In this document: piece after piece, positions 1 through 64,000 of the stretch
Layout: every line of letters starts with the position of its first letter
How positions within the stretch are numbered: the stretch's first letter is position 1
Assembly: GCA_947471505.1 (NCBI GenBank)
Contig: CANIWM010000015.1
Span: forward strand, 1 to 64,000
Source of the DNA: Chthoniobacteraceae bacterium
GTDB taxonomy: Bacteria > Verrucomicrobiota > Verrucomicrobiia > Chthoniobacterales > Chthoniobacteraceae
DNA length: 64,000 nt
Direction of reading: 5' to 3'
Made by a program: the position numbers and the translations under genes
The notes under the pieces: model-generated
The model's database searches: none
What the model saw: only the letters and a program-made list of their open reading frames with translations
Told to the model about the DNA's origin: nothing

Positions 1-149
1 ATCCTAAAAACGGCAGTTGAACGGATTTTCAGAGAAAAATGAGCCTTGGACGGGTGAGTGATTTTCAACTGCTCCGCAGTTGGCAATTTCCAGAGTAAAA
101 TACCCTATTTTTCGGCCTCAAAAACGGGGTCAACTGCCGTTTTTAGGAT
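1..149. repeat. Inverted repeat element overlapping a gene 3' end
   Basis: Bases 1-20 (atcctaaaaacggcagttga) are the exact reverse complement of 130-149. A smaller inverted pair, caactgc (66-72) and gcagttg (76-82), lies between them and reuses the same core word. The right arm carries the TAA stop codon of the minus-strand EEP gene. The element looks like a MITE or REP-type palindrome; it may extend beyond the left edge of the window, so its full length is unknown. Confidence 0.7.
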
Positions 150-1627
150 AAATCGGCAGACAGCGTCGCCACAACGCGGTAAAATTTCTCCGTCGTCGCC
201 GCGCCGCCGACATCCGTCGCCGTAGCTGTGTTCGCATTGATGGACACCGGGATCGCCGGAGCGGAGAACCACTGCACGAGGTCCGTGCTCCATTCGACTT
301 TGTAAGTGATTCCCGCCTGCGAGCCCCATGTGAGTACGATGTCGCTGCCTTGCCGTGCCGCGGCGAGGTTGCGCACGCATTCGCTGAGCACGGGAGTGAG
401 CGTGAGGTCCATCCACACGAGGCGATGGTCGGTCACTTGGTTCGCCTGCGTGTAGCTCGCGGTGAGGAAAAGCAGGCCGTAAAGCGGGTCCGTGCTCGCG
501 GGCCAAAAGACGCCGCTGTCCGTGACGGCGAAGCCTGCCTTGCTCGGCAAGACATGGTCCACGCGGAGGTTCCCCGTGCCCGGCGAGAAGTAACTCGTGT
601 CGTTTGCGTGTGCGCCGAGGTCGTTCGTATTCGCACCGCCGAGTATCGCACCTTGCTCCGCGCCGCCTGCGCTGGCGGGGTTGGGCGCGGAGTTCACCAG
701 CGAGTGATTGCGGAGCTGATTGATCGCGCTGTCGTAGCTGTCGCCGTCGAGAGGGTCGGCGTTCATATCACCGAGGATGACGAAGCGATGCTCGCCGCTC
801 AGACCGCCGAAGACGCCCGCGTCGTCGTAGAGAAACGGCGCGTTGCTCAGATACTCCTTCCACAGTCGAATCTCGTCGTGATTGCGCCGCCCGTTGCGAT
901 CCTCCGTGGAGTCGAAAGCAGGTGGTGTCGGGTGCGAGGCGAGAAGGTGAAAGACTTGCCCCGGCTTCACCTCGATGGGCAGGTCCACATGGTTCTTCGA
1001 GGAAAGGCGAAAGATGTTTTGCTCCGCCGTCGAATAGTAGCCGGGCGGCATCACGTTTCCCGGCATGTCCTTCCATTTGAAAAACTGAAACGAGCGAATC
1101 GCCGCCGTCTGAATCGGAAAGCGCGAGTACACCGCGAAGCTGTATTGGCCGGGGAACCAGCCGAAACCGAAGCAATCATTCCCAAACAGATCTTTCTCCG
1201 CCTTCGTCGCCGTGTCCGAGTAGCTCGTGACGACTGAGCCGTTGTTGTCAAAGTCCGCATTCGCCGAGACGCCTGTATTTGAGAGGGCTGCGTAGCGATA
1301 CGGGTAGTTCAGCGGAGCCAGCCCATTCTGCGAAACCGCGAGGTAGTTTGCATGGAAGCGATTCAGCGACAGCACGCGGAAAGCGTTGCTCGTCGGGTCC
1401 ACGTCGAACTCATTGATCAGCACCACATCGGGCCGCACGCGCTGCAAAATCTCGGCGACTTTTTTCGCCTGCACATTCGTCGTCGTGCCGAGGTCCGCAG
1501 GCAGCAAATCCTGCGTATCGCGATTCAGCGAAGTGTTAAAAGTCGCCACGCGAATCTGCAAAGACGCCGCGTGCAACTGCGCAGCGAAAAACAGAATGAC
1601 GAAGAGCCGAATCACGCCGCGAATCAT
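143..1627 (-). CDS. Secreted endonuclease/exonuclease/phosphatase family protein
   Basis: A 494-residue protein with an N-terminal signal peptide (hydrophobic run ending near AQLHAA). The EEP fold motifs appear in order: VATFNTSLN near residue 27, the acidic VVLINEFD strand, FVILGDMNADP (GDxN), RVDHVL, and TDHRLVWMDL near the end of the domain. Such enzymes are metal-dependent phosphodiesterases or nucleases; the substrate cannot be told. The last 90 or so residues form a separate beta-rich module (TYKVEWSTDLVQW ... FYRVVA) that resembles the C-terminus of the giant protein at 51810-58808, perhaps a surface or sorting module shared by secreted proteins here. It is divergent from the esterase at 1706. 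The stop codon lies inside an inverted repeat. Confidence 0.85.
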   Translation of the reverse strand: MIRGVIRLFVILFFAAQLHAASLQIRVATFNTSLNRDTQDLLPADLGTTTNVQAKKVAEILQRVRPDVVLINEFDVDPTSNAFRVLSLNRFHANYLAVSQNGLAPLNYPYRYAALSNTGVSANADFDNNGSVVTSYSDTATKAEKDLFGNDCFGFGWFPGQYSFAVYSRFPIQTAAIRSFQFFKWKDMPGNVMPPGYYSTAEQNIFRLSSKNHVDLPIEVKPGQVFHLLASHPTPPAFDSTEDRNGRRNHDEIRLWKEYLSNAPFLYDDAGVFGGLSGEHRFVILGDMNADPLDGDSYDSAINQLRNHSLVNSAPNPASAGGAEQGAILGGANTNDLGAHANDTSYFSPGTGNLRVDHVLPSKAGFAVTDSGVFWPASTDPLYGLLFLTASYTQANQVTDHRLVWMDLTLTPVLSECVRNLAAARQGSDIVLTWGSQAGITYKVEWSTDLVQWFSAPAIPVSINANTATATDVGGAATTEKFYRVVATLSADLS

Positions 1628-1705
1628 GCCACGCGAAACCGCTCGCGCAAGTTACGGTTCCGCGCCGGGCTTGCTAAAACTTGCCGCGCGCGCTCTTCGT
1701 TGCGC

Positions 1706-2596
1706 ATGAAACTCATCGCCGCACTCGCACTGTTTGCTTTCGCCGTATCTGCCGCCGAACCCATCCGCCTCTGGCCCGCAGCCGCACCCGGCGAGACCGG
1801 GACCATCGGCGAGGAGAAAGATATGTCCAAGCCCGGCGAAGGTCTCGTCGCGGGCAAGCCCATCATCCGCACCGGCAACGTCTCCGACCCGACGCTCACC
1901 GTCTTTCGTCCCGCGAAAGAAAAAGACACCGGCACCGCAGTCGTAGTCTGCCCCGGCGGCGGCTACAGCATCCTCGCCTACGACCTCGAAGGCAGCGAAG
2001 TCTGCGAATGGCTGAACTCGATCGGCGTCACCGGCGTCCTCGTAAAATACCGCGTCCCCGCCCGCAAAGACCGCCCGCGATTTGAGGCCCCGCTGCAAGA
2101 CACGCAGCGCGCTATCTGCCTCACGCGCCAGCACGCAGCGGAGTGGGGCATCAACCCGCAGCGCATCGGCGTCCTCGGATTTTCGGCAGGCGGGCATCTC
2201 GCCGCAGTCACCAGCAACGCCACCGCGCTCTCGTATCCCGCCATTGACGCCGCCGACGCCGGGAGCTTCGCGCCGAACTTCACGGTGCTCATTTACCCCG
2301 CCTACCTCGTCACGAAAGAGCTGGCCCTCGTGCCGGAGCTTCCCGTCACCGAAAAGACGCCGCCGACCTTCATTGCCATGTCGCAAGACGACCCCGTGGG
2401 CGTGGAAGGCGCGCTGCACTACTCCCTCGCGCTCAAAAAAGCGAAGGTGTCTTTCGAGACACACATTTACCCCGTCGGCGGCCACGGCTACGGCCTGCGC
2501 CGCACGGATAAAATGGTCACGACATGGCCCGATCGCGTCGCCGACTGGATGCGCGCGAGTGGGCTCTTAAAGGCGGAATCGCATGAGCAAAAATAG
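1706..2596 (+). CDS. Secreted alpha/beta hydrolase (esterase/lipase, BD-FAE/acetylxylan esterase-like)
   Basis: A 296-residue protein starting at an ATG followed by a signal peptide (MKLIAALALFAFAVSAAE). The frame stays open upstream, but only this start gives a secretion signal. Motifs: VVCPGGGYSILA (oxyanion-hole loop), GFSAGGHLAA (GxSxG nucleophile elbow), the acid in MSQDDPVG, and the catalytic His in YPVGGHGYGL. This pattern is typical of small carbohydrate esterases, often annotated as xylanase or acetyl-xylan esterase in this phylum. The gene is divergent from the EEP gene with a 78-bp shared promoter region. The substrate is inferred from family only. Confidence 0.85.
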   Translation: MKLIAALALFAFAVSAAEPIRLWPAAAPGETGTIGEEKDMSKPGEGLVAGKPIIRTGNVSDPTLTVFRPAKEKDTGTAVVVCPGGGYSILAYDLEGSEVCEWLNSIGVTGVLVKYRVPARKDRPRFEAPLQDTQRAICLTRQHAAEWGINPQRIGVLGFSAGGHLAAVTSNATALSYPAIDAADAGSFAPNFTVLIYPAYLVTKELALVPELPVTEKTPPTFIAMSQDDPVGVEGALHYSLALKKAKVSFETHIYPVGGHGYGLRRTDKMVTTWPDRVADWMRASGLLKAESHEQK

Positions 2597-2685
2597 ACCC
2601 ACTTCCGGCAGTCGCGTCAAAAAGGACCCTGCAGTCTCCTTGGTTCGCTCCTGCCGCGAATGGAGCTTTGCGCGCTTCCTTCAAC

Positions 2686-5031
2686 TCACTGCGACCTCCC
2701 GCGCCGGAGCCGCATCGGCTCGCTCTTCGCGATGGCGGTGACGAGAGCGGAGAACTTCCAGTTTTCCTTCGCGAGTGATGCGACGATGGAGTCCACCGTG
2801 CGTTCGTCGTAATACTCCAGCCCGCGACCGAGTGCGTAGATGAGCATTTTCTCCGAGACGCAGCGCCCGAACTTCTCGCGCTGGTCCTTCAGCATCGTCT
2901 TGAGCGCGGCGAGGCTGCGGACTTCGAGGCCGGGGACTTTGTCGCCGATTTCTAGCGGGCGACCTTGCTCGTCCTTGTCGCGCCAGCGCCCGACGCCGTC
3001 GAAGTTCTCCAGCGCGAACCCCATTGTATCCATCTTCGCGTGGCAGTTTCCGCACTTCGGGTCGGCGCGGTGCTGCATCATCTTTTCGCGGAAAGTGCCC
3101 GTCAGTTCCTTGCGCGAATTGTCATCAATGCTCGGCACGTTGGGCGGCGGCGGGGGAGGGGGCTCGCCGAGGATTTGTTCGAGGATCCATTTGCCGCGCT
3201 TCACGGGTGAGGTGCGCGTCGGGTTCGAGGTCACGGTGAGCACGCTCCCTTGCGTGAGCAGCCCGCCGCGCGGCGTGCCTGCCAACGAGACTCGCCGGAA
3301 CTCTTCGTCGCGAAATCCACCTGGCGGAAAGATGCTGTACATTTCGCTGAGCCGCCGGTCGATGTAGGTGAAGTCGCCGTCCAGCATGTCGAGGATGCTG
3401 CGGTCCTCGCGGGCGATCTCGGCGAGGAAAAGGCGCGTCTCTTCCACCATCGATTTGTTCACGCTGGGCCGCCAACGCTTGAAGACTTGCGTGTCGGCCT
3501 GATGCGCGGCGAGGCGGCGGAGTTGCAGCCATTGCATCCCGAAGTTGTCCACGAGCGACTCGGCGCGCGGGTCTTTGAGCATCCGGTGGATTTGCGCATC
3601 GAGGTTCTTGGAAAGCGAACGCTCCTTCGCGAGGCGCGTCAGCTCTTCATCCGGCATCGTGGACCAAATGAAATAGCTCAGCCGCGTCGCGAGGTGAAAC
3701 TCGTTCACGGGATGCGCGTCGGGAGTCTCCGGCGCATCGTCGGGCTCCATGCGAAAGATAAACTTCGGAGACGACAGCACAGCGACGACAGCTTCGCGAA
3801 TCGCCTCGTTCAATATCCCACCGCGAGCGACCACGGCATCGGCGATACGGGCCGCGCGCTCGACTTCCTCTTTCTCCACGGGCCGCCGCCAAGCGCGCGG
3901 CATGAACGCCGAGAGAATCTCGCGAGTTTGCTCCTGTGGAGTCTTGCCCGCGACGCCCTTCATCCAGCGGCGCATGAACGGCGTGGCATTGTCCATCGGC
4001 CCTTCCACTTCGAGGTAGCGGAGCCACACCGTCGGCGGCGGATTCGCCTCCGAGTCCCGCACCAGCGCGATGGCGACGCGCTCGGTGCCTTTGATGAATG
4101 GCAGCTTCACCTCCAGCGTCTGCGCGTCTTTGTCTGTGCGTGCCGTCACTTCCGCTTCTCGCAGCACGCGGAAATTCGCGAGCTGGTTCACCTTATCGAT
4201 CTCCAGCCCAGCCGCACGATCCTTGTCGGGATTCTCGATGCTGCCGCCCGCGACAATCATCGCCACGCGCACCGGACGCCCCGATGGCGATTCGGCGTAG
4301 ATCTTCGTGCGGAAGACATAGTCATTCCCCGGCGACGGGCTGAACGGCGTATTCACGGGCCCCGTGCCGAGGTTGTCTTTCCCCGGCGTCATGCTCCGCC
4401 ATTCCTTGTTCATCGGCAGCGTGGCCGCCGCAGGCTCGGTGTAACGTGCGGACATATTCCGCTTGTTGGGCGGAGGGAAATTCGCGGGGATAGCCGCGTT
4501 TGCCACGGCGATGGCGGCATCGAGATACCGCTCCATGAGCACGGGCGAGACCGAGAGCACATCGGCGATATTGTCGAAGCCATGTCCCACATCATCGCTG
4601 GGGAAATCCGCCGCCGGCGCAACGTCCAAGCCCATCAAATCGCGGATCGTGTTGTTGTATTCCACGCGGTTCAAGCGCCGCAGCGTCACGCGACCGGGGT
4701 CCGGTTTCGCGTTCTTATCAAACTCCGCAAACACCGCCCGCGCGCTCTCGATAAATGTGCGGCGTTCCTCGTCCGAGGGCTGCGGCTCATCGTCCGGCGG
4801 CATCTCGTGCTGCTCCACGGCACCCACGATGCCCTTCCATTTCTTCCGCTCTTTCAGCAGCGAAGCCGCATCGCGAAACGTGTGCAACGTCAGGTCGCCC
4901 TTGTGCTTTTCCTTCCCATGACACGACACGCAGTGCTTCTCCAAAAAGGCGACGCCAGCTTTTTCAAACACCGCCGGAGCCGCCGAGCACACGGCCGCCA
5001 AGCTAAAGAATATCGCACCAAAAAATCGCAT
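2686..5031 (-). CDS. Planctomycete/verrucomicrobium-type PSD cytochrome protein (PSCyt1-DUF1587-DUF1595-DUF1592-DUF1588-DUF1585)
   Basis: A 781-residue exported protein; the start is chosen because the signal peptide (MRFFGAIFFSLAAVCSAAP) follows directly. A first haem-binding CVSCH is at residues 34-38 (PSCyt1). Next come the DUF1587-like segment with RRLNRVEYNNTIRDL, the DUF1595 and DUF1592 regions, and a DUF1588 region with a second CxxCH (CGNCH, about 660-664). A DUF1585 tail contains CVSEKMLIYALGRGLEYYD. This architecture is characteristic of Planctomycetes and Verrucomicrobia; its function is unproven, but a periplasmic redox role in polysaccharide use has been proposed. The DUF1552 or DUF1501 partner that often accompanies this family is not adjacent. 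Confidence 0.9.
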   Translation of the reverse strand: MRFFGAIFFSLAAVCSAAPAVFEKAGVAFLEKHCVSCHGKEKHKGDLTLHTFRDAASLLKERKKWKGIVGAVEQHEMPPDDEPQPSDEERRTFIESARAVFAEFDKNAKPDPGRVTLRRLNRVEYNNTIRDLMGLDVAPAADFPSDDVGHGFDNIADVLSVSPVLMERYLDAAIAVANAAIPANFPPPNKRNMSARYTEPAAATLPMNKEWRSMTPGKDNLGTGPVNTPFSPSPGNDYVFRTKIYAESPSGRPVRVAMIVAGGSIENPDKDRAAGLEIDKVNQLANFRVLREAEVTARTDKDAQTLEVKLPFIKGTERVAIALVRDSEANPPPTVWLRYLEVEGPMDNATPFMRRWMKGVAGKTPQEQTREILSAFMPRAWRRPVEKEEVERAARIADAVVARGGILNEAIREAVVAVLSSPKFIFRMEPDDAPETPDAHPVNEFHLATRLSYFIWSTMPDEELTRLAKERSLSKNLDAQIHRMLKDPRAESLVDNFGMQWLQLRRLAAHQADTQVFKRWRPSVNKSMVEETRLFLAEIAREDRSILDMLDGDFTYIDRRLSEMYSIFPPGGFRDEEFRRVSLAGTPRGGLLTQGSVLTVTSNPTRTSPVKRGKWILEQILGEPPPPPPPNVPSIDDNSRKELTGTFREKMMQHRADPKCGNCHAKMDTMGFALENFDGVGRWRDKDEQGRPLEIGDKVPGLEVRSLAALKTMLKDQREKFGRCVSEKMLIYALGRGLEYYDERTVDSIVASLAKENWKFSALVTAIAKSEPMRLRRGRSQ

Positions 5032-5097
5032 AGAACGCGGTGACAACCTACGCCGTCGGCGAACCTTTGGGTTACCCCAGCAGTTCCCTCGCTCGCG

Positions 5098-5230
5098 GGT
5101 GTGATTAAGCGCGAAGCGCAAAGTAGCCCGCGAGTCCCGTCGCGGCTGAACACGACTCGCGAAGCGACACTTCTCTTTCGTGCGGCTTCGCCGTTTGGTT
5201 TTTGCCGCGAAGAGACTCGCGGGCTACTTT
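5098..5230. repeat. Palindromic interspersed repeat, copy 1
   Basis: Perfect 17-bp arms aaagtagcccgcgagtc (5120-5136) and gactcgcgggctacttt (5214-5230); the similarity extends to 27 bp with two mismatches. The word ggtgtgattaa (5098-5108) precedes the left arm and recurs at the repeats near 34735 and 35156-35292. The interior matches, in reverse orientation, the interior of the repeat at 6494-6624. The right arm overlaps the last codons and the stop of dxr. Confidence 0.85.
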
Positions 5231-6363
5231 CCACTTTCAATCACTTCCGTCGCACGCACCCGCGCCCATGCGTCAGCGCCGAGGATTTCCTCCAGCGACG
5301 CATGAGGGATGTGCGCGTGGTCGCGCATCACTCGCTCGACGGCTCGCCAGATCGTGGGGAAAGCGCAGCGTCTTTCGAGGAAGGCGGCGACGGCGACTTC
5401 ATTGGCAGCGTTGAGCACGGCGGGCAGCGTGCCGCCTGCTTCTCCAGCCCAGCGGGCGAGGTCGAGCGCGGGGAAATCCGCACGGCGCGGTTCCTCAAAT
5501 GTAAGCTGACCGAGCGTGGCGAAATTGAGCGGCGGCAGACGGTTCGGCACCCGCTCGGGCCATGTCACCGCGTATTGAATGGGGAAGCACATGTCCGTCG
5601 CCGAGAGCTGCGCGAGGATGGAGTTATCCGCAAACTCCACCATCGAATGCACGATGCTCTGCGGATGAACGATCACATCCACGCGGCTCATCTCCACATC
5701 GAAAAGCCAACGCGCCTCGATCATCTCCAGCCCTTTGTTAAAGAGGGTCGCCGAGTCGATGGTGATCTTCGCCCCCATCGTCCACGTGGGATGTTTCAGC
5801 GCCTGCTCCAGCGTCACATTTTCCAGCTCCGCAGCGGGCAACGTGCGGAACGGACCACCGCTCGCGGTGAGAATAATGCGGCGCACCTGCTCGCTCGAAC
5901 GTCCTTCGAGGCATTGGAAAATCGCGTTGTGCTCGCTGTCCACCGGCAGCACTTGCACGCCGTGTTCGCGCGCCGCAGTCATCACCGCCTCGCCCGCCAT
6001 CACGAGGATTTCCTTGCTCGCGACAGCGATGTCTTTTCCGCACTCAATCGCCGCCAGCGCAGGCCGCAAGCCCGCTGTGCCGACGATGGCGATGAGCACG
6101 AGGTCCGCCTCCGGCATCCGCGCCAGCTCGCACAATCCTTCCTCGCCGTGCAAAAGTTCGCAGCCCACTTCCACCTCGGAAGGCTCCGCAAGCGACGCGA
6201 GCCGTGGGCGGAATTCCCGCACCTGCTCCGCGAGCCGCGCCGCATTTTTCCCCGCCGCGAGCCCGACGACTTCCATGCGCTCCGGGATGTCGCGAGCGAC
6301 CTTCAGCGCACTTTCGCCGATACTGCCAGTCGAGCCAAGGATGACGACGCGGCGCTTTCTCAT
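5224..6363 (-). CDS. dxr: 1-deoxy-D-xylulose 5-phosphate reductoisomerase
   Basis: A 379-residue enzyme that converts DXP to 2-C-methyl-D-erythritol 4-phosphate with NADPH, the committed step of the MEP isoprenoid pathway in the cytosol. N-terminal dinucleotide motif VVILGSTGSIGESAL. The conserved ASKEILVMAGE, LPVDSEHNAIFQCL (metal and substrate-binding residues), TASGGPFR, WTMGAKITIDSATLFNKGLE and VHPQSIVHSMVEF blocks are all present. The start at MRKRRVV places the Rossmann glycine loop as is usual for the family, and the length is normal. The reading frame ends ...ESGK-TAG inside the inverted repeat at 5214-5230, so the last residues may have been reshaped by the repeat. Confidence 0.96.
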   Translation of the reverse strand: MRKRRVVILGSTGSIGESALKVARDIPERMEVVGLAAGKNAARLAEQVREFRPRLASLAEPSEVEVGCELLHGEEGLCELARMPEADLVLIAIVGTAGLRPALAAIECGKDIAVASKEILVMAGEAVMTAAREHGVQVLPVDSEHNAIFQCLEGRSSEQVRRIILTASGGPFRTLPAAELENVTLEQALKHPTWTMGAKITIDSATLFNKGLEMIEARWLFDVEMSRVDVIVHPQSIVHSMVEFADNSILAQLSATDMCFPIQYAVTWPERVPNRLPPLNFATLGQLTFEEPRRADFPALDLARWAGEAGGTLPAVLNAANEVAVAAFLERRCAFPTIWRAVERVMRDHAHIPHASLEEILGADAWARVRATEVIESGK

Positions 6364-6493
6364 AACGACGAGCGGCGAGACGCAGGTTGCGCAGGGCTGG
6401 ATAAACGGCAGAGAAGAATAGACATCAGCGGGCGGAGGAAAGACGACCGCCCGCGCAGGGCGAAGCAAAAAGTGATTGGCAGTCCGTTTTCGG

Positions 6494-6624
6494 GGTGTGA
6501 GCGCAAAGTGCAAAGTAGCCCGCGAGGCCCTTCGCGGCACAAACCAAACGGCGAAGCCGCACGAATGAAAAAGTGCCGCTTCGCGGGAGTCGTAATGCCG
6601 CGAAGGGACTCGCGAGCTACTTTT
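6494..6624. repeat. Palindromic interspersed repeat, copy 2 (inverted relative to copy 1)
   Basis: Arms 6512-6538 and 6597-6623 are 27-bp near-perfect inverted repeats beginning aaagtagcccgcgag. The interior (caaaccaaacggcgaagccg) is the reverse complement of the interior at 5161-5210. The outer word ggtgtga at 6494 matches the start of copy 1. The element occupies most of the 310-bp space between dxr and the next gene; nothing else is evident there. Confidence 0.85.
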
Positions 6625-6673
6625 CGCGCTTCGCCTTCGCTCTCTCCAGTCTCTTGAACTCGGGCGGATGGTA

Positions 6674-7657
6674 TTACGTATCCCAGCCCACGCGCGGGCT
6701 TTCTGGGCCGGTGCCGCGGCTGTTGCGGCCCCGCATCCAGAGTTCGTAGGTGATGCCGGGGTCGAATGTCACCCCTGCGGGCACGGTCACGGTGAGGGCG
6801 TCTTTTTCGCCGATGGCGAGCAGCTCGGGCATCCCGCCGGGGTGTTCGCGCCATAGCTCCAGGCGGGTGGCGTTTTCGGGCATGACGGCCACGGTTGCTG
6901 TGCGCGCGGTTTCATCCACGGTGGGCAGTCCGGGCGCGGCGGGCAGCGGAGGGGCTTCGCTGCGGATGAGGGCGAGGTCAAAGAGTTCGCCGATTTTGAA
7001 AGTGTCGTTGGGGTTGTTCCACACCGTCATGGCGATGCCGGTGTTGGCGAAGAGCTGCCAGGCGACCTCGACGCGTAGGGCTTCGAGGGCGTCGCGCGCG
7101 TCATCGAGGATGTTCTGCTTTTCCTCGCGGGTGTCGGCCAGTGTCTCGGCGGCGGCGTGGAAGGCGAGCACGGTGACGCTGAGTGCGATGAGCCCCGCTT
7201 TGCCAGTCTGTTCTTCGAGGCGGGTGGCGAAGTCTTTGAGTGCGCGGACGCGTTCGTCTTGTTTGCCCGCTGTGAGTGTCTCGCGGCCATGCGGGAGGAG
7301 GTAGGTATAGGTGGTGCCCTGGTAGGCGACGATACTGCGGATGGTGGAGTCCCAAGTCTCCAGCGGGCTGTTGGTGTCGAGGTCGGGCTTGCGGGTGAGG
7401 CTTTCGAGCTTATCCACTAGCGCGGCGGTGGCGGCGGGGATGGCGGCTTCGGCATTGGTGACGGCGCTTTCGATGGACTCCCACTGGGTGAGCTGTGTTT
7501 GTGTGGCGATGAAGAATGGGGTGAAGGTGTCTTTTTCATCGGCGGCGCGTTCGAGCTTCGGCGCGTGGTCACGGAGGATTTCGCCCATGAGGGGGATGCG
7601 TCCTTCGGTGACGGTGAGGAAGGTGTTGGCTTCAAATTTCCAAGGTTCGTTTGACAT
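6674..7657 (-). CDS. Unknown protein: helical N-terminal region and Fn3-like C-terminus
   Basis: A 327-residue protein without signal peptide or membrane segments. I do not recognise the family. Residues about 1-215 are predicted largely alpha-helical (repeated Ala/Leu/Glu-rich stretches such as LADTREEKQNILDDARDALEA). After a Pro-rich linker (PPLPAAPGLPTVDE) a beta-sandwich of about 85 residues follows, ending YELWMRGRNSRGTGPESP, a typical fibronectin type III terminal strand. The 42-bp tandem array begins about 40 bp upstream of its ATG. A short sequence at 44223-44303 beside the 21-bp array encodes a similar Fn3-like tail, so gene and array types may travel together. Confidence 0.75.
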   Translation of the reverse strand: MSNEPWKFEANTFLTVTEGRIPLMGEILRDHAPKLERAADEKDTFTPFFIATQTQLTQWESIESAVTNAEAAIPAATAALVDKLESLTRKPDLDTNSPLETWDSTIRSIVAYQGTTYTYLLPHGRETLTAGKQDERVRALKDFATRLEEQTGKAGLIALSVTVLAFHAAAETLADTREEKQNILDDARDALEALRVEVAWQLFANTGIAMTVWNNPNDTFKIGELFDLALIRSEAPPLPAAPGLPTVDETARTATVAVMPENATRLELWREHPGGMPELLAIGEKDALTVTVPAGVTFDPGITYELWMRGRNSRGTGPESPRVGWDT

Positions 7658-7698
7658 GGTGTTGGTAGTGTTATGTTGGTTGAGTCAGAGAAGGTTCC

Positions 7699-7931
7699 GG
7701 GACGCATCCGGTATATGTAAGATGCACTCGGGGATATTCCGGGACGCATCCGGTATATGAAAGATGGGCTCGGGAGGGTTCCGGGACGCATCCTGTATAT
7801 GAAAGATTGGCTCGGGAGGGTTCCGGGACGCATCCGATATATGAAAGATGGGCTCGGGAGGGTTCCGGGACGCATCCGATATATGAAAGATGGGCTCGGG
7901 AAGGTTCCCGGACGCATCCGGTATATGCCGG
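7699..7931. repeat. Tandem array of 42-bp units (5 full, 1 partial)
   Basis: Units start at 7699, 7741, 7783, 7825, 7867 and 7909 (partial), each beginning gggacgcatccggtatatg or a close variant; the second half begins agatgggctcggga. Copies are 85-98% identical to one another by eye and abut directly without spacers. The period is divisible by 3, so several frames are open and read as 14-residue repeats on either strand. The array lies between the unknown gene (ATG at 7657) and a stretch with no clear gene. Confidence 0.95.
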
Positions 7932-8298
7932 ATGCATTTCTGCGGATTTCTACACACGTCCGCGCCGTCAAAATCGCGGTTTTGCAGCTTTTTATACACG
8001 CCGCCACCGCTCCAGGCGTTATCCTGGGTATTTCCGAGCGCGGTGTTGATTTGGCAGAGAGTCATTAGAAAGGTGGAGCCTCGCAGCGCCGAGGCGAGCT
8101 GGAAATTAAACCAAACCCGCCAAAGCCCCGTCGAAACCGATTTCGACCTCCCCTATTTCCCGCCCATGCCCGCCGCCAGTGGAAAGTGGCGCGGAATCCA
8201 AACTATGACCTCCCCGGAGCAAAACCGTCACCGATGCCACCGCCCTGCCACCTTCTTCCGTGGCATTCCTGCCGCTGGCAGGGGGCCGGCCTAGATTG
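7932..8298. other. Intergenic region with no recognised gene
   Basis: A minus-strand frame runs from ATG at 8065 into the array. Its first 55 or so codons lie outside the repeats, but it has no recognisable domain and is probably fortuitous. A GC-rich hairpin lies around 8262-8290. No promoter, RNA gene or other conserved feature is seen. Confidence 0.5.
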
Positions 8299-8364
8299 TC
8301 ACCGCATCACAAAGCGGAGGCAGAAGTTCGATACGGCGTAATAGTCAAAGGCTCGGCGCTCGGC
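8299..8364. repeat. Dispersed direct repeat upstream of a gene, copy A
   Basis: This 66-bp stretch shares tcaccgcatcacaaa, cggcgtaata and tcaaaggctcggcgctcggc with 10818-10888, where the middle is 5 bp longer. Both copies lie shortly upstream of genes for exported proteins (start codons at 8445 and 10903, i.e. 80 and 14 bp downstream). It could be a shared regulatory leader or a small mobile repeat; the sequence does not decide. Confidence 0.7.
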
Positions 8365-8444
8365 TTTGAGTCACACCCGCTGCTTTGGGCGGGAAATCTC
8401 TTTGGTTTACCTCGGGAGCGTCATGATATATTTGCAGCACCATC

Positions 8445-9773
8445 ATGCTCGCCCGCCTCCTTCAATTGTCGTTGCTGTTGGTTCTATTGCTTGCTCATTC
8501 AGCACGCGCGGATGAAATGAGGCCGTTCTTTCTGAAACCCGATCCGGCACGCGATGAGAAACTGCTTGGCGCGATGAAGGTGCTCTCGTCGGAACTGTTC
8601 CGAAATGGGGCGACTCCCAAGCTCGACCTCGATTCATTGATCGGTTTCCGGCAATCGGTCTTTTACGGACTGCAGTACAAAGACCCGGCTCGCGACGCTG
8701 CGATGGCGCACATTCAGCAGGTTTTACGAGATGCGGTTTGGGACATGGATATGGATGCGCTGCGCGACTTTACGGTCACGCGACCCAGTTTTTCGGGAAT
8801 GGAAATTCTACCTGTATTCTTTAGCCGCTGGATTCAAGAAGAGGTGGCGAAGGTCGTCAGCGATCCGAGTCTGAAGCCAGCCTTGGCACCGGACGCAGAG
8901 CCTCTGAAACCGTTATATCGGTCGGCTGAAATGTACCGCGAACGAGCCTCGACGCTGCCGTTTGCGAAGCTGAGAGCGTCGGTTGCGAAGTTGGGGGATC
9001 GCAGTCTTTCCGATGACCGCTTTTGGGACCGGGTTGTCGACGTGGTAATGCGTCGAAATCAGAACGTTGCCAATGAGTTGATGCGCTTTGCTTGGCTTTC
9101 AGACTGCGGCACTGGGGCCATTGAGTTTTATGATAAGAAAAATACTGCGGTCTTTATGGCGCTACTCCACGAACGGCGAATCGCGGAAGCCGTGGGTGCC
9201 AGTTTCGATGTGCCCTCGGTGCCGCTGTGGCTCCGGAAAAACGGCGCGGTCACTGAGCAATGGCGCATCGACCTATTGAAGTTTTGCGGCCTCGACTGGG
9301 AAGGCGAACTACTCGAGTCCGGCCTCGTCCGTGTGCTCGCGGCAAACGGCTCCGAGCGCGCGGCAAAAGCGTATCTTGCGGACGCTCTCTCCGGCGGAAA
9401 CGTGGCACAATTTGCTTTGGAATGTGCGTCTCAGTTTGTAGCCCCGCGAGAGAAGCCAGTAGTGGAATCAGCGGAGATTCCCGCGCCGACACAAGTCGCA
9501 ATTCTCGACGCAATCGCTGCGAAGATGGGCGAGGATATCGCGTTCTCGGACTTGACTGGTATGCTGCGGATCGCTGGTCGGCTGGGACGCCCAGAACTCA
9601 AGCCGGCTCTGCGGCGATTGTTGAGCCATCCGTCGACAACCATCCAAAAGGGCAGCGCGGAAGTGCTTCGGGAATATGGAGAGCAAATCGAACCGATTGC
9701 CGACGCTCCTCCGGTCATGTTCCGAGTGACGCTCAACGGCCAGCCCTTTGCTTCGAAGACGCTCCAGTTTTAG
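8445..9773 (+). CDS. Secreted HEAT-like protein, 5' part of a gene interrupted by TAG
   Basis: 442 residues with a clear signal peptide (hydrophobic run ending HSARA). The body is mostly alpha-helical; the segment near residues 385-425 (LTGMLRIAGRLGRPELKPALRRLL) resembles HEAT-like repeats. The last residues (VMFRVTLNGQPFASKTLQF) begin a beta-strand pattern of the kind seen in carboxypeptidase-regulatory or Cna-B-like domains, and are cut off by TAG at 9771-9773. The next codon, ATG 9774, continues the same frame. The two halves therefore look like one ancestral protein of about 782 residues. Function not recognised. Confidence 0.75.
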   Translation: MLARLLQLSLLLVLLLAHSARADEMRPFFLKPDPARDEKLLGAMKVLSSELFRNGATPKLDLDSLIGFRQSVFYGLQYKDPARDAAMAHIQQVLRDAVWDMDMDALRDFTVTRPSFSGMEILPVFFSRWIQEEVAKVVSDPSLKPALAPDAEPLKPLYRSAEMYRERASTLPFAKLRASVAKLGDRSLSDDRFWDRVVDVVMRRNQNVANELMRFAWLSDCGTGAIEFYDKKNTAVFMALLHERRIAEAVGASFDVPSVPLWLRKNGAVTEQWRIDLLKFCGLDWEGELLESGLVRVLAANGSERAAKAYLADALSGGNVAQFALECASQFVAPREKPVVESAEIPAPTQVAILDAIAAKMGEDIAFSDLTGMLRIAGRLGRPELKPALRRLLSHPSTTIQKGSAEVLREYGEQIEPIADAPPVMFRVTLNGQPFASKTLQF

Positions 9774-10793
9774 ATGGTTAATGCCGATGGAGCGCAGGCT
9801 TTTGTTCGTGACTGTCCGAGCGACGGCAAAGGACTCGCGAAGATTTGGCGCGACGTATTCCTAGATCCCTCGACCCGTGGGCCAAGTATCCGCTTCATTA
9901 AAGTGCCGAGAAACGAGTATCGCTACGATGAGTCCACCGAGGATGACCTTTGGACTGAAACGATCGTCTCGTCCCCGAAGTCGTTCGATGGAGTCACCGA
10001 TGTGCATCTGAGCGCGTTCCGTCTATCGTTCGAAATCGAGCATCCCCCGGCTTCCGGAAAGGCACCAAGAATCGGGCGATTTACACTTCGGAGCCTGACA
10101 CACAAAGACTGGGTCGGTGCGTTTTGCTACACTCGGTTGCCCGTACTTCCGGCAGCGAAAACGACATTTAGTCTCCCGGCGATTGGCGCGGGTAAATACG
10201 AGCTGTTATGTGACATCAGCGGATGCGAACGCGTTCTACACGGACCATTTGAAGTCGGGCCGCAGATGGATCCAGTCCGAATCACACTCCGACGAGGGGT
10301 GGATGTTGAGGCGCGCGTGTTCGCCCCGGCAAACCAACGTGGGGCTGGTAATGTTCATCTTTATCGGGATGGCATCGATGTCAGTGCCCAATTCGGCCCA
10401 ATCAGTGTTGGTGCCGTGCGCCCGAGTCTGTTCTCAGGGCTGCCCGAGGGAAGTTACCAACTGCGGTTCAGTTCAACGAAAGACTGCATGGATGAGGAAG
10501 GACTCGATAGGTGGGCTACGATGGCCAGACGCTGGCCGCACCTTCGCGATGCAGTGGATTGCGAAGGCCGAATCGTGAAATTTGTCGTTGAACGCAAAAC
10601 CAAATCCCCGCTCGACCTTGGAAGAATCAATATCCAATCAACGCCAGAGATGCGGGCAAAGGCAGGTCCGTTGAGCCCGGTTCTTACGAACTCCGCAGGC
10701 ACTCGATATTTTTCAGAACGTCCGAAACCAAATGTGCCAGATTTATCGGAGCGTCCGATACCAAATGTGCCAGGTCAGATACCGGGGCTGTGA
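9774..10793 (+). CDS. 3' part of the TAG-interrupted gene (beta-sandwich protein)
   Basis: 339 codons continuing the frame of the preceding gene directly after its TAG. The product has no signal peptide and looks beta-rich (VRITLRRGVDVEARVFAP, LFSGLPEGSYQLRF), as in carboxypeptidase-regulatory-like domains. On its own it would be an orphan cytoplasmic beta-sandwich, which makes a single split gene more plausible than two genes. The C-terminus is two 11-residue repeats (SERPKPNVPDL, SERPIPNVPGQ) encoded by a 33-bp tandem repeat. Codon usage resembles the upstream half. It could be a recent pseudogene, a read-through gene or a sequencing error. Confidence 0.65.
   Translation: MVNADGAQAFVRDCPSDGKGLAKIWRDVFLDPSTRGPSIRFIKVPRNEYRYDESTEDDLWTETIVSSPKSFDGVTDVHLSAFRLSFEIEHPPASGKAPRIGRFTLRSLTHKDWVGAFCYTRLPVLPAAKTTFSLPAIGAGKYELLCDISGCERVLHGPFEVGPQMDPVRITLRRGVDVEARVFAPANQRGAGNVHLYRDGIDVSAQFGPISVGAVRPSLFSGLPEGSYQLRFSSTKDCMDEEGLDRWATMARRWPHLRDAVDCEGRIVKFVVERKTKSPLDLGRINIQSTPEMRAKAGPLSPVLTNSAGTRYFSERPKPNVPDLSERPIPNVPGQIPGL
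10716..10781. repeat. 33-bp tandem repeat at a gene 3' end
   Basis: Two adjacent 33-bp units (10716-10748 and 10749-10781) share cgtccga-accaaatgtgcca. They encode the last repeats of the plus-strand gene and sit at the boundary with the next direct repeat. Confidence 0.75.
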
Positions 10794-10817
10794 CCGGTCG
10801 GAGGACTTCGTTGAGTC

Positions 10818-10888
10818 TCACCGCATCACAAACCAAATATGCACGAAAAGCTCGATGCGGCGTAATACTCAAAGGCTCGGCGCTCGGC
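10818..10888. repeat. Dispersed direct repeat upstream of a gene, copy B
   Basis: A 71-bp counterpart of the repeat at 8299-8364, with the conserved words tcaccgcatcacaaa and tcaaaggctcggcgctcggc at its ends. It lies just upstream of the sulfatase start codon. Confidence 0.7.
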
Positions 10889-10902
10889 GCGCTCATGCTG
10901 GG

Positions 10903-12552
10903 ATGCGTTATTTTCTCTTCCTGTTCGTTTGCGGGGTCGCGTCCGCATTTTCTGCGGAGCCTCGTCGGCCCAATATCCTGTTCGCCTTTGCCGATGATTG
11001 GGGGCGGCACGCCAGCGCTTATGCGAAGCTCGATGGGCCGGGCTCGGTGAACGATGTCCTTCGCACGCCGAACTTCGACCGTATTGCCGCTGAGGGCGTG
11101 CTTTTTCGCCGCGCGTTTGTCTCCGCGCCGAGCTGCACGCCGTGCCGGAGTGCGCTGCTCACGGGGCGGCATTTTTGGCAGACGGGGCGCGGGGCGATTC
11201 TGCGCGGAGCGGTGTGGGATGGCTCCCTCCCGGCCTACCCGCTGATGCTCCAAGAGGCCGGCTACCACATCGGCAAGATGTATAAAGTGTGGGGCCCAGG
11301 CACACCGGCCAACGCGCCGTATGGTGGGCAAAAGTTCGCCTATGAAAAGGCAGGCAGCCGCTTCAACAGCTTCTCGGAAAATGTGACGAAGCTGGTGGCC
11401 AGCGGCACGGCTCTCGATGCCGCGAAAGCTGAACTGCTCGGCGAAGTCGGCGCGAACTTCGACGCCTTCCTCGCCGCACGGCCTGCCGATGCGCCGTTCT
11501 GCTTTTGGTTCGGCCCCACGAACTCGCACCGCAAGTGGCAGCGCGGCTCGGGCAAGGCGCTGTGGGGGATCAATCCCGACGAGTTGAAAGGCAAACTCCC
11601 GCCCTTTCTCCCCGACGTGCCCGAGGTCCGCGAAGACCTTGCCGATTACTTCGGCGAAGCGATGGCGCTTGATGCCGCGCTGGGCGTCTTTCTTCAAAAG
11701 CTCGCAGCTATCGGCGAACTGGATAACACGATCATCGTCGTCAGCGGCGACCATGGTGCGCCCGGTTTTCCCCACGGAAAGTGCAACCTCTACGACTTCG
11801 GAGCTGGCGTCGGCCTCGCGATTCGCTGGGGCGGAGCGAAAGGAGGGCGCGTCGTGGACGACCTCGTATCGCTGCCGGACCTCGCGCCCACCTTTCTCGA
11901 ACTCGGCGGCGTGAAAGTTCCCGCTGACATGTCCGCGCACAGCCTCGTCAATATCCTGCGCTCCGAGAAATCCGGCATCATCGAACCCACGCGCGACGCC
12001 GTATTCATTGGCCGCGAGCGTCATGTGGAGAACGCCCGCGACGGCTGGCTCCCGTATCCGCAGCGGGCCATCCGCACGCGCGACCACGCGCTCATCATCA
12101 ACTTTCACCCCGAGCGTTGGCCGCTGGGCGAGCCCTACCGCCTCGACACCGCGAACCCGCCGACCGTCAAAGAACTCACGGAGCAAACCCGCACCACGAT
12201 CCCCGACGATGATGCGGGCCCGACGAAGGCGTGGCTCATCACCCAGCGCGCCGACCCGCAGTGGCAAGCCGCCTACGAGCGCGCCTACGGAAAACGCCCG
12301 CGCATCGAACTCTACGACCTCACTCGCGACCCGCACCAAATGCACAACCTCGCCGAAGACCCCGCCTATGCCGAGACGCGCACCGCTTTAGAAAAACGCC
12401 TGCTCGATGAACTCCGCCGTACCGGCGACCCGCGCATGGTGGACGACGGTAAGTTCTTCGAGACCCCGCCCATGGCTGGCCCCCTCGGCGGCCCGGACAA
12501 AGAGGGAGGTGGCGTCAGTCCCGAAGTACTCCGACGCGGAGAGGCGAAGTAG
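10903..12552 (+). CDS. Secreted formylglycine-dependent sulfatase (type I, N-sulfoglucosamine sulfohydrolase-like)
   Basis: A 549-residue exported enzyme; the ATG at 10903 gives a proper signal peptide (MRYFLFLFVCGVASAFSAE). The metal-binding N-terminus is RRPNILFAFADDWGRH. The sulfatase signature is SCTPCRSALLTG, with C78 in C-x-P-x-R expected to become formylglycine, and VSGDHGAPGFPHGK carries the second metal-binding Asp/His. The C-terminal segment YDLTRDPHQMHNLAEDP is the usual end of the family. It removes sulfate from sulfated glycans in the periplasm or outside the cell. The full-length organisation resembles heparan N-sulfatase-type enzymes, but substrate specificity is inference. No maturase is in the window. 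Confidence 0.93.
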   Translation: MRYFLFLFVCGVASAFSAEPRRPNILFAFADDWGRHASAYAKLDGPGSVNDVLRTPNFDRIAAEGVLFRRAFVSAPSCTPCRSALLTGRHFWQTGRGAILRGAVWDGSLPAYPLMLQEAGYHIGKMYKVWGPGTPANAPYGGQKFAYEKAGSRFNSFSENVTKLVASGTALDAAKAELLGEVGANFDAFLAARPADAPFCFWFGPTNSHRKWQRGSGKALWGINPDELKGKLPPFLPDVPEVREDLADYFGEAMALDAALGVFLQKLAAIGELDNTIIVVSGDHGAPGFPHGKCNLYDFGAGVGLAIRWGGAKGGRVVDDLVSLPDLAPTFLELGGVKVPADMSAHSLVNILRSEKSGIIEPTRDAVFIGRERHVENARDGWLPYPQRAIRTRDHALIINFHPERWPLGEPYRLDTANPPTVKELTEQTRTTIPDDDAGPTKAWLITQRADPQWQAAYERAYGKRPRIELYDLTRDPHQMHNLAEDPAYAETRTALEKRLLDELRRTGDPRMVDDGKFFETPPMAGPLGGPDKEGGGVSPEVLRRGEAK

Positions 12553-12610
12553 AGAAGTAACAACCCTAGGCGGTGGATAGCGGAGGCTTTATCTCGAACG
12601 CCGCGAATGG

Positions 12611-12739
12611 AACCGCAGATAAACGCGAATCTTCGCAGATATTGTTGTTCGCGAATGCTCTGAGGCGACGGACATTTCTCACCCTTCCCAAAATTTCCAA
12701 CTCTCGCTTATCTGCGTTGATTTGCGCGTATCTGCGGTT
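12611..12739. repeat. Inverted repeat between convergent genes
   Basis: Arms 12611-12641 and 12709-12739 match at 26 of 31 positions; each starts aaccgcagata and ends cgcagata when read inward. The spacer is 67 bp. It lies between the 3' ends of the sulfatase and the convergent enzyme, where it could also act as a transcription barrier. The 'accgcagataaacgc' type of word is, to my knowledge, a common dispersed repeat in related genomes. Confidence 0.75.
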
Positions 12740-12758
12740 TCAAAAGCGCCGTTCGGGT

Positions 12759-15455
12759 TTATCTCGCAAGTCGAACCGTGCCGTTGCCCTCGATTTGCAG
12801 CACGGCACCGCGACTCGATTTCCCTTCCTGTTCCTGCCCGGTGAGCAAAATCTGTTGCGAGCCAACAGAAATAACGGACACGCGAAACGGCTGGTCCCAC
12901 GGGACCTTCAGCTCGGGCGAAGCGAGGCCATTTGAGAGCGAAAGCGTCACCTTCCCATTGCCGAATTCCGCCGACTTTACCCGCACCGCATCGACGCCGA
13001 TGGCGATTTGCTTTCCGGCATCCACATAGAGCCCGCCGAGTTCCCTGCGCGCTTCTGCGAGCCCGGTGAATACGGAGCTGCCTTCGCCCCATGATGGATG
13101 CGTGCGCATCGGGCACTGGGGATGCGCTTCGTGGTCGATATTCTCTGGCGACAGTCCGACCGGATAGAACATTGCGTGTGGAAAGATGCCATTTTCCGCG
13201 TGTCGCGGATGCACGATCAGCACGCAGCCGGAATGCGCCGCCGCCACGCCGCGCTCGATGAGATCCGCACGGCCCATCGCTTTTCCAAAGTACAGAAAAG
13301 GCCGCACGGTCTCGGCCTGACGCTGGTCCAGCATCGGGGCGCTATCACTGTTATCCACACCAAATCCGCCAAACGGGTTTGCCGTGTAGATGTAGTGCGG
13401 CTGCCACACACATTGCGTGAAGGAAAGGTAGTCCAGACAAAGCGCGCCGTCCTTCAGCCAGCGCGAATCTTGATCGGCGCGATGAAGCGCGGCGAACCCC
13501 TCCGCAGCCCAGATCACGCAAAGATTTCCTCGAAACCACTGCGCCTGCCATTCATCGCGAACCATCCCGAATGATTTCGCTCCGCACGAAAGATATTGCT
13601 CGAAATCAATCCAGCGGGCGGTGGGGATCACATCGCGCTCGATGAACTTCGCGATTTGCATCGCGGCTTCCTGGAAGCGGTTGTCCTTCGTGGCGTTGAA
13701 CATCTCTGCGAGAAACCACATCGCCACGGCCGACTGCGCACTGTCGCGCAAAATGGGGGACGCCTCCATCTTATCGGTGACATACGAAGGCACCGTTCCG
13801 CGTTCATCCACGGAGCTCGCGAGCCATTCTGCAAATGGTCGCAGATACTCGACGATGCGGGCATCCGGCTCCGCACGCAGGTGGTAGTCGAGCAGATGAG
13901 CCCCCGTCTTGCACAAGGCCGGGATCTCGTAGCACCGGGAGTCGCGGAGAAACAGCCGGTTATTGCCCGATGTAGGCTCCGTCCAGCTACGTCCCCATGT
14001 TTTTGCACCCGCGTTGAAGAGTGTCGCGAAAAGGCCGTGTTCGTTGCGGGGGGCCGCGAGGCAAAAATTCACAATACGTCGCGCGCGGCCCGCGAGCTTT
14101 TCGTCGCCCAACTCGCGGCCCCAATAAGCCATGCCCACAGCATCGCGGGCGCTGTTCCAAAACGGGGAGTTGTGAATCACGTCATTCCAAAACGGGGCGG
14201 CGCATCGGAAACCTCCAACCGGCGTCCCGTCCATGTCCCATTCGAGCCAGGAGCCCGTGTCTTCGTAGCCTTTCACTGGCGGGTCCATGACACCGGCAGG
14301 CGTGGAAACCGGCTTCCCGTCCGCCATTCGAATCGGCGAGAAAATCGTCTTGGTGACAAGTTTCGCGTATTCTTCAAACGGCATCGCCAGATGCGGCTGG
14401 CCGGTGAAAACCGGGTGGCCAAATCGTTTCCACTGATGCTGCGCAATCTTTTGGTAGCCGGCTCCGACGGGTTCGTTTGCGGATACGAAGAGATCGAACG
14501 CATATCCCGCGTGGTTCCCCGAGAGGGTCCGCACCATCACGCCTTCGGGCTCCGGGCGGACATACCGGATATGGTGCCCTATCGAGGCATCCATCAGGCC
14601 AAAAGTCATCACTGGTCGCATTGTCAGACCGCTCTTCACATTCAGATCGAGGCCCGTCGGCATTGATAGCTTCGTATCATCCCAGGGCAGGGAAAATGCC
14701 CCGCGCTGGATCTTCATCGTGCGCCGCGCGTCTGGAGAAAGCACTTGGTATGCGTTGATTGCGGCAAGGTCCGGCACCAGCGCGCCGAAGAGCCCTGCCT
14801 CCTGAAGAATCACCGCCGGCGCATGGAATGAACGGTCCCCGGTGATCTGGTCCCGCCCTGCGCCCGCGCGGGGATCGTCGAATTTTACGCCGGGAGTGTG
14901 GATGAACAAAGGCGCGCCATCCCGTGCAAATGTGTAAGCCGAAAGCAGGAAATCGAGTTTTGCAGGAGAGCCGGACAGCTCCGCGGTCACGTCGATATGT
15001 ACCGAGTTCTCCCCGCTCCTGAGGGTCATGGTTTCCGTGATCACCGCGCCTTCCGATTCTGACTTCAGCTCAATGATTCCTTCGTCGCCACCGTCACTTT
15101 TCGAAATCTTGCATTTCGCATCGAGCCCAGTGACCAGATGGCGATGGGCATTCTTTCTCGTATCCCAGAGTCGCACGGCATCCGCTCTTACATGGGTATA
15201 GTCTGGCGCAAAACTCTCCACCGTCAGTTTCCATTCCGCGCCTTCTATTGCGAAGAATTGCTGCGTTGCCGGACCCTTCTCCGGCGAGCGTATGACCACC
15301 CGCGTCCGCTCGTTCTCCATAGCCACCATTTGATCGCCGCGCTCGATTCGCACCGCTGCCCGAGCGTTGGACGAAAGTGAGAGCGCGAGTAGTGCAGCGA
15401 AAGACACACGGAAGGATACTGGGATTCGTGAAAGCAAACAAAGCCGTGTAAACAT
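12759..15455 (-). CDS. Large secreted protein, probable six-hairpin (alpha/alpha) glycosidase-like enzyme
   Basis: 898 residues starting at the ATG that precedes a signal peptide (ending SLSSNARA). The first 330 or so residues are beta-rich (EGAVITETMTLRSGENSVHIDV). The rest is a helical barrel-like part with Trp- and Gly-rich loops (ISPFWNSARDAVGMAYWG-like, SWLEWDMDGTPVGGFRC, SGNNRLFLRDSRCYEIPAL, FEQYLSCG). This layout resembles six-hairpin glycosidases and glucuronyl epimerase-like proteins, but I cannot assign a CAZy family. The position tail-to-tail with a sulfatase suggests a shared theme of sulfated or acidic glycan breakdown. Function remains inferred. Confidence 0.7.
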   Translation of the reverse strand: MFTRLCLLSRIPVSFRVSFAALLALSLSSNARAAVRIERGDQMVAMENERTRVVIRSPEKGPATQQFFAIEGAEWKLTVESFAPDYTHVRADAVRLWDTRKNAHRHLVTGLDAKCKISKSDGGDEGIIELKSESEGAVITETMTLRSGENSVHIDVTAELSGSPAKLDFLLSAYTFARDGAPLFIHTPGVKFDDPRAGAGRDQITGDRSFHAPAVILQEAGLFGALVPDLAAINAYQVLSPDARRTMKIQRGAFSLPWDDTKLSMPTGLDLNVKSGLTMRPVMTFGLMDASIGHHIRYVRPEPEGVMVRTLSGNHAGYAFDLFVSANEPVGAGYQKIAQHQWKRFGHPVFTGQPHLAMPFEEYAKLVTKTIFSPIRMADGKPVSTPAGVMDPPVKGYEDTGSWLEWDMDGTPVGGFRCAAPFWNDVIHNSPFWNSARDAVGMAYWGRELGDEKLAGRARRIVNFCLAAPRNEHGLFATLFNAGAKTWGRSWTEPTSGNNRLFLRDSRCYEIPALCKTGAHLLDYHLRAEPDARIVEYLRPFAEWLASSVDERGTVPSYVTDKMEASPILRDSAQSAVAMWFLAEMFNATKDNRFQEAAMQIAKFIERDVIPTARWIDFEQYLSCGAKSFGMVRDEWQAQWFRGNLCVIWAAEGFAALHRADQDSRWLKDGALCLDYLSFTQCVWQPHYIYTANPFGGFGVDNSDSAPMLDQRQAETVRPFLYFGKAMGRADLIERGVAAAHSGCVLIVHPRHAENGIFPHAMFYPVGLSPENIDHEAHPQCPMRTHPSWGEGSSVFTGLAEARRELGGLYVDAGKQIAIGVDAVRVKSAEFGNGKVTLSLSNGLASPELKVPWDQPFRVSVISVGSQQILLTGQEQEGKSSRGAVLQIEGNGTVRLAR

Positions 15456-15619
15456 ACGCCCACCATACGTGTGGTGCCGCTCATGAGAAATACAATGAGC
15501 ACACAAACAACCGACGAAAACGCACATCGCCGATGGTCAAACCTGCGTCCGGGATAAAAGAACGTCGAACGGCGTATTGCGGGGATTTCAACAGGCTGCT
15601 AACTCTGAGTCCACACACC

Positions 15620-16645
15620 ATGTTCGGAATCCAATTCATCAAGGTCCAACCCACGACATATCTACTCCAGTACGAAGGCGGCAAAATCACCCGTGAAGGC
15701 GCGGGGATGTCGTTCTTCTATTTCGCGCCGCGCACGTCGCTCGTGTCGGTGCCGATGGCGAGCACGGATGTGCCGTTTATTTTTGAAGAACAGACGGCGG
15801 ACTACCAGACCATCACGCTCCAAGGGCAGCTCACCTACCGAGTGAGCGACCCGAAGAAGCTCGCCGCGCTGCTCAACTTCACGCTCACCTCGGATGGCAA
15901 CCGCTACGCATCCGAAGACCCCGACAAACTCCCGCAGCGCGTGGTGAATCTCATCCACGTCCTCGCCCGCACGGAGCTGGAAAAACTTGGCCTGCGTGAC
16001 GCGTTGCGCGCCTCCGAGAAGCTCGTCGTGGAGCTGCGGAAAAATCTCGCAGCAGCGCCAGAGCTTGCCGCGCTCGGGCTGGAAGTGCTCGGGCTCTCGA
16101 TCCTCGCCATCAAGCCCACGCCCGACACTGCGCGCGCACTGGAAGCCGAGACGCGCGAGCGGCTCATGAAGGAAGCCGACGAAGCCATCTGCGCCCGTCG
16201 CAACGCCGCAGTGGAGCAAGAGCGCGCCATCCGCGAAAACGAGCTGAACACCGAGATCGCCGTGGAGAATAAGAAGCGCCAAATCCGCGAGACGCAGATG
16301 GACGCCGAGCGCGCAGTGCAGGAAAAGCAGACGCAGATCGCGAAAGAAAAACTCGTCGCCGACATCGCCCAAGAAGAGACACGCAAATCCCTCGTCGCCC
16401 TCGCCAGCGAGAACGCCAAAGCCGAAGCCGACGCCCGCGCTTACGGCGTCTCCACGACGATGCAAGCCCTCGCCAGCGCCGACCCACGCATCCTCCAAGC
16501 CCTCGCCAGCACGAACATGAAGCCCGAGCAGCTCATCGCCTTCGCATTCCAAGAACTCGCAGGCAAAGCTGAGAAGATCGGCCAATTAAACATCTCGCCC
16601 GACCTCCTTCGCGAACTCCTCGACAAGCCGCAGTCGCGGAAATGA
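15620..16645 (+). CDS. SPFH/Band 7 domain protein
   Basis: A 341-residue protein from ATG 15620. The N-terminal half is a Band 7 (stomatin/prohibitin-like) domain (residues about 5-180, with TADYQTITLQGQLTYRV). A long charged coiled coil (residues about 180-265, many Glu/Lys/Arg, e.g. RETQMDAERAVQEKQTQIAKEK) follows, then a C-terminal helical tail. No N-terminal membrane anchor is obvious, unlike many SPFH proteins. Likely an oligomeric scaffold. The gene overlaps the NAD-kinase-like gene by 4 bp (ATGA), indicating translational coupling. Confidence 0.85.
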   Translation: MFGIQFIKVQPTTYLLQYEGGKITREGAGMSFFYFAPRTSLVSVPMASTDVPFIFEEQTADYQTITLQGQLTYRVSDPKKLAALLNFTLTSDGNRYASEDPDKLPQRVVNLIHVLARTELEKLGLRDALRASEKLVVELRKNLAAAPELAALGLEVLGLSILAIKPTPDTARALEAETRERLMKEADEAICARRNAAVEQERAIRENELNTEIAVENKKRQIRETQMDAERAVQEKQTQIAKEKLVADIAQEETRKSLVALASENAKAEADARAYGVSTTMQALASADPRILQALASTNMKPEQLIAFAFQELAGKAEKIGQLNISPDLLRELLDKPQSRK

Positions 16646-17559
16646 ACCGCGTCTCCGAGCGTAAGGTCGTTCTGGTCGTTCGCGAGACACGGCTTGCTGA
16701 CTTGAAGCGGCGCTTTGCCACGGCGATGCAGGCGAAGTTTTACGTCAGCAGACTCGGCGGAGATTTCGGGGATTACGAACGCGAAGATGTGGATTATCGA
16801 GCCGCCATTGCGGGCGTGCAGCAGGAACTCTCCGCTGTGGCCCGAGTGCAACTCGTCGAACGCAAGCTCCTCCCCAATTTCATCTTCGGCCCCGACGACA
16901 TCGTCGTCGCGCTCGGGCAAGACGGGCTCGTCGCCAACACGCTCAAATACCTGAGCGGACACCCGCTCGTCGGTGTGAACCCGGACCCCGCGCGCTGGGA
17001 CGGGAAGCTCCTCCCGTTCAGCGTCGGCGACCTTGGCAAAGTGATGCTCGAAGTCATCGCCAACCGCCGCCCCACGCGCCCCGTGGATATGGCCGAGGCC
17101 GTCCTCAACACCGGCACGCGACTCTGCGCGGTGAACGATCTTTTTGTCGGCGTCGCCGGGCACAGCTCCGCGCGCTACCGCATCACGGCGGAGGGGAAAT
17201 CCGAGAACCACTCCTCCAGCGGCCTCATCGTCTCCACCGGCCTCGGCTCCACCGGATGGTATCGCAGCCTCATCACCGGAGCCGCGGCCATCGCGGGCAC
17301 CGCAGCGCCCGCGACAGATTTCGCGTGGGACTCGGGCGAGCTGCGCTACACCGTTCGCGAGCCATTTCCCAGCCGCACGACAGGCACCGCGCTCGTCGCC
17401 GGACGCATCACCGAAGCCGCTCCGCTCGTGCTGGAATCGCAGATGGGCGAACGCGGTGTGATCTTCAGCGACGGCATCGAGCAAGACTTCCTAGAGTTCA
17501 GCTCCGGCACCCGGGCCACCATCTCTCTCTCGGAAAGGAAGGGCGTGCTCGTGGTGTAA
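16642..17559 (+). CDS. NAD kinase-like protein
   Basis: A 305-residue protein. FGPDDIVVALGQDGLVANTLKYL corresponds to the NAD kinase/diacylglycerol kinase fold motif GGDGT, but here the second Gly is Gln and the Thr is Leu. GLIVSTGLGSTGWYRSL matches the TPTGSTAY-like block near the active site. A C-terminal beta domain follows (RGVIFSDGIEQDFLEFSSG). The start overlaps the stop of the Band 7 gene (ATGA). Because the GGDG motif is altered, the protein may phosphorylate a different substrate or be inactive; it is probably not the cell's main NAD kinase. Confidence 0.75.
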   Translation: MNRVSERKVVLVVRETRLADLKRRFATAMQAKFYVSRLGGDFGDYEREDVDYRAAIAGVQQELSAVARVQLVERKLLPNFIFGPDDIVVALGQDGLVANTLKYLSGHPLVGVNPDPARWDGKLLPFSVGDLGKVMLEVIANRRPTRPVDMAEAVLNTGTRLCAVNDLFVGVAGHSSARYRITAEGKSENHSSSGLIVSTGLGSTGWYRSLITGAAAIAGTAAPATDFAWDSGELRYTVREPFPSRTTGTALVAGRITEAAPLVLESQMGERGVIFSDGIEQDFLEFSSGTRATISLSERKGVLVV

Positions 17560-17644
17560 TGTCGGCGAATCTCGCCTGCGAGAAACGAGGAATGACGAAA
17601 CGCCACCGCCCACCCGGAGTTTGCTTGCCTGATTCCGATCGTGG

Positions 17645-18961
17645 TCAGCGCCGATTTCGAAATTTATCGAGCAGCACAGCGCCGAGGATTACGGCGCCTA
17701 GGACTTCCATCTGTTTGTTGGAGCCCACATCCATAAGATTCATGCCGTTTTGAATGACGGCGATGATGAATGCGCCGATGAACGTACCGAACATTTTGCC
17801 TTCACCCCCATTGATGCTTGTCCCGCCTACGATCACCGCCGCGATGACATACAGCTCATACATGTTTCCGTAAGTGGGTGAACCGCTCTTGAAGAGCGAT
17901 GCCTGAATGACACCGCCCACCGCCGCAAGCATCGAGCACGTCACGTATGCGAAGAGGATCACCCGATTCACGGGAACGCCCGACAGTCGGGCCGCCTCGC
18001 GATTACCGCCGACTGCATAAATATAGCGACCAAGCTTCGTGCGCGACATCACGATGTGTGCGATGAGATAAAGCACGAGCATCAGCGTCACCGCGTTTGG
18101 CAATCCGAAGAAATCCGCACCCCGCCCGAGCCATACGAAGGAATCCGGCAACTGATACACCGACTGATTATCGGTAAGGGTCAACGCGCGCCCTCGTCCG
18201 ATGAGCATGAACGCGAGCGTCGCGATGAATGGCGGCACCGCAAACCGGGTGATGATGACTCCGGAAAGAGTGCCGACCAGACCACACGCGATGACCGCGG
18301 CGACGCACGCCCCGATCATCGCTGCCGTCCCAGCGTTCACTCCTCCTCCAAATTCGCGAATGATGAGTGCGGAAATCACCGCAGATAGCGCGATGACACT
18401 GCCGACGGAAAGGTCGATTCCTCCAGTGATGATGACCATCGTCATGCCGATGGCGATAATCGCGATGACGGCGATTTGGTTGGCGATGTTGAGCAGGTTG
18501 TCGGACTTCAGGAACGTCGGTGAGCGATAGCTCTGCGGCGCAATCACGCCGGGTGTGCCGAGTGCGGGAAAGTCGGTTTTGAGGTCCTCGAAAACCGCCC
18601 ATGTGGAAGCAACGCGCGTGCAGGCAACGGCGTCCACTTTCTCACCGGCCGCGCTTAGTTTCACGAGCGACTCGCGTGCGTCCTTCGGTTCGCCTTTCGC
18701 CACTGCGAGCACCTTGCCGCCTGCTGCGGCGAACTCGCGAGCAAGGGCATCGGCAAACTCCGGGTCCCCGGATTGCGTGCTGGCGGCGATGATGATGCGG
18801 GCAGCCTTTCCGTGCTTTTCCTGGATGGCGGCGGCGACCTGTTTTGCGCCGGATTCGCCCGATGGCCACTGCTCTTTCGTGGTGACGACGCTGAAAAATG
18901 CGCAGAGCAGCAGGAGGACGAGCACCATTCCGTAGTCAGCGAGAAAGCGGGATTTCTTCAT
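17645..18961 (-). CDS. Sugar ABC transporter permease (RbsC family) with extra periplasmic domain
   Basis: A 438-residue inner-membrane protein; the start follows the ATPase stop by 4 bp. After the first membrane helix (residues about 9-27) there is a hydrophilic segment of about 120 residues with a Rossmann-like pattern (AARIIIAASTQSGDPEFADALA ... VDAVACTRV). The usual RbsC-type core follows (LNIANQIAVIAIIAIGMTMVIITGGIDLSVGS, VGGNREAARLSGVPVNR, VIVGGTSINGGEGKMFGT). Typical RbsC proteins are about 320 residues, so this insert is unusual. The protein forms the transmembrane pore of the importer encoded by the adjacent genes. It is the last gene of the operon. Confidence 0.9.
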   Translation of the reverse strand: MKKSRFLADYGMVLVLLLLCAFFSVVTTKEQWPSGESGAKQVAAAIQEKHGKAARIIIAASTQSGDPEFADALAREFAAAGGKVLAVAKGEPKDARESLVKLSAAGEKVDAVACTRVASTWAVFEDLKTDFPALGTPGVIAPQSYRSPTFLKSDNLLNIANQIAVIAIIAIGMTMVIITGGIDLSVGSVIALSAVISALIIREFGGGVNAGTAAMIGACVAAVIACGLVGTLSGVIITRFAVPPFIATLAFMLIGRGRALTLTDNQSVYQLPDSFVWLGRGADFFGLPNAVTLMLVLYLIAHIVMSRTKLGRYIYAVGGNREAARLSGVPVNRVILFAYVTCSMLAAVGGVIQASLFKSGSPTYGNMYELYVIAAVIVGGTSINGGEGKMFGTFIGAFIIAVIQNGMNLMDVGSNKQMEVLGAVILGAVLLDKFRNRR

Positions 18962-18965
18962 AAAG

Positions 18966-20456
18966 TCAGGCGACTGCGAGTTGCATGATTTGCTCCTGTG
19001 TCGTGGTACGGCCATCGGCGAACTCGCCGGTCACGCGGCCCTCGTGCATGACGAGAATGCGGTCGGCCATGCCGAGCACTTCGGGCAGTTCGGAGCTGAT
19101 CATCACGATGGCTTTTCCTGCGGCGGCGAGTTCATTCATGAGCAGATAGATTTCAAATTTCGCGCCGACATCGATGCCGCGTGTGGGCTCATCGAAAATG
19201 AGGACGTCGCAGTTTCGAGCGAGCCATTTTGCGAGGACGACCTTTTGCTGATTACCGCCGGAGAGCGTGCCTGCAGCGGTATCCTGCGTGGCGACTTTGA
19301 TTTTGAGCAGGTCGCTGTATTTCGCAAATTCCTCCCGCTCGCGAGCCATCTGGACGAAGCCGCGCCGCGACAACCACGAGAGATTCGGCAGGCCGAAATT
19401 TTCGCGCACGCTGTGCCCGAGGACGAGCCCCTGGAGTTTGCGGTCTTCGGTGAGCAGGCCGATTCCGGCGGCGATGGCGTCACGCGGCTCGCGGATGTCG
19501 AGCGGCTTGCCATCCAGTGAAATCGCCCCGGCTTCGCGTTTGTCTGCCCCGAAGATAAGTCGCACCGTCTCAGTGCGTCCTGCACCGACAAGGCCGGTCA
19601 GTGCGAGGATTTCGCCGCGCCGCACGGTGAATGAAACATCCCGCACCGCGCGTCCACGGCTCAGGCCGGATACTGAAAGCCGCGTTTCGCCAATGGCGGA
19701 GGTTCGCGCGGGGAATTCGTTGGTGAGTTCCCGACCGACCATCATCTCGATCATTGTGCGGCGGTTCAGTTCTTCGATTGGCCGCTCGCCGACGTTTGCA
19801 CCGTCGCGCAGAATGGTGACGCGGTCGGCGATGGTGAAAATTTCGTCGAGTCGGTGGCTGATGTAGATGACGCCGATGCCCTGCTTTTTGAGATCTCGGA
19901 TAATCTCAAACAGCTTCTCAACCTCATGCTGCGTGAGCGCAGCGCTGGGCTCGTCCATGACGATGATGCGCGCATCAAACGCGAGCGCCTTCGCGATTTC
20001 TACGAGTTGCTGTTGCGCCGTGGTGAGGCGTCCGCATGGCGTATCGAGGTCCATCGCGATACCGAGTCGGGCAAACAATTCCTCCGCCCGCTTCCTTTCC
20101 TTACGCTGCGCGATGAATCCGCCGCTCGTGATTTCCTGCCCTAGGAAAATGTTCTCCACGGCGTTCAGCCCCGGCACGAGATTGAACTCCTGGTAAATCA
20201 CCGCCACGCCCGCATTTCGGGAATCCTGCGGCGAGCGGAAGACCGTCTCTCGCCCGTCGATTTCGATAACGCCTTCGTCCGCCAAATGCGCGCCGCCGAG
20301 CACTTTCATCAGCGTGCTTTTGCCCGCGCCATTCTCGCCGAGCAGCGCCAGCACTTCGCCCGCCCGCAGCGAAAGGCTCACTCCACGAAGCGCTTTCACG
20401 CCGGGGAAGGATTTCACGATACCGCGCATTTCGATGAGCGGCGGTCCGTCACTCAT
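18966..20456 (-). CDS. Sugar ABC transporter ATP-binding protein (RbsA/MglA type)
   Basis: 496 residues with two fused nucleotide-binding domains. The first has Walker A GENGAGKST, the Q-loop VIYQEFN and Walker B IIVMDEPSAAL. The second has the degenerate Walker A GLVGAGRTE usual for this family, the signature LSGGNQQKV and Walker B VLIFDEPTRGIDVG. This powers uptake of a monosaccharide-like solute. The start ATG at 20456 overlaps the stop of the AroE-like gene by 4 bp (ATGA), so the four genes are tightly coupled. The substrate is not evident from the sequence. Confidence 0.94.
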   Translation of the reverse strand: MSDGPPLIEMRGIVKSFPGVKALRGVSLSLRAGEVLALLGENGAGKSTLMKVLGGAHLADEGVIEIDGRETVFRSPQDSRNAGVAVIYQEFNLVPGLNAVENIFLGQEITSGGFIAQRKERKRAEELFARLGIAMDLDTPCGRLTTAQQQLVEIAKALAFDARIIVMDEPSAALTQHEVEKLFEIIRDLKKQGIGVIYISHRLDEIFTIADRVTILRDGANVGERPIEELNRRTMIEMMVGRELTNEFPARTSAIGETRLSVSGLSRGRAVRDVSFTVRRGEILALTGLVGAGRTETVRLIFGADKREAGAISLDGKPLDIREPRDAIAAGIGLLTEDRKLQGLVLGHSVRENFGLPNLSWLSRRGFVQMAREREEFAKYSDLLKIKVATQDTAAGTLSGGNQQKVVLAKWLARNCDVLIFDEPTRGIDVGAKFEIYLLMNELAAAGKAIVMISSELPEVLGMADRILVMHEGRVTGEFADGRTTTQEQIMQLAVA

Positions 20457-21298
20457 ACTCCCATCGCCTTCTCCAGCGCCGCACGCATCACCGCTGCATC
20501 GGGATTGATGCCCGTCCAAAACTGCACGCCAACGATACCCTGATTCACGAGCATCCCGAGGCCGTCGATGGCGGTGCAACGGCGGGCGGCAGAGTCGTCC
20601 AGGAAGCGGGTGCGGACCGGACTGAACACGACGTCGGCAGTGATCATTCCTGGCTTCAGTGAATCGAGGTCGAGCGCAAGCCGTGCTTCCGGCGCGTAGA
20701 GGCCGATTGAGGTTCCGTTGATGACTACGTCGGTGCTGGCTGGCACGGAGAAGTCGCCGTTCCAGACGACGAGTTCGGCATCGAGTTTCAGTTTGTCGCG
20801 CAGCAGTCCGACGAGTTCTGATCCCCGCGCTTCCGAGCGATTGACGATGGTAATTCGCTTAGTGCCCGCGAGCCCGAGTTCCACGGCGATTGCCCTTGCA
20901 GCACCGCCTGCGCCGAAGAGCACGACGGACTTCCCGCGCGGGTCGATGGCTGTTTGCAGTGATTTTAGAAAGCCTTTGCCGTCCGTGTTTTCGCCGATGA
21001 GTTTGTTGCCGCGACGGACGACGCAATTCACCGCGCCCATGACTGCGGCGGATTCGCCGAGGCCATCGAGATGCGGGATGACTGTGACTTTGTGCGGGAG
21101 GCTGCAATTAAAGCCGCGAAAGCCCATCGCCTTTGCGCCGCGCACGGCGGCGCCGAGGTCTTCGGGTATCACCTCCATATTGATGTAGCGCCAGTGCAGT
21201 CCGTGATGCGCGAAGGCGGCTTCGATCATCGCAACGGTGGGATTACCCGATGCGCCTTGAGAGATCGAGCCCACAAGCTCGTGAAGAAAGTCAGCCAT
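20453..21298 (-). CDS. Shikimate/quinate dehydrogenase-like protein in a sugar ABC operon
   Basis: 281 residues. The AroE fold is clear: catalytic Lys in NCSLPHKVTV, the Asp in GENTDGKGFL, the NADP loop VVLFGAGGAARAIAVEL with NRSEARG, and the C-terminal GLGMLVNQG. The usual substrate-binding motif SLSP near the N-terminus is replaced by QGASGNPTVAMIEAAF, so the carboxylate-binding serines differ. The gene sits between the binding protein and ATPase genes, with a 1-bp gap on one side and a 4-bp overlap on the other. It is therefore probably a catabolic dehydrogenase for the imported polyol or cyclitol rather than the biosynthetic AroE; this is inference from context. Confidence 0.8.
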   Translation of the reverse strand: MADFLHELVGSISQGASGNPTVAMIEAAFAHHGLHWRYINMEVIPEDLGAAVRGAKAMGFRGFNCSLPHKVTVIPHLDGLGESAAVMGAVNCVVRRGNKLIGENTDGKGFLKSLQTAIDPRGKSVVLFGAGGAARAIAVELGLAGTKRITIVNRSEARGSELVGLLRDKLKLDAELVVWNGDFSVPASTDVVINGTSIGLYAPEARLALDLDSLKPGMITADVVFSPVRTRFLDDSAARRCTAIDGLGMLVNQGIVGVQFWTGINPDAAVMRAALEKAMGV

Positions 21299-21299
21299 G

Positions 21300-22265
21300 T
21301 TACTTGAGCGACGCGTCTTTCTCGCCGTCGGCCTTGCGGTAGAGGCTGGTCGGAATGAGCATCTGCTGCGGCAGCGTCTCACCCTTGGAATGCTTGATGA
21401 GCGCATTCACCATTTCGATTCCCATCTTCTCGGGGAACTGAATCGGGTCGGCGTAAATCTTCCCTTCCTTGATCGCCTGCTTGCCTTCCGGCTGTCCGTC
21501 GAAACCGATGATCAGCACGCTTGTCTTGCCTGCTTTTTCCAGCGCGGCGCGGGCACCGAGCGCTGCGGGATCGTTGATTGCGAAGATGCCGCGGATGTCC
21601 GCGCTTGCTTGAAGCGCATCTTCCGCCGCCTTGAATCCGATGTCTTTCGCGCCGCCGCTCTCCAGCTCGGCGACGATTTCGATTTTCGCGCGGCCGCTCG
21701 CGTTATGCGCGTCGATGACTTCGCGGAAACCTTTCACGCGGAGAATGCACGACTCGACTTGGTTAAATCCAAGCACCGCGATTTTCCCGCCTGCTTCACC
21801 GAGCGCTTCGATCATCGCTTTGCCCGCCTCGCGCCCGCCGCCGAGATTGTCGGTGGAGATTTGCGTGGCGATTTTCACGCCGGGCTCGTTGCACGGGATG
21901 TCCACGGTGAAAACCGGGATGCCTGCTGCGTTGGCTTCTTTGATCACTGTGACGATGCCTTTCGAATCGCACGGGCTGAGCACGATGGCGGCGACTTTCT
22001 TCACGATGAAGTCCTTTACCTGATTGCTCTGCTTCGCCACGTCCTTGTCTCCGCTCACGACGATCGTGTCGTAGCCGTGCTTTTTGCCTTCCGCCGCTAT
22101 GTTGTCGCCGATGACTTTGAAGAATGGATTATCCAGCGTGAGCAGCGAGACGCCGATGGTGCCTTTCGACGCTTTGCCCGGGTTGGCGGCGGAGTCTGCT
22201 TTCTTGTCGCACCCCGTCAGGAATGCGAGCGTGATGGCGATGAGTGTGATGAGTTTTTGTTTCAT
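21300..22265 (-). CDS. Sugar ABC transporter substrate-binding lipoprotein (RbsB family)
   Basis: A 321-residue periplasmic protein with a lipoprotein signal (hydrophobic run then LTGC, lipobox). The type I periplasmic-binding fold follows, with TIGVSLLTLDNPFFKVIGDNI, VVSGDKDVAKQSNQVKDFI, FTVDIPCNEPGVK, GIFAINDPAALGA and IIGFDGQPEG. It is the first gene of the minus-strand operon and presumably the most highly expressed. It delivers a sugar-like ligand to the RbsA/RbsC-type proteins downstream. Confidence 0.93.
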   Translation of the reverse strand: MKQKLITLIAITLAFLTGCDKKADSAANPGKASKGTIGVSLLTLDNPFFKVIGDNIAAEGKKHGYDTIVVSGDKDVAKQSNQVKDFIVKKVAAIVLSPCDSKGIVTVIKEANAAGIPVFTVDIPCNEPGVKIATQISTDNLGGGREAGKAMIEALGEAGGKIAVLGFNQVESCILRVKGFREVIDAHNASGRAKIEIVAELESGGAKDIGFKAAEDALQASADIRGIFAINDPAALGARAALEKAGKTSVLIIGFDGQPEGKQAIKEGKIYADPIQFPEKMGIEMVNALIKHSKGETLPQQMLIPTSLYRKADGEKDASLK

Positions 22266-22318
22266 AATGAGTGAGATTTGAAGTGGCGGAAGCCCATGCG
22301 GAAAACACAGTTCGCGTC

Positions 22319-22455
22319 ATGGAGCGGCGTGCATCCTGCCGCCGCCTTTTTACGCGAAGCGCCAATCGACGTTTGACTACCAACCCCGGAAATTTCGCGC
22401 ACAAAAAGTTTGCGCTTCGCGTGCGGAGACGGCGGCAGGATGCGCGCCGCTCCAT
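22319..22455. repeat. Inverted repeat element upstream of the ABC operon
   Basis: Arms 22319-22343 and 22431-22455 match at 24 of 25 positions (atggagcggcgtgcatcctg...). The interior holds further GC-rich words. The element lies between the binding-protein gene and the mutarotase-like gene, within about 55 bp of the operon's first ATG, so it may affect its promoter. Confidence 0.85.
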
Positions 22456-22524
22456 AACGTCTTTCCGTCGCTTTAGCCCGGCTGTGGGTTTCGCGCGTTC
22501 TTGTGTCTTTCGCGGGGTTGGAAT

Positions 22525-23742
22525 TCACAGCTTCCCAGTTTTGACGAATTCATGCCGCACCGCAGCCGTCGCAGTCTTTCCGCTGGCGGATGTGAAGACG
22601 ACTTCGCCGGGCTTGAACTCCACGGACTTCACCACGTCGAATCCCTCCGGCACCTTCGCGACGCCTTGGATGTAATTTACGCTCGTCGGCTTGTCGGCGG
22701 TGAGTTCCAGCGCGGTGTCCACGCCTTCTTTCGTGAGCACGTTTTCCTTTGTGGATGCCGCAAGGCCGTCGGCGAAGAATGCGGTCACGTCTTCGAGCCC
22801 GAGGCAGTTGTTGCGGCCATTCCACGGGTGTCCGTGGCGTCCGTGATTCTCCATCCAGAAAACGGTCGTCTTCAAAACGGCGGGGTCTTTCAGCGAAAAC
22901 CACACATATCCGGCGTCGGTAAAAGTCGCCGTGGTCCACGCGGGGCTGTTTGTTTTCTCCCACGGCTCATTCGCGAGTTGCACGAGGTCCGCGTAACCGT
23001 AGCGACCCGGCAGGCTCGTGAGATCGGCGTCGGGCGCGTCTTTCCATGCGACGGGAACTTTCGTCAAATCGTCCCACTTCGCGCCGGGAAGCAGCGCTTG
23101 ATACTCGCGACTCTTCGGATCGCTGAAGAGCGACGGGCACGTCATGCCAAAACGAATCGCGCTCGTCGCGATACGCACGGCTCCTTCCTTCTCCGGCATC
23201 GCGAGCGTGGCGTGATGACCGAGCGGCGCGCGTCCGGCGAAACCTTCGATCGTGTTCCGCGAGTAAACGACGTTTTGTCCGTCCACGAGCGAGAGCTCTT
23301 TCGTCACGTGACCTTTGCGGACCTTCGTATCGATGCCCATCGTCAGCGTGGTCACGTCGCCCGCCTTCTTTGTACCCACGACCTTCCACGGGTCGCCGAC
23401 GATTTCGCCGTGCGGCGGATGTTTCTCCCCCGCGACCTCATCGCTGTTTCCGCCGAAGGGCATGCAGAAGAAATCTCCGCGCAGGGTATTGAGGATGGGA
23501 GCAGGCATCTTCGACGGCTTTTCTTCCTGCCACGGGCTGATGTGGTAGGGGCGAACCGGGTTCGCGCTGTCGCGGAAGAAAGTCACGGGCGCCATGTTGC
23601 CGCCGAACTTGGTGACTGCGATTTCGACTTCTTTTGTAGCGACGACGAAACTGGGCTGCGCGTGAATGGTGCGTAGTGCGGTTTCGTCTGCTGCGGACGC
23701 CGCGGCGGTTGCTGCAATGAGCGGGAGGTTCATGAAGAGCAT
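22525..23742 (-). CDS. Secreted galactose-mutarotase-like protein
   Basis: About 405 residues. The ATG at 23742 gives a short signal peptide (MLFMNLPLIAATAAASAAD); 23733 or 23775 are alternatives, none with a strong ribosome site. The protein is beta-rich (FGGNMAPVTFFRD, PYHISPWQEE, GDFFCMPFGGN, SRNTIEGFAG) in a pattern suggestive of the aldose-epimerase (galactose mutarotase) superfold, which is my best guess. No catalytic assignment is made. It lies upstream of the sugar ABC operon on the same strand. Confidence 0.6.
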   Translation of the reverse strand: MLFMNLPLIAATAAASAADETALRTIHAQPSFVVATKEVEIAVTKFGGNMAPVTFFRDSANPVRPYHISPWQEEKPSKMPAPILNTLRGDFFCMPFGGNSDEVAGEKHPPHGEIVGDPWKVVGTKKAGDVTTLTMGIDTKVRKGHVTKELSLVDGQNVVYSRNTIEGFAGRAPLGHHATLAMPEKEGAVRIATSAIRFGMTCPSLFSDPKSREYQALLPGAKWDDLTKVPVAWKDAPDADLTSLPGRYGYADLVQLANEPWEKTNSPAWTTATFTDAGYVWFSLKDPAVLKTTVFWMENHGRHGHPWNGRNNCLGLEDVTAFFADGLAASTKENVLTKEGVDTALELTADKPTSVNYIQGVAKVPEGFDVVKSVEFKPGEVVFTSASGKTATAAVRHEFVKTGKL

Positions 23743-23947
23743 TTTTAGATGTGAGAAGGTGAGGATGGATCCCATTTGAGTTTGGAATCTGAGACTTGGG
23801 CATTCCCGCGACAAGAATCTGTGAAGTCCGGGAGCGGAAAGTTGTCATCACAGATACCCAAGCTGTAAGGGGTATTCTCGCGCTGGAGGAGACCGAAGCT
23901 CTGACGATCGGTTTTCTGCGGAGGGCGGTGCAGGTCCTACATCACGG

Positions 23948-24760
23948 TTAAACAAACAGCAGGGCACCAGGGTCGGTGATGAGGTGGTGTTTCACGAGGA
24001 GGTGGAGGTAGCGCTCGATGGCTGTTTTCCCGCGTTCGCCGACGTCGAAGCGGATGTGCTCAGTGAGGTAGCGGTGGCGGAGTTCTGGGGTCGCACATTC
24101 ATCGTCTGCGACGATCTCCGCGATGCGCTGGATGCCGCTTCTTTTCAAAGCACGAAGGTCATCGGCGACGGCGGGCGGCACGTCGCTGCGCATAGCCCAG
24201 AGGGCAAAGACGAAGGGGAGGCCGGTGCAGCGTTTCCATTCTTCGCCGAGGTCGAGGAGCTGCCAGTCGGCGTTGGCGGGGTTCGTTCGGAACTCGATAG
24301 CTTGATTGCCGATGAGCAAGCGGGCGTCGCCATCGTCCCCATAGTCGGGTTGCAGGTCGTGGAACTCGGCGAGCATCACTCTTAACAGGTGCGCAGAGCT
24401 GAGCGAGGCGGGGTCGAGCGCGATTTTCCGTATCGTAGAAAGTGGGCCGCGATGTGCGAGGAAGACGCTAAAGACGGGACCATCGGAGGCGATGACTGCG
24501 CCATCGACGAGCTGGTAGCCGGGGTGTCGCAGTGCCTCGAAGACGGGGACGAGGGCGATGTCGAGCTGCCCGGCAAAGAGCATCTCCGCGAGCACAGCGG
24601 GATGCTCGAAGACGACCGGCCCGTCGTAGTCGCAGATGAGCGGGCGGGAGTTCAGATACTGGACGCAGCCGACGCGGAGGGAGCGAAGTGTGATTGGTGA
24701 TTGGTGATTGGTGATTGGTCGCAAGCGATGAATGTGCGCGGAAAACACGCTTGCGACCAA
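23948..24760 (-). CDS. mqnA: Chorismate dehydratase, futalosine menaquinone pathway
   Basis: A 270-codon gene. The family motif RVGCVQYLNSRPLI and segments such as ALVPVFEALRHPGYQLVDGAVIASDGPVFSVFL fit MqnA, which turns chorismate into 3-enolpyruvylbenzoate. It lies 21 bp downstream of the MqnE gene on the same strand, consistent with one operon. The only ATG upstream of the conserved part is at 24760. The first 24 or so codons are then read from an inverted repeat (24690-24778), giving an odd N-terminus; GTG at 24748 or TTG at 24724 are alternatives. Which start is used is uncertain. Confidence 0.88.
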   Translation of the reverse strand: MVASVFSAHIHRLRPITNHQSPITLRSLRVGCVQYLNSRPLICDYDGPVVFEHPAVLAEMLFAGQLDIALVPVFEALRHPGYQLVDGAVIASDGPVFSVFLAHRGPLSTIRKIALDPASLSSAHLLRVMLAEFHDLQPDYGDDGDARLLIGNQAIEFRTNPANADWQLLDLGEEWKRCTGLPFVFALWAMRSDVPPAVADDLRALKRSGIQRIAEIVADDECATPELRHRYLTEHIRFDVGERGKTAIERYLHLLVKHHLITDPGALLFV

Positions 24761-24778
24761 TCACAAATCACCAGTCAC
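24690..24778. repeat. Inverted repeat spanning the mqnA start region
   Basis: Arms 24697-24727 and 24748-24778 match at 29 of 31 positions; each contains gattggtcgcaagcg or its complement. The left arm is itself a short tandem of gattggt words. It fills the gap between the mqnE stop (24782) and the conserved part of mqnA, and it supplies the only ATG available to mqnA. Confidence 0.85.
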
Positions 24779-24781
24779 GAT

Positions 24782-25888
24782 TCACAGTCGGCGGTAATAC
24801 GTATCGCGGGCGATGGGCTCGCGGCCTGCCTCGCGGATGGCTTTTTTTAGCGCGGCGATGGATTGGCCGACGGGCGTGGCGGCGCCCGCCATGTGGAAGA
24901 TTTTTTCCTCGAAGATGGTGCCGTGGAGGTCGTCCACGCCGTAGTTGAGGGCGACGGATGCCATCGGCAGGGTGAGGCTGATCCAGTAGGCGGTGATGTG
25001 GTCGAAGTTATCGAGGTAGATGCGGGAGACGGCGAGATTACGCAACTCGTCGAAGGCGGTGGCGCGGACGATGTGGCGTAGCTCGGGGCGGGCGCTCTCG
25101 CTTTCAAATGCGAAGGGGATGAAGCCGGTGAAGCCTGCCGTGATGTCCTGTAGTTCGCGGAGGCGGCGGAGGTGGTCCACGCGGTGCTCGAGGGTCTCAA
25201 TGTGGCCGAAGAGCATGGTGGCGGTGCTGCGCATCCCCATTTCGTGCCATGTCTGGTGGACTTCAGCCCACTCTTCGGCGGTTTCTTTTCCCCGGCAAAT
25301 CTGGTCGCGGACGATGGGGTCGAATATCTCTGCGCCGCCGCCGGTGATGGCTTGGAGGCCAGCGGCTTTGAGGGTGGTGAGAGTTTCGGCGATGCTCGTT
25401 TTGAAGACGCGCTCGGCGAGGTGGCGGATTTCTACGGCGGTGAATGCTTTGATGAAGAGGGCAGGGGACAGCGCGCGCATTTTCGTGATGAGTTCGAGGT
25501 ACCACTCGGGCTTGAGCGAAGGGTGGAGGCCGCCGACCATGTGGACTTCGGTGATGCCGACATCGAGGCCGCGCTTCACGCGGTGGAGGATTTCATCAAC
25601 CGTCATCTCGAAGGCGTGCTCCTCGTTTTTGCGGGCACCAAATGCGCAAAATTGGCAGCGGAGGATGCAGTGGTTGGAGTAGTTGATGTAGAGGTTGTGG
25701 ATGTAGGTGCCGACGTTCCCGTTCTTGCGCTCGCGGATGATGTTGGCGATTGCGCCGAGTGCGTTCAGGTCGCGACTGCGGTAGAGCGTGAGAGCGTCGG
25801 CATCAGTGATGCGCTGGCCCTCGCGCACTTTGTGGTAGATGGGCTGTAGGTCAGCAGGAATGAGTTTCTCGACTCGCATTTGGGGCAT
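24782..25888 (-). CDS. mqnE: Aminodeoxyfutalosine synthase (radical SAM)
   Basis: About 368 residues with the radical SAM motif CILRCQFCAFG (CxxxCxxC) binding a 4Fe-4S cluster. GGLHPSLKPEWYLELI, IKAFTAVEI, GGGAEIFDPIVRDQIC and TATMLFGHIETLEHRVDHL fit MqnE rather than MqnC. It makes aminodeoxyfutalosine from S-adenosylmethionine and the MqnA product. Upstream codons continue to 25996 but would overlap the divergent DUF177 gene, so 25888 or 25879 (MPQ or MRV) are the likely starts. It shares a short divergent promoter region with the ribosomal protein gene pair. Confidence 0.93.
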   Translation of the reverse strand: MPQMRVEKLIPADLQPIYHKVREGQRITDADALTLYRSRDLNALGAIANIIRERKNGNVGTYIHNLYINYSNHCILRCQFCAFGARKNEEHAFEMTVDEILHRVKRGLDVGITEVHMVGGLHPSLKPEWYLELITKMRALSPALFIKAFTAVEIRHLAERVFKTSIAETLTTLKAAGLQAITGGGAEIFDPIVRDQICRGKETAEEWAEVHQTWHEMGMRSTATMLFGHIETLEHRVDHLRRLRELQDITAGFTGFIPFAFESESARPELRHIVRATAFDELRNLAVSRIYLDNFDHITAYWISLTLPMASVALNYGVDDLHGTIFEEKIFHMAGAATPVGQSIAALKKAIREAGREPIARDTYYRRL

Positions 25889-25994
25889 TTTATCCCACAC
25901 GCCCGCAGCCGCGTCGATGGCTTTCGCGTGTTGGGACGTAGGCTCGGCGATTTGTTCGCTGGAGTTCTCCACGGGCTCCGCTACGATACGCGCC

Positions 25995-26444
25995 ATGAAA
26001 GTGCATGTTTTGCAAATTCCGCCCGATGGGAAGCACTACGAGGGCGAGGAACTGAACTCAATTTTGGAGCTGGATGACCCGCGCATGGTCCCGGTCTCGC
26101 CGATCTCGTACTCGCTCGATGTGGGCGTGAACGATGACGGGCTCTGGGCGCACGGGCCTATCGGGGTCGATTTGGACTGCGAGTGCGTGCGGTGTCTGTC
26201 GCGCTTTGTGCTGCCGATCCGGGTGGACGATTTTGCCTGCCATGTGGAACTCGAAGGTAAAGAATTGGTGGACTTGACAGAGTACATCCGGGAAGACATC
26301 TTGCTCGCCCTTCCGGCCCATCCTCATTGTGATTGGGATGGTGAAACTGACTGCAAAGCCAGCTTTACCACCGACCACAGTGCCGTCGAAACTCTCGACG
26401 ACATACGGGATGTCTGGAAGGACCTCGATAACTTGAAACTTTAA
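25995..26444 (+). CDS. yceD: DUF177/YceD family protein
   Basis: 149 residues with the conserved pairs CECVRCL and the C-terminal HPHC...DC region typical of DUF177. In bacteria and plants this family is encoded next to rpmF and is linked to 23S rRNA or ribosome metabolism. The rpmF gene follows after 13 bp, as expected. Confidence 0.9.
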   Translation: MKVHVLQIPPDGKHYEGEELNSILELDDPRMVPVSPISYSLDVGVNDDGLWAHGPIGVDLDCECVRCLSRFVLPIRVDDFACHVELEGKELVDLTEYIREDILLALPAHPHCDWDGETDCKASFTTDHSAVETLDDIRDVWKDLDNLKL

Positions 26445-26457
26445 TTACTGAAATACC

Positions 26458-26637
26458 ATGGGAGTCCCAAAGCGTAAAAAATCCAAGATGCGTCTTCGCA
26501 CGCACAAAGCATCACTCCGCTGGCACGCGCCTTCACTGAATAAGTGTGGCCAGTGCAGCAGCACCATCCGCAGCCATCGTGCTTGCCCGGCCTGCGGCTA
26601 TTACGCCGGACGCCAGGTCTTGACGGTCGGCGCGTAA
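26458..26637 (+). CDS. rpmF: Ribosomal protein L32
   Basis: A 59-residue basic protein (MGVPKRKKSKMRLRTHKAS...) of the large subunit. Two Cys pairs, CGQC and CPAC, form the zinc-ribbon of the C-terminal half. Length and position after the DUF177 gene are standard. A strong hairpin terminator follows. Confidence 0.96.
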   Translation: MGVPKRKKSKMRLRTHKASLRWHAPSLNKCGQCSSTIRSHRACPACGYYAGRQVLTVGA

Positions 26638-26668
26638 GGTTCCGCTCGTTAGCTTTTTAAACGACCCT

Positions 26669-26709
26669 CAGCCGCCCCGCTTCACAGCAGGGCGGCTGAT
26701 TTGTCTTTT
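26669..26709 (+). terminator. Rho-independent terminator after rpmF
   Basis: Stem cagccgccc (26669-26677) and gggcggctg (26690-26698) with a 12-base loop, followed by a T-rich stretch (atttgtctttt). It ends the DUF177-rpmF transcript and separates it from the glycosyltransferase gene. Confidence 0.85.
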
Positions 26710-26719
26710 GTACTGACGT

Positions 26720-27679
26720 ATGGGGAAAAATCCGCGCTCCATTTTAATCATCAAACCCAGTTCGCTGGGCGATGTCGTCCACACGCTGCCCGCTGTCGCG
26801 TGTGTGAAACGCCGCTGGCCGGGCGCGCGGCTCTCTTGGCTGGTGAACCCCGAGTGGGCTCCTCTGCTACACGGAAACGCGGACGTGGATGAGATCATCC
26901 TTTTCCCGCGCAGCGAGTTTCGCGGGCTGGGTGGGCTGCTGCGGTTTCACCGCTGGGCAGGGACGCTGCGGGAGCGGGTGAACGCGGACCTTGTGCTGGA
27001 TTTTCAGGGGCTCCTGCGTAGCGGCTATGTCGCATGGAAGGCGGGCGGCGAGAGCTGGGGCACGTCGGACTCGCGGGAAGGCGCGCGCTTTTTCCACGAT
27101 CACGTCGTCAGCGTCCCGCCGCGCACGGCACCCGTCCATGCGGTGCAGCGGTATCTTTCGCTCGTCGAAGCGCTAGGCTGCGACACGTCGGGTTCGCTGG
27201 AGTGGAAGCTGCCTGCTGCCGAGCTGCCACCGGGTTTGCCGCCGGAGTATGTCGTGCTGCATCCCTACTCGCGCGGCGCGGGGAAATCGCTCGCCGCAGC
27301 AGAAGTGGCGGCGTTTTGCGAAGCTCTCGCGCCAATGCCCGTGGTCATCGCAGGCCGCGCGGACGAGAAGCCACCGGAAGGCGGAAGCGTGGTCAATTTG
27401 CTCAATCGCACGACGCTGCCGGAGCTGTGCGAGCTGCTGCGGCGGGCGCGCTTTGTCATCAGCGTGGACAGCGGGCCGATGCACATCGCTGCGGCGCTGA
27501 ACCCTCGATTGCTCTCCATCCACACCTGGAGCGACCCACGGAAAGTCGGCCCATTTTCGCCCGGCGCATGGGTGTGGAAAGACGGGCGCGTGGGGACGAT
27601 GGGGACGTTCCCTTTGGGCGAGTATTGTCCGCTAGACGCTTTGCCCGCGTGGGTTCGCGCGAGCCATGCGTCGTGGTGA
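26720..27679 (+). CDS. Glycosyltransferase family 9 (heptosyltransferase-like)
   Basis: 319 residues. The N-terminal IIKPSSLGDVVHTLPAV motif and the C-terminal ISVDSGPMHIAAAL motif are the hallmarks of GT9 ADP-heptose:LPS heptosyltransferases. VVLHPYSRGAGKSLA is the nucleotide-sugar region between the two domains. It probably adds a sugar to lipopolysaccharide core or another envelope glycan at the inner face of the cytoplasmic membrane. It is convergent with the next gene, with 5 bp between stops. Confidence 0.9.
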   Translation: MGKNPRSILIIKPSSLGDVVHTLPAVACVKRRWPGARLSWLVNPEWAPLLHGNADVDEIILFPRSEFRGLGGLLRFHRWAGTLRERVNADLVLDFQGLLRSGYVAWKAGGESWGTSDSREGARFFHDHVVSVPPRTAPVHAVQRYLSLVEALGCDTSGSLEWKLPAAELPPGLPPEYVVLHPYSRGAGKSLAAAEVAAFCEALAPMPVVIAGRADEKPPEGGSVVNLLNRTTLPELCELLRRARFVISVDSGPMHIAAALNPRLLSIHTWSDPRKVGPFSPGAWVWKDGRVGTMGTFPLGEYCPLDALPAWVRASHASW

Positions 27680-27684
27680 AGCAG

Positions 27685-28290
27685 CTACTTACCCGCTGCC
27701 TTTTTAGCTGGCTTGCCCGCTGCATTCGGCGTGAAGGGCTCTTTCGATTTAGCGTCGAGCGAGTCCAGCGTGGTCTTTAAAGTCGCAGCGATGGCATCCG
27801 CATTTTGCTTCAAATCGGCGTTTTTAATCTGCGGAAGAAACGACTGCACATACGTGAGAGCCTTCTGCGTCTCGGGCAAAGTCAGCTTGAAAAACTCCTT
27901 CCGAAAGTCTGCGCCCTTCAGCTTGCTCATCTTCGCCATTGCCTCGCTCTGGCTCTTACTTACATCACTCGCGATTTGTTGAAACTTGTGCGCCATACAG
28001 ACATTCACAAACGGCGTCCACCGGCTCACCAGCCCCCGATTTAGCTTCGTGCTGAACTCTGAAATGTCCAAGTCCGTCCCCTTAGCCCGCCGCCCCGCCA
28101 GCGTTGCCTGCATGAGGTTTTGTAAATAGGTCGAAGTCGTTCGCGCAAAAGTTTGCTCCTGTGGGGAAAAAGGAACCATCGGGGCAGGAGCCGCAGGCGT
28201 AGCCGGGGCTGTCGGTGCCGCAGGTGTTTGCGCGCGGAGTGTGAAGGTCCCGGTAGTCAAAACGAAGAGCAGAAACGAAGTCAGACGCAT
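27685..28290 (-). CDS. Secreted DUF4142-like helical protein
   Basis: A 201-residue exported protein; the start at ATG 28290 begins a signal peptide (MRLTSFLLFVLTTGTFTLRAQ). A Pro/Ala-rich linker follows, then a helical domain (KLKGADFRKEFFKLTLPETQKALTYVQSFL and NADAIAATLKTTLDSLD) whose pattern fits DUF4142, a ferritin-like family of unknown role. The C-terminus is Lys/Ala-rich (PAKKAAGK). Function unknown. Confidence 0.65.
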   Translation of the reverse strand: MRLTSFLLFVLTTGTFTLRAQTPAAPTAPATPAAPAPMVPFSPQEQTFARTTSTYLQNLMQATLAGRRAKGTDLDISEFSTKLNRGLVSRWTPFVNVCMAHKFQQIASDVSKSQSEAMAKMSKLKGADFRKEFFKLTLPETQKALTYVQSFLPQIKNADLKQNADAIAATLKTTLDSLDAKSKEPFTPNAAGKPAKKAAGK

Positions 28291-28395
28291 AGTGTCGTGT
28301 AAGTCCCAGAAACGCGCAGGCCAAGGCAAACCAAATATCGCCACGGCGACGGGGGGAAATGTCGCGAGCGAGATTTTCGGGCCGCTTTTCAAAGA

Positions 28396-29631
28396 ATGTC
28401 CTTTCCACCCCGCACGGGAATTCGTCTTTCTTCCGTGGTGCAACGCGAGACATGCTGGACTGAATACGCCGAATTGGCGGCGCTTTTTTTTATCCATGCA
28501 ATGGCGATGGGGATGTGGTTTGTGCCGCTCGCGACGGTGCTGCCGGCCTACGGATACGGGGAGATCAAGAGCTACGTGTTCGCGACGAGTGCGGTGGCGG
28601 CGTTTATTTCGCCGCTGATTTTCGGGGCGCTGGCGGACCAGCGGCTCGCTCCGGTGCGGGTGCTACGGTGGCTCTCGCTGGCGACTGCGGGCGCGATGGC
28701 GCTGGCGACGACGGCGATTTCGCAGCGGTGGGGCACGGGCTGGGTGCTGGTATTTTGTCAGCTCCACGCGCTGTGCTCGGCTCCGACTTGGAGCATCTCG
28801 ACGACGATTGTGCTCTCGCGCTTGAGCGATGCGAAGCGGCAGTTTGGCCCCATCCGCGCGATGGCGACGCTGGGGTGGATGGTGGGCTGCTGGATCATCG
28901 GCTTCATGCACGCAGACCGCAACTCGCTGGCGGGTTATGGCGGGGTGACGGTGTGGCTGCTGGTGACGCTTTTCACGTTCGCGCTGCCGGTGGTGAATCC
29001 CCCCGTCTCGACGGAAAAACTGACGTGGTCGCAGCGGCTCGGGCTGGATGCGTGGCAGCTCTTGCGCAATCGCGATGACCGCGTGGTCTTCATCACGGCG
29101 GCGCTTTTTAACATGCCGCTGTGCGCGTTCTACCAGTTCACCCCCGTGCATCTCACTCAGCTCGGGCTGGACCGGACAAGCTCGTGGATGACGCTGGGAC
29201 AGGTGACGGAAATCATCGCGATGCTCGGGCTGGCGTGGCTGCTGCGGCGGTGGCGCTTAAAGTGGATATTCCTCACCGGCATCGGCATCGCTGTGTTGCG
29301 TTACGTGCTGTGCGCGATGGATGGCGTGGGCTGGCTGTTGGCGGGAGTGACGTTGCACGGCTTCGCCTACACGCTCTTTTACATCACGGCGCAGCTTTAC
29401 CTAGAGCAGCGCGTGGACCCGGCATTTCGAGGCCGCGCGCAGGCGCTGCTCCAGCTCATGATCAGTGGCGTGGGGAGTATGCTCGGCTACCTCGGGACAG
29501 AGGTTTGGTTTAAGCACACCACCGTGAACGGCACGACAAACTGGCCGCTTTTCTGGAACGGCCTCGCAGGCGTCGTCGCCATAGTGTTCGTGTTCTTCGC
29601 CGCGCTCTATCGCGGGCGAAAGCTTGGGTAG
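28396..29631 (+). CDS. MFS transporter, nucleoside:H+ symporter-like
   Basis: 411 residues with about 12 hydrophobic segments. WTEYAELAALFFIHAMAMGMWFVPL, the loop GALADQRLAPVRVL between TM2 and TM3, and RAMATLGWMVGCWIIGF resemble the Nuc_H_symport family (NupG/XapB). It most likely imports nucleosides or small sugars using the proton gradient. The start codon is chosen as the first ATG of the frame; the first residues before TM1 are poorly conserved. It is not clearly in an operon. Confidence 0.85.
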   Translation: MSFPPRTGIRLSSVVQRETCWTEYAELAALFFIHAMAMGMWFVPLATVLPAYGYGEIKSYVFATSAVAAFISPLIFGALADQRLAPVRVLRWLSLATAGAMALATTAISQRWGTGWVLVFCQLHALCSAPTWSISTTIVLSRLSDAKRQFGPIRAMATLGWMVGCWIIGFMHADRNSLAGYGGVTVWLLVTLFTFALPVVNPPVSTEKLTWSQRLGLDAWQLLRNRDDRVVFITAALFNMPLCAFYQFTPVHLTQLGLDRTSSWMTLGQVTEIIAMLGLAWLLRRWRLKWIFLTGIGIAVLRYVLCAMDGVGWLLAGVTLHGFAYTLFYITAQLYLEQRVDPAFRGRAQALLQLMISGVGSMLGYLGTEVWFKHTTVNGTTNWPLFWNGLAGVVAIVFVFFAALYRGRKLG

Positions 29632-29633
29632 CC

Positions 29634-31523
29634 CTATTGGGACGCCGTGCGCGCCTTATGGACTGGTTGTACCGGTTTGGTTCCGCCTCGCTCAAACAAG
29701 AGCCGCAGGCTGTTCATCACGACGATGACGGTGCTGCCTTCGTGCATCATCACGCCGAGGGACAGCGGGACGGCGAAGCCGGTGATGGTGGCGAGGGACA
29801 TGAAGGTGATGACGCCGAGGGCGATGAGCATGTTTTGCCGGATGATGCGGCGGGCGCGGACGCTGAGGCTGCGGGCGGTGAGGAAGCTCTCTAGTTTGTC
29901 GTTCATGAGGACGACTTCGGCTTGCTCGATGGCGGCGTCGGAGCCGCGAGCGCCCATCGCGACGCCGACATCGGCGGCGGCGATGACGGGGGCGTCGTTC
30001 ACGCCATCGCCGATCATCGCGACGATGGAACCGCTCGCTTTCAAGCGCTGGATAGCGGCGACTTTTTCCTCGGGCTTGAGCTGGCTGAGGACTTCGCCGA
30101 CGCCGGTCTCGCGGCCCATTTCTTGGGCAGCGCCACTTTTGTCGCCGGTGAGCATGATGGTCTTAATTCCCGCTGCGTGAAGCTGCGCGATGAGGTCGTG
30201 GCTCTCGGGGCGGAGGCGGTCGCGGAGGAGGATGCGCCCGAGGAGCTTGGGCGAGGCGATCCACACTTCGCTGGCGTCGCGGGGCTGGGGAAGGAGCGGG
30301 TTGCCGGGGCGCATGGAAAGGGCGAGGTCGCGGTTGCCGAGCACGATGGTTTCGCCACGCCACACGGCCCGCACGCCTTGGCCAGCGATGGTTTCCGAGG
30401 CGGTCGGCGGCTCCACGGGGATGTCGCGGCGTGTGGCTTCCCGTGCGAGCGAACGGGACATCGGGTGGTTGGAAAGGCGCGCGATATTTCCGGCAGCGGC
30501 GAGGAGTTCGGCTTCGGTGCCTTCGATGAGTTCGATGCCAATGACGTGCAGGTTTCCCTCGGTGAGCGTGCCCGTTTTATCCATCGCCACGGCGGTGACT
30601 CCGGCGAGCGTCTCGATGGCTGCTCCGCCGCGAAACAGGATCCCATGTCTAGCGCCGAATGCGATGGCCGAGAGGATCGCGGACGGCACGGAGAGCACGA
30701 TGGCGCAGGGGGACATGACGACGAGCAGCGTCATCGCGCGGTAGAACGCGCTGTGGTTTCCGTGAAAAGGTGCGCGCTCAAAAACGAGCCACCAGACGAG
30801 AAACATGATCGTGCAAAGCGAGAGGGCGAGCGCGGTGTAGCGCGTGCCGAAGCGGTCGGTGAATCGCTGCGATGGAGCCTTCAGGTGTTGCGCATCATCA
30901 ATGAGCCGGATGATGCGTTGGAGCGCGCTGTCCTCCGTGCCACGGAGCACGCGGCCCTCGAAGACGCCTTGCAGATTCAGCGTGCCGGAGAGCGCGGTAT
31001 CGCCGCGTCCTTTCGCCACGGGCTCGGCCTCGCCGGTGAGCATCGCCTCGTCGCATGCGCTCTCGCCGAGTTCGATGAGGATGTCCACGGGCACTTGCTC
31101 GTTCGCCGTCACGCGCACGGTCTGGCCGGGCTGGAGTTCGCCGACGGGGACCTCGCGCTCCGTGCCGTTCTCCAGCAAGCGGGCGGTCTTCGGCGCGTGG
31201 TTGAGCAGTGCGCTGATTTCGCGGTTCGTGCGACCGTGGGCGAAGCGCTCCATCGCCCCCGACGCGGAGAAAAGAAACATGAGCACCGCACCCTCCGCAG
31301 GCTCGCCGACGATGGCCGCGCCGAGCGCCACGAGGAACATCAAGAAGTCCGTGCCGAACTCCCGCTCCCGCATATCCGCCCACACTTTGAACGCCAAATC
31401 CCAGCCACCCGAAATGTATGCACCGATGTAGGCCAGCGGCGATTGCGTGAGCCAGCCGAGCAGCGTGCAGAGGAGGCAAATCGCGGAGCGCGCAGCGATG
31501 GGTTGCCATCCAGTTTCGCTCAT
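29634..31523 (-). CDS. P1B-4-type metal-exporting ATPase (Co2+/Fe2+/Zn2+)
   Basis: A 629-residue inner-membrane pump without an N-terminal heavy-metal-binding domain. The transmembrane metal motif is SPC (residues 271-273) rather than CPC, and the last helices carry HEGST...NSLRLL (about 594-608). Both are diagnostic of subgroup P1B-4 (CoaT/CtpD/PfeT). The actuator motif is LTGEAEP, the phosphorylation site is DKTGT (D315) and the hinge is GDGVNDAP. It exports cobalt or ferrous iron, perhaps zinc, at the cost of ATP. The start overlaps the stop of hemC by 4 bp (ATGA), so the two genes are translationally coupled. Confidence 0.92.
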   Translation of the reverse strand: MSETGWQPIAARSAICLLCTLLGWLTQSPLAYIGAYISGGWDLAFKVWADMREREFGTDFLMFLVALGAAIVGEPAEGAVLMFLFSASGAMERFAHGRTNREISALLNHAPKTARLLENGTEREVPVGELQPGQTVRVTANEQVPVDILIELGESACDEAMLTGEAEPVAKGRGDTALSGTLNLQGVFEGRVLRGTEDSALQRIIRLIDDAQHLKAPSQRFTDRFGTRYTALALSLCTIMFLVWWLVFERAPFHGNHSAFYRAMTLLVVMSPCAIVLSVPSAILSAIAFGARHGILFRGGAAIETLAGVTAVAMDKTGTLTEGNLHVIGIELIEGTEAELLAAAGNIARLSNHPMSRSLAREATRRDIPVEPPTASETIAGQGVRAVWRGETIVLGNRDLALSMRPGNPLLPQPRDASEVWIASPKLLGRILLRDRLRPESHDLIAQLHAAGIKTIMLTGDKSGAAQEMGRETGVGEVLSQLKPEEKVAAIQRLKASGSIVAMIGDGVNDAPVIAAADVGVAMGARGSDAAIEQAEVVLMNDKLESFLTARSLSVRARRIIRQNMLIALGVITFMSLATITGFAVPLSLGVMMHEGSTVIVVMNSLRLLFERGGTKPVQPVHKARTASQ

Positions 31524-32449
31524 GTGATTGCGGCGATCAGCTCTGCCGCGAGCCGATTCATTTCTCCGATGGGGCCTTCCACGGTGGCCGTGCGCGGCGG
31601 CTGGCCTTCGGCGTGAAAGAGCACGCCGCTCATGGAGAGCCGGTCGCCCTCCAGCACCGTGCGGACGCCCACTGGCAGCGAGCAATCGCCCGAGAGCAGT
31701 CGCTGCACTTCGCGCTCTGCGCGGATGGCGAGCATCGTGGGCTCGTGGTTAATCTGCGCCAACACCTCGCGCACATCGGTGCGGTCGGCGCGTGCTTGCA
31801 GGGCCACGGCTCCTTGGCCGATGGCGGGCAGCAGCTTCTCCAGCAGCGAGCTGGCGCAAAACTCGCCGCCCTCCAGCGCCAGCGTCCCCGCTGCAAAATC
31901 GAGCGCGTAGCCGAGCCTGCGTAGCCCCGCCTCGGCGAGCACGATGGCAGAGACGCCTTCATTTTCCCCGAGCTTGCGGAGACGGGTCGGCACGTTGCCG
32001 CGCCATTCTTCGATCTGTAAATCGGGCCGCAGCCACGCGAGCTGCCGTGCGCGGCGGATGCTGCTCGTGCCCACACGAGCGCCTTGTGGCAGCGCGTCGA
32101 GGCCGCCGGGCAGTTTGGAAATGAGCACATCGCCGATGGGCGCACGCTCCAGCACGGCGACGAGGTCGAGGCCCGGCGGATTGTTGCCGGGCAAATCTTT
32201 GAGGCTGTGAATCGCCACATCAATCCCGCCCGTCAGCAGGGCGTCTTCCAGCTCTTTAGTGAAGAGCCCCTTTCCCCCTGCCTCGCCAGCTCGGAGGAGA
32301 TTCAGGTCGAGCTTCAAGTCGCCGCGCGTGGTGAAGAGTTCCCGGCGCGTCGCCAAGCCGGGGCAGCGAGCGGCCAGCGCCGCTTCGGTCAGTTCCACTT
32401 GAGCCACGGCGAGCGCGGAAGCACGAGAGCCGAGCACGATTTCATTCAT
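31520..32449 (-). CDS. hemC: Porphobilinogen deaminase (hydroxymethylbilane synthase)
   Basis: A 309-residue enzyme that joins four porphobilinogens into hydroxymethylbilane for haem and other tetrapyrroles. IVLGSRASALAVAQVE, FTTRGDLKLD, GGKGLFTKELEDALL, DVAIHSLKDLP, GTSSIRRARQL and IGQGAVALQ are the expected blocks. The dipyrromethane-cofactor Cys lies in SGDCSLPVGV. The start at 32449 is preceded by another in-frame ATG at 32452. It is followed by the overlapping metal ATPase gene, a link between tetrapyrrole synthesis and metal export. Confidence 0.95.
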   Translation of the reverse strand: MNEIVLGSRASALAVAQVELTEAALAARCPGLATRRELFTTRGDLKLDLNLLRAGEAGGKGLFTKELEDALLTGGIDVAIHSLKDLPGNNPPGLDLVAVLERAPIGDVLISKLPGGLDALPQGARVGTSSIRRARQLAWLRPDLQIEEWRGNVPTRLRKLGENEGVSAIVLAEAGLRRLGYALDFAAGTLALEGGEFCASSLLEKLLPAIGQGAVALQARADRTDVREVLAQINHEPTMLAIRAEREVQRLLSGDCSLPVGVRTVLEGDRLSMSGVLFHAEGQPPRTATVEGPIGEMNRLAAELIAAIT

Positions 32450-32637
32450 CATCGCCTGCCGAATGCCCGATGCCGCGAGGCGGGGCAAGGAGAATGAAGA
32501 ACATGTGCGTTTCCGCTCCGAGATAGGCGGCATTGACTGAAGCGAAGAATGTTCACCCCAGCTTTTGCCGCCACGCCCTTCAGTAATGGATCAACCAAGG
32601 CGGGGCTTGGCGCACGCTTTGCTGATACTTCATCTTC

Positions 32638-34164
32638 ATGGGCAGCAACCGCATCGAGGCGAACACAGGAGAGTTTAGCGCGAGAATCAACGGTCTCGTG
32701 ACGCAAAAGCCTTGTGGCGCATCGAAACAGATCGCGTCGCTCGACTCGGCAGAACCGCGTCGCAATTCCCAGAGTGTTTTTCAACTCGATCCAGCTTGGC
32801 GCGTTCGTGCGAGTGAGTTTCTGCCAGATGAGGAGCTGATGCCCGCTATTACAGGCCTCGTGGAGGAAATGACGCTCACCGAAAGAATGACCGGGATACC
32901 CGTGTTTCCGTGTGCTGTGCCTGTCGCCAGAGCCCCCGAGCTGTCTCTCGAACAATCGGGCTTGAATAATGAGTATTTTCCGAAATCTGAGGAAGCTGCG
33001 GCGTTAAAACGAGGGCGGGTATTGTTGCTTGAATCCGATCCTTTTTGCCGAGCGATCGTCGCCGACTGTTTGGCCGAAAATGGTTACATGGTCGTAGCGG
33101 TTTGCGATCCGGAGGAGGCCCTCGGCGAAATGGCGTCCGGCGAGTTCGCATTCCTGCTCTACGATCCCCGGATGCCCGGAATGTCAGCGGGGAAGTTTTA
33201 CCACTCCATCATCCGAATCAAACCTGAGCTCTCTGAACGCTTCGTGTTCATGCTCGATACAGACGATGATGCGGGCGCGAATCGCTTCATTCGGAAAACC
33301 GACGGATTTGTTCTTCGGAAGCCGTTTGATATGCTGGATCTTCTCGACGCGCTCTTCTCTGCCGAGGACGGAGGAAAGTTCGGCCACATCGTCCGACGCG
33401 CTTCGCTCGATCCGATTTTCTCCAAGATTCCTCTGCTGGATTACACTCCCTCTGGACTCGACCTCCCCGCTCCGCAACCATCTGTCGCCGCGAAAAATGC
33501 ACCGGTGCCACCCGCGCCGGTTGCCGTGAAGCCACTCACGGCACCCCGACCGGTAGCCTTGCCCAAAGGTACACCGCACTCCGTTGGGAGGGGATTTCAG
33601 CGGGCACTCGCGCTTGCTGCGCTCGCCCTTTTCTTCGGCTCGGTAGCGGGGGTATGGAGTCGCTACGCGGATGCGCGGGACCGCTTTGAGGCCACGTCGG
33701 CGCAACGGGTGGCGTTCACTACGGAATGGACGGATGTGTCGCGGAGGCTGGAAGAAGCGAAGTCCCTTCTCTCGAATATCACTCGTCCCGAGACGCAAAT
33801 GTCGGTGTTTCGCACGAAGGAGCGGTGGACCCCGGTGCTTGATTCCATCATTCCGAACGCGGACGCCATGATCGACATCCTCGAAGTCGAGGCCCGTGGC
33901 GAGACGGCGACCTCGGGCACATGGGAAGTGCGTGTCCACGGCTTGGCTGGCGGGTCTGACCCGAAGATGGATGCGGATCGGTTTCGGCAGAAAGTGGGGA
34001 GAAATCTGAAGACAACGGCGCACGGTCGCGCGGTGAGCACCCGCTTTGAGCCACTTGGAGACAAGAATGGCGAGTTCACGGAACTGGAGCAATACGAGTT
34101 CATCTTGGTCGTAACCCTGAGCCCGTTGGGCTCGACAGTGGCAGCAGCCAAGGAGCGTCGTTGA
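32638..34164 (+). CDS. Response-receiver domain fused to PilN-like pilus assembly protein
   Basis: 508 residues with an unusual architecture. Residues 1-120 are of unknown type. About 124-245 form a receiver (CheY-like) domain: acidic residues in LLLESDPF, the phospho-acceptor Asp in LLYDPRMPGMS, Thr in FMLDT and Lys in VLRKPFD. A Pro-rich linker (about 275-315) is followed by one transmembrane helix (ALALAALALFFGSVAGVW) and a periplasmic PilN/fimbrial-assembly-like part (WTDVSRRLEEAKSLLSN ... WTPVLDSIIPNADAMIDIL). The receiver residues look intact. Overlap with the PilO-like gene suggests an inner-membrane pilus platform under phosphorelay control; this is inference. Confidence 0.7.
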   Translation: MGSNRIEANTGEFSARINGLVTQKPCGASKQIASLDSAEPRRNSQSVFQLDPAWRVRASEFLPDEELMPAITGLVEEMTLTERMTGIPVFPCAVPVARAPELSLEQSGLNNEYFPKSEEAAALKRGRVLLLESDPFCRAIVADCLAENGYMVVAVCDPEEALGEMASGEFAFLLYDPRMPGMSAGKFYHSIIRIKPELSERFVFMLDTDDDAGANRFIRKTDGFVLRKPFDMLDLLDALFSAEDGGKFGHIVRRASLDPIFSKIPLLDYTPSGLDLPAPQPSVAAKNAPVPPAPVAVKPLTAPRPVALPKGTPHSVGRGFQRALALAALALFFGSVAGVWSRYADARDRFEATSAQRVAFTTEWTDVSRRLEEAKSLLSNITRPETQMSVFRTKERWTPVLDSIIPNADAMIDILEVEARGETATSGTWEVRVHGLAGGSDPKMDADRFRQKVGRNLKTTAHGRAVSTRFEPLGDKNGEFTELEQYEFILVVTLSPLGSTVAAAKERR

Positions 34165-34718
34165 AAATGAAGTCGGCTGCTCACAATTCGATACTTGTTT
34201 GGGGGGTGGCGGTGACCTGCTTTTCGTTGGTCGCCGGGCGCGAGTTTTACAAGCGTTCGATAGTTCCCCTCCTGGAAAAAGAACCGGAACTCAGTCGGGA
34301 AGTCGCAGAGTTGTCCGGTCGCATCGAAAGCGCGAAAATCGAGCTCGCGGAGATTCGCGCAAAGGGACAAGTCGCTGAAAGCACTACGGGCGAACCGACC
34401 CGGCTCAAACACGACCTTTCGGTGCCAGCCGTGGTGAGGAACTTCTCCTCCCGGCTTGGTCTTGCGGTGCCTGTTCTCCGCCGCACGGCTACGGAGAATT
34501 CTCCCGACGTTTCCGGCTACGAGCGCAGTTCTTGGGTAGTATCCATGCCGCTCGACCCAAATGCTCAAACCATCGCGTCGCTTCTCCGCGCAATGGGTAG
34601 TCTCGATTCGCGAGGTTCCGACCTCATGGTTCGCGACTTCACCATTTGGCCGGACCCCGAGGATTCCACTCGCCGCCGCGCGACGATCCACATTTCTGCT
34701 GTCTCGAAGGTCGAATAA
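34161..34718 (+). CDS. PilO/GspM-like inner-membrane assembly protein
   Basis: 185 residues: a short cytoplasmic start, one membrane helix (ILVWGVAVTCFSLVAG), a coiled coil (LSREVAELSGRIESAKIELAEIRAK), and a ferredoxin-like periplasmic part (SWVVSMPLDPNAQTIASLLRAMG). The size and layout match PilO or GspM. The frame opens at TTG 34161, overlapping the upstream stop, with an AAGGAG site at 34150-34155. ATG 34167 is the alternative start; both lie in one transcript with the PilN-like gene. Confidence 0.6.
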   Translation: MKMKSAAHNSILVWGVAVTCFSLVAGREFYKRSIVPLLEKEPELSREVAELSGRIESAKIELAEIRAKGQVAESTTGEPTRLKHDLSVPAVVRNFSSRLGLAVPVLRRTATENSPDVSGYERSSWVVSMPLDPNAQTIASLLRAMGSLDSRGSDLMVRDFTIWPDPEDSTRRRATIHISAVSKVE

Positions 34719-34734
34719 CCTCTCTCGGTAAACA

Positions 34735-34832
34735 GGTGTGATTAAAAGTGGAATAAGGGAGAGCGGAGCAAAGCGAACGTAGCACAGACGTCTCGGCAGT
34801 GGGGCCAACAGGCGTCCCGCCTGTGCTACGTT
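34735..34832. repeat. Interspersed repeat, ggtgtgatta family, truncated copy
   Basis: Starts with ggtgtgattaaaagtggaat and continues with gagcggagc and caacaggcgtcccgcctgt as in 35156-35292. Inner arms aacgtagcacag (34776-34787) and ctgtgctacgtt (34821-34832) form a hairpin. The right terminal inverted repeat seen in the other copy is missing. With the array and the next copy it accounts for nearly all of the 621-bp space after the PilO-like gene. Confidence 0.75.
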
Positions 34833-34985
34833 CCATCCTAATCTCTACCAAGCTGCTCTATTCGAGGAGAGATTGGCTTGGGCGTCCCGCTCGGGGGGCC
34901 TTCACGGGCGAGGTGTCCAAGCCACGCCGAGGGGTTCTTCTCTGATAGCCGAGGAAATTTCCCCTATATTTTCGAAATATTGGTG

Positions 34986-35153
34986 AAGATTCGGGAGATC
35001 TTTGAACCGATCTCTGAGATCGTACGTAAGATTCGCGGCGTCTCCAACCCGATCTTGCGGATCGCCTTTAAGATACGGCGAGTTTTGAAGGAGATTCGGG
35101 GTGTCTTCGTGCCGATCTTACACGTCTTACGTAAGACTCCGCATCTCCTTATG
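34986..35153. repeat. Degenerate 21-bp tandem array (8 units)
   Basis: Eight consecutive 21-bp units start at 34986 and then every 21 bp to 35133. Units alternate between those starting aagatt/gagatt and those starting ccgatc. All frames stay open because 21 is divisible by 3; the plus reading shows heptad-like KIREIFE/PISEIVR units. There is no sign of a genuine gene, and the array is bracketed by the ggtgtgatta repeats. Confidence 0.85.
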
Positions 35154-35155
35154 AG

Positions 35156-35292
35156 GGTGTGATAAAAAGTGGAATAAGCGAGAGCGGAGCACAGCCGTCT
35201 CGGCTGTGGGGCTAACAGGCGTCCCGCCTGTTGCATCGGGCGAGACGCCCAATGGCCCCAATGGAGGGACGCCTGTGCTACTTAATCACACC
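35156..35292. repeat. Interspersed repeat, ggtgtgatta family, with terminal inverted repeats
   Basis: A 137-bp element starting ggtgtgataaa (35156-35166) and ending ttaatcacacc (35282-35292), an 11-bp terminal inverted repeat with one mismatch. The interior has nested hairpins (cagccgtctcggctg, aacaggcgtcccgcctgt). The structure suits a MITE; no coding capacity. Confidence 0.8.
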
Positions 35293-35339
35293 CTCGGTAA
35301 ACCGCTGCACCGCCCTGTCTGGCCGACTCTATTTGCCGC

Positions 35340-36869
35340 CTACAGATCGCCCCGCGAGTCCTCGAAATAGCTGGCTACATCCCAGCCGTCGATCGGAGCC
35401 GAGCGGCCGAGTTCCTCATCGTAGTGGACGCCACCGCCACCGCCGCCGTTGATGAGGAAATTCTTTACCACAAAGGAACCCGTGGTCTCGACGGTGCCGT
35501 TCAGCGTGGCCGAGTAATTGGGGCCGTCGAAGGTCAGAATCTGAACGCCATTACCAGAGGACACGTAAGTCGCCGAGCTGGAGGTGGACACTCCATAGAC
35601 CGACAGACGGGAGGCCACTTTGCTGCTGGTGCTGGTCGAGTTGACGGAAGCGTTGCTGAAGTCCACGTTGCCCCGCACCCAGATGTTTGCATAGACATTG
35701 GGCGGGATGGTGATGCCAGCGCCAGAGCCGGAGCCGGTGCTGAGGTTGCCGGTGACGATGATCTCGATGTATCCCGTCGTCCCGGCGGAAGGAGCCGTCA
35801 CCGCGAAGGTTCCTAGATTGCCCGTGAGATTATAGCGCGTGGGGCTCGCCTTGGTCCCGGTGACGTACGATGCAGGACCGGCACCCGAGTAGGTCGTCGT
35901 CGTCCAAGTCGGCGCCGTGGGGGCCTGAATCTCTTCATTGAAGTCGCTCAGAATCCGACTCTGGTCGATGCGGCTGCTGTCGGAGACGTTCTCATGGGCG
36001 GCCGTCGCCGGATCATCGCCGCCGTTGGTCTTCACTTCGCCTTTAATCAAGGCACCGTTCGCCGCAATCAAGGGGCCATACGGTGAGGAGGCTGGATTCT
36101 GCTTGGCAGAGGCGACGTTGCCGTTTGTCTGGACCTTGCTGCTGCTCGAACCGGGATAGATTCCGCCAGCGGTCGTCCCTGCGCTGGACTTCAAAGTGTC
36201 CTGCGAATCGAAACTGTCCACCTCCCAGCCGGTGCTGTGGCCAAGGATGACGTCATTCACCGAGGTGATGGCGCGACGGGAACGGTATCGGGGGCGGGCG
36301 ACGACCTCGACCGTCCGGGTCACATACGGGTCCGGGATCCCGGCGCTGGTGGTTGCTGCGAGCTTCATCCGGCGCAATTCCACGTCGCGCGAATCGGACG
36401 AGACGTACTTCCCGGGAAGATCCGCCCGTGCGGTCGAGCGGATGCGAAACCAGGGATTATAATTAGGCGAAGTGCCGGTTCCCTCGCGGGTGTAAACATC
36501 CACGGCGATCTTCGTCACCCGCACATTATTGGGGCCACCGATGACGGGCAGACTCGCGGCGGCGAGCGTCCGTTCGCCATTGGCCGAATAGTTTGTGGAA
36601 TCGGTGATCGTCCACGAATTTGACGTCCAGGGAAAGGTATCAGGGTTTTTGTTGCTTTTGGTCCAAGTGTTGAGCGTATCGAGGGCTAGTTCTACCCCGG
36701 CATCGGCACCATGGAGGGTCTCCTGCCATACGATGCTCTGGTGAGTGCCACGATATTTCGGGACTAAGCTCTGGAAAGAGGCGGCGATGGAGACGCCGAT
36801 GCAGGCGATCACGACGAGGGAGATGATCAGTGTGCTTGCGTTGCATCGGTGGAGTGCTTGCTTTTTCAT
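35340..36869 (-). CDS. PilX-like pilus-associated protein
   Basis: 509 residues. A short positive N-terminus and a hydrophobic helix (TLIISLVVIACIGVSIAASF) resemble the PilX/minor-pilin start, although no clear prepilin cleavage Gly is present. The mature part is rich in Ser, Thr, Gly and Asn (SGSGSGAGITIPPNVYANIWVRG), typical of secreted or surface beta-structures. It is the last gene of a three-gene minor pilin operon, 1 bp after the PilW-like gene. Probably part of a pilus tip or adhesin complex; not proven. Confidence 0.65.
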   Translation of the reverse strand: MKKQALHRCNASTLIISLVVIACIGVSIAASFQSLVPKYRGTHQSIVWQETLHGADAGVELALDTLNTWTKSNKNPDTFPWTSNSWTITDSTNYSANGERTLAAASLPVIGGPNNVRVTKIAVDVYTREGTGTSPNYNPWFRIRSTARADLPGKYVSSDSRDVELRRMKLAATTSAGIPDPYVTRTVEVVARPRYRSRRAITSVNDVILGHSTGWEVDSFDSQDTLKSSAGTTAGGIYPGSSSSKVQTNGNVASAKQNPASSPYGPLIAANGALIKGEVKTNGGDDPATAAHENVSDSSRIDQSRILSDFNEEIQAPTAPTWTTTTYSGAGPASYVTGTKASPTRYNLTGNLGTFAVTAPSAGTTGYIEIIVTGNLSTGSGSGAGITIPPNVYANIWVRGNVDFSNASVNSTSTSSKVASRLSVYGVSTSSSATYVSSGNGVQILTFDGPNYSATLNGTVETTGSFVVKNFLINGGGGGGVHYDEELGRSAPIDGWDVASYFEDSRGDL

Positions 36870-36870
36870 A

Positions 36871-37686
36871 TTAGTCGCGACGTGGATTGCGAGGATTCAC
36901 ATCCACCAGTGTTGTTGCCGAGGTAGGCGAGGCACCGCTGTTGCGAAAGCGGGGTGTGAATGAGGATTGAAGCCGGATCGTTTGGCCGCCGTTGGCTCCG
37001 CTGATCACAATGCTGGTGGTGGATGTGCTGTCCGTGATTCTCTCCGCGATCTCCCGCGTGGAAGTCGGACTCGTGGCCCCAGAAGGATACTCGCTGCGGA
37101 GCAGGCACTGCGTCGCATCCGTGCTAGAACGCTGTCCGATGTAATAGCGAATCTGAAGTTCCCCGGTGCCTGTAGCGATGGGAGTGAAGCGCGTTACCGC
37201 TTTGCCGTTCACCGTGGTCTGGGCGTCAGTCCAGGGGACGGTTCCGTTGAGCAGCGTGTTGCCGTTGCCGTTGTAGGTGCTGGAGGTATTGAGGGTCTCC
37301 CGTGAGTAGCGCGTGGTCTTGAAAGTCGATCCCGCTACGTTGTTCGGGGTGTTCGATCCGTAATAGTCGGGGACGTAGATGACGAGGATGTTCGAGCTGC
37401 CCACCGTATAGGTCGTGGTCCCCGTGTCCTTGATCGGGGTGGTGGTCGTTCCCGACAGAACTCCAATGCGCACCGCGCGGCGAACATCGAGGGCAATCGC
37501 ATCGAGGATGCGATTCGTATTCGCCACACCGACCATGTATTGGTCGGTGGCGGTAACGCTCCTGCTAATGCCCGTCGATGCATAGACGAGCACACCCACC
37601 ACCACGACGGCGACGGAAACGGTGACCATCAGTTCCACCAGCAATGCGCCGCGCTCTCCTCGGACGGTAAATTTCGCGGGTTTCAT
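36871..37686 (-). CDS. PilW-like minor pilin
   Basis: 271 residues with a type IV prepilin N-terminus: leader ending RGERG, then ALLVELMVTVSVAVVVVGVLV, with Glu at +5 of the mature chain. PilW-type pseudopilins assemble the pilus tip in the inner membrane. The stop lies 1 bp from the PilX-like start and the start 3 bp from the PilV-like stop, so the three are one operon. The rest of the protein is diverse. Confidence 0.75.
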   Translation of the reverse strand: MKPAKFTVRGERGALLVELMVTVSVAVVVVGVLVYASTGISRSVTATDQYMVGVANTNRILDAIALDVRRAVRIGVLSGTTTTPIKDTGTTTYTVGSSNILVIYVPDYYGSNTPNNVAGSTFKTTRYSRETLNTSSTYNGNGNTLLNGTVPWTDAQTTVNGKAVTRFTPIATGTGELQIRYYIGQRSSTDATQCLLRSEYPSGATSPTSTREIAERITDSTSTTSIVISGANGGQTIRLQSSFTPRFRNSGASPTSATTLVDVNPRNPRRD

Positions 37687-37689
37687 CGA

Positions 37690-38181
37690 CTAAATGCCTC
37701 CTTTCGCGATGAGGGTGCAAACCTGTCTGCTGCGCTGCGTAGTCCCGGTGACCGTCCACGTCTCTGCGATGGTCACCTTCACTAGTGTGGTAGTCGGCAG
37801 GGTGACGCCGTTGTTTGAGAAAGTCCCAGTCGGGGAACGGGTAACCACCAGCGCGGTTCCACTTGGATAGGGCTGAATGGTGAAGGTTTCTGTGAAGTTC
37901 GAGAAAGTGGTGGCGTTCTCGTACGGCGCTGGAGTGAGAGCAGCGATCCCCGCCGCAGTGGTCACGTTGGTCCAAGTCGTGCAGCGCCGGAAGGACTCGA
38001 CCCGTTGCTGGAGCAACTGGCCGGCGGATGCGAAGGCCTTTCCCGAACGAGCAAGCACAGTGGCTTGCTGCGCCGAGGCACTAAGCCCCGCGATCGCTGC
38101 GACCGTGACCCCCAACGCCACGAGCGCGTCCACGAGCGAAAAGCCAGCTTGGGAGTGGTGACGATTGAAAAGCGGTTTCAT
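37690..38181 (-). CDS. PilV-like minor pilin
   Basis: 163 residues. The start at ATG 38181 gives a leader MKPLFNRHHSQAG, cleaved after Gly, and a mature start FSLVDALVALGV. The +5 residue is Asp where Glu is usual. First gene of the minor-pilin operon. The C-terminal domain (TETFTIQPYPSGTALVVTRSP) is pilin-like beta sheet. Confidence 0.75.
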   Translation of the reverse strand: MKPLFNRHHSQAGFSLVDALVALGVTVAAIAGLSASAQQATVLARSGKAFASAGQLLQQRVESFRRCTTWTNVTTAAGIAALTPAPYENATTFSNFTETFTIQPYPSGTALVVTRSPTGTFSNNGVTLPTTTLVKVTIAETWTVTGTTQRSRQVCTLIAKGGI

Positions 38182-38359
38182 ACGCGGTTCCGATGATGAG
38201 GCGATGTCAGCCATCTCTCCGCTCGCCGCTGATTAAACGCATGAACGGGCAGGGCCACCGGCCCACTGGGTCGCTCGAAAGCAGAACTGAAATGTGTGTC
38301 GAAAAGGTCCATCGCTACTCGCAAAAGTAGCAGAACCTACGCCAACAGGGGCGTGACTA

Positions 38360-39655
38360 TTACGCCGCTGCGTCTTTGTCCTGCTTCCGGCGGAGCGTGG
38401 GCAATTTTTTGCCCTCTACGACTGCACGGTTGATGGTCACTTCGGCGATGTCTTCGCGGCTTGGAACGTCGTACATCACGTCGCGCATGATGCGCTCGAA
38501 GAGCGAGCGCAGTGCGCGGGCTCCGGTGCCGCGTTTCACGGCGGCTTCGGCGAATGCGCGCAGGGCGTCTTTGGTGACGGTGAGGCTCACGCCTTCCATC
38601 GAGAGGAGCTTCTGGAACTGCTTCACGAGCGCGTTTTTCGGCTCGGTCAAAATGGAGACGAGTTCGTCTTCCGTGAGCGGGTCGAGCGCGGTGATGACGG
38701 GGAGACGGCCCACAAACTCCGGGATCATCCCGAAGCGCAGAAGGTCTTCCGGCTCTGTGTGGCGCAGCATTTCGCTCTCGGGGACGTTCAAAGTAGGCTG
38801 GTCGTCCTCGCTCACGGCACCGCTAAAGCCGAGCGACTTTTTCCCGCTGCTCCGGCGCTCGACGATCTTGTTGAGGCCGACAAATGCGCCGCCGCAGATG
38901 AAGAGGATTTTCTCCGTGCTGACTTGGATGTATTCCTGTTGCGGGTGCTTGCGCCCGCCTTGCGGTGGGACGTTGCAAGTCGTGCCTTCGAGGATTTTCA
39001 ACAGGGCTTGCTGCACGCCTTCGCCCGATACGTCGCGGGTGATGGAGACGTTCTCCGTCTTGCGCCCGATTTTATCGATTTCATCAATATAGACGATGCC
39101 GATTTCCGCGCGCTTCACGTCGTAATCCGCCGCTTGGAGCAGGCGCAGGATGATGTTCTCCACGTCTTCGCCGACGTAGCCAGCCTCGGTGAGCGTCGTG
39201 GCATCTGCGATGCAAAATGGAACGTCCAGAACGCGAGCGAGGGTGCGCGCCATGAGCGTCTTGCCGCTGCCAGTCGGGCCGATGAGCAGGATGTTGCTCT
39301 TATCAATCTCCACCTCTGCGAGCGGGTCCAGCGGGCTGCCAATCCCTTGGCCGACGGTGCTGTTGTGCAGGATGCGCTTGTAGTGATTGTGGACGGCGAC
39401 GCTGAGCGTCTTCTTGGCCGTCTCCTGGCCGATGACGTAGTTGTCGAGGTTCCGGCGAATCTCCGCCGGCTTCGGCACGCGGAGTTGCGTGCTGTGGCGC
39501 TTGGCCTCGTCGTTCAGTTCTTTGTCGAGGATGCCTTTGCAGACGTTGATGCAGGAGTCGCAAATATAGACCCCTGGTCCTGCAATGAGTTTCCTCACCT
39601 CTGCGTGCGATTTGCCGCAGAAGGAGCACATAGTTAAATTTGAAGCGCGGGCCAT
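38360..39655 (-). CDS. clpX: ATP-dependent Clp protease ATP-binding subunit ClpX
   Basis: A 431-residue AAA+ unfoldase that feeds substrates to ClpP. N-terminal zinc finger CSFC...CDSC; Walker A GPTGSGKT; Walker [10 protein letters not shown]; sensor residues in the [13 protein letters not shown] region; ClpX-type insertion with the ClpP-contact loop IGF replaced by LGF (KKSLGFSG). It is the last gene of tig-clpP-clpX, 39 bp after clpP. Confidence 0.97.
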
Positions 39656-39694
39656 TGTATAAGTGGAAAAGCTGCTTTTGTTCCCTCGGCAGCT

Positions 39695-40363
39695 CTATTT
39701 AGGGACCGACGTAAGTTCTGCGAAATTTGGAACGTCTTTCTTGTTCACTACGACCTCATCGACGAGCCCATATTCTTTCGCTTCCGCCGCCGTCATGTAA
39801 TTGTCGCGGTCGCAATCGAGCGCCACTTTATCCTGCGGCTGGCCCGTGTGGTGGGCGATGATTTGCTTCGTGCGATTGTTCAGTTTGTAGAGGAACTGAA
39901 CGGTGCGCTCGATGTCCGCAGTGGTGCCCCGTGCACCGCCGCTGGCTTGATGAATCATGATATGGCTGTTGGGCAGCGCGAAGCGTTTTCCCTTCGTGCC
40001 AGCGCACAGGAGCAGCGCGCCCATCGAGGCGCACATGCCGATGCAGTAGGTGTTCACGTCGCAACTGATGAACTGCATCGTATCGTAAATCGCCAGCCCA
40101 TCCGTGACGCTTCCGCCGGGGCTGTTGATGTAGAGATGGATGTCTTTTTTCGGGTCGTCCATCTGGAGGAAGAGCATCTGCGCGACGATGTAATTGGACA
40201 CATGCTCATTCACCTCGGAGCCGAGGAAAATGATGCGGTCCTTGAGCAAGCGCGAGAAAAGCGAGTAGTGCTTTTCGCCACGCCCGTCGTTCTCGATCAC
40301 CGTCACGTCATACGTCGCGGAGGGTTTTACGATTGCGCTGTCGTTGTTCGATTGAATTGTCAT
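39695..40363 (-). CDS. clpP: ATP-dependent Clp protease proteolytic subunit
   Basis: 222 residues. The catalytic triad is visible: Ser in [11 protein letters not shown], His in MIHQASGG, Asp in [10 protein letters not shown]. The N-terminal extension before the [12 protein letters not shown] strand is longer than usual. It forms the tetradecameric chamber used with ClpX. The 13-bp gap from tig indicates co-transcription. Confidence 0.97.
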
Positions 40364-40376
40364 GGGATAAAATAGA

Positions 40377-41732
40377 TTACGCTTTCACTTCTTCCACAGA
40401 TTCATCGGCTTTCGGGGCCTCTGTGGATGTCGAGACGGTCGCTTCTTTCGCGATAAACTCGAGTGTCTTCGTCGTGAGAATCTCTTCGCTCACTTGATCC
40501 AACCCACCGCGCTTTTGCAGCTCCTTGAGCACTTTCTCGAACGGCATCTGGTACTTCCGTGCGAGGCCGTTGATGCGGGCGCGCAATTCATTTTCCGTCA
40601 CTTGAATCTTCTCCTGCTCGGCGATGCGGAGCAAAACGAACGTCCCTTTGATCCGGTCGCGGGCCGACTGCGCCGCGCTGCCGACGAGGTCTTGCTGGTG
40701 CTCTTTGATGACTTCTTCCGCCACGCCGCGCGTCTGGTTTTCGCGGACGATTTCCTGGAGGATGGTCTGCGTCGTGTTGCGCACCATCGCCGTCGGGAGT
40801 TCGCATTCCACCTTCGCGAGCAGCGCGCTCATCACGCCGTTGCGCTTGGCTGCGTCGATGTTCGAGTGCTTCTGGCGCTGGAGTTCTTCGCGCGCCATGA
40901 TCCGCAGTTCGTTCAGCGATTTGCCCTCTGCGATGCTCGCGGCAAATGCGTCGTCCAGCTCCGGCAGAACGCGCGCCTTCAGCCCCTTCAGCTCGACTTT
41001 ATAGTGCAGCACTTTGCCCGGCATTCCTTCGACGGGGAAATCCGCAGGCACCGTCACGTCAAACTCCCGTGTTTCGCCGATATTCATTCCCACGAGCTTC
41101 TCGCAGAAGCCGGGGAAGAACGCCTCGTCCGTCATCTTGATCCAGAAGTCCGTATTGTGCGCCAGCGGCTTGCCGGCCTTCGGGAACCTCACATCGACGG
41201 GCTCGCCGTCAACGGTTCCGTCGTAATCCACCACCACAAAATCTTCCATCGCCGCCGGGCGCGCTGGCTCCACATCCGGGAAATCTGCCTGCTGGTCGCG
41301 CAGATTATTCAGCGCCTCTTCGATCTCCGCATCCGTCACCTCCGCACTCGGGACGGAAACCGGGATTCCTTTGTAATCCGGCAAGTCGAAGTTCGGATGC
41401 ACGATCAGCGTCGCGCGGAAATTGACCGATTGGTCATCGCCCCACACCACATCCTCCACCCCTTGCAGTTCCAGCACGCGCAAGCCCTTGTCCTTGATCG
41501 CATCGCGGCAGCCATTCGAGACGATCTGCTGCGTCACTTCCTCGCGGATTTCCTTGGAGAATTTCCGCTCAATGACCGAGCGCGGCGCTTTGCCAGCGCG
41601 GTATCCCGGCAGTTTTGCATGTTTAGTGTAGTTGCTCGCGACCTCCGTCATCGTCTTCGTAACCGTGTCAGGGCTTACGGCGATTTTAAGTGTGGCGAGG
41701 CAGTTTGGTAGAGCTTCAAATTCAACGTTCAT
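40377..41732 (-). CDS. tig: Trigger factor chaperone
   Basis: 451 residues; ATG 41732 gives [19 protein letters not shown], the usual ribosome-binding start. The ribosome-docking region has a [12 protein letters not shown] loop, a variant of the canonical GFRxGKxP. The PPIase-like domain ([17 protein letters not shown]) and long C-terminal helices follow. It assists nascent-chain folding at the ribosome exit and heads the tig-clpP-clpX operon. Confidence 0.95.
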
Positions 41733-41834
41733 AGATTTCGGAAAAGTGGAAAGGGGCGGGAAAATAGCGGGCCGCACGCGCTTGCCAAGCGGCGAGTGTG
41801 TTTTTTTTCAAAAGCACAGACGCTGGAACAAAAC

Positions 41835-41864
41835 AAGCGCCGCAACCCGTCGGCTGCGGCGCTT
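41835..41864. terminator. Hairpin between tig and upstream DNA
   Basis: Ten-bp stem aagcgccgca (41835-41844) and tgcggcgctt (41855-41864) with a 10-base loop and T-rich flanks on both sides (gagttttg to the right; gttttgtt on the minus strand). It could be a bidirectional terminator or a leader hairpin for tig, which starts about 100 bp away. Confidence 0.6.
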
Positions 41865-41945
41865 GAGTTTTGAAAGAGAACGCTTTTTACCACGATGTCC
41901 GCGCCTGGCGCGGAGGGAAGCGGGTTGCGCTATCGAACTTTGTCT

Positions 41946-42114
41946 TCAGGGGACTCCCGGAAACTCACGGATGGCGGAATGTCGAGGCGCGGGAAAGTAG
42001 CGGGGCCGTCTCGGCCCCGATGTCCCACAGGGACATGGCGCGTTGCGCGCCTTTGGCGCTCGGGGGCGGACGCCCCCGCTACTATCCCGCGCTTGGTTTT
42101 CGGGAGTTCCCTTG
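41946..42114. repeat. Highly structured inverted repeat element
   Basis: Nested arms: ttcaggggactcccggaa (about 41945-41962) pairs with ttttcgggagttcccttg (about 42096-42113), and gcgcgggaaagtagcgggg (41987-42005) pairs with a segment ending 42091. Between them are at least four small hairpins (ggggccgtctcggcccc, atgtcccacagggacat, gcgcgttgcgcgc, gggggcggacgccccc). No coding sequence is evident. The rest of the 41733-42312 space holds only the hairpin at 41835-41864. Confidence 0.8.
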
Positions 42115-42312
42115 AGTCCGCCCGCCGAGAAACCCCACACCGCACCGCCAAACCAACCTCCGAACCCGAGCGAGCGGCGCAAAACGCCAGCGCCCCCTGC
42201 CTCACACAACCCCACTGAAGAACCGGACCGGTGGATCGCGTGAGGGCCGTAAGCCCTTTTACGCGACAACCGTGATGACACCGGGGCTTCGCGCAGATGC
42301 CATCAGAAAAGT

Positions 42313-42777
42313 TTAGGCGACTTGGTTGAGGTCGAAATACCACTCTCGATCATGTCTGATTCCTTTCAGGTAGCCGCGCTTGATAAGGTCGATGATCTCA
42401 AACTCGAGCAGGTTTGTAAGCGTGGAAGCTCGTGAGACGGGAATGGGATATTGCAGCGATGTGGGAAAACCGTCGAATCGGTTGGAGGGGATATGATCGG
42501 TGTCCTCGAATGGAAGACTGCGCAGAGAACTAAGTCTGCTGCGAATAGCCGCATCCTCTCGCGTGCGACGCTCCTCTGCTGTCTCGTTGCACTGCTGCAT
42601 CTCTGCGGCAAACTGCTCGAGGAGCTGATCGACTCGGAACTGGATATAAATTGCCTTGGTCTTCGCTTCATCCCCAAGCGCGGTGCTGAACGCCTTCGTC
42701 CACAAGCCAAGATTGACGTTCTTCGTGGCAATCTCTGCGCCTGCGATCTCGTAAAGTCTTTCTTCGACAGCGTTCAT
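42313..42777 (-). CDS. Unknown small protein, probable integron cassette gene
   Basis: 154 residues, no signal peptide. The N-terminus (LYEIAGAEIATKNVNLGLWTKAFSTALGDEAKTKAIYIQFRVDQL) is helical and of a kind seen in small uncharacterised proteins. The C-terminal half (LEFEIIDLIKRGYLKGIRHDREWYF) may fold with a short winged-helix-like part; this is tentative. Its ATG lies 22 bp after the conserved GTTAGGC end of an attC-like site, matching a cassette layout. Function unknown. Confidence 0.75.
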   Translation of the reverse strand: MNAVEERLYEIAGAEIATKNVNLGLWTKAFSTALGDEAKTKAIYIQFRVDQLLEQFAAEMQQCNETAEERRTREDAAIRSRLSSLRSLPFEDTDHIPSNRFDGFPTSLQYPIPVSRASTLTNLLEFEIIDLIKRGYLKGIRHDREWYFDLNQVA

Positions 42778-42799
42778 TTCAAGAGTGCGTGCGAAAGTC

Positions 42800-42918
42800 G
42801 CCTAACGACCCCAAGCTCAGCGACTCGCGGAGCTGGCGCGCTGGCTGCATGGCGGGGGAAAGGCGGTGGCAGGAAGCAGCCGCCGTGACGTGCGGAGCGC
42901 TGCAGTACATGGTTCGGC
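42800..42918 (-). other. attC-like recombination site 1
   Basis: On the minus strand the site runs from GCCGAAC (42912-42918, one mismatch to RYYYAAC) to GTTAGGC (42800-42806, fits GTTRRRY). It is an imperfect palindrome of about 119 bp with arms sharing cagcg-ctc. It begins 7 bp after the stop of the upstream gene and ends about 22 bp before the next ATG, as in integron gene cassettes. No integron integrase gene is in the window. Confidence 0.6.
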
Positions 42919-42925
42919 GTTGCGG

Positions 42926-43546
42926 TCATTGGTAGTTGTCCCCCGCAGTGTGCTTCTCGTCGAGGTAGGCGGAAATCCCGATGCTCGCAGAATCCAAGAG
43001 GGACGCGATACGCCCCATGACTTCGGCGAGGTGGCGTAGATTGATGTGCTTCACGGCGGGGAGTGACGGCTTGCCGTCCTTTGTGACGGGATAGCGGAAG
43101 CTCATGGACTGCAGGTCGAGCTGGCAAAACTCGTTGATGCACTCGCCGACCACGCCCAAATCGGTCTTGGAACCGGTGGGCCAAATCCGCTCAAGCAGTT
43201 GCCGAGTGGAACTCCAGAGAATGTCGATGCGATGGACGTGTTTGAGGTCTGCTGGCGCATCTACTAACTCCTGGCCGGAAATGATGAGCTCCTTGAGACG
43301 GAGTTCGAGGTAGTGGCGATACAGAAACGCGACGGGATAAATGAGGGTGTCCATGCCACGGTGCGTATCGACAACTCGCTCAACGATGATGTCTGCTGCT
43401 TCCTTGTAGCCCGTCGCATACGCATCCCATTTGTTGCTGGCGAAGTTGAGACACGCGTTGTGCCACCAGTCAGTATCCGGCGCGAATAACTTGTCCCCGG
43501 CAATCGGCCAAGGCATCTCGTCTGAATCGGCTTCTTCTGCGTTCAT
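42926..43546 (-). CDS. Unknown protein, probable integron cassette gene
   Basis: 206 residues, soluble. The segment YPVAFLYRHYLELRLKELIISGQEL is a helical motif of a type found in HEPN-like or related small uncharacterised proteins, but I would not assign a function from that alone. Base composition is less GC-rich in places than the surrounding genes, consistent with acquisition. It is flanked on both sides by attC-like sites on the same strand. Confidence 0.75.
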   Translation of the reverse strand: MNAEEADSDEMPWPIAGDKLFAPDTDWWHNACLNFASNKWDAYATGYKEAADIIVERVVDTHRGMDTLIYPVAFLYRHYLELRLKELIISGQELVDAPADLKHVHRIDILWSSTRQLLERIWPTGSKTDLGVVGECINEFCQLDLQSMSFRYPVTKDGKPSLPAVKHINLRHLAEVMGRIASLLDSASIGISAYLDEKHTAGDNYQ

Positions 43547-43567
43547 TTACAGGAGGCGTGTAGCATC

Positions 43568-43641
43568 GCCTAACGACTGAATCACCGACAAACCTGTTGG
43601 TTTTACGCAGAGCGCCTTTATGGGCGACTGGTTTGTTGGGT
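43568..43641 (-). other. attC-like recombination site 2
   Basis: On the minus strand it runs from ACCCAAC (43635-43641, fits RYYYAAC) to GTTAGGC (43568-43574, fits GTTRRRY), 74 bp, followed after about 21 bp by the ATG of the 206-residue gene. Both attC-like sites end GTCGTTAGGCGA. The middle forms an imperfect hairpin. Confidence 0.65.
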
Positions 43642-43966
43642 GAGCACAGGTTCTGGCGTTCATGGGGGCGGTTTAAGCGCAAAAGACGGAATCGGACAGC
43701 AAAAAATCCTTGGCTCTTATACGCATGGGCGGTCTAAATCCTACGAAAGTAATCCACGACGATCATTAAAGAACATGGACGACTAGTTCACCACCCTGGA
43801 CGGGCGGACGGCTGCGGTGGCCTCCTTGGAGGCATCGTAAGTGCGGCCGGTCGGCAGATGGGAATTGTCGGCTGCGTAAAGCCCGTGACCTCCTGGAAGG
43901 CTCCCAAGGGGCTTTGGCTCGTGTGGGGATGGATAAATACTATCCATCCTGCCCCCCGGACGTTCC
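43642..43966. other. Intergenic region with a palindrome and a possible gene remnant
   Basis: A near-perfect palindrome ggatggata-N5-tatccatcc lies at 43927-43949. A minus-strand frame from the array into this region ends at 43783 with a plausible protein-like tail (GHGLYAADNSHLPTGRTYD...). It has no recognised domain and could be the 3' end of a degraded gene. No other feature is seen. Confidence 0.4.
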
Positions 43967-43967
43967 A

Positions 43968-44177
43968 GACAGGTCCCCGTCCCCTCCAGACAGGTTCCCG
44001 TGGTCGCCAGACAGGCTCCCGTGCTCGCCAGACAAGCTCCCGTGCTCGCCAGACAGGCTCCCGTGCTCGCCAGACAGGCTCCCGTGCTCGCCAGACAGGT
44101 CCCCGTGCTCGCCAGACAGGTCCCCGTGCTTTCCAGATAGCCTCCCGCCCGCTCCAGACGGCATCCCTTTTCCCCCG
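43968..44177. repeat. 21-bp tandem array (about 9 full units)
   Basis: Units start at 43968 and every 21 bp to 44136, with a decayed unit after that. The consensus begins gacaggctcccgtgctcgc. Units 5 and 6 are identical and the outermost ones decay. Repeats abut with no spacer. Read on the minus strand they give seven-residue repeats (SLSGEHG); both strands are open simply because of the period. Confidence 0.95.
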
Positions 44178-44184
44178 GCTTAGG

Positions 44185-44427
44185 CGACTCTTTCGCAGCA
44201 GGTGACCGACACGATCTTTGAGCAAGCAGAGGTGAAGTTCCGCACGCGCGAGACGAACGCGACGGGCGAGGTGTTTTCGCCGGAGCAGTCGATCTCGATG
44301 TAAGGCGAGCGAGGGGGGCGGGGCTTGGGAAGGCCCCGCTCCTTTTTGGACTCAAGGCAAAGAAAGCACCGCCCTCCGCAGCTATTTCATCGACCCCATC
44401 CGGATTTTTTGAGGATAAATCGCGCAC
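44185..44427 (+). other. Possible 3' remnant of an Fn3-type gene, then leader of uxaC
   Basis: Bases 44223-44303 can encode QAEVKFRTRETNATGEVF then SPEQSISM and a stop. This resembles the C-terminal Fn3 tail of the protein at 6674-7657 (RGR..SRGTGPESP), but TAG at 44220 interrupts the frame upstream. It is a low-confidence pseudogene fragment. The following 120 bp up to the uxaC ATG contain no clear gene. Confidence 0.35.
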
Positions 44428-45822
44428 ATGTCCGCATTCATCCACGACGATTTCTTGCTTCAGACCCGCACTGCGCGCCGTCTTTACCACGAGTTTGCAG
44501 AGCCGGAGCCGATTTTCGACTACCACTGCCACTTGCCTCCGCGCGACCTCGCGGAGAATCGGCGCTTTGGGAATCTCTTCGAGATTTGGCTGGAGGGGGA
44601 CCACTATAAATGGCGGGCGATGCGCTGGAACGGCGTGCCCGAGCGCCTCATCACCGGCGACGCCACGCCGCTGGAGAAGTTCAAGGCATGGGCGGCCACC
44701 GTCCCGCACACGCTGCGCAATCCACTTTACCATTGGACTCACTTGGAACTCCGCCGCTACTTCGGCATCACCGAACTGCTCAACGCGGACTCCGCACAGC
44801 GCATCTGGGACCAGGCCAACGAGCAACTCGCGACGCTTTCCACGCACAAGATTCTGGAGAAGTTTCGCGTCACGAACATCTGCACGACCGATGATCCGTC
44901 CGATGATCTCGCGCACCATATCGCGCTGGGGAAATCGGGGATGGCCACGAAAATCTTGCCCACTTTCCGGCCGGATAAAGCGCTCGCCGTACACCACCCC
45001 GGCGATTTCAACGCATGGGTGACGAAGCTCGCTGAGAGCTCCGAAACTGAGATTCGCAATGTGGAGTCACTGCTCGAAGCGATCAAAAGTCGGCGCGATT
45101 TCTTCCACGGAATCGGCTGCCGTTTGTCCGACCATGGGCCCGACCGCATTCACTCCGAGCCTTGCACCGAGCGAGAGGCCAACGCAATTTTTAACGCTGT
45201 CCAATTTGGCCGCGCGGCTTCCCCCTCCGAGCACTCCGCATGGTCCGCGTTCATCATGCTCTTCCTCGGCAAACTCTACGCGGAGAGCGATTGGACGATG
45301 CAGCTCCACGTCGGCGCGCTGCGCAATAACAACACCCGCCTCCTCCGCACGCTCGGGCCGGACACCGGCTTCGATTCGATCGGCGACGGAACGCATATGG
45401 GCGGACTCAAGGGCTTTCTCGATCAGCTCGACGACGAGAACACCCTGCCAAAAACGATCCTCTACAACCTCAACCCTTCGGACAATTACGCCTTCACGAC
45501 GATGGCCGGGAACTTCCAAGACGGCACGATCCCGGCCAAAGTGCAGATCGGCTCGGGCTGGTGGTTCCTCGACCAAAAAGAGGGCATGACTCAGCAGCTC
45601 AACGCACTGTCCAATCTCGGGCTGCTCTCTCGCTTCATCGGCATGGTCACAGACTCCCGCTCCTTCATGTCCTACCCGCGCCACGACTATTTCCGCCGCG
45701 TCCTCTGCGACCTCATCGGCAGCGATGTAGAATCGGGCGAGCTACCCGACGACGAAGCTCTCGTGGGCTCGATGATCCGCAACATCTGCCACGCGAACGC
45801 GCGCGATTACCTGCGGCTGTAA
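44428..45822 (+). CDS. uxaC: Uronate isomerase (glucuronate/galacturonate isomerase)
   Basis: A 464-residue amidohydrolase-superfamily enzyme that converts D-glucuronate to fructuronate or D-galacturonate to tagaturonate. The N-terminal metal motif is PIFDYHCHLPP (HxH). YKWRAMRWNGVPE, LRRYFGITELLN and ICTTDDPSDDLAHH are typical, as is the C-terminal RFIGMVTDSRSFMSYPRHDYFRRVLCDLIG. It is part of pectin or glucuronan breakdown. No kdu or uxa partner gene lies beside it. Confidence 0.95.
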   Translation: MSAFIHDDFLLQTRTARRLYHEFAEPEPIFDYHCHLPPRDLAENRRFGNLFEIWLEGDHYKWRAMRWNGVPERLITGDATPLEKFKAWAATVPHTLRNPLYHWTHLELRRYFGITELLNADSAQRIWDQANEQLATLSTHKILEKFRVTNICTTDDPSDDLAHHIALGKSGMATKILPTFRPDKALAVHHPGDFNAWVTKLAESSETEIRNVESLLEAIKSRRDFFHGIGCRLSDHGPDRIHSEPCTEREANAIFNAVQFGRAASPSEHSAWSAFIMLFLGKLYAESDWTMQLHVGALRNNNTRLLRTLGPDTGFDSIGDGTHMGGLKGFLDQLDDENTLPKTILYNLNPSDNYAFTTMAGNFQDGTIPAKVQIGSGWWFLDQKEGMTQQLNALSNLGLLSRFIGMVTDSRSFMSYPRHDYFRRVLCDLIGSDVESGELPDDEALVGSMIRNICHANARDYLRL

Positions 45823-45835
45823 AATCCTTTCCCGC

Positions 45836-46594
45836 TTACTGCCAAGAGGGGATATCATCCGGCGCTTCATTCAACGCGCCGGGCTTGCGGAAGGTCACAT
45901 AGCCCTTGCCGCCAAACTTCGTGTCTTTCGCGATGGAGAATGCGACAGCGCTAAAGCGAATCTTCGCTCCGGCATCACCGTCGGCTTTCAAGTCCGTCCA
46001 GAAATCGCCGAGGTCGAGCTCCTCATTCCCATCCGCATCAAGGACTACGAAAAACTCTGTGCCCCAAGGGTCGTAGAGCCGGCCCTGACGGTCGCCAAAC
46101 TCTTGCCCATCGGCGAACCCGTTGCGAGTTTTGCGGATCACAACATCCGATGCCTTCTTGCCTTCAAAGTAATGCACTTGGCGACGATTCAACGCGTGGT
46201 CCTTATTTTCTCCTCGCGAAATTGCCCGCAACACATCGAAAAGCTCGTTCGTATTTACTTTCACTTTCCCTTCCGAAATCTCCGTGTCCCCGTAGGCGTA
46301 GTAAGACTCGGTAGCCTCATTCTTCCCTCCTGAACCAGACCCCTTGGACTCCACGAGTGCCTTTTCAATCGGCGGGTACTTCCCGTAATCATTGTAATAA
46401 ACCTTCGATGCGGCCACGATATTGCGAACCATCACACCGGCGTCGGCACGGCGAGCATTGTCGCGCGCTCCGCTGATGGCGGGGAAAAGCAGCCCCATTA
46501 AAATCGCAATGATGGCGATGACGGTGAGAAGTTCGACCAGCGTGAAGGCGAATTGTGGGCGGAGACCAGAGGTTTTTGTGATGTTCTGTTTCAT
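45836..46594 (-). CDS. Type II secretion/type IV pilus-like pseudopilin
   Basis: 252 residues from ATG 46594. The prepilin signature is FTLVELLTVIAIIAILMGLLFPAISGARDNARR, preceded by Ala rather than the usual Gly at the cleavage position. The large C-terminal part (GRLYDPWGTEFFVVLDADGNEELDLGDF) resembles GspG-like major pseudopilins that bind calcium through Asp-rich loops. Such proteins are numerous in Verrucomicrobia, and their secretion machinery is not in this window. Confidence 0.85.
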   Translation of the reverse strand: MKQNITKTSGLRPQFAFTLVELLTVIAIIAILMGLLFPAISGARDNARRADAGVMVRNIVAASKVYYNDYGKYPPIEKALVESKGSGSGGKNEATESYYAYGDTEISEGKVKVNTNELFDVLRAISRGENKDHALNRRQVHYFEGKKASDVVIRKTRNGFADGQEFGDRQGRLYDPWGTEFFVVLDADGNEELDLGDFWTDLKADGDAGAKIRFSAVAFSIAKDTKFGGKGYVTFRKPGALNEAPDDIPSWQ

Positions 46595-46840
46595 TTGGTA
46601 ATATCTTGGTGGTTGGGGCGAAACTATCGGCGCTCGCGAAGGAAACAACTGAATTTCTTGTTCGTTTCGGATTTTCACAACGGCCGCGTTTCGGTGCCCG
46701 GCGCAGCCCATTCAAAATATGGATCGAGCGCATTGGCCGCCTTTCAAATCCGCTTACTATGACGGGCATGAGAGCCGAATGCGCGCTGGACTCCCGCAGT
46801 CTCCGCGCCGATGATTGCCGAGAAATTTGACCTTTAGCCC

Positions 46841-48928
46841 GTGGCACGCCGCATCAAGAAAACCAACCGCCGTAGTAGCGGTAATCGACCTCGCACACAT
46901 CTTCGTTGGAAGCGCTTGTTGCTTCATCTGGTGGGATGGCCCTTCCTTGTGACGGTGCTGGTATTGGGGGTCTATTATTGGCGGGCTTCGAGATTCGACA
47001 TGACGGGGGTGACGGTGATGAAGGAGCGCTCTACGGTGTATGATTTGGACGGGAAGGTGTGGGGACGGATGCAGGGCGAGAATCGTGTGCCGGTGCCGCT
47101 CGTGGAGGTGTCGCCGCTGTTTGTGGCGTCGCTTTTGGCGCGGGAGGATACGCGATTTTTCAGTCATTGGGGCGTGGACCCGATGGGGCTGGCGCGGGCG
47201 GTGGTGAGGACTGCGCAGGGGAAGCAGCAAGGCGGGAGCACGCTGACGCAGCAATTGGCACGCAACAGCTTTGATTCGCTAGGGCAGAGAAAGAGCATGG
47301 ATAGGAAGCTACTGGAGGTGTTCGTATCGTTGCGGATCGAAAAGGCTTACGGAAAAGGGGATATTCTGGAGCACTACATGAACCGAATCTATTTCGGAAG
47401 CGGGGTTTACGGGATCGAAATGGCGAGCAAGGTTTACTTTGGAAAGAGCGCCTCGCAGCTCAATCTTAGCGAGGCCGCGATGATTGCGGGGATCATCCGG
47501 GCGCCCACGAAAGCGTCGCCTTTTACCAACTATAAACGAGCGGTGGCGGAGCGGGATATGGTGCTGGAGCGGCTGAAAAACAGCGATTGCGACTGGATTC
47601 GGGAGAAGTACGCCCTTTCGCCGGAGGCTATCGAGGCTGCGAAGAAATCAACGCTGAAGGTGGTGGCGGCGAAGCGACTCACGACGCAGGAGAATTATGC
47701 GATGGATGCAATTCATCGGGATTTGGACATCCTTTTGGATGATGCTCAGCAGGACCAAGGTGGGCTGAAGATTTACACAACGATCGATCCTGTGCTCCAG
47801 GAGGAAGCGCAGAAGGCGCTCGATAGGCAGTTGACGAAAGTCGAGGCTCGTCCGGGGTATCCGCACTTTAAAAAAGCGGCGTTTAGTGACGAGATGAGGC
47901 TCGCAGAGCAAGCGACAGAATACCTCCAAGGCGCAGTCATGGTGCTGGATAATCGAGCCGGGGCGATCCGGGCGCTGGTGGGTGGGCGAGATTATCGGGA
48001 GAGTAAATTCAATCGGGCGCTGGATGCGAAAAGGCAGATCGGCTCGACGTTTAAGCCTTTCGTGTATGCGGCGGCGTTTGAGAAAGGGATGACGCCTTCC
48101 ACTTTAATCTCCGACGAGGCGATCGGGCGGGGCGAAATCGCGGGAGCGCCGAATTGGACCCCGGACAATTCGGACGACAAGTATGGCGGTATGCTACCCG
48201 CGGAAGACGGGCTCATCCGCTCGCGCAACACGATGACAGTCCGGGTGGGAGCGCGCGCTGGGCTTGAGGCGGTGCAAAAGGTCGCGACTGCTGTGGGGCT
48301 GGAAGAAATGCCGCTGGCCCCTGTGTCTTATATCGGGACATTCGGAGCGACGCTGAAGGACTTGGCCACGGCGTATTCGGTGCTGGCGAATGACGGAGTG
48401 CGGCGACAGAGCTACATCATTGAGCGCATCGACAACGCAGAGGGCGAAGTGCTTTACCGGGCATCGCACGTGAAGATCGCCGCACTATCCGCAGACGTGG
48501 CACGAATGACGACGGGAGTGCTGGCAAAGGTCTTCGAGCGAGGAACGGCGTCCGCTGCGAAGGATTTGGGGTGGAAGTTCCCCGCTGCGGGAAAGACGGG
48601 GACGACAAATGATTATCACGATGCGTGGTTCGTGGGATACACGCCGAGTCTGACGTGCGGGGTATGGGTCGGCCTAGATAAGCCGGCGACCATCGTCCCA
48701 AAAGGATACGGTGCGACTTTAGCGCTTCCCGTGTGGGTGGATGTGATGAAGCGCGCGGATGCCGATCGTTACCCGGCGCAAGGATTTAAGCCGAGCGAGG
48801 GGCGACGCGGAGATTTCGTGCAGGCGAAAAAAGAAGGCGCTCCCGACGAGGGCGGTTTGCGCAAACCGGAGGCAAAACCAGAGCCGGGATTGTTGCGCTC
48901 ATTTCGCCAGTTTTTCGGCGGGAACTGA
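46841..48928 (+). CDS. Class A penicillin-binding protein (transglycosylase/transpeptidase)
   Basis: A 695-residue inner-membrane peptidoglycan synthase. It starts at GTG and has one N-terminal membrane helix (LLLHLVGWPFLVTVLVLGVYYW). The GT51 motifs are LAREDTRFF (catalytic Glu about 102) and GGSTLTQQLARNSF. The transpeptidase motifs are STFK (Ser about 402), SRNT and KTGT (about 585). The protein polymerises and cross-links the cell wall. It belongs to the PBP1a/PBP1c-like group; the exact subgroup is not assigned. The C-terminus is a short charged tail. Confidence 0.95.
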   Translation: MARRIKKTNRRSSGNRPRTHLRWKRLLLHLVGWPFLVTVLVLGVYYWRASRFDMTGVTVMKERSTVYDLDGKVWGRMQGENRVPVPLVEVSPLFVASLLAREDTRFFSHWGVDPMGLARAVVRTAQGKQQGGSTLTQQLARNSFDSLGQRKSMDRKLLEVFVSLRIEKAYGKGDILEHYMNRIYFGSGVYGIEMASKVYFGKSASQLNLSEAAMIAGIIRAPTKASPFTNYKRAVAERDMVLERLKNSDCDWIREKYALSPEAIEAAKKSTLKVVAAKRLTTQENYAMDAIHRDLDILLDDAQQDQGGLKIYTTIDPVLQEEAQKALDRQLTKVEARPGYPHFKKAAFSDEMRLAEQATEYLQGAVMVLDNRAGAIRALVGGRDYRESKFNRALDAKRQIGSTFKPFVYAAAFEKGMTPSTLISDEAIGRGEIAGAPNWTPDNSDDKYGGMLPAEDGLIRSRNTMTVRVGARAGLEAVQKVATAVGLEEMPLAPVSYIGTFGATLKDLATAYSVLANDGVRRQSYIIERIDNAEGEVLYRASHVKIAALSADVARMTTGVLAKVFERGTASAAKDLGWKFPAAGKTGTTNDYHDAWFVGYTPSLTCGVWVGLDKPATIVPKGYGATLALPVWVDVMKRADADRYPAQGFKPSEGRRGDFVQAKKEGAPDEGGLRKPEAKPEPGLLRSFRQFFGGN

Positions 48929-49110
48929 GATTGCAACACGGTGCGTCAAGTTTTCATCCGCAGATTACAGAAAAATCTTTAATCAGAAATCCCGGAAAAA
49001 TGTTACTTTTATGCAAATTAGTTGATTGATTTTTCCCGAAGAGATCACGAAAACCCGCTCCCGTTTTCACCTGCAGCAATCAAAACCCGTTACACCATTA
49101 TTTTCCACCC

Positions 49111-49941
49111 GTGAGCTTTCACCGACTAGACCGATTTGAGATGAAGTTCGTCATCGACGCTGATACACGCGCTCGATTGATGGAAACCCTCGAACCTGAA
49201 CTCTGCGCTGACGCCAATGCAGATGAGACGGCGTATTACCCCATCGTCTCGCTCTACTACGACAACGCGGAACGTGACTGCTATTGGGAGAAAGTGCAGG
49301 GGTCCAAAAATCGTAGGAAGTTCCGTGTCCGTGTCTATGGCAGCAACGGCGGCAAAATCCCGCCGACCGTCTTTATCGAAGTGAAGCACAAGCAGGAAGG
49401 CCGTGGAGTAAAGCGCCGCGTTCGGATGCCGCTGGAAGCCGCCTTGCTCGTGGGGCAAGGAACGATGCCCGAGATTCCGCTGAGCCCTGTGGACCGGCGG
49501 ACTTGCGAAGAGATCATCAATGATTTGGTGATTCGGCGTGGCTTCCGGCCCTGCATGACGATGCGCTACGATCGCCGCGCCTATGCCTCGAAAGACCCAA
49601 CGAGCGACCTGCGCGTCACTTTCGACACAGGAATCGCGTACCGCCTCGATAACCTAGACCCGACGCCGGACGACCAGCGTTTTCTCCCGGAAAACTACAT
49701 GTATCCGGCAGAGACATCCGTTTTGGAGGTCAAAATCACGGGAACGATTCCCTACAGTCTCAGCGTATTGCTCGCACGGACTGGCTGCAAACTACAGAGC
49801 CACTCCAAGTACTGCAATGCGCTCGAACGGAGCGACCCCGTGCTCCGCGCGATGCTCGCCCCGAACTGGAGAAAACCACTTCCTGCGGAACCCAACCTCA
49901 TTACCGCGCCAGACGGAGTTTTAATTCCATCTGTCGGCTAA
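49111..49941 (+). CDS. VTC-domain protein (polyphosphate-polymerase-like)
   Basis: A 276-residue soluble protein starting at GTG 49111. RFEMKFVID, KFRVRVYGS, VFIEVKHKQEGRGVKRR, TMRYDRRAY and VLEVKITG form the tunnel-fold basic and acidic residues of the VTC domain (CYTH-like), the family that in yeast makes polyphosphate from ATP. It is the first gene of a cluster with DUF4956, a pseudopilin and a CotH protein, a combination repeatedly seen in bacterial genomes. Polyphosphate synthesis is inferred, not shown. Confidence 0.92.
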   Translation: MSFHRLDRFEMKFVIDADTRARLMETLEPELCADANADETAYYPIVSLYYDNAERDCYWEKVQGSKNRRKFRVRVYGSNGGKIPPTVFIEVKHKQEGRGVKRRVRMPLEAALLVGQGTMPEIPLSPVDRRTCEEIINDLVIRRGFRPCMTMRYDRRAYASKDPTSDLRVTFDTGIAYRLDNLDPTPDDQRFLPENYMYPAETSVLEVKITGTIPYSLSVLLARTGCKLQSHSKYCNALERSDPVLRAMLAPNWRKPLPAEPNLITAPDGVLIPSVG

Positions 49942-49979
49942 GGCCGCGCCCATTCAACCCGATTAGTTACTCTATAATA

Positions 49980-50813
49980 ATGCTGCAATCCATACTACCA
50001 ACACTCGCCGCTGCGGCTTCCAACGCCACGCCGGAAGACATCGAACCAGAAAAACTCGGACCCCTTCTCAGAGTCCTTCACGACATGGGCCTAAACGGCA
50101 TCGTGACTTTCTTCCACGACACGCTGAATTTCAAAGCGGCGGACGCAGGACTGCCGGAGATTCTTTTCGCGATCTTCCTATCCTTCATGCTCAATGCGCT
50201 CATCGCAGCGGTCTATCGCTCCACGTTCCGTGGTGCCAAGCTCTCGCAGGACTACGTCCATACGCTGATGATTCTCGGAGTCGTAGTGACGGCGATCATC
50301 ATGGTCGTGCGGTTCGGCGATAAGGATAAAGCACAGGCGACGGCATTCGGTATGTTTGCCGCATTCTCGATTATTCGATTCCGCGCCACAGTCAGTGAGA
50401 CTCGCGACATCGGCTTCATCTTCCTCGCCATGGCGACCGGCCTCGCAGTCGGTGCTCGCCAATACGGCATGGCGGTTGCGACGACGCCCGTGATCGCCGC
50501 AATTATCTACTACTTTTCCCGTGGTAACTGGTTCGCGCCAAACCGCGCCAGCCACTTTTTACGCATTCGTGTCACAAATGACATCAACTACGATGTTGCA
50601 TTTGAGGCAGTCTTCAACAAGTTCCTCGAGAAGCACGACATCATCTCGGTGGAATCCATTCAGGCCGGAATGATGACGGAGATTCGCTATAACATTTGCC
50701 TTAAACCAGAACACCAAGCCGGAGAACTCGTCGCAGCCATCCAACAGGTCAACGGTAACAACCGCGTCCTGCTCACCTCCACCGCTCCGAACCGCACACT
50801 CGGCACAGACTAG
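49980..50813 (+). CDS. DUF4956 membrane protein
   Basis: A 277-residue integral membrane protein. Several hydrophobic helices lie between about 55 and 185 (ILFAIFLSFMLNALIAAVY, HTLMILGVVVTAIIMVVRF, SIIRFRATVSETRDIGFIFLAMATGLAVG). A soluble alpha/beta part follows (FLRIRVTNDINYDVAFEAVFNKFLEKHDIISVESIQ). This matches DUF4956, which is almost always next to a VTC-domain gene. It follows the VTC gene by 38 bp. Probably the membrane partner of the VTC protein; its role is unknown. Confidence 0.9.
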   Translation: MLQSILPTLAAAASNATPEDIEPEKLGPLLRVLHDMGLNGIVTFFHDTLNFKAADAGLPEILFAIFLSFMLNALIAAVYRSTFRGAKLSQDYVHTLMILGVVVTAIIMVVRFGDKDKAQATAFGMFAAFSIIRFRATVSETRDIGFIFLAMATGLAVGARQYGMAVATTPVIAAIIYYFSRGNWFAPNRASHFLRIRVTNDINYDVAFEAVFNKFLEKHDIISVESIQAGMMTEIRYNICLKPEHQAGELVAAIQQVNGNNRVLLTSTAPNRTLGTD

Positions 50814-50817
50814 AACC

Positions 50818-51651
50818 ATGAAAATTACACCGTCCGCCACAATGCCCCGCCGCCAGTCGGCGTTCACCTTGATGGAGATATTGGTCGTCATCGCGATCAT
50901 TATCGTCATCGCCGCCATCGCGTTGCCTGTCTTCGCCAAACTCAAAGCGAATTCAAACAAAGCAGTCGCCTTGGCTATCATGAAGAACCTCGGTAGCGCA
51001 GCCGCAACTTACGCGGGACAGCACGATGGGCTTTTGCCTGATGAAGATGCCTCCGGGAAGGAAGACTGGGGCACCATGACCACTCCCGACCAGCAGAAGG
51101 CGTGGTACAATGCGCTTCCCAAGCAAATGGGAGCAAAATCGCCAGCCGACTATGTGCAAGAGGGGCGCACTGCGGCCTTCTACACCAAGGAGAATATCCT
51201 TTGGCTACCTGGTGCCCATTATCCTGAAATGAAAAAGGCGCAAAAGCCGCTCTTCGCGATTGCGATCAATGGCAAACTCCAACGGAAGGATAAGGACGAC
51301 AAGAAAAACGAGGTTCGGCTTCAAGCCATCACGAACCCAAGTCGGACTGTGATCTTCCTTGAGCAAGGTCTCCCCGGCGAAGAACGCGCCCACGAGACCA
51401 TCTCTAAGAAAGATTATGACGGAGCCCCAAAAGGCAACGCCAAGTCCTTCGTCGCCCGCTACACGAGCAAAGGAGTCATCTCCTTCCTCGATGGATCTGC
51501 ACGTGAGGTCGCGGGGAAGGACCTGCTCGATTCCACGGGGAAAATCATCTGGGCCGCCGATGCAGATACGAATCAGTCCACGATTCTTTGGACGACGGAC
51601 CCGAAAAGCGACCCGAACGGCAAAGCTGGCGGAGCGCCTGCCGCGAAGTAA
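50818..51651 (+). CDS. Pseudopilin in the VTC/CotH cluster
   Basis: 277 residues with a prepilin N-terminus (FTLMEILVVIAIIIVIAAIALPVFAKLK) and Glu at +5. The residue before cleavage is Ala, as in the pseudopilin at 45836. The C-terminal part has charged repeats typical of such proteins (KPLFAIAINGKLQRKDKDDKKNEVRLQ). It follows DUF4956 by 4 bp, so it is co-transcribed, and is 158 bp upstream of the giant CotH gene. Its presence in this cluster is unusual and may tie CotH function to secretion. Confidence 0.85.
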   Translation: MKITPSATMPRRQSAFTLMEILVVIAIIIVIAAIALPVFAKLKANSNKAVALAIMKNLGSAAATYAGQHDGLLPDEDASGKEDWGTMTTPDQQKAWYNALPKQMGAKSPADYVQEGRTAAFYTKENILWLPGAHYPEMKKAQKPLFAIAINGKLQRKDKDDKKNEVRLQAITNPSRTVIFLEQGLPGEERAHETISKKDYDGAPKGNAKSFVARYTSKGVISFLDGSAREVAGKDLLDSTGKIIWAADADTNQSTILWTTDPKSDPNGKAGGAPAAK

Positions 51652-51809
51652 GGCGTAATCGTAAAACTCACCCATCAGGGCGATTCGACATCTGTCGGAT
51701 CGCGCTGATTTTTTGCCTTCATAAAATGCGGTCCCTTCTCCGCAGAATCGGCTTGCGACAGGCCGGAATCCGCAGAACTGTCGCTCCATCCCCCACGCCG
51801 CTCCTTGCC

Positions 51810-54800
51810 ATGAAAACACACCTACTCCGGATATTCGCATTCTTTGCTCTCGCCCTCGCTCTACGGGCGGGTAACGCGACTTACAACTCGTCCGTCTCCG
51901 CAGATGCGCCCATCGCGTTCTGGTCGTTCGATGAAACCACCGGGACGACAGCAGCCGACTCGGCGGGTGTTGCGCAGAATGGCATCTACGAAAACTGCAC
52001 GCTGGGGCAGACGAGCGCGTTTGCGAACCTTGGGACTTGTGCGCTCTTCAACGGCACCAACTCGCGCGTGCGGATGCCTGCGGATGCGGCGTTCAATCTC
52101 GGGGCGGGGGATTTCTCGGTGGAGCTTTGGTACAAGACGACGGTCACAGGCCGTGGGGACATGTTCAATTTTAAGAACTCGATCGACTTCGGGGTTTTTG
52201 CGAACAGCGCGGGCGCGGGTGACATCGGCGGCTGGCACAACGGGACGCTTCCGAACTTCAATACGACGACGAATGCGTGGCATCATGTCGTTTACGTTCG
52301 TCAGGCCAACACCATCACCCTTTACCTCGATGGCGCTGCAAAAACGTCGGCTGCGGACTCAGTGTCGATGTCGGCAAATACGGACATTGTCATTGGTGCA
52401 AACATCAACGCCCTTTGGTTCACTGGGAATATCGACGAGGTCGCCTACTATGGCACTGCGCTGAGTGCGGCGCGGATTTCGGCTCATTATGCGGCGGCGA
52501 CTACGACCAATCCCAATGCGCCGATCGTCACGACTTCGGCGGCCACGGGTATCACTTCGAGCGGCGCGACAATCGGCGGGGCGTTCACGCAAGTCGGTTC
52601 GCCGGACCCGACGGTCACGATGTATTACGGGCTCACCAATGGCGGCAGCGTTCCCGCGAATTGGACCAATAACGTCGCGCTCGGCACGCGCAACTCGGCG
52701 TTCACTACGAACATCACGGGGCTCACAGCGGCGACGCAGTATTACTTTATCGCACGGGCGCAAAATGCCAGCGGTGACAGCTACGGCCTGCCTGCGGGAA
52801 CTTTCACGACGGCAAATGGAGCGCCGACGGTTGCAAATATCGCGGCGACAAACGTGGTCGCGTCCGGAGCAATCATCGGCGGACAGATTGTCGCGACCGG
52901 CGGGCTGACGCCGAATCTCACGCTTTACTACGGCCCGGCGGATGGCGGGACCACGCCGGGCTCGTGGGCGAGCAGCGTGAATCTCGGCGCGGTGGCGACA
53001 TCGGCGACAACGACGCTCACCGGCCTCACCATTAACACCCCGTATTTCTTCCGCGCCTTCGCGACACACGCTGGCGGAAGCGCATGGGCTCCGTCTTCGG
53101 CGACGTTCACCACGCCGAACGCGACGCCGCCTGCGCTCACGACTGACGCAGCCACGGACGTGAACGGCTTTTCGGCAACGATGCGCGGAACGGTGACGAG
53201 CATCGGCAATGACCCGCCGGTCGTGAAGTTTTACTACGGCACGACTGATGGAGGAAACACGGCGGGTTCGTGGACTTCAAACATCACGCTCCCCGGCACA
53301 CAGACCGCCGCATTTGCAAAAGCACTCAGCGGACTCGCGGCGAACACCACATATTTTTACCGCGCGCAGGCGACAAATGCGGCGGGCACCGTGTGGGCCT
53401 CGGCTTCGCAAACATTCACCACGACCGCCCCGACGACGCGCACCGTGGTCATCAATGAAATCCACTATCATCCAGTGGAACTCCCCGTATTTGACGTGAA
53501 CGGGAATCCGCTCATCGACCTCACGGAAGAGCAGCATGAGTTCATCGAAATCAAGAACGTCTCCGCGTCTCCCATCACCCTCACGGGCTGGAAATTCACG
53601 GCTGGTGTGGACTACGCATTCACCGCCGGGACGACGATTCCCGCAGGCGGATATTTGGTCATCGCGAAAAACCCGGCGCGCCTGCAAACCGTTTACGCTG
53701 GCCTCGCCGGCGTGCTCGGACCATTCACCGGCACGCTCACGAACGGCGGCGACACCATCACGCTGAAAGACCAGGCGAACGCCGTTGTGGACACGGTGAA
53801 ATACGACCGCGAGTTCCCGTGGCCGAACAGCCCCGACGCGCTCGGCGCAGGCGACGACTTCACGCTGCTCAATTCCGCCAACTATCAATACAAAGGCCGC
53901 TCGCTCCAGCGCGTCAGCTCGAACGCAGAAGCTAACGACCCTGCGAACTGGCTCGCCTCGCCCATCGGCAGCGCACCGACTCCCGGCGCGGCAAACGCCG
54001 TTTCGCTGTCCGTGCCAAAGCCGGTGGTTGTCGCGTACAGCGCGGTGCAGCAGAGCGACGACAGTGCGACGATTCGCGCGACGCAGGTCGTTCGCGTCGC
54101 GGCGCAGTTCTCAAACACGGCGGGGCTGACTAATGTGCAGCTCGAATATTTCATCGACGCTATCGACGGCGCGACCGCCTACAGCGAGCCGCGCACCAGC
54201 GTCGCAATGACCGCGCTCGGCAACAACCAGTTCTCCGCGACAATCCCCGGTCAGGCCGATCGCAGCGTCGTTCGCTGGCGTGTGAAAGCGAACCGCGGCG
54301 ACGGCGCGGAGCCCGTCTTCCCGCGCACCGACGATGCGGCCATCGTGCCCGTTGGCGTAAGCACCCGCGAGTCCTGGGCTTCGTATTTTGTACTGCCCGT
54401 CCGCACGACGACAAAGACTGCGATTTACGACGTGCTCATTTCCAACAGCGACAGCACCGACGGCCAGTTCAACGGCTACAACGGACTCGCTGCGATGAAC
54501 TACAACATCACCGGGGCACCGAAACGCGTGACCGACGGCTCGATCAACGGCCTGCCTCGCGACACTCCGTATGTGGCCGCGACCGATAAACTCTGGAACG
54601 GCAGCGTGCCGTGTATTTTCGTCATCGATGGCGTCCTCCGCGACGCGCACATCCGCTACCACGGCAGCCGCTACAACCGCAACGCCGGGCGGCAATCATA
54701 CAAAGTGAAGTTCCCCGACACGCAGCAGGTGAAGGGCGCAGACAGCTTTTTCGTCACCGACAAAAGCGACTACTTCAGCGTCGCGCAGGGGCTCTACTAC

Positions 54801-57800
54801 AATATCAATCTGCCCATTTCGGAAATCAACTGGGTGGACTTTTACCTGAACGGAAACGCCGTCCTCACGCGCCTTCAACAAGGCGAATACAACGGCGACC
54901 TGCTGAGCAAATACCACAAACGAATCGCAGACCTCACGCCCGGCTCTACGAAGGAGGAAAACGGCGAGTTTTACAAAGACGTAGGAACCATCGAGGACAA
55001 CGGAGAAGGTCCTTACGCACACGGCGGCGAACGACCAATCCCCGCAGGCGGACCGTGGACGCAGCTACAGCGCTACGACTGGACATTCACGCTCCAAAAC
55101 AACGCGTGGAAAGGTCCGAAGCCCGTCCGCGATTTGATCGAAAATATGTGGGTGGCGCGCGCCGACAATTACCTCTCGCCGAACCCGAATATCGCCGCGC
55201 TGCGTTCCTACCTCGATGCGAATCTCGACGTGGACGCCACGCTCACGGGCCTCGCGGTTTTGAACTGGATGTGCCCGTGGGACGACACGACGCAAAACCA
55301 CTTCCTGTGGAAACGCGCAAACGGGCGATGGGGCCATATCGCTTGGGACTTCGACGGCATGTTCGGGAACGGCGACACGACCAGCAGCAACTCGTGGATT
55401 TACCTCGGCGAAAACGGCACGCCTTCACCGGCGAGCAACGCACTCGGGACGGTGCTCGGCAACAATTTCCGCGGGCCAAACTGGTTCGAAGACTCCGTCT
55501 TCAAAGCCTACCGCACCGAATACAACAACAAGCTCTGGCTGCTCAATAACACCTACCTCTCCGTCGCGAATCTCCAGTCGCTCACGTATCGCGATCAAGC
55601 CGGCGCAAACGTGAGCTACTACAGCTTCATCAATGGCGTGAAAGCGAACTTCTGCGAAGAGCGCTTCCAAAGCGTGAACATCCAGACCGGCCACGCCGCA
55701 AACGGCAGCGACTTCTTCCGCCCGACATTGCCGACGCTCACCGCGCCCATCGGCGGAGTCACCGCGTTACCGCCGACCGCATTCGCCTCCAGCGCATACA
55801 CGCATACGAGCGGCAACACTACCGGCGGAAATGCCCACGCGAAATCGAAGTGGGAGATCCGCAGCAGCACCGGCACTTACTTCGCGCCCGTCTTTACGAC
55901 CACGAGTTCGACGAGCCTCACATCGCTCGCGATTCCGTTTAGCGAGCTCACCTTTGGCGAAACTTACTTCTGGCGCGTGACGTATATCGACGCGAGCGAG
56001 CACCCATCTTTCCCGTCGGTGGAAAACTCATTCACCTTCGGCGCCCAGCCTACGAATCAGACCTTCATCGCGTTCAATGCATCGTGGAAATACAACTACA
56101 CCACCGCGTTCACGAACAACTCGTGGACGCTTCCGGCATTCGACGATAGCACTTGGACGACGGGAAATGGCGTGTTCATTCAGAACGGCGAACCGGTTCC
56201 GACGCCGGGCACTGCGGGCACCGCCCTTCCCGCGCCGGGCGCTTTGACGCCTGCGTATCGCTCTTACAATTTCCGCAAGACGTTCACGATCTCCACGAAC
56301 CCGCTCACGATCTCGAATCTGCGCATCCGACATCTCATCGATGATGGCTGCGTCATTTGGATCAACGGAAACAAAGTTCACCGCTACTTCTTCAATGAGC
56401 AGGCAAACTACGCGACCACCGAGCTCACCTCGGGCGGCGGTGGGCCCGGAGAAGCCGTGCTGCAAAACGCAGACGCAATCACCAACACCGCGAACTGGGC
56501 ATGGGTGGACCCGCGCCCATTCCTCGTGCAAGGCGTGAACACGATCGCCGTGGAGGTGCATCAAGTGAGCGCTTCGAGCAGTGACATGATGATGGGCTTG
56601 GAAATGACCGGCACGATTCCCGCGAACGGCAACGAAGTCACCATTAACGAAATCATCGCCAACCCCGCGACTGGCGGCACGGATGTCATCGAGCTGAAAA
56701 ACGTCACCGGCGCCGCGATCAACATTGCGGGCTGGGGAATCAGCGATGACTTGCTCAATCCCACGCGCTACGTCTTCCCTGCCGGCACGAGCATCCCCGC
56801 GGGCGGCTACCTCACGGTCGCGTGCGACAGCCTCGTTACGCTCCCGGCGGACCTGCACACAGGCTTCGGCCTCGATAGCGGCGGCCAGCGGATCATCCTC
56901 ACAAACGCTGGCGCGATCAAAGACTACGTCGCATTCGGACCGCAGGCGCGCGGCCTTTCGCTCGGGCGAATCGCCGACGGCACAGGCGCATTCACACTCT
57001 GCACGCCGACAATTGGCGCGACGAATAACGCCGTCGTTTCGCTCGGCTCCACCGCCAATCTCCGCATGAACGAATGGATGGCTCAGCCCGCGCATGGCGA
57101 CGATTGGTTCGAGATTTACAACAGCGACTCCCTGCCCGTGAACATCAGCGGCCTGTGGCTCAGCGACACGCCCAGCACGCCGAAGATCACCCAGATTCCT
57201 CCGTTCAGCTACATCGCAGCAAAGGGCTTCTCCGACTTCCAGGCCGACGGCAAAAACGACGGCGGCAACCACGTCAATTTCAAGCTCAGCGCAGGCGGCG
57301 ACAACCTCGTCATTTCCAACACCGCAGGCACCGCAGCCATCGACACCCTCGCCATCACCAGCGGCGGCAGCGACATCTCCCGCGGTCGTTTTCCAAATGG
57401 CAGCGCGACCCTCGCGAACTTCCCGTTCACCGATTCGCGCGGCGAGAGCAACTGGCTGCAAACGCCCGTCGTCATCAACGAAGCGCTCACGAATTCCGTT
57501 CTCCCGCTCACCGATGAAATCGAGCTCTACAACCCGACCGGCACCGCCGTGGACATTTCCGGTTGGTGGCTCAGCGATGACGCATCCGCACCGCAAAAGT
57601 ATGCATTCCCAAATGGCAGCACCATCGCCGCCGGCGGGTTCCTCACGGTCAACGAGGCGCAGTTCAACGTCGGCGTGGACGCATTTTCGCTCCACTCGCT
57701 TGGCGAAGAAATCGTCCTCACCGCGACGACCGGCGGCGTCCCGACCGGATACCGCGCCCGCGTGAGCTTCGGCGCGGCGGCGGACAATGTCCCGTTTGGC

Positions 57801-58808
57801 CGCGTGCTTACCGGCTCACCGCTGGGTTCGTACAAAGCGGAGTTCTGGCCGCTATTATCCCGCACCCCCGGCGCGGCGAATAGTGCATCGGTCGTCACGC
57901 CCGTCATCATCAACGAAATCCACTATCACCCGACCGACCTCGCCGGCCCGGTGGACAATGCCCGCGACGAATTCGTCGAGCTCCACAACCCGACTACCAG
58001 CGCCGTCGATCTCAGCGGCTGGAAACTCAAAGGCGCGAGCGACTTCATCTTCCCGAACAGCAGCACGCTTCGCGCAGGCGACTACATCGTCGTCGTCGGC
58101 TTCAACCCCGTCACCGACACCGCCACGCTCAACGCATTCCGCTCGGGGACCGGCATGGCCGCAAGCGTCCCCGTCTTCGGACCATTCACGCCGAAGCTTC
58201 CGAACGACGGCGGCGACGTCGAAATCGCACGCCCCATCGCCGCTGGAACCGTCTTCGTCAACGTGGACAAAGTCGAATACACCGACTTCGCCCCGTGGCC
58301 GCTCGCACCCGATGGCACAGGCCCATCGCTCCAACGGCTCAGCCGCGCCGTCATCGGCAACGACCCGGCAAATTGGGCATCCGCCACCGCCACACCCGGC
58401 GCGGTGAATACCGGCGAGTCCGTGATCGCCGACAACGACGGCGACGGAATGCCGAACACGTACGAAGATGCCAACGGCCTCAACAAATTCGTAAACGACG
58501 CGAACGGCGACAACGACGGCGACGGCCAAAGCAACCTCGCTGAATACCTCGCGGGAACGAACCCCAACAACGCAGCCGACCGTTTCATCATCACCAGCGT
58601 CGTCAAAGCGGGCGGCCCCGGCTTCGTCCTCACATTCCCCGCGAAAGCCGGGAAAACGTACACCATTCAATATAAAAACGCGCTTACCGACGCAACGTGG
58701 TCCGCGCTGACAAACATCCCCGCAACCGGCGCCGACGCACCATCACAATACACCGACCCCACCGCCCTGCCGACGCGCTTCTACCGAATCATCACGCCGC
58801 AGCAGTGA
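51810..58808 (+). CDS. Giant secreted LamG/Fn3/CotH/lamin-tail-domain protein
   Basis: A 2,332-residue exported protein with signal peptide MKTHLLRIFAFFALALALRAGNA. Domains in order: a LamG-like domain (about 25-230); three Fn3-like repeats (about 235-540); lamin-tail domain 1 (about 545-675); a CotH kinase-like domain (about 850-1255, with WGHIAWDFDGMFG near 1176); a linker and a galactose-binding-like region (to about 1605); four more lamin-tail domains up to about 2180; an Asp-rich calcium loop DNDGDGMPNTYED near 2208; and a C-terminal module (TYTIQYKNALTDATWS). CotH is a protein kinase in spore coats, so this may be a surface phosphorylation scaffold. It is encoded after VTC and DUF4956. 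Confidence 0.9.
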   Translation: MKTHLLRIFAFFALALALRAGNATYNSSVSADAPIAFWSFDETTGTTAADSAGVAQNGIYENCTLGQTSAFANLGTCALFNGTNSRVRMPADAAFNLGAGDFSVELWYKTTVTGRGDMFNFKNSIDFGVFANSAGAGDIGGWHNGTLPNFNTTTNAWHHVVYVRQANTITLYLDGAAKTSAADSVSMSANTDIVIGANINALWFTGNIDEVAYYGTALSAARISAHYAAATTTNPNAPIVTTSAATGITSSGATIGGAFTQVGSPDPTVTMYYGLTNGGSVPANWTNNVALGTRNSAFTTNITGLTAATQYYFIARAQNASGDSYGLPAGTFTTANGAPTVANIAATNVVASGAIIGGQIVATGGLTPNLTLYYGPADGGTTPGSWASSVNLGAVATSATTTLTGLTINTPYFFRAFATHAGGSAWAPSSATFTTPNATPPALTTDAATDVNGFSATMRGTVTSIGNDPPVVKFYYGTTDGGNTAGSWTSNITLPGTQTAAFAKALSGLAANTTYFYRAQATNAAGTVWASASQTFTTTAPTTRTVVINEIHYHPVELPVFDVNGNPLIDLTEEQHEFIEIKNVSASPITLTGWKFTAGVDYAFTAGTTIPAGGYLVIAKNPARLQTVYAGLAGVLGPFTGTLTNGGDTITLKDQANAVVDTVKYDREFPWPNSPDALGAGDDFTLLNSANYQYKGRSLQRVSSNAEANDPANWLASPIGSAPTPGAANAVSLSVPKPVVVAYSAVQQSDDSATIRATQVVRVAAQFSNTAGLTNVQLEYFIDAIDGATAYSEPRTSVAMTALGNNQFSATIPGQADRSVVRWRVKANRGDGAEPVFPRTDDAAIVPVGVSTRESWASYFVLPVRTTTKTAIYDVLISNSDSTDGQFNGYNGLAAMNYNITGAPKRVTDGSINGLPRDTPYVAATDKLWNGSVPCIFVIDGVLRDAHIRYHGSRYNRNAGRQSYKVKFPDTQQVKGADSFFVTDKSDYFSVAQGLYYNINLPISEINWVDFYLNGNAVLTRLQQGEYNGDLLSKYHKRIADLTPGSTKEENGEFYKDVGTIEDNGEGPYAHGGERPIPAGGPWTQLQRYDWTFTLQNNAWKGPKPVRDLIENMWVARADNYLSPNPNIAALRSYLDANLDVDATLTGLAVLNWMCPWDDTTQNHFLWKRANGRWGHIAWDFDGMFGNGDTTSSNSWIYLGENGTPSPASNALGTVLGNNFRGPNWFEDSVFKAYRTEYNNKLWLLNNTYLSVANLQSLTYRDQAGANVSYYSFINGVKANFCEERFQSVNIQTGHAANGSDFFRPTLPTLTAPIGGVTALPPTAFASSAYTHTSGNTTGGNAHAKSKWEIRSSTGTYFAPVFTTTSSTSLTSLAIPFSELTFGETYFWRVTYIDASEHPSFPSVENSFTFGAQPTNQTFIAFNASWKYNYTTAFTNNSWTLPAFDDSTWTTGNGVFIQNGEPVPTPGTAGTALPAPGALTPAYRSYNFRKTFTISTNPLTISNLRIRHLIDDGCVIWINGNKVHRYFFNEQANYATTELTSGGGGPGEAVLQNADAITNTANWAWVDPRPFLVQGVNTIAVEVHQVSASSSDMMMGLEMTGTIPANGNEVTINEIIANPATGGTDVIELKNVTGAAINIAGWGISDDLLNPTRYVFPAGTSIPAGGYLTVACDSLVTLPADLHTGFGLDSGGQRIILTNAGAIKDYVAFGPQARGLSLGRIADGTGAFTLCTPTIGATNNAVVSLGSTANLRMNEWMAQPAHGDDWFEIYNSDSLPVNISGLWLSDTPSTPKITQIPPFSYIAAKGFSDFQADGKNDGGNHVNFKLSAGGDNLVISNTAGTAAIDTLAITSGGSDISRGRFPNGSATLANFPFTDSRGESNWLQTPVVINEALTNSVLPLTDEIELYNPTGTAVDISGWWLSDDASAPQKYAFPNGSTIAAGGFLTVNEAQFNVGVDAFSLHSLGEEIVLTATTGGVPTGYRARVSFGAAADNVPFGRVLTGSPLGSYKAEFWPLLSRTPGAANSASVVTPVIINEIHYHPTDLAGPVDNARDEFVELHNPTTSAVDLSGWKLKGASDFIFPNSSTLRAGDYIVVVGFNPVTDTATLNAFRSGTGMAASVPVFGPFTPKLPNDGGDVEIARPIAAGTVFVNVDKVEYTDFAPWPLAPDGTGPSLQRLSRAVIGNDPANWASATATPGAVNTGESVIADNDGDGMPNTYEDANGLNKFVNDANGDNDGDGQSNLAEYLAGTNPNNAADRFIITSVVKAGGPGFVLTFPAKAGKTYTIQYKNALTDATWSALTNIPATGADAPSQYTDPTALPTRFYRIITPQQ

Positions 58809-58969
58809 CGAACTGCAATCCGCGTCCCGTCGGCGCGGCAATCAGCTCGCATCGGTAGAGCGACGCCGAGGGGGCGGTTGACGGCGATGGGGCAGAAGTG
58901 GCTGGCGCGGATGGCGGCGAAATAACCTTTTGCCGTGGCACCGGAGTTGCGGTAGAAGAGGTGACTTTT

Positions 58970-59155
58970 ATGGGCCTTATCCGCAACATCTTCTGGGTCG
59001 CTTTTTTTCTCGCTGCCACTTTCGCGTTCATCGTGTTGTTTGAGCATGGTCCTTCGAACTTTGCAGAAAATGCGAAGAAGGAAGCCGTCCAGATACCGGT
59101 GGTTTTCGGAATGAAGGCCAAGCCTGATCCGAAAAAGGACGCGAAAAAGCTTTAG
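58970..59155 (+). CDS. Small membrane protein upstream of glnII
   Basis: 61 residues from ATG 58970: one helix (LIRNIFWVAFFLAATFAFIVLFEHG) and a hydrophilic tail ending KKDAKKL. A gaagagg site 9-10 bp upstream supports the start. It is followed by 212 bp with the sigma-54 promoter of glnII. No known family is recognised; a small regulatory or structural membrane peptide is possible. Confidence 0.6.
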   Translation: MGLIRNIFWVAFFLAATFAFIVLFEHGPSNFAENAKKEAVQIPVVFGMKAKPDPKKDAKKL

Positions 59156-59245
59156 TATCGGACATCTTGTCAGGAAATTTTGGTTCCCTGAAAAACCTTG
59201 CCGGAATACTCCGGAAGGAGTTTCGTCGTTTTGCGCTCGCAAAAA

Positions 59246-59261
59246 TGGCATTGCATTTGCT
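59246..59261 (+). promoter_or_regulatory. Sigma-54 (RpoN) -24/-12 promoter of glnII
   Basis: tggca-ttgcat-ttgct matches the sigma-54 consensus TGGCA-N6-TTGCT in spacing and core. The GG and GC elements are 10 bp apart. The start of transcription is expected near 59273, about 95 bp before the glnII ATG. No clear enhancer-binding sites could be recognised by eye. Confidence 0.75.
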
Positions 59262-59367
59262 TAAAAATCAGGTGCGCTAGAAACGTCCTCTTTTAAGGGG
59301 AAATTCAACAACAACCGCGGTCCGTTTTGCGCAGACCGCACAAAAAAAGACATCAACAACAACAACA

Positions 59368-60390
59368 ATGGCAAAGTACAAACTAGAATACGTGTGGCTC
59401 GACGGCTACGAGCCCACTCCAAACCTCCGCAGTAAGACTCAGATTAAAGAGTTCGCGGAATTCCCGACACTCGAACAACTCCCGATGTGGGGCTTTGACG
59501 GCAGCTCGACTCGCCAAGCCGAAGGCCGCAGCTCCGACTGTATGCTCAAGCCTGTCGCCGTGTATCCCGATGCGACCCGCATCAACGGCGTGCTCGTGAT
59601 GTGCGAAGTCATGCAGCCGGATGGAGTGACACCGCATGCCAGCAATGGCCGCGCGACGATCCTCGACGACGAAGGGACATGGTTTGGCTTTGAGCAGGAG
59701 TATTTCCTCTACCAAGACGGAATCCCGCTCGGCTTCCCGAAGGGCGGCTATCCTTACCCGCAGGGCAAATACTACACGGGCGTCGGCTTTGACGCTGTGG
59801 GCGACATCGCCCGCGAGATCGTGGAAGAGCATCTCGACCTGTGCCTCGAAGCAGGCATCAACCACGAAGGCATCAACGCCGAAGTGGCGAAGGGCCAGTG
59901 GGAATTCCAAATCTTCGGCAAAGGCTCCAAGCGCGCCGCTGACGAAGTGTGGATGGCCCGCTACATCCTTCTCCGCCTCTGCGAATCCTATCGCGTGGAT
60001 GTCGTGTGGCACTGCAAGCCGCTCGGCCTCGATGTGGACTGGAACGGCTCGGGAATGCACTGCAACTTCTCCACGACCCATATGCGCGAAGTCGGCGGAC
60101 AGGCTTACTTTGAGGCGCTCATGGCTGCGTTCGATAAATACAAAAACGAGCACATTGCCGTCTATGGCCCGAACAATCACCTCCGACTCACCGGCCTGCA
60201 CGAGACGCAAGCCATTGATAAATTCAACTACGGCATCGCGAACCGTGGCGCGTCCATCCGCGTCCCGCACAGCTTCGTGAACAACGGCTACAAGGGCTAC
60301 CTTGAGGACCGTCGTCCGAACTCCGAAGGCGATCCGTATAAGATCGCTGGCCGGGTTCTCCAGACGATCCAGACCGTCCCGACGAAGTAA
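59368..60390 (+). CDS. glnII: Glutamine synthetase II (eukaryotic-type)
   Basis: 340 residues. WGFDGSSTRQAEG, the metal-binding GFEQEYFLYQDG, EGINAEVAKGQWEFQIFGKG and NFSTTHMRE match the GSII family (about 350 residues), shorter than bacterial GSI. It makes glutamine from glutamate, ammonia and ATP in the cytosol. The upstream sigma-54 promoter and the terminator downstream show a single-gene nitrogen-responsive unit. Confidence 0.95.
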   Translation: MAKYKLEYVWLDGYEPTPNLRSKTQIKEFAEFPTLEQLPMWGFDGSSTRQAEGRSSDCMLKPVAVYPDATRINGVLVMCEVMQPDGVTPHASNGRATILDDEGTWFGFEQEYFLYQDGIPLGFPKGGYPYPQGKYYTGVGFDAVGDIAREIVEEHLDLCLEAGINHEGINAEVAKGQWEFQIFGKGSKRAADEVWMARYILLRLCESYRVDVVWHCKPLGLDVDWNGSGMHCNFSTTHMREVGGQAYFEALMAAFDKYKNEHIAVYGPNNHLRLTGLHETQAIDKFNYGIANRGASIRVPHSFVNNGYKGYLEDRRPNSEGDPYKIAGRVLQTIQTVPTK

Positions 60391-60417
60391 CTTTCGCCGC
60401 GAGAAATAACTCACAGA

Positions 60418-60455
60418 AACGCCGTCCCGCACTATGCGGGACGGCGTTTTCTTTC
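60418..60455 (+). terminator. Rho-independent terminator after glnII
   Basis: A 13-bp stem, aacgccgtcccgc (60418-60430) and gcgggacggcgtt (60436-60448), with loop actat, then tttctttcttt. A strong intrinsic terminator. Confidence 0.92.
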
Positions 60456-60512
60456 TTTCGCCCTGTCTTCTCGCTGGCATAGGAGTGGCTTGGCGCATTA
60501 GCGCACAAACCG

Positions 60513-61451
60513 ATGAGCTTTCAGCAACCACTCACTTTTGAACCACACTACATGGACCGCGTGTGGGGAGGCCGCAGCCTCGAAACCAAACTGCACCGCA
60601 AACTACCCGCCGACCGACCCATCGGCGAGAGCTGGGAACTCGTCGATCGCGAGGAGGTGCAGAGCGTCGTCAACCACGGCGATCTCGCCGGCACGACGCT
60701 CCACGAACTGTGGGAGAACATGCGCGAATTGGTCTTCGGCGAAGGACTGCCGGATGCGCCACGCTTCCCGCTTTTAGCAAAACTCCTCGACGCTCGCGAC
60801 ACGCTCTCCGTCCAAGTCCACCCGCCTGCGCACAAAGCCGAAGAACTGAAGGGAGATCCAAAAACCGAGATGTGGTTTCTCCTCGATGCCGATCCTGATG
60901 CGGTGCTCTACGCGGGGTTCAAAAACGGAGTGACGCAGCAGAGCCTCGAAGCGGCTTTGTCCACTGGAAATGTCGAGAGCATGCTGCACAAAATCCCCGT
61001 CCATGCGGGCGACGCGATGTTCATCCCCAGTGGGCGCTGTCACGCAATCGGTGCGGGTTGCTTCATGGTCGAAATCCAGCAAAACAGTGATACGACGTAC
61101 CGTGTGTTCGACTGGAATCGCACGGGCCTCGATGGAAAGCCGCGCGAACTCCATGTGCCGCAGTCGCTCGCCTCCATCGACTTTACGGACCATGAACCAG
61201 GGCTCGCGCAGCAAGTGGGCGAGACCATCGTACGGTGCCCGCTTTTCCAAGTGGACTGCTGGAATCTGCACGTCCCACGGGCCGACCCCTCGAAGCGCGG
61301 GGTAATCTTTACCGTCCTAACCGGCGAAGTCGTCTGCGCCGGGCGCACCTTCCGCGCGGGCGATTTCTTTTTGCTCCCCGCCGCCGCCGAAGATCGCGCG
61401 CTTGTGCCGACAGAATCGGGCACCGCCGTCCTCCGCACGACCATTCCCTAA
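60513..61451 (+). CDS. manA: Mannose-6-phosphate isomerase, class I
   Basis: A 312-residue zinc enzyme interconverting fructose 6-phosphate and mannose 6-phosphate. DRVWGGRSLETKL at the N-terminus, LSVQVHPPAHKAE and GDAMFIPSGRCHAIGAG carry the metal-binding His/Glu set. This is the short bacterial form. It would feed GDP-mannose and envelope glycan synthesis, or mannose catabolism. It is convergent with the potD-like gene, 12 bp between stops. Confidence 0.94.
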   Translation: MSFQQPLTFEPHYMDRVWGGRSLETKLHRKLPADRPIGESWELVDREEVQSVVNHGDLAGTTLHELWENMRELVFGEGLPDAPRFPLLAKLLDARDTLSVQVHPPAHKAEELKGDPKTEMWFLLDADPDAVLYAGFKNGVTQQSLEAALSTGNVESMLHKIPVHAGDAMFIPSGRCHAIGAGCFMVEIQQNSDTTYRVFDWNRTGLDGKPRELHVPQSLASIDFTDHEPGLAQQVGETIVRCPLFQVDCWNLHVPRADPSKRGVIFTVLTGEVVCAGRTFRAGDFFLLPAAAEDRALVPTESGTAVLRTTIP

Positions 61452-61463
61452 ATTTGCGGCGCC

Positions 61464-62516
61464 CTACTGGCTTCGCAGGTCCGTCATCATCTTATCGATG
61501 TCCCGGGCTGCTTTGCCGATGTCTTTGAATCGGTCCAACTTTGGGTCGCCGACTGGATAGCTGGCTGGGTTTTCCAATTGCTCCTTTTTCAAGAGCTTGC
61601 GGGCTTCGAGGTTGGGGTTTGTGTAGGGGAAGTCTTTGGAGATGAGTTTGCTGACGTCCGGCTTGAGGATGTAGTTGATGAACTTCATCGCTGCGTCCTT
61701 GTGCGGTGCGCCTTTAGGGATGCAAAGACTGTCCACAAATTGATGCGCCCCCTCGGCGGGTAGGACGTATTGGAACTTCCCACCGCCCTTGTTTGCCTCC
61801 CAAAGCAGCGCTGCTTCCCCGCTCCAGACGATGCCGAGATCGACGTCGCCTTTGAGGAACTTCGTCTTTGGGCTATCCGAGTCGTAGGCTTTCACTTGCT
61901 TGAGCCAGCCTTTGATGATCGGCTTCGTCTTCGCGAGATTTTCAGCCGTGATGTCGTTAATCGGCAAGCCCAGCGTAGCCAGAGCCCAAGAGACGATTTC
62001 GCGGTTGTCGTCGAGGACGACAATGCGCTTCTTGTATTTCCCATTAAAGACATCCGCGTAGCCCTTGATCTCTTCTTTGACCTTGGCCGTATTCACCACG
62101 ATGCCGACGGTACCGATCATCCACGGGACGCTGAATTTGTTGCCCGGATCGTGTTCGAGGTTCAGGGATTTCGGGTCGAGGTTTTTGAAGTTCTCCAGCG
62201 CGGCGGAGTCGATGGGTTCTAACTGGGCCTGTTTAATGAGGGACTCGACGACGTATTCACTCGGCTGGATGACGTCGTATTTCGCCCCGCCCGCGAGGAG
62301 CTTCGCCAGCATCTTTTCGTTCGTGTCGTAGTTCTCCACGTTCACTTTGATCCCAGTCTCTTTTTCAAAGCCCTTGATGACTCCCTCGGGGACGTATTCC
62401 GACCAACAGAAAAGGTTGAGCACCGGTTTCGCGTTCTGCGCCTGGGCTGTGGATGCGATGACGCTGAGGGCGGCGGTTGTGATGAGGGTTGCGATTATTC
62501 GGCGGCGGGTTTGCAT
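61464..62516 (-). CDS. potD: Polyamine ABC transporter substrate-binding protein (PotD/PotF-like)
   Basis: A 350-residue periplasmic protein with a signal peptide (arginine-containing start, TLITTAALSVIASTAQAQ). NLFCWSEYVPEGVIKGFEKETGIKVNVENYDTNE, YDVIQPSEYVVESLI, IGTVGIVVN and GIVWSGEAALLWEANKG match the PotD/PotF family, which binds spermidine or putrescine. The transporter genes potABC are not seen here. It is divergent from leuS with about 180 bp of intergenic space. Confidence 0.9.
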   Translation of the reverse strand: MQTRRRIIATLITTAALSVIASTAQAQNAKPVLNLFCWSEYVPEGVIKGFEKETGIKVNVENYDTNEKMLAKLLAGGAKYDVIQPSEYVVESLIKQAQLEPIDSAALENFKNLDPKSLNLEHDPGNKFSVPWMIGTVGIVVNTAKVKEEIKGYADVFNGKYKKRIVVLDDNREIVSWALATLGLPINDITAENLAKTKPIIKGWLKQVKAYDSDSPKTKFLKGDVDLGIVWSGEAALLWEANKGGGKFQYVLPAEGAHQFVDSLCIPKGAPHKDAAMKFINYILKPDVSKLISKDFPYTNPNLEARKLLKKEQLENPASYPVGDPKLDRFKDIGKAARDIDKMMTDLRSQ

Positions 62517-62699
62517 AATATGGTTTTTTGTTTCGGGGAGTTTACTTTCATGGGTTGTGTGGGCTCAATGACAAAAAACGGTGCATACGGTCGGTCTTCT
62601 CATTCCGGCCGATAGGCGATGGAGCATCTTGACGCGGATAATGACTCCGCGCTTGCTCCGGACGGAGATGCTCGCTACCTCCCCGCGCCCACATTTTCT

Positions 62700-64000
62700 A
62701 TGAGCACCGAGCGCCGCAAACCATTTCCATTCGATCAATTTGAACCTGCTTGGCAGCGCGTATGGGAGGAGCGCCAGACTTTCCACGTCGGCAATCCGGG
62801 GGAGCCGGGGTTCGATGCGCGGAAGCCGAAATACTACGTGCTCGATATGTTCCCGTATCCGAGCGGCTCGGGGCTGCACGTCGGGCATCCAGAGGGTTAC
62901 ACGGCTACGGACATCATCGGGCGCTTTAAGAAGATGAGCGGGTTCAACGTGCTGCATCCGATGGGGTGGGATGCGTTCGGGCTGCCTGCGGAGCAGTATG
63001 CGATCAAAACCGGGCAGCATCCGCGTGCGACGACGGAGGCGAATATCGCGACGTTTAAGCGGCAGTTGCAGGCGATTGGCTTTGGCTACGATTGGCAGCG
63101 GGAGGTGAATACGACGGACCCTGGGTACTTTAAATGGACGCAGTGGATTTTCCTCCAGCTCTACAATGCGTGGCTGAACCCGGCGACGAATCGCGCGGAG
63201 CACGTCTCCACTTACACGGGCGACGATGTGGACAGCGTGCGGCTGGCGTATATCTCGCACGCGCCGGTGAATTGGTGCCCGGAGCTGGGGACGGTGCTGG
63301 CGAATGAGGAGGTGGTGGATGGGAAAAGTGAGGTGGGCGGATTTGCCGTGGAGCGCCGCCCGATGCGGCAGTGGATGCTGCGGATTACGGCGTTTGCGCA
63401 GCGGCTCATTGATGAGCTGGACGGGCTGGATTGGCCGGAGAGCATCAAGCTGCATCAGCGGAATTGGATCGGGCGGAGTGAGGGGGCGTTGGTGGATTTC
63501 AAAATGACGAATGACGGAATGACGAATGACGATGATCGCGTCATCACCGTTTTCACCACCCGCCCCGACACGCTTTACGGCGCGACTTACATGGTGCTCG
63601 CGCCGGAGCATTCGCTGGTGGATGTGATTTCTACGGCTGATCAAAAGGCGGCGATCGACGCGTATCGCAAGGCGACGGGCGGGAAGAGCGACCTTGAGCG
63701 CACGGAGCTGGCGAAGGAAAAGACGGGCGTCTTTACCGGAGCGTTTGCGATCAATCCGGTGAGCGGCGAGCGCATCCCCGTGTGGATTGCGGACTATGTG
63801 CTGACGGGCTACGGCACGGGCGCAATCATGGCGGTGCCTGCGCACGATGAGCGGGATTGGGAGTTTGCGAAGAAGTTTGCCCTGCCCATCCGCGAGGTGG
63901 TGGCAAAGGAAGCGCGCATCGGTTTTGGCAATAAGGCGGCGTGCGATACCGAGCCGCTCGAAGTTTTCACCGACGAAGGTTTCGCGGTGAATAGCGGTCC
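62700..64000 (+). CDS. leuS: Leucyl-tRNA synthetase, N-terminal part (runs off the window)
   Basis: Open from ATG 62700 to the right edge (433 codons seen of about 850). The HIGH-like motif is [51 protein letters not shown] and the editing-domain motif [20 protein letters not shown] confirm LeuRS. The editing region carries a low-complexity stretch [16 protein letters not shown] encoded by tandem aatgacg words (about 63502-63534), which looks like a short repeat inserted in frame. The catalytic KMSKS part lies beyond the window. Confidence 0.95.

Follow-up and report, generated by a model that had tools for sequence, protein, structure and literature searches.

An integron normally comprises one integrase gene and one attI site, and the box names R′, R″, L′ and L″ are used here in their customary sense, which is also that of the integron papers cited. 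Clusters of attC sites lacking an integrase (CALINs) are delimited in the default setting of IntegronFinder 2 as at least two attC sites without intI, and attI sites outside class 1 are not searched for by that program (passages of PMC9024848). CALINs are described as arising by loss of intI and by rearrangement (passages of PMC8618304), and extracts of the literature cover CALIN origins, insertion at ordinary genomic sites (attG), delta-attI cassettes and the recognition of attI as double-stranded DNA (PMC8618304, PMC12444791, PMC12901181, PMC4792948, PMC9892861, PMC9668308, PMC9024848). In the delta-attI cassettes of class 1/2 integrons, the attC that would follow the gene is replaced by a truncated attI (extract of PMC12901181). 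No description of dispersed orphan attI sites was found in the open-access PMC papers searched.

The locus analyzed here lies in a 64,000-nucleotide stretch of DNA (the window). Like a CALIN, it has an attC site and cassette genes in one orientation with no intI nearby; unlike the CALIN-like remnant that the first-pass annotation had proposed, it contains a single attC supported by our hold-out model (R3, below), against the two of the IntegronFinder 2 default, and a conserved leader, no part of the CALIN definition, precedes its first cassette. Like attI1 and other attI sites, this leader is non-palindromic, lies upstream of the first cassette and has one GTTRRRY box where the cassette is joined, but it lies away from intI, occurs in many copies per genome and appears only weakly similar to the intI-adjacent attI sites of the family. 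Secondary (attG) sites likewise receive insertions away from intI, whereas the leader is long and conserved and is no ordinary genomic sequence. Delta-attI cassettes also carry attI sequence outside its usual place (extract of PMC12901181); the leader, in contrast, lies upstream of the gene and intI is absent.

What was not expected is the leader: genomes carry many copies of this attI-like site, none with its integrase beside it. We put at roughly 0.7 the probability that the locus is an integron cassette array of two genes joined to an orphan attI-like site, which IntI would have filled in trans.

Structure of the Locus

Two minus-strand open reading frames (ORFs) are present as first annotated, at 42313-42777 (154 aa) and 42926-43546 (206 aa), each with its ATG about 22 nt after a minus-strand GTTAGGC box (42800-42806 and 43568-43574, respectively). 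These boxes are the only exact GTTAGGC/GCCTAAC occurrences in the window. The box at 43568-43574 (site A) has an RYYYAAC-like partner, ACCCAAC, at 43635-43641, and that at 42800-42806 (site B) has GCCGAAC at 42912-42918, 8 nt past the stop of the 206-aa gene. The features of the locus are, in order of minus-strand reading:

43965-44130, no strand: tandem repeat with 21/63-bp period, upstream of the leader (repeat scan)
43568-43707, minus strand: conserved attI-like leader (model R1, 136.9 bits)
43568-43574, minus strand: GTTAGGC core box at the junction between leader homology and locus-specific sequence
42926-43546, minus strand: first cassette gene, 206 aa, predicted HEPN-like helical fold (ORF, structure model, homologues)
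42800-42918, minus strand: attC site B, slightly decayed, with R″ GCCGAAC at 42912-42918 and R′ GTTAGGC at 42800-42806 (hold-out model R3)
42313-42777, minus strand: second cassette gene, 154 aa (ORF)
42149-42327, minus strand: repeated 3′ element (the "tail") behind the second cassette gene (recurs in this genome and in relatives)

The chromosomal neighbors include, by Pfam, clpX and genes for glucuronate isomerase, a penicillin-binding protein and a VTC-domain protein, and further ORFs that we take, from reading them, to be clpP, tig and pilin-like genes. An empty-site comparison at the tig-uxaC gap was abandoned, as the closest relative has a different neighbor there and homology ends at 41817. 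Between the tandem repeat and uxaC, a plus-strand open frame at 44196-44302, ending ...FEQAEVKFRTRETNATGEVFSPEQSISM, looks by eye like what is left of the C-terminal part of a broken gene.

Site B and Related attC Sites

The first-pass annotation had interpreted both boxes as attC-like sites of the same kind and had suggested an attC covariance search. In that search, a minus-strand match to site B (65.4 bits, E 6e-17) was given by R3, a covariance model of 14 intI-adjacent attC sites from genomes G024, G003, G028 and G016 from which the present genome was excluded; that half of the interpretation stands, and with it the arrangement of cassette genes in cassette orientation with an attC between them. 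An earlier model (R2) had included the window site, and its 104.7 bits for site B are not counted. R3 matches two other attC sites in this genome (61.8 and 36.8 bits). Two genomes, the congener G003 and G024, have arrays of the attC family of site B (GCCTAACCATGCGCTGCAGCGAAC...GTCGCTGAGCTTGGGGTCGTTAGGC) beside intI; in the G003 locus, L114, attC sites lie between 4556 and 8119 and intI at 8796-9725.

In site B, R″ is altered by one change (GCCGAAC) and about five bases of one arm are missing, and the site is probably weakened as an attC. The attC sites of G024 and G003 that were tried fold to a full hairpin; the DNA folding energy of site B is no better than that of shuffled sequences (z 0.8 and 0.4 for the two strands), so the case for attC rests on the covariance model and on homology. 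Judged on its sequence, site B is a real, slightly decayed attC. No Rfam match was obtained anywhere in the window.

The attC at L029 12016-12058 (36.8 bits, R3) is 43 bp long, shorter than the usual attC, and lacks a variable loop.

Site A and the Leader

The other half of the first interpretation fell: site A is the end of the leader. An attC at site A was rejected on the grounds that it has no match at E ≤ 10 in the R3 search, that its R″ and R′ are unpaired in the predicted minimum-energy fold of either strand, even with the outer pair requested, and that an alignment of 15 homologues contains no covarying stem; its DNA folding energy relative to shuffles is modest (z −1.0 and −2.3 for the two strands). 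Searching this genome with the region of site A returned copies on other contigs at 95, 92, 76, and 75% identity. Site A is the 3′ end of a non-palindromic, non-coding leader of 140-300 bp that closes with GTTAGGC.

The window leader is 89.6% identical over 297 bp to the copy on C28 and 91.8% over 230 bp to that on C23, and its homology with another copy in this genome extends to about 43864. Conservation sits upstream of the box and ends there; beyond the box each copy has another gene. The sequence after G/TT differs among leaders (AGGC, CGGC, CGCC, AGTC and others), as is expected if it arrives with the cassette. Its place immediately before the first cassette, its end at G/TTRRRY and its non-palindromic sequence are attI-like features of the leader.

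Other identities for the leader were considered and set aside. A structured RNA was rejected, as the alignment yields only three unsupported pairs and no conserved stem. A small coding gene was rejected on even codon-position differences (914, 894, and 966 in 15 in-frame copies) and on frameshifts elsewhere; an ATG followed by a 28-codon frame is retained in many copies. A 42-bp internal repeat was dropped, its direct-repeat signal being weak. No sigma-70-like promoter was found.

Model R1, built from 15 of the leader copies, has 39 matches in 8 of 40 genomes of the family: nine each in this genome and G001, seven in G009, four in G007, three each in G005, G006, and G020, and one in G008. Two of the 39 are partial (G006:C65 and C18), one of them among the nine of this genome. 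Across the order, matches occur in the same eight genomes only, of 197 searched. Scores are listed for 38 leaders (the partial G006:C65 left out), and the flank, ORF, repeat and shared-position analyses used 36 copies, without G006:C65, the partial C18 and the divergent second copy G009:C192. A search of viral contigs with one strict pattern returned no leader.

Cassettes could have been inserted by an IntI encoded elsewhere at ordinary genomic (attG) sites; insertion by IntI outside attC and attI is documented in extracts of PMC12444791 and PMC12901181. The sites considered here have a leader of about 140-210 bp in common, and such off-target insertion is characterized in an extract of PMC12444791 as broad and less site-specific in Xanthomonas. 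We therefore disfavor the attG account and regard it as very improbable.

Two further observations concern leader variation. The leaders at L194 8307-8442 (G008) and L192 8350-8488 (G020), from different genera, are 93.5% identical over about 186 bp, which exceeds the identity of most within-genus leader pairs and, from the sequences, makes horizontal transfer possible. The 5′ half of the leader stands alone at L103 8480-8542 and L110 10355-10402, in gene neighborhoods of G000 and G006 that look similar by eye, and the leader may have two separable parts.

Genes and attC Sites Downstream of Leaders

An ORF of at least 300 nt begins within 60 nt of the box at 32 of 36 leaders, compared with 530 of 1440 positions drawn at random from these loci. 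DNA shared among the 1.5-kb regions downstream of leaders is limited to short stretches, with no homology across the downstream genes; where examined, these stretches are attC- or tail-type repeats behind genes. In the leader loci, 14 of 15 attC matches (R3, E ≤ 0.02) lie downstream of a leader on the same strand within 3 kb; random placement gives an expectation of 1.9 and never reached 14 in 200,000 trials. The exception is L182 (E 0.0024). The weakest three of the 15 are at L097, L176, and L184 (E 0.0037 to 0.02), and the second sites of L181 and L194 have E between 0.001 and 0.013. Matches in the leaderless loci C21 and C3 were dropped, as were those above the threshold (two in L034, L192 9754, L107). 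An attC at this threshold follows 12 of 36 leaders, with none found after the others. Loci were chosen for a leader or tail match, and the flank statistics hold for those loci only.

Apart from the window genes, 5 of 30 first genes behind leaders exceed a Pfam cut-off (HNH nuclease, EcsC, SUKH, DUF2513, and DUF2750), two have sub-threshold matches only (L097, LRR; L197, carbohydrate-enzyme families) and 23 have no Pfam match. Whole-locus comparison revealed three positions at which different species have the upstream neighborhood and leader in common but differ in the first gene: G001_L188/G005_L196, with a common 908-bp upstream gene (81% identity); G001_L189/G007_L175, with 2254 bp in common (86%) and several kb between the common pieces in G007; and G000_L032/G006_L104, with 526 bp in common upstream (81%). 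The last is the weakest of the three, since much of its common stretch is tandem repeat and the genes far downstream differ. The pair G000_L097/G009_L181 was left uncounted as a shared position: it has in common the leader and a downstream VapBC-like pair (by eye), a stretch that may be a shared cassette.

These downstream contents bear on a rival view in which the leader, unconnected with IntI, would be a non-coding repeat (MITE- or REP-like) or mobile promoter dispersed through the genome and found upstream of genes by chance. Its scattered, multi-copy and lineage-restricted distribution, in genomes that are repeat-rich, would suit such an element. Against a repeat of this kind count the lack of a conserved stem, homology that ends at G/TTRRRY, the same-strand attC downstream in 14 of 15 cases and the absence from most relatives of the two genes behind the window leader, and we consider it improbable.

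Integrases and the Filling of Leaders

The absence of an integrase noted in the first annotation extends to the whole assembly (96.7% complete), in which TIGR02249, the integron integrase model, has no match over its cut-off and none at E ≤ 1e-30; PF00589 identifies three tyrosine recombinases, two of which are, as we read them, probably Xer and the third of which has 382 aa. TIGR02249 matches over cut-off occur in 18 of the 57 genomes searched, including the same-genus G002, G003, and G007; the match in G008 is below cut-off. Two of the eight leader-bearing genomes have a detected intI (G007 and G008), on contigs other than those of the leaders, and none of the 39 leaders shares a contig with a detected intI. 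The window holds no complete integron, there being no adjacent intI.

The leader core was compared with six intI-adjacent attI sites, whose boundaries were chosen by the analyst, giving p values of 0.007, 0.012, 0.053, 0.09, 0.42, and 0.54 (combined 0.0012). By this comparison of sequences, the leader core appears weakly to resemble the intI-adjacent attI sites of the family.

The best reading takes the leaders for orphan attI-like docking sites scattered through the genome, with one to a few cassettes at each, which were filled in trans or before the integrase was lost. We infer recombination at the leaders, and filling by IntI in trans is the account of it that is best supported. The leader would be recognized as double-stranded DNA, in the manner of attI, by an IntI acting in trans; this enzyme would since have been lost, be missing from the assembly or come from relatives. 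This IntI would join the G of the leader to the TT of a folded, single-stranded attC on a circular cassette; joining at G/TT would place the cassette gene within some tens of nt of the leader, oriented so that a promoter inside or before the leader could express it. Several findings weigh against this reading: no intI is found in this genome or on any leader contig, and only two of the eight leader genomes have one detected; the leader core is at best weakly like the intI-adjacent attI sites; an attC match follows only 12 of 36 leaders; the tail differs from a normal attC; no sigma-70-like promoter was found; and the direct-repeat signal within the leader is weak.

A plain fossil origin is a rival account: ordinary integrons once present in the genus would have lost intI, rearrangement would have scattered fragments of attI plus array, and each leader would be a dead attI at which recombination no longer occurs. 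CALINs produced by intI loss and rearrangement are on record (extract of PMC8618304), intI is absent from this genome and from six of the eight leader genomes, and the attC sites at site B and on C21 are decayed. Harder to reconcile with relics are the up to nine leaders per genome with no intI match on any leader contig, the different genes at the three positions common to species, and the attI sites beside the intI genes found, which do not clearly match the leader. We consider a purely fossil origin unlikely, and return to the docking-site reading.

A broader form of that reading is tentative, at somewhat less than even odds: a distributed integron, in which many attI-like sites scattered over the chromosome receive cassettes in trans by way of an integrase that is encoded at another place or present only now and then, and cassette capture no longer depends on an intI-attI pair. 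If so, integrase-less cassette clusters would not be only debris, sequence alone would allow attI to be detected in an uncultured group, and the leaders would offer a ready set of sites for testing cassette destinations and the expression of several first-position cassettes at once.

Cassette Proteins

The first-pass annotation would have been contradicted by the same genes in all relatives; instead, the 206-aa gene has a match in 1 of 56 relatives searched (27% identity, a different family) and the 154-aa gene weak, partial matches in 2 of 53. Neither window gene has a Pfam match over cut-off. Relatives of the 206-aa protein occur in 340 plasmid records (<60% identity) and, across several phyla, in 11 genome contigs; the phage set has none. 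Its structure model (pLDDT 89) has no Foldseek match at E ≤ 0.001; the first 11 VIA-align rows are of HEPN or HEPN/MNT toxin-antitoxin type at Z 8.9-10.6, in a range (Z < 13) that is weak for helical bundles. The predicted product of the first cassette may thus have a HEPN-like fold. PADLOC, applied to 12 members of the 206-aa family, gave a single weak match (E 0.0049), to a member other than the window protein. The 154-aa protein has one partial plasmid match and no family match over cut-off.

The Tail and Other Repeats

Copies of the tail at 42149-42327 are found at several other sites of this genome and in relatives. Its outer ends are attC-like (GCCT...AGGC) and stand after the usual cassette-end sequence; its inner end has no GTTRRRY core in the aligned copies. 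A standard attC was rejected for the tail, which lacks that core and has no R3 match at E ≤ 10 in the window.

A repeated element starting CCTATGAAAGGTGTCAAGGTGG lies directly behind attC R″-like ends at L041 1960, L046 1500, L095 141, L127 1126, and L153 1092. It occurs in G007 and G001, in an intI-linked array as well as behind leaders, and may be an insertion that targets attC.

Tandem repeats with a period of 21, 42, or 63 bp and differing unit sequences lie 150-1700 bp upstream of leaders. They precede 15 of the 32 leaders that have enough flank, among them the window leader (43965-44130) and those of L032, L104, L109, L030, L176, L178, L181, L182, L184, L187, L188, and L189; tandem repeats make up 7% of bases upstream of leaders, 0.27% of the rest of the same loci and 0.7% of control loci. 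The window repeat possibly accompanies the leader. Elsewhere in the window, with no leader near, a tandem repeat of 42-bp period (7693-7927) begins about 36 bp before the start of an ORF of 327 aa on the minus strand (6674-7657), and repeats resembling it precede ORFs in L032 and L097.

Follow-up and report, generated by a model that had tools for sequence, protein, structure and literature searches.

A VTC-DUF4956-pseudopilin operon next to a giant CotH protein, and the genome-wide association of VTC-DUF4956 with CotH in Verrucomicrobiota

Introduction

In a Verrucomicrobiota genome of 6.07 Mb, a pseudopilin gene stands between a VTC-DUF4956 gene pair and the gene for a giant secreted protein with a CotH domain. 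This arrangement raises the question of whether the four genes work together, and on what. The original prediction was that they form one surface assembly system. The link between CotH, VTC, and DUF4956 is itself already known: in streptococci, clostridia, and bifidobacteria, cotH, a polyphosphate polymerase gene, and DUF4956 adjoin the pel exopolysaccharide cluster without a break, and an accessory set of cotH, polyphosphate polymerase (VTC), and DUF4956, in some cases with DUF4832, lies by pel in Firmicutes and bifidobacteria (PMC7112168). What is new here is the pilus-like partner and the size of the CotH family. Throughout, "the window" denotes the whole stretch of 64,000 nucleotides that was analyzed.

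Results

Organization of the Locus

Pfam matches and coordinates confirmed that the genes for the VTC, DUF4956, pseudopilin, and CotH giant proteins are all real and correctly placed, and that the pseudopilin lies between VTC-DUF4956 and the giant with a gap of 4 bp after the DUF4956 stop codon, as had been described. The features of the locus are as follows.

46841-48928, + strand: class A penicillin-binding protein (PBP) gene, directly upstream of VTC (Pfam, synteny)
49111-49941, + strand: VTC-domain protein, 276 aa, predicted polyphosphate polymerase (Pfam PF09359)
49980-50813, + strand: DUF4956 membrane protein, 277 aa (Pfam PF16316)
50818-51651, + strand: pseudopilin, 277 aa (N_methyl PF07963; prepilin motif SA/FTLME, the slash marking the cleavage position)
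51675-51714, + strand: predicted intrinsic terminator, long stem and six T, between pseudopilin and giant
51810-58808, + strand: giant secreted protein, 2,332 aa, with LamG, Fn3-like, five lamin-tail, and CotH domains (Pfam)
52050-52481, + strand: Laminin_G_3 domain of the giant (residues 155-298 of the 2,406-aa open reading frame)
53427-53804, + strand: top-scoring of the five lamin-tail domains of the giant (Pfam)
54651-55580, + strand: CotH kinase-like domain of the giant (Pfam stretch), whose AF2 model matches B. cereus CotH (5jd9/5jda)
55281-55283, + strand: Asp1158 of the 2,332-aa giant, aligned with B. subtilis CotH Asp228
55347-55349, + strand: Asp1180 of the 2,332-aa giant (WDFD motif), aligned with B. 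subtilis CotH Asp251

The likely start of the giant is the ATG at 51810, which yields 2,332 residues; their N-terminus, MKTHLLRIFAFFALALALRAG, resembles a signal peptide. The domain content predicted for this protein held for the LamG, CotH, and five lamin-tail domains in Pfam, while the Fn3-type matches fell slightly under the Pfam cut-off.

A Terminator-Like Structure Separates the Giant from the Three Upstream Genes

The stem-loop followed by six T at 51675-51714 had a folding energy of -25 kcal/mol (z -5.9), and none of 200 shuffled sequences was as stable. An equivalent stem-loop was present at the same place in the related genome G006 and, with a different sequence, in G031 and G033; another stands after the pseudopilin in G009. 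The terminator precedes the giant in 4/4 genomes in which a giant of the window type directly follows the pseudopilin. Because this terminator-like structure between pseudopilin and giant is conserved, the operon most likely consists of VTC, DUF4956, and pseudopilin and ends at the terminator, with the giant being transcribed separately. An operon that includes the giant was rejected on the same ground. A promoter scan returned a site count no higher than in shuffled sequences.

VTC and DUF4956 Proteins

The VTC protein matched PF09359 with 132.6 bits (cut-off 23; E = 2.2e-38), and VTC was the sole domain found by Pfam, with no SPX domain in the 276-aa sequence. Alignment to the R-L-R of 3g3q showed that R72 and R74 correspond to R264 and R266 of yeast Vtc4, which are reported as essential for polyphosphate synthesis (PMC8749416); R72, R74, and the basic tunnel residues were invariant in 18 relatives. 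The DUF4956 protein (PF16316, E = 1.8e-18) has five predicted transmembrane helices (residues 58-182) and, according to its predicted structure and a fold search, a C-terminal ferredoxin/ACT-like domain (residues 188-273). The Foldseek matches of this domain were ACT/PII-like folds, including the C-terminal domain of MgtC. DUF4956 is like the MgtC/SapB membrane family in having membrane helices followed by an ACT-like domain, but differs in the lack of a significant sequence match to MgtC, and its assignment to that family was rejected at 9.2 bits against a Pfam cut-off of 31.4 (E = 0.4-2). No description of DUF4956 function was found in the literature.

The pair resembles the yeast VTC complex in that a VTC catalytic domain with equivalents of R264 and R266 is combined with a membrane protein. 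It differs in that the polymerase of the window has no SPX domain and in that it is paired with DUF4956 at the membrane; no link between DUF4956 and the membrane domain of the yeast complex was found. The DUF4956 model did not match the yeast VTC membrane domain in a fold search that effectively covered the C-terminal domain, and the lack of the yeast membrane subunit among the matches is no evidence against a relation.

The Pseudopilin Belongs to One Orthologous Family

The N-terminus of the pseudopilin matched N_methyl PF07963 with 27 bits (cut-off 21.2; E = 2.9e-6) and the NCBIfam prepilin motif with 16.5 bits (cut-off 16.3), while no Pfam or NCBIfam model matched its C-terminal domain. The protein shares the prepilin N-terminal motif and the hydrophobic helix with the type II secretion (T2SS) pseudopilins GspG, GspH, GspI, and GspJ, but its C-terminal domain is outside all models, and its full-length scores against the GspG-J equivalog models, 10-24 bits against cut-offs of 44-89, lie far under what those models require. 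The H-x9-DG prepilin class was rejected for the window protein, in which Tyr replaces His and for which no such NCBIfam model appeared. Members of the family in Roseibacillus carry H-x9-DG (ARHNQKGVLLFVDGH).

Across the family, identity to the window protein is 34-91%, and invariant positions are spread over the full length. A profile of the family scored 468 bits at the window locus, 230-460 bits for other members linked to DUF4956, and about 60-70 bits for generic pseudopilins. On these sequence comparisons, the pseudopilins beside VTC-DUF4956 are one orthologous family. The window genome has about 35 pseudopilin candidates, and also a GspD-like secretin with a full-length match of 292 bits, below the GspD cut-off of 351. 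In Roseibacillus, extra pseudopilin paralogues were found, one class of which is divergent to genes for giants of 1,656-1,845 aa; the one such giant that was scanned has DUF7933 and DUF11 repeats.

The CotH Domain Retains Both Catalytic Aspartates

The CotH domain of the giant scored 40.5 bits against a Pfam cut-off of 23.8. Its AF2 model (mean pLDDT 65, with a higher core) aligned over 309 residues with the B. cereus CotH kinase 5jd9 at Z 25.5, the next fold reaching 9.7. In a profile alignment, the NFDGFVHN...WDYD of 5jd9 matched the D...N...WD motifs of the family, and its two aspartates lie 23 residues apart, the same spacing as D228 and D251 of B. subtilis CotH, both of which are required for activity (PMC7821199). 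Asp1180 was invariant across 37 aligned CotH domains. The alignment check of the CotH catalytic residues came out in favor of the prediction, as both aspartates are retained in a domain with the predicted fold of the Bacillus kinase. In the F-x-K-K-S-Y motif, the window CotH and its orthologues have Arg in place of the Lys found in most of the CotH domains aligned, a substitution that we do not take as disqualifying the domain as a kinase.

While it shares the predicted fold and both catalytic aspartates with the Bacillus spore-coat kinase (5jd9/5jda), the window CotH is divergent, with 16% identity in the structural alignment and the Lys-to-Arg change in K-K-S-Y, and it forms part of a giant that also has a signal-peptide-like N-terminus and lamin-tail domains. 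To our knowledge, Verrucomicrobiota is not a phylum known for endospores. A phmmer search of the PDB with the window CotH domain found no CotH, and neither did one with another CotH of the window genome; a small CotH from Opitutae and a profile did find PDB CotH. CotH of the window type occurred in 6/77 relatives, five with the pseudopilin and one, G018, without it.

Conservation of the Gene Order

The order PBP-VTC-DUF4956-pseudopilin was found in seven genomes of the genus, one contig ending before PBP. The order VTC-DUF4956-pseudopilin also occurs outside the genus: in G031 and G033, which belong to a different genus of the same family, and in G041 and G073, from two further families of the order. 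At the VTC-DUF4956 loci of the close relatives G003, G004, and G020, the pseudopilin is absent. Since the order recurs where the pseudopilins of the relatives are only 42-61% identical to that of the window, it is not due to chance. Synteny of the upstream PBP extends over the genus and to one further genus of its family, and not to Verrucomicrobiales; the PBP is probably a matter of local synteny rather than a member of the system.

A scan of named genomes yielded 80 Verrucomicrobiota DUF4956 loci. VTC adjoins DUF4956 in 78 of them, and the remaining two begin at contig ends. The pseudopilin follows DUF4956 in 23/80 loci from two orders, including Roseibacillus and other Verrucomicrobiales, so that the expected conservation of the pseudopilin in relatives was borne out. 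Among the 80 loci, 27 have a small CotH (519-656 aa), all 27 without the pseudopilin, and at the 12 loci whose visible stretch includes a CotH of at least 1,000 aa, the pseudopilin was present in 12/12, in differing gene orders. On a DUF4956 tree, made by a quick method and with several long branches, the pseudopilin label required 6 changes against a shuffled mean of 18, a pattern that fits an early gain followed by several losses. The split in CotH size tracks lineage on this tree and is, therefore, partly a lineage effect.

No orthologue of the pseudopilin was detected in 18 sampled VTC-DUF4956 genomes, mostly of Akkermansiaceae, that lack it at the locus. Most of these genomes have from 6 to about 60 CotH candidates, and such CotH-rich Akkermansiaceae indicate that giant CotH proteins do not generally require the pseudopilin. 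In G041, the pseudopilin cassette is present and CotH was not detected.

The locus has the same three families as the contiguous, pel-linked set of Firmicutes and bifidobacteria (PMC7112168), and the order CotH-VTC-DUF4956 was seen in Opitutae and at some Chthoniobacteraceae loci. The window differs from that set in that a pseudopilin instead follows DUF4956 and in that its CotH, one of 52 in the genome, is encoded downstream of a terminator, within a multidomain giant of 2,332 aa. No pel genes and no DUF4832 were recognized at the window locus.

VTC-DUF4956 Is Associated with CotH Genome-Wide

The window genome has one VTC and one DUF4956 against 52 CotH matches, 51 of them outside the window locus and most in open frames of 1,300-3,100 residues. 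In the neighborhoods fetched, the other CotH genes are stand-alone, most with signal-like N-termini, and no recognizable pseudopilin lies beside any CotH except the window copy. The sampled giants pair CotH with lamin-tail, LamG, F5/8 type C, Fn3-associated, and CHB_HEX domains. No paper tying such giants to VTC was found in the literature.

Among 387 Verrucomicrobiota genomes, DUF4956 was found in 76, CotH in 99, and both in 73. CotH was thus present in 73/76 genomes with DUF4956 and in 26/311 without it (Fisher p = 2e-52, kinship ignored), and the DUF4956-positive genomes span 34 family codes. This result upholds an association of VTC-DUF4956 with CotH at the level of whole genomes across the phylum. 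In 14 control genomes, VTC and DUF4956 matched in the same three species, and B. subtilis had CotH alone.

The original prediction holds in part: VTC-DUF4956 is strongly associated with CotH, and the pseudopilin is a genuine, long-standing partner of VTC-DUF4956, but the giant is probably outside the operon. The proposal that the four genes form one surface assembly system is not supported in that form. The conserved terminator sets the giant apart from the operon of three genes; the genome has 51 CotH matches besides the giant, and those fetched have no recognizable adjacent pseudopilin; and there are both CotH-rich Akkermansiaceae without the pseudopilin and a cassette, in G041, without a detected CotH.

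Discussion

We tentatively propose, from the sequence comparisons described above, that polyphosphate made by VTC-DUF4956 and passed across the inner membrane may serve secreted CotH proteins in trans, with the pseudopilin as a lineage-specific accessory. The cytosolic VTC protein would polymerize the gamma-phosphate of ATP into polyphosphate. DUF4956 may anchor VTC and either move the product across the inner membrane or hold polyphosphate there, a role modelled on that of the membrane portion of yeast VTC, and its ACT-like domain is possibly regulatory. ATP is scarce outside the cytoplasm, and polyphosphate might serve the many secreted CotH kinase-fold proteins of the genome most simply as a phosphoryl source or a phosphate supply there. 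The ratio of one VTC and one DUF4956 to 52 CotH fits such service in trans. The proposal also draws on the 73/76 co-occurrence, the adjacency of VTC and DUF4956 in 78/80 loci, the invariant VTC tunnel residues, the predicted CotH fold with its two aspartates, the predicted membrane and ACT-like parts of DUF4956, the conserved terminator, the persistence of the pseudopilin family in two orders, and the full-length GspD-like secretin match. The pseudopilin was probably gained by an ancestor of Chthoniobacterales and Verrucomicrobiales and then lost repeatedly, and it could plausibly be part of a type II-like pseudopilus by which giant surface proteins are moved or displayed. Counting against the supply of polyphosphate to CotH are the 26 genomes with CotH and no DUF4956, B. 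subtilis, which has neither partner, and the G041 cassette; the secretin score below the GspD cut-off and the Arg in K-K-S-Y were also counted against the proposal. B. subtilis CotH acts on the spore from its mother-cell side, and ATP is available there, which would make this exception compatible with a donor role of VTC-DUF4956.

Three other explanations appear unlikely. VTC-DUF4956 might be a sensing module in which VTC binds polyphosphate or a nucleotide, and the ACT-like domain of DUF4956 reports phosphate, Mg, or envelope state and controls how the CotH surface proteins are expressed or assembled. The ACT/PII-like fold, with the MgtC C-terminal domain among its matches, and the diverse activities reported for TTM-fold enzymes (PMC8233210) agree with such a module, but a pure sensor would not need the catalytic basic residues that are invariant in VTC, and the similarity of DUF4956 to MgtC lies far under the Pfam cut-off. 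It is likewise doubtful that the CotH-type kinases phosphorylate exopolysaccharide or another envelope polymer, with VTC-DUF4956 as the phosphate supplier. The pel-contiguous genes for CotH, polyphosphate polymerase, and DUF4956 (PMC7112168) and the PBP gene directly upstream at the window locus point in this direction, but the known CotH substrates are spore-coat proteins (PMC7821199), and no polysaccharide synthesis genes were recognized among the identified neighbors of the Verrucomicrobiota loci.

The pseudopilin might, as the third explanation, be dedicated to exporting or displaying giant surface proteins, its place beside VTC-DUF4956 being a functional core. The strict division between loci with large CotH (12/12 with pseudopilin) and small CotH (27/27 without), and the Roseibacillus paralogues divergent to giants, would be expected from such a role, which we nevertheless regard with doubt: the CotH size split follows lineage, the terminator precedes the giant, G018 has the same type of giant without the pseudopilin, and Akkermansiaceae with up to about 60 CotH candidates also lack it. 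That the neighborhood arose by chance, as an ordinary CotH/VTC/DUF4956 remnant by one of the many pseudopilins of a genome with about 35 such candidates and 52 CotH matches, is very improbable, because the orthologous pseudopilin family scores far above generic pseudopilins and stays with VTC-DUF4956 in two orders.

Returning to polyphosphate supply in trans, its furthest-reaching form, in which a predicted polyphosphate synthase-exporter would feed tens of secreted CotH kinases while a dedicated pseudopilin family would export or display giant surface proteins, is improbable. If it were true, Verrucomicrobiota would own a large extracellular phosphorylation system. If VTC polyphosphate does feed secreted kinases, this would explain how proteins can be phosphorylated extracellularly in the absence of ATP. 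The VTC-DUF4956-CotH trio is widespread, and our data give a testable case, in which about 50 secreted CotH proteins stand against a single VTC-DUF4956 pair, and which may also be approached through the 73/76 co-occurrence in the phylum and through the unnamed pseudopilin family that is inherited with the trio.

Additional pseudopilin and repeats in the window

The region contains a second pseudopilin gene, and two tandem arrays were also recorded in the window:

45836-46711, minus strand: GspG-like pseudopilin, just upstream of the class A penicillin-binding protein gene and on the opposite strand to it
43965-44147: 21-bp unit repeated in tandem (8.7 copies); several long ORFs, which also overlap one another, run into this array
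7693-7927: 42-bp unit repeated in tandem (5.6 copies)

The GspG-like protein is not orthologous to the operon pseudopilin; it has its own counterpart in the relative G006 (positions 14891-15766 of stretch L038).

Variant VTC-DUF4956 loci

At one locus (L151, 8804-10360), a single 518-aa frame spans DUF4956 and the pseudopilin, but the record contains ambiguous bases, so the fusion is a candidate only. A divergent VTC-DUF4956 type, with DUF4956 about 20% identical, was found at L045 (7739-10343), L047 (7748-10395), and L042 (7747-10303), where a 356-367-aa protein follows in the pseudopilin's place.

CotH giants and pseudopilin paralogues

Most CotH giants of the window's own genome (stretches L053-L100) have in common a C-terminal stretch that closes with patterns such as RFYRI or RYIRLRV and may serve them all as a tail for sorting or anchoring. 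One CotH gene of this genome (contig C39, 7213-8076; L083) is interrupted by an in-frame TAA and is a possible decaying copy. Up to 66 first-look CotH candidates were observed in Verrucomicrobiales genomes (G477, G479, G481, and others); therefore, the CotH expansion is not confined to the window's genus. In Roseibacillus, pseudopilin paralogues are divergent to giants of 1,656-1,845 aa at three loci:

L213, 4336-10427: paralogue divergent to giant
L215, 9285-15898: paralogue divergent to giant
L217, 4436-10500: paralogue divergent to giant

DUF7933/DUF11 repeats were detected in the one paired giant covered by the domain scan. These divergent pairs suggest a wider pairing of pseudopilins with giants.
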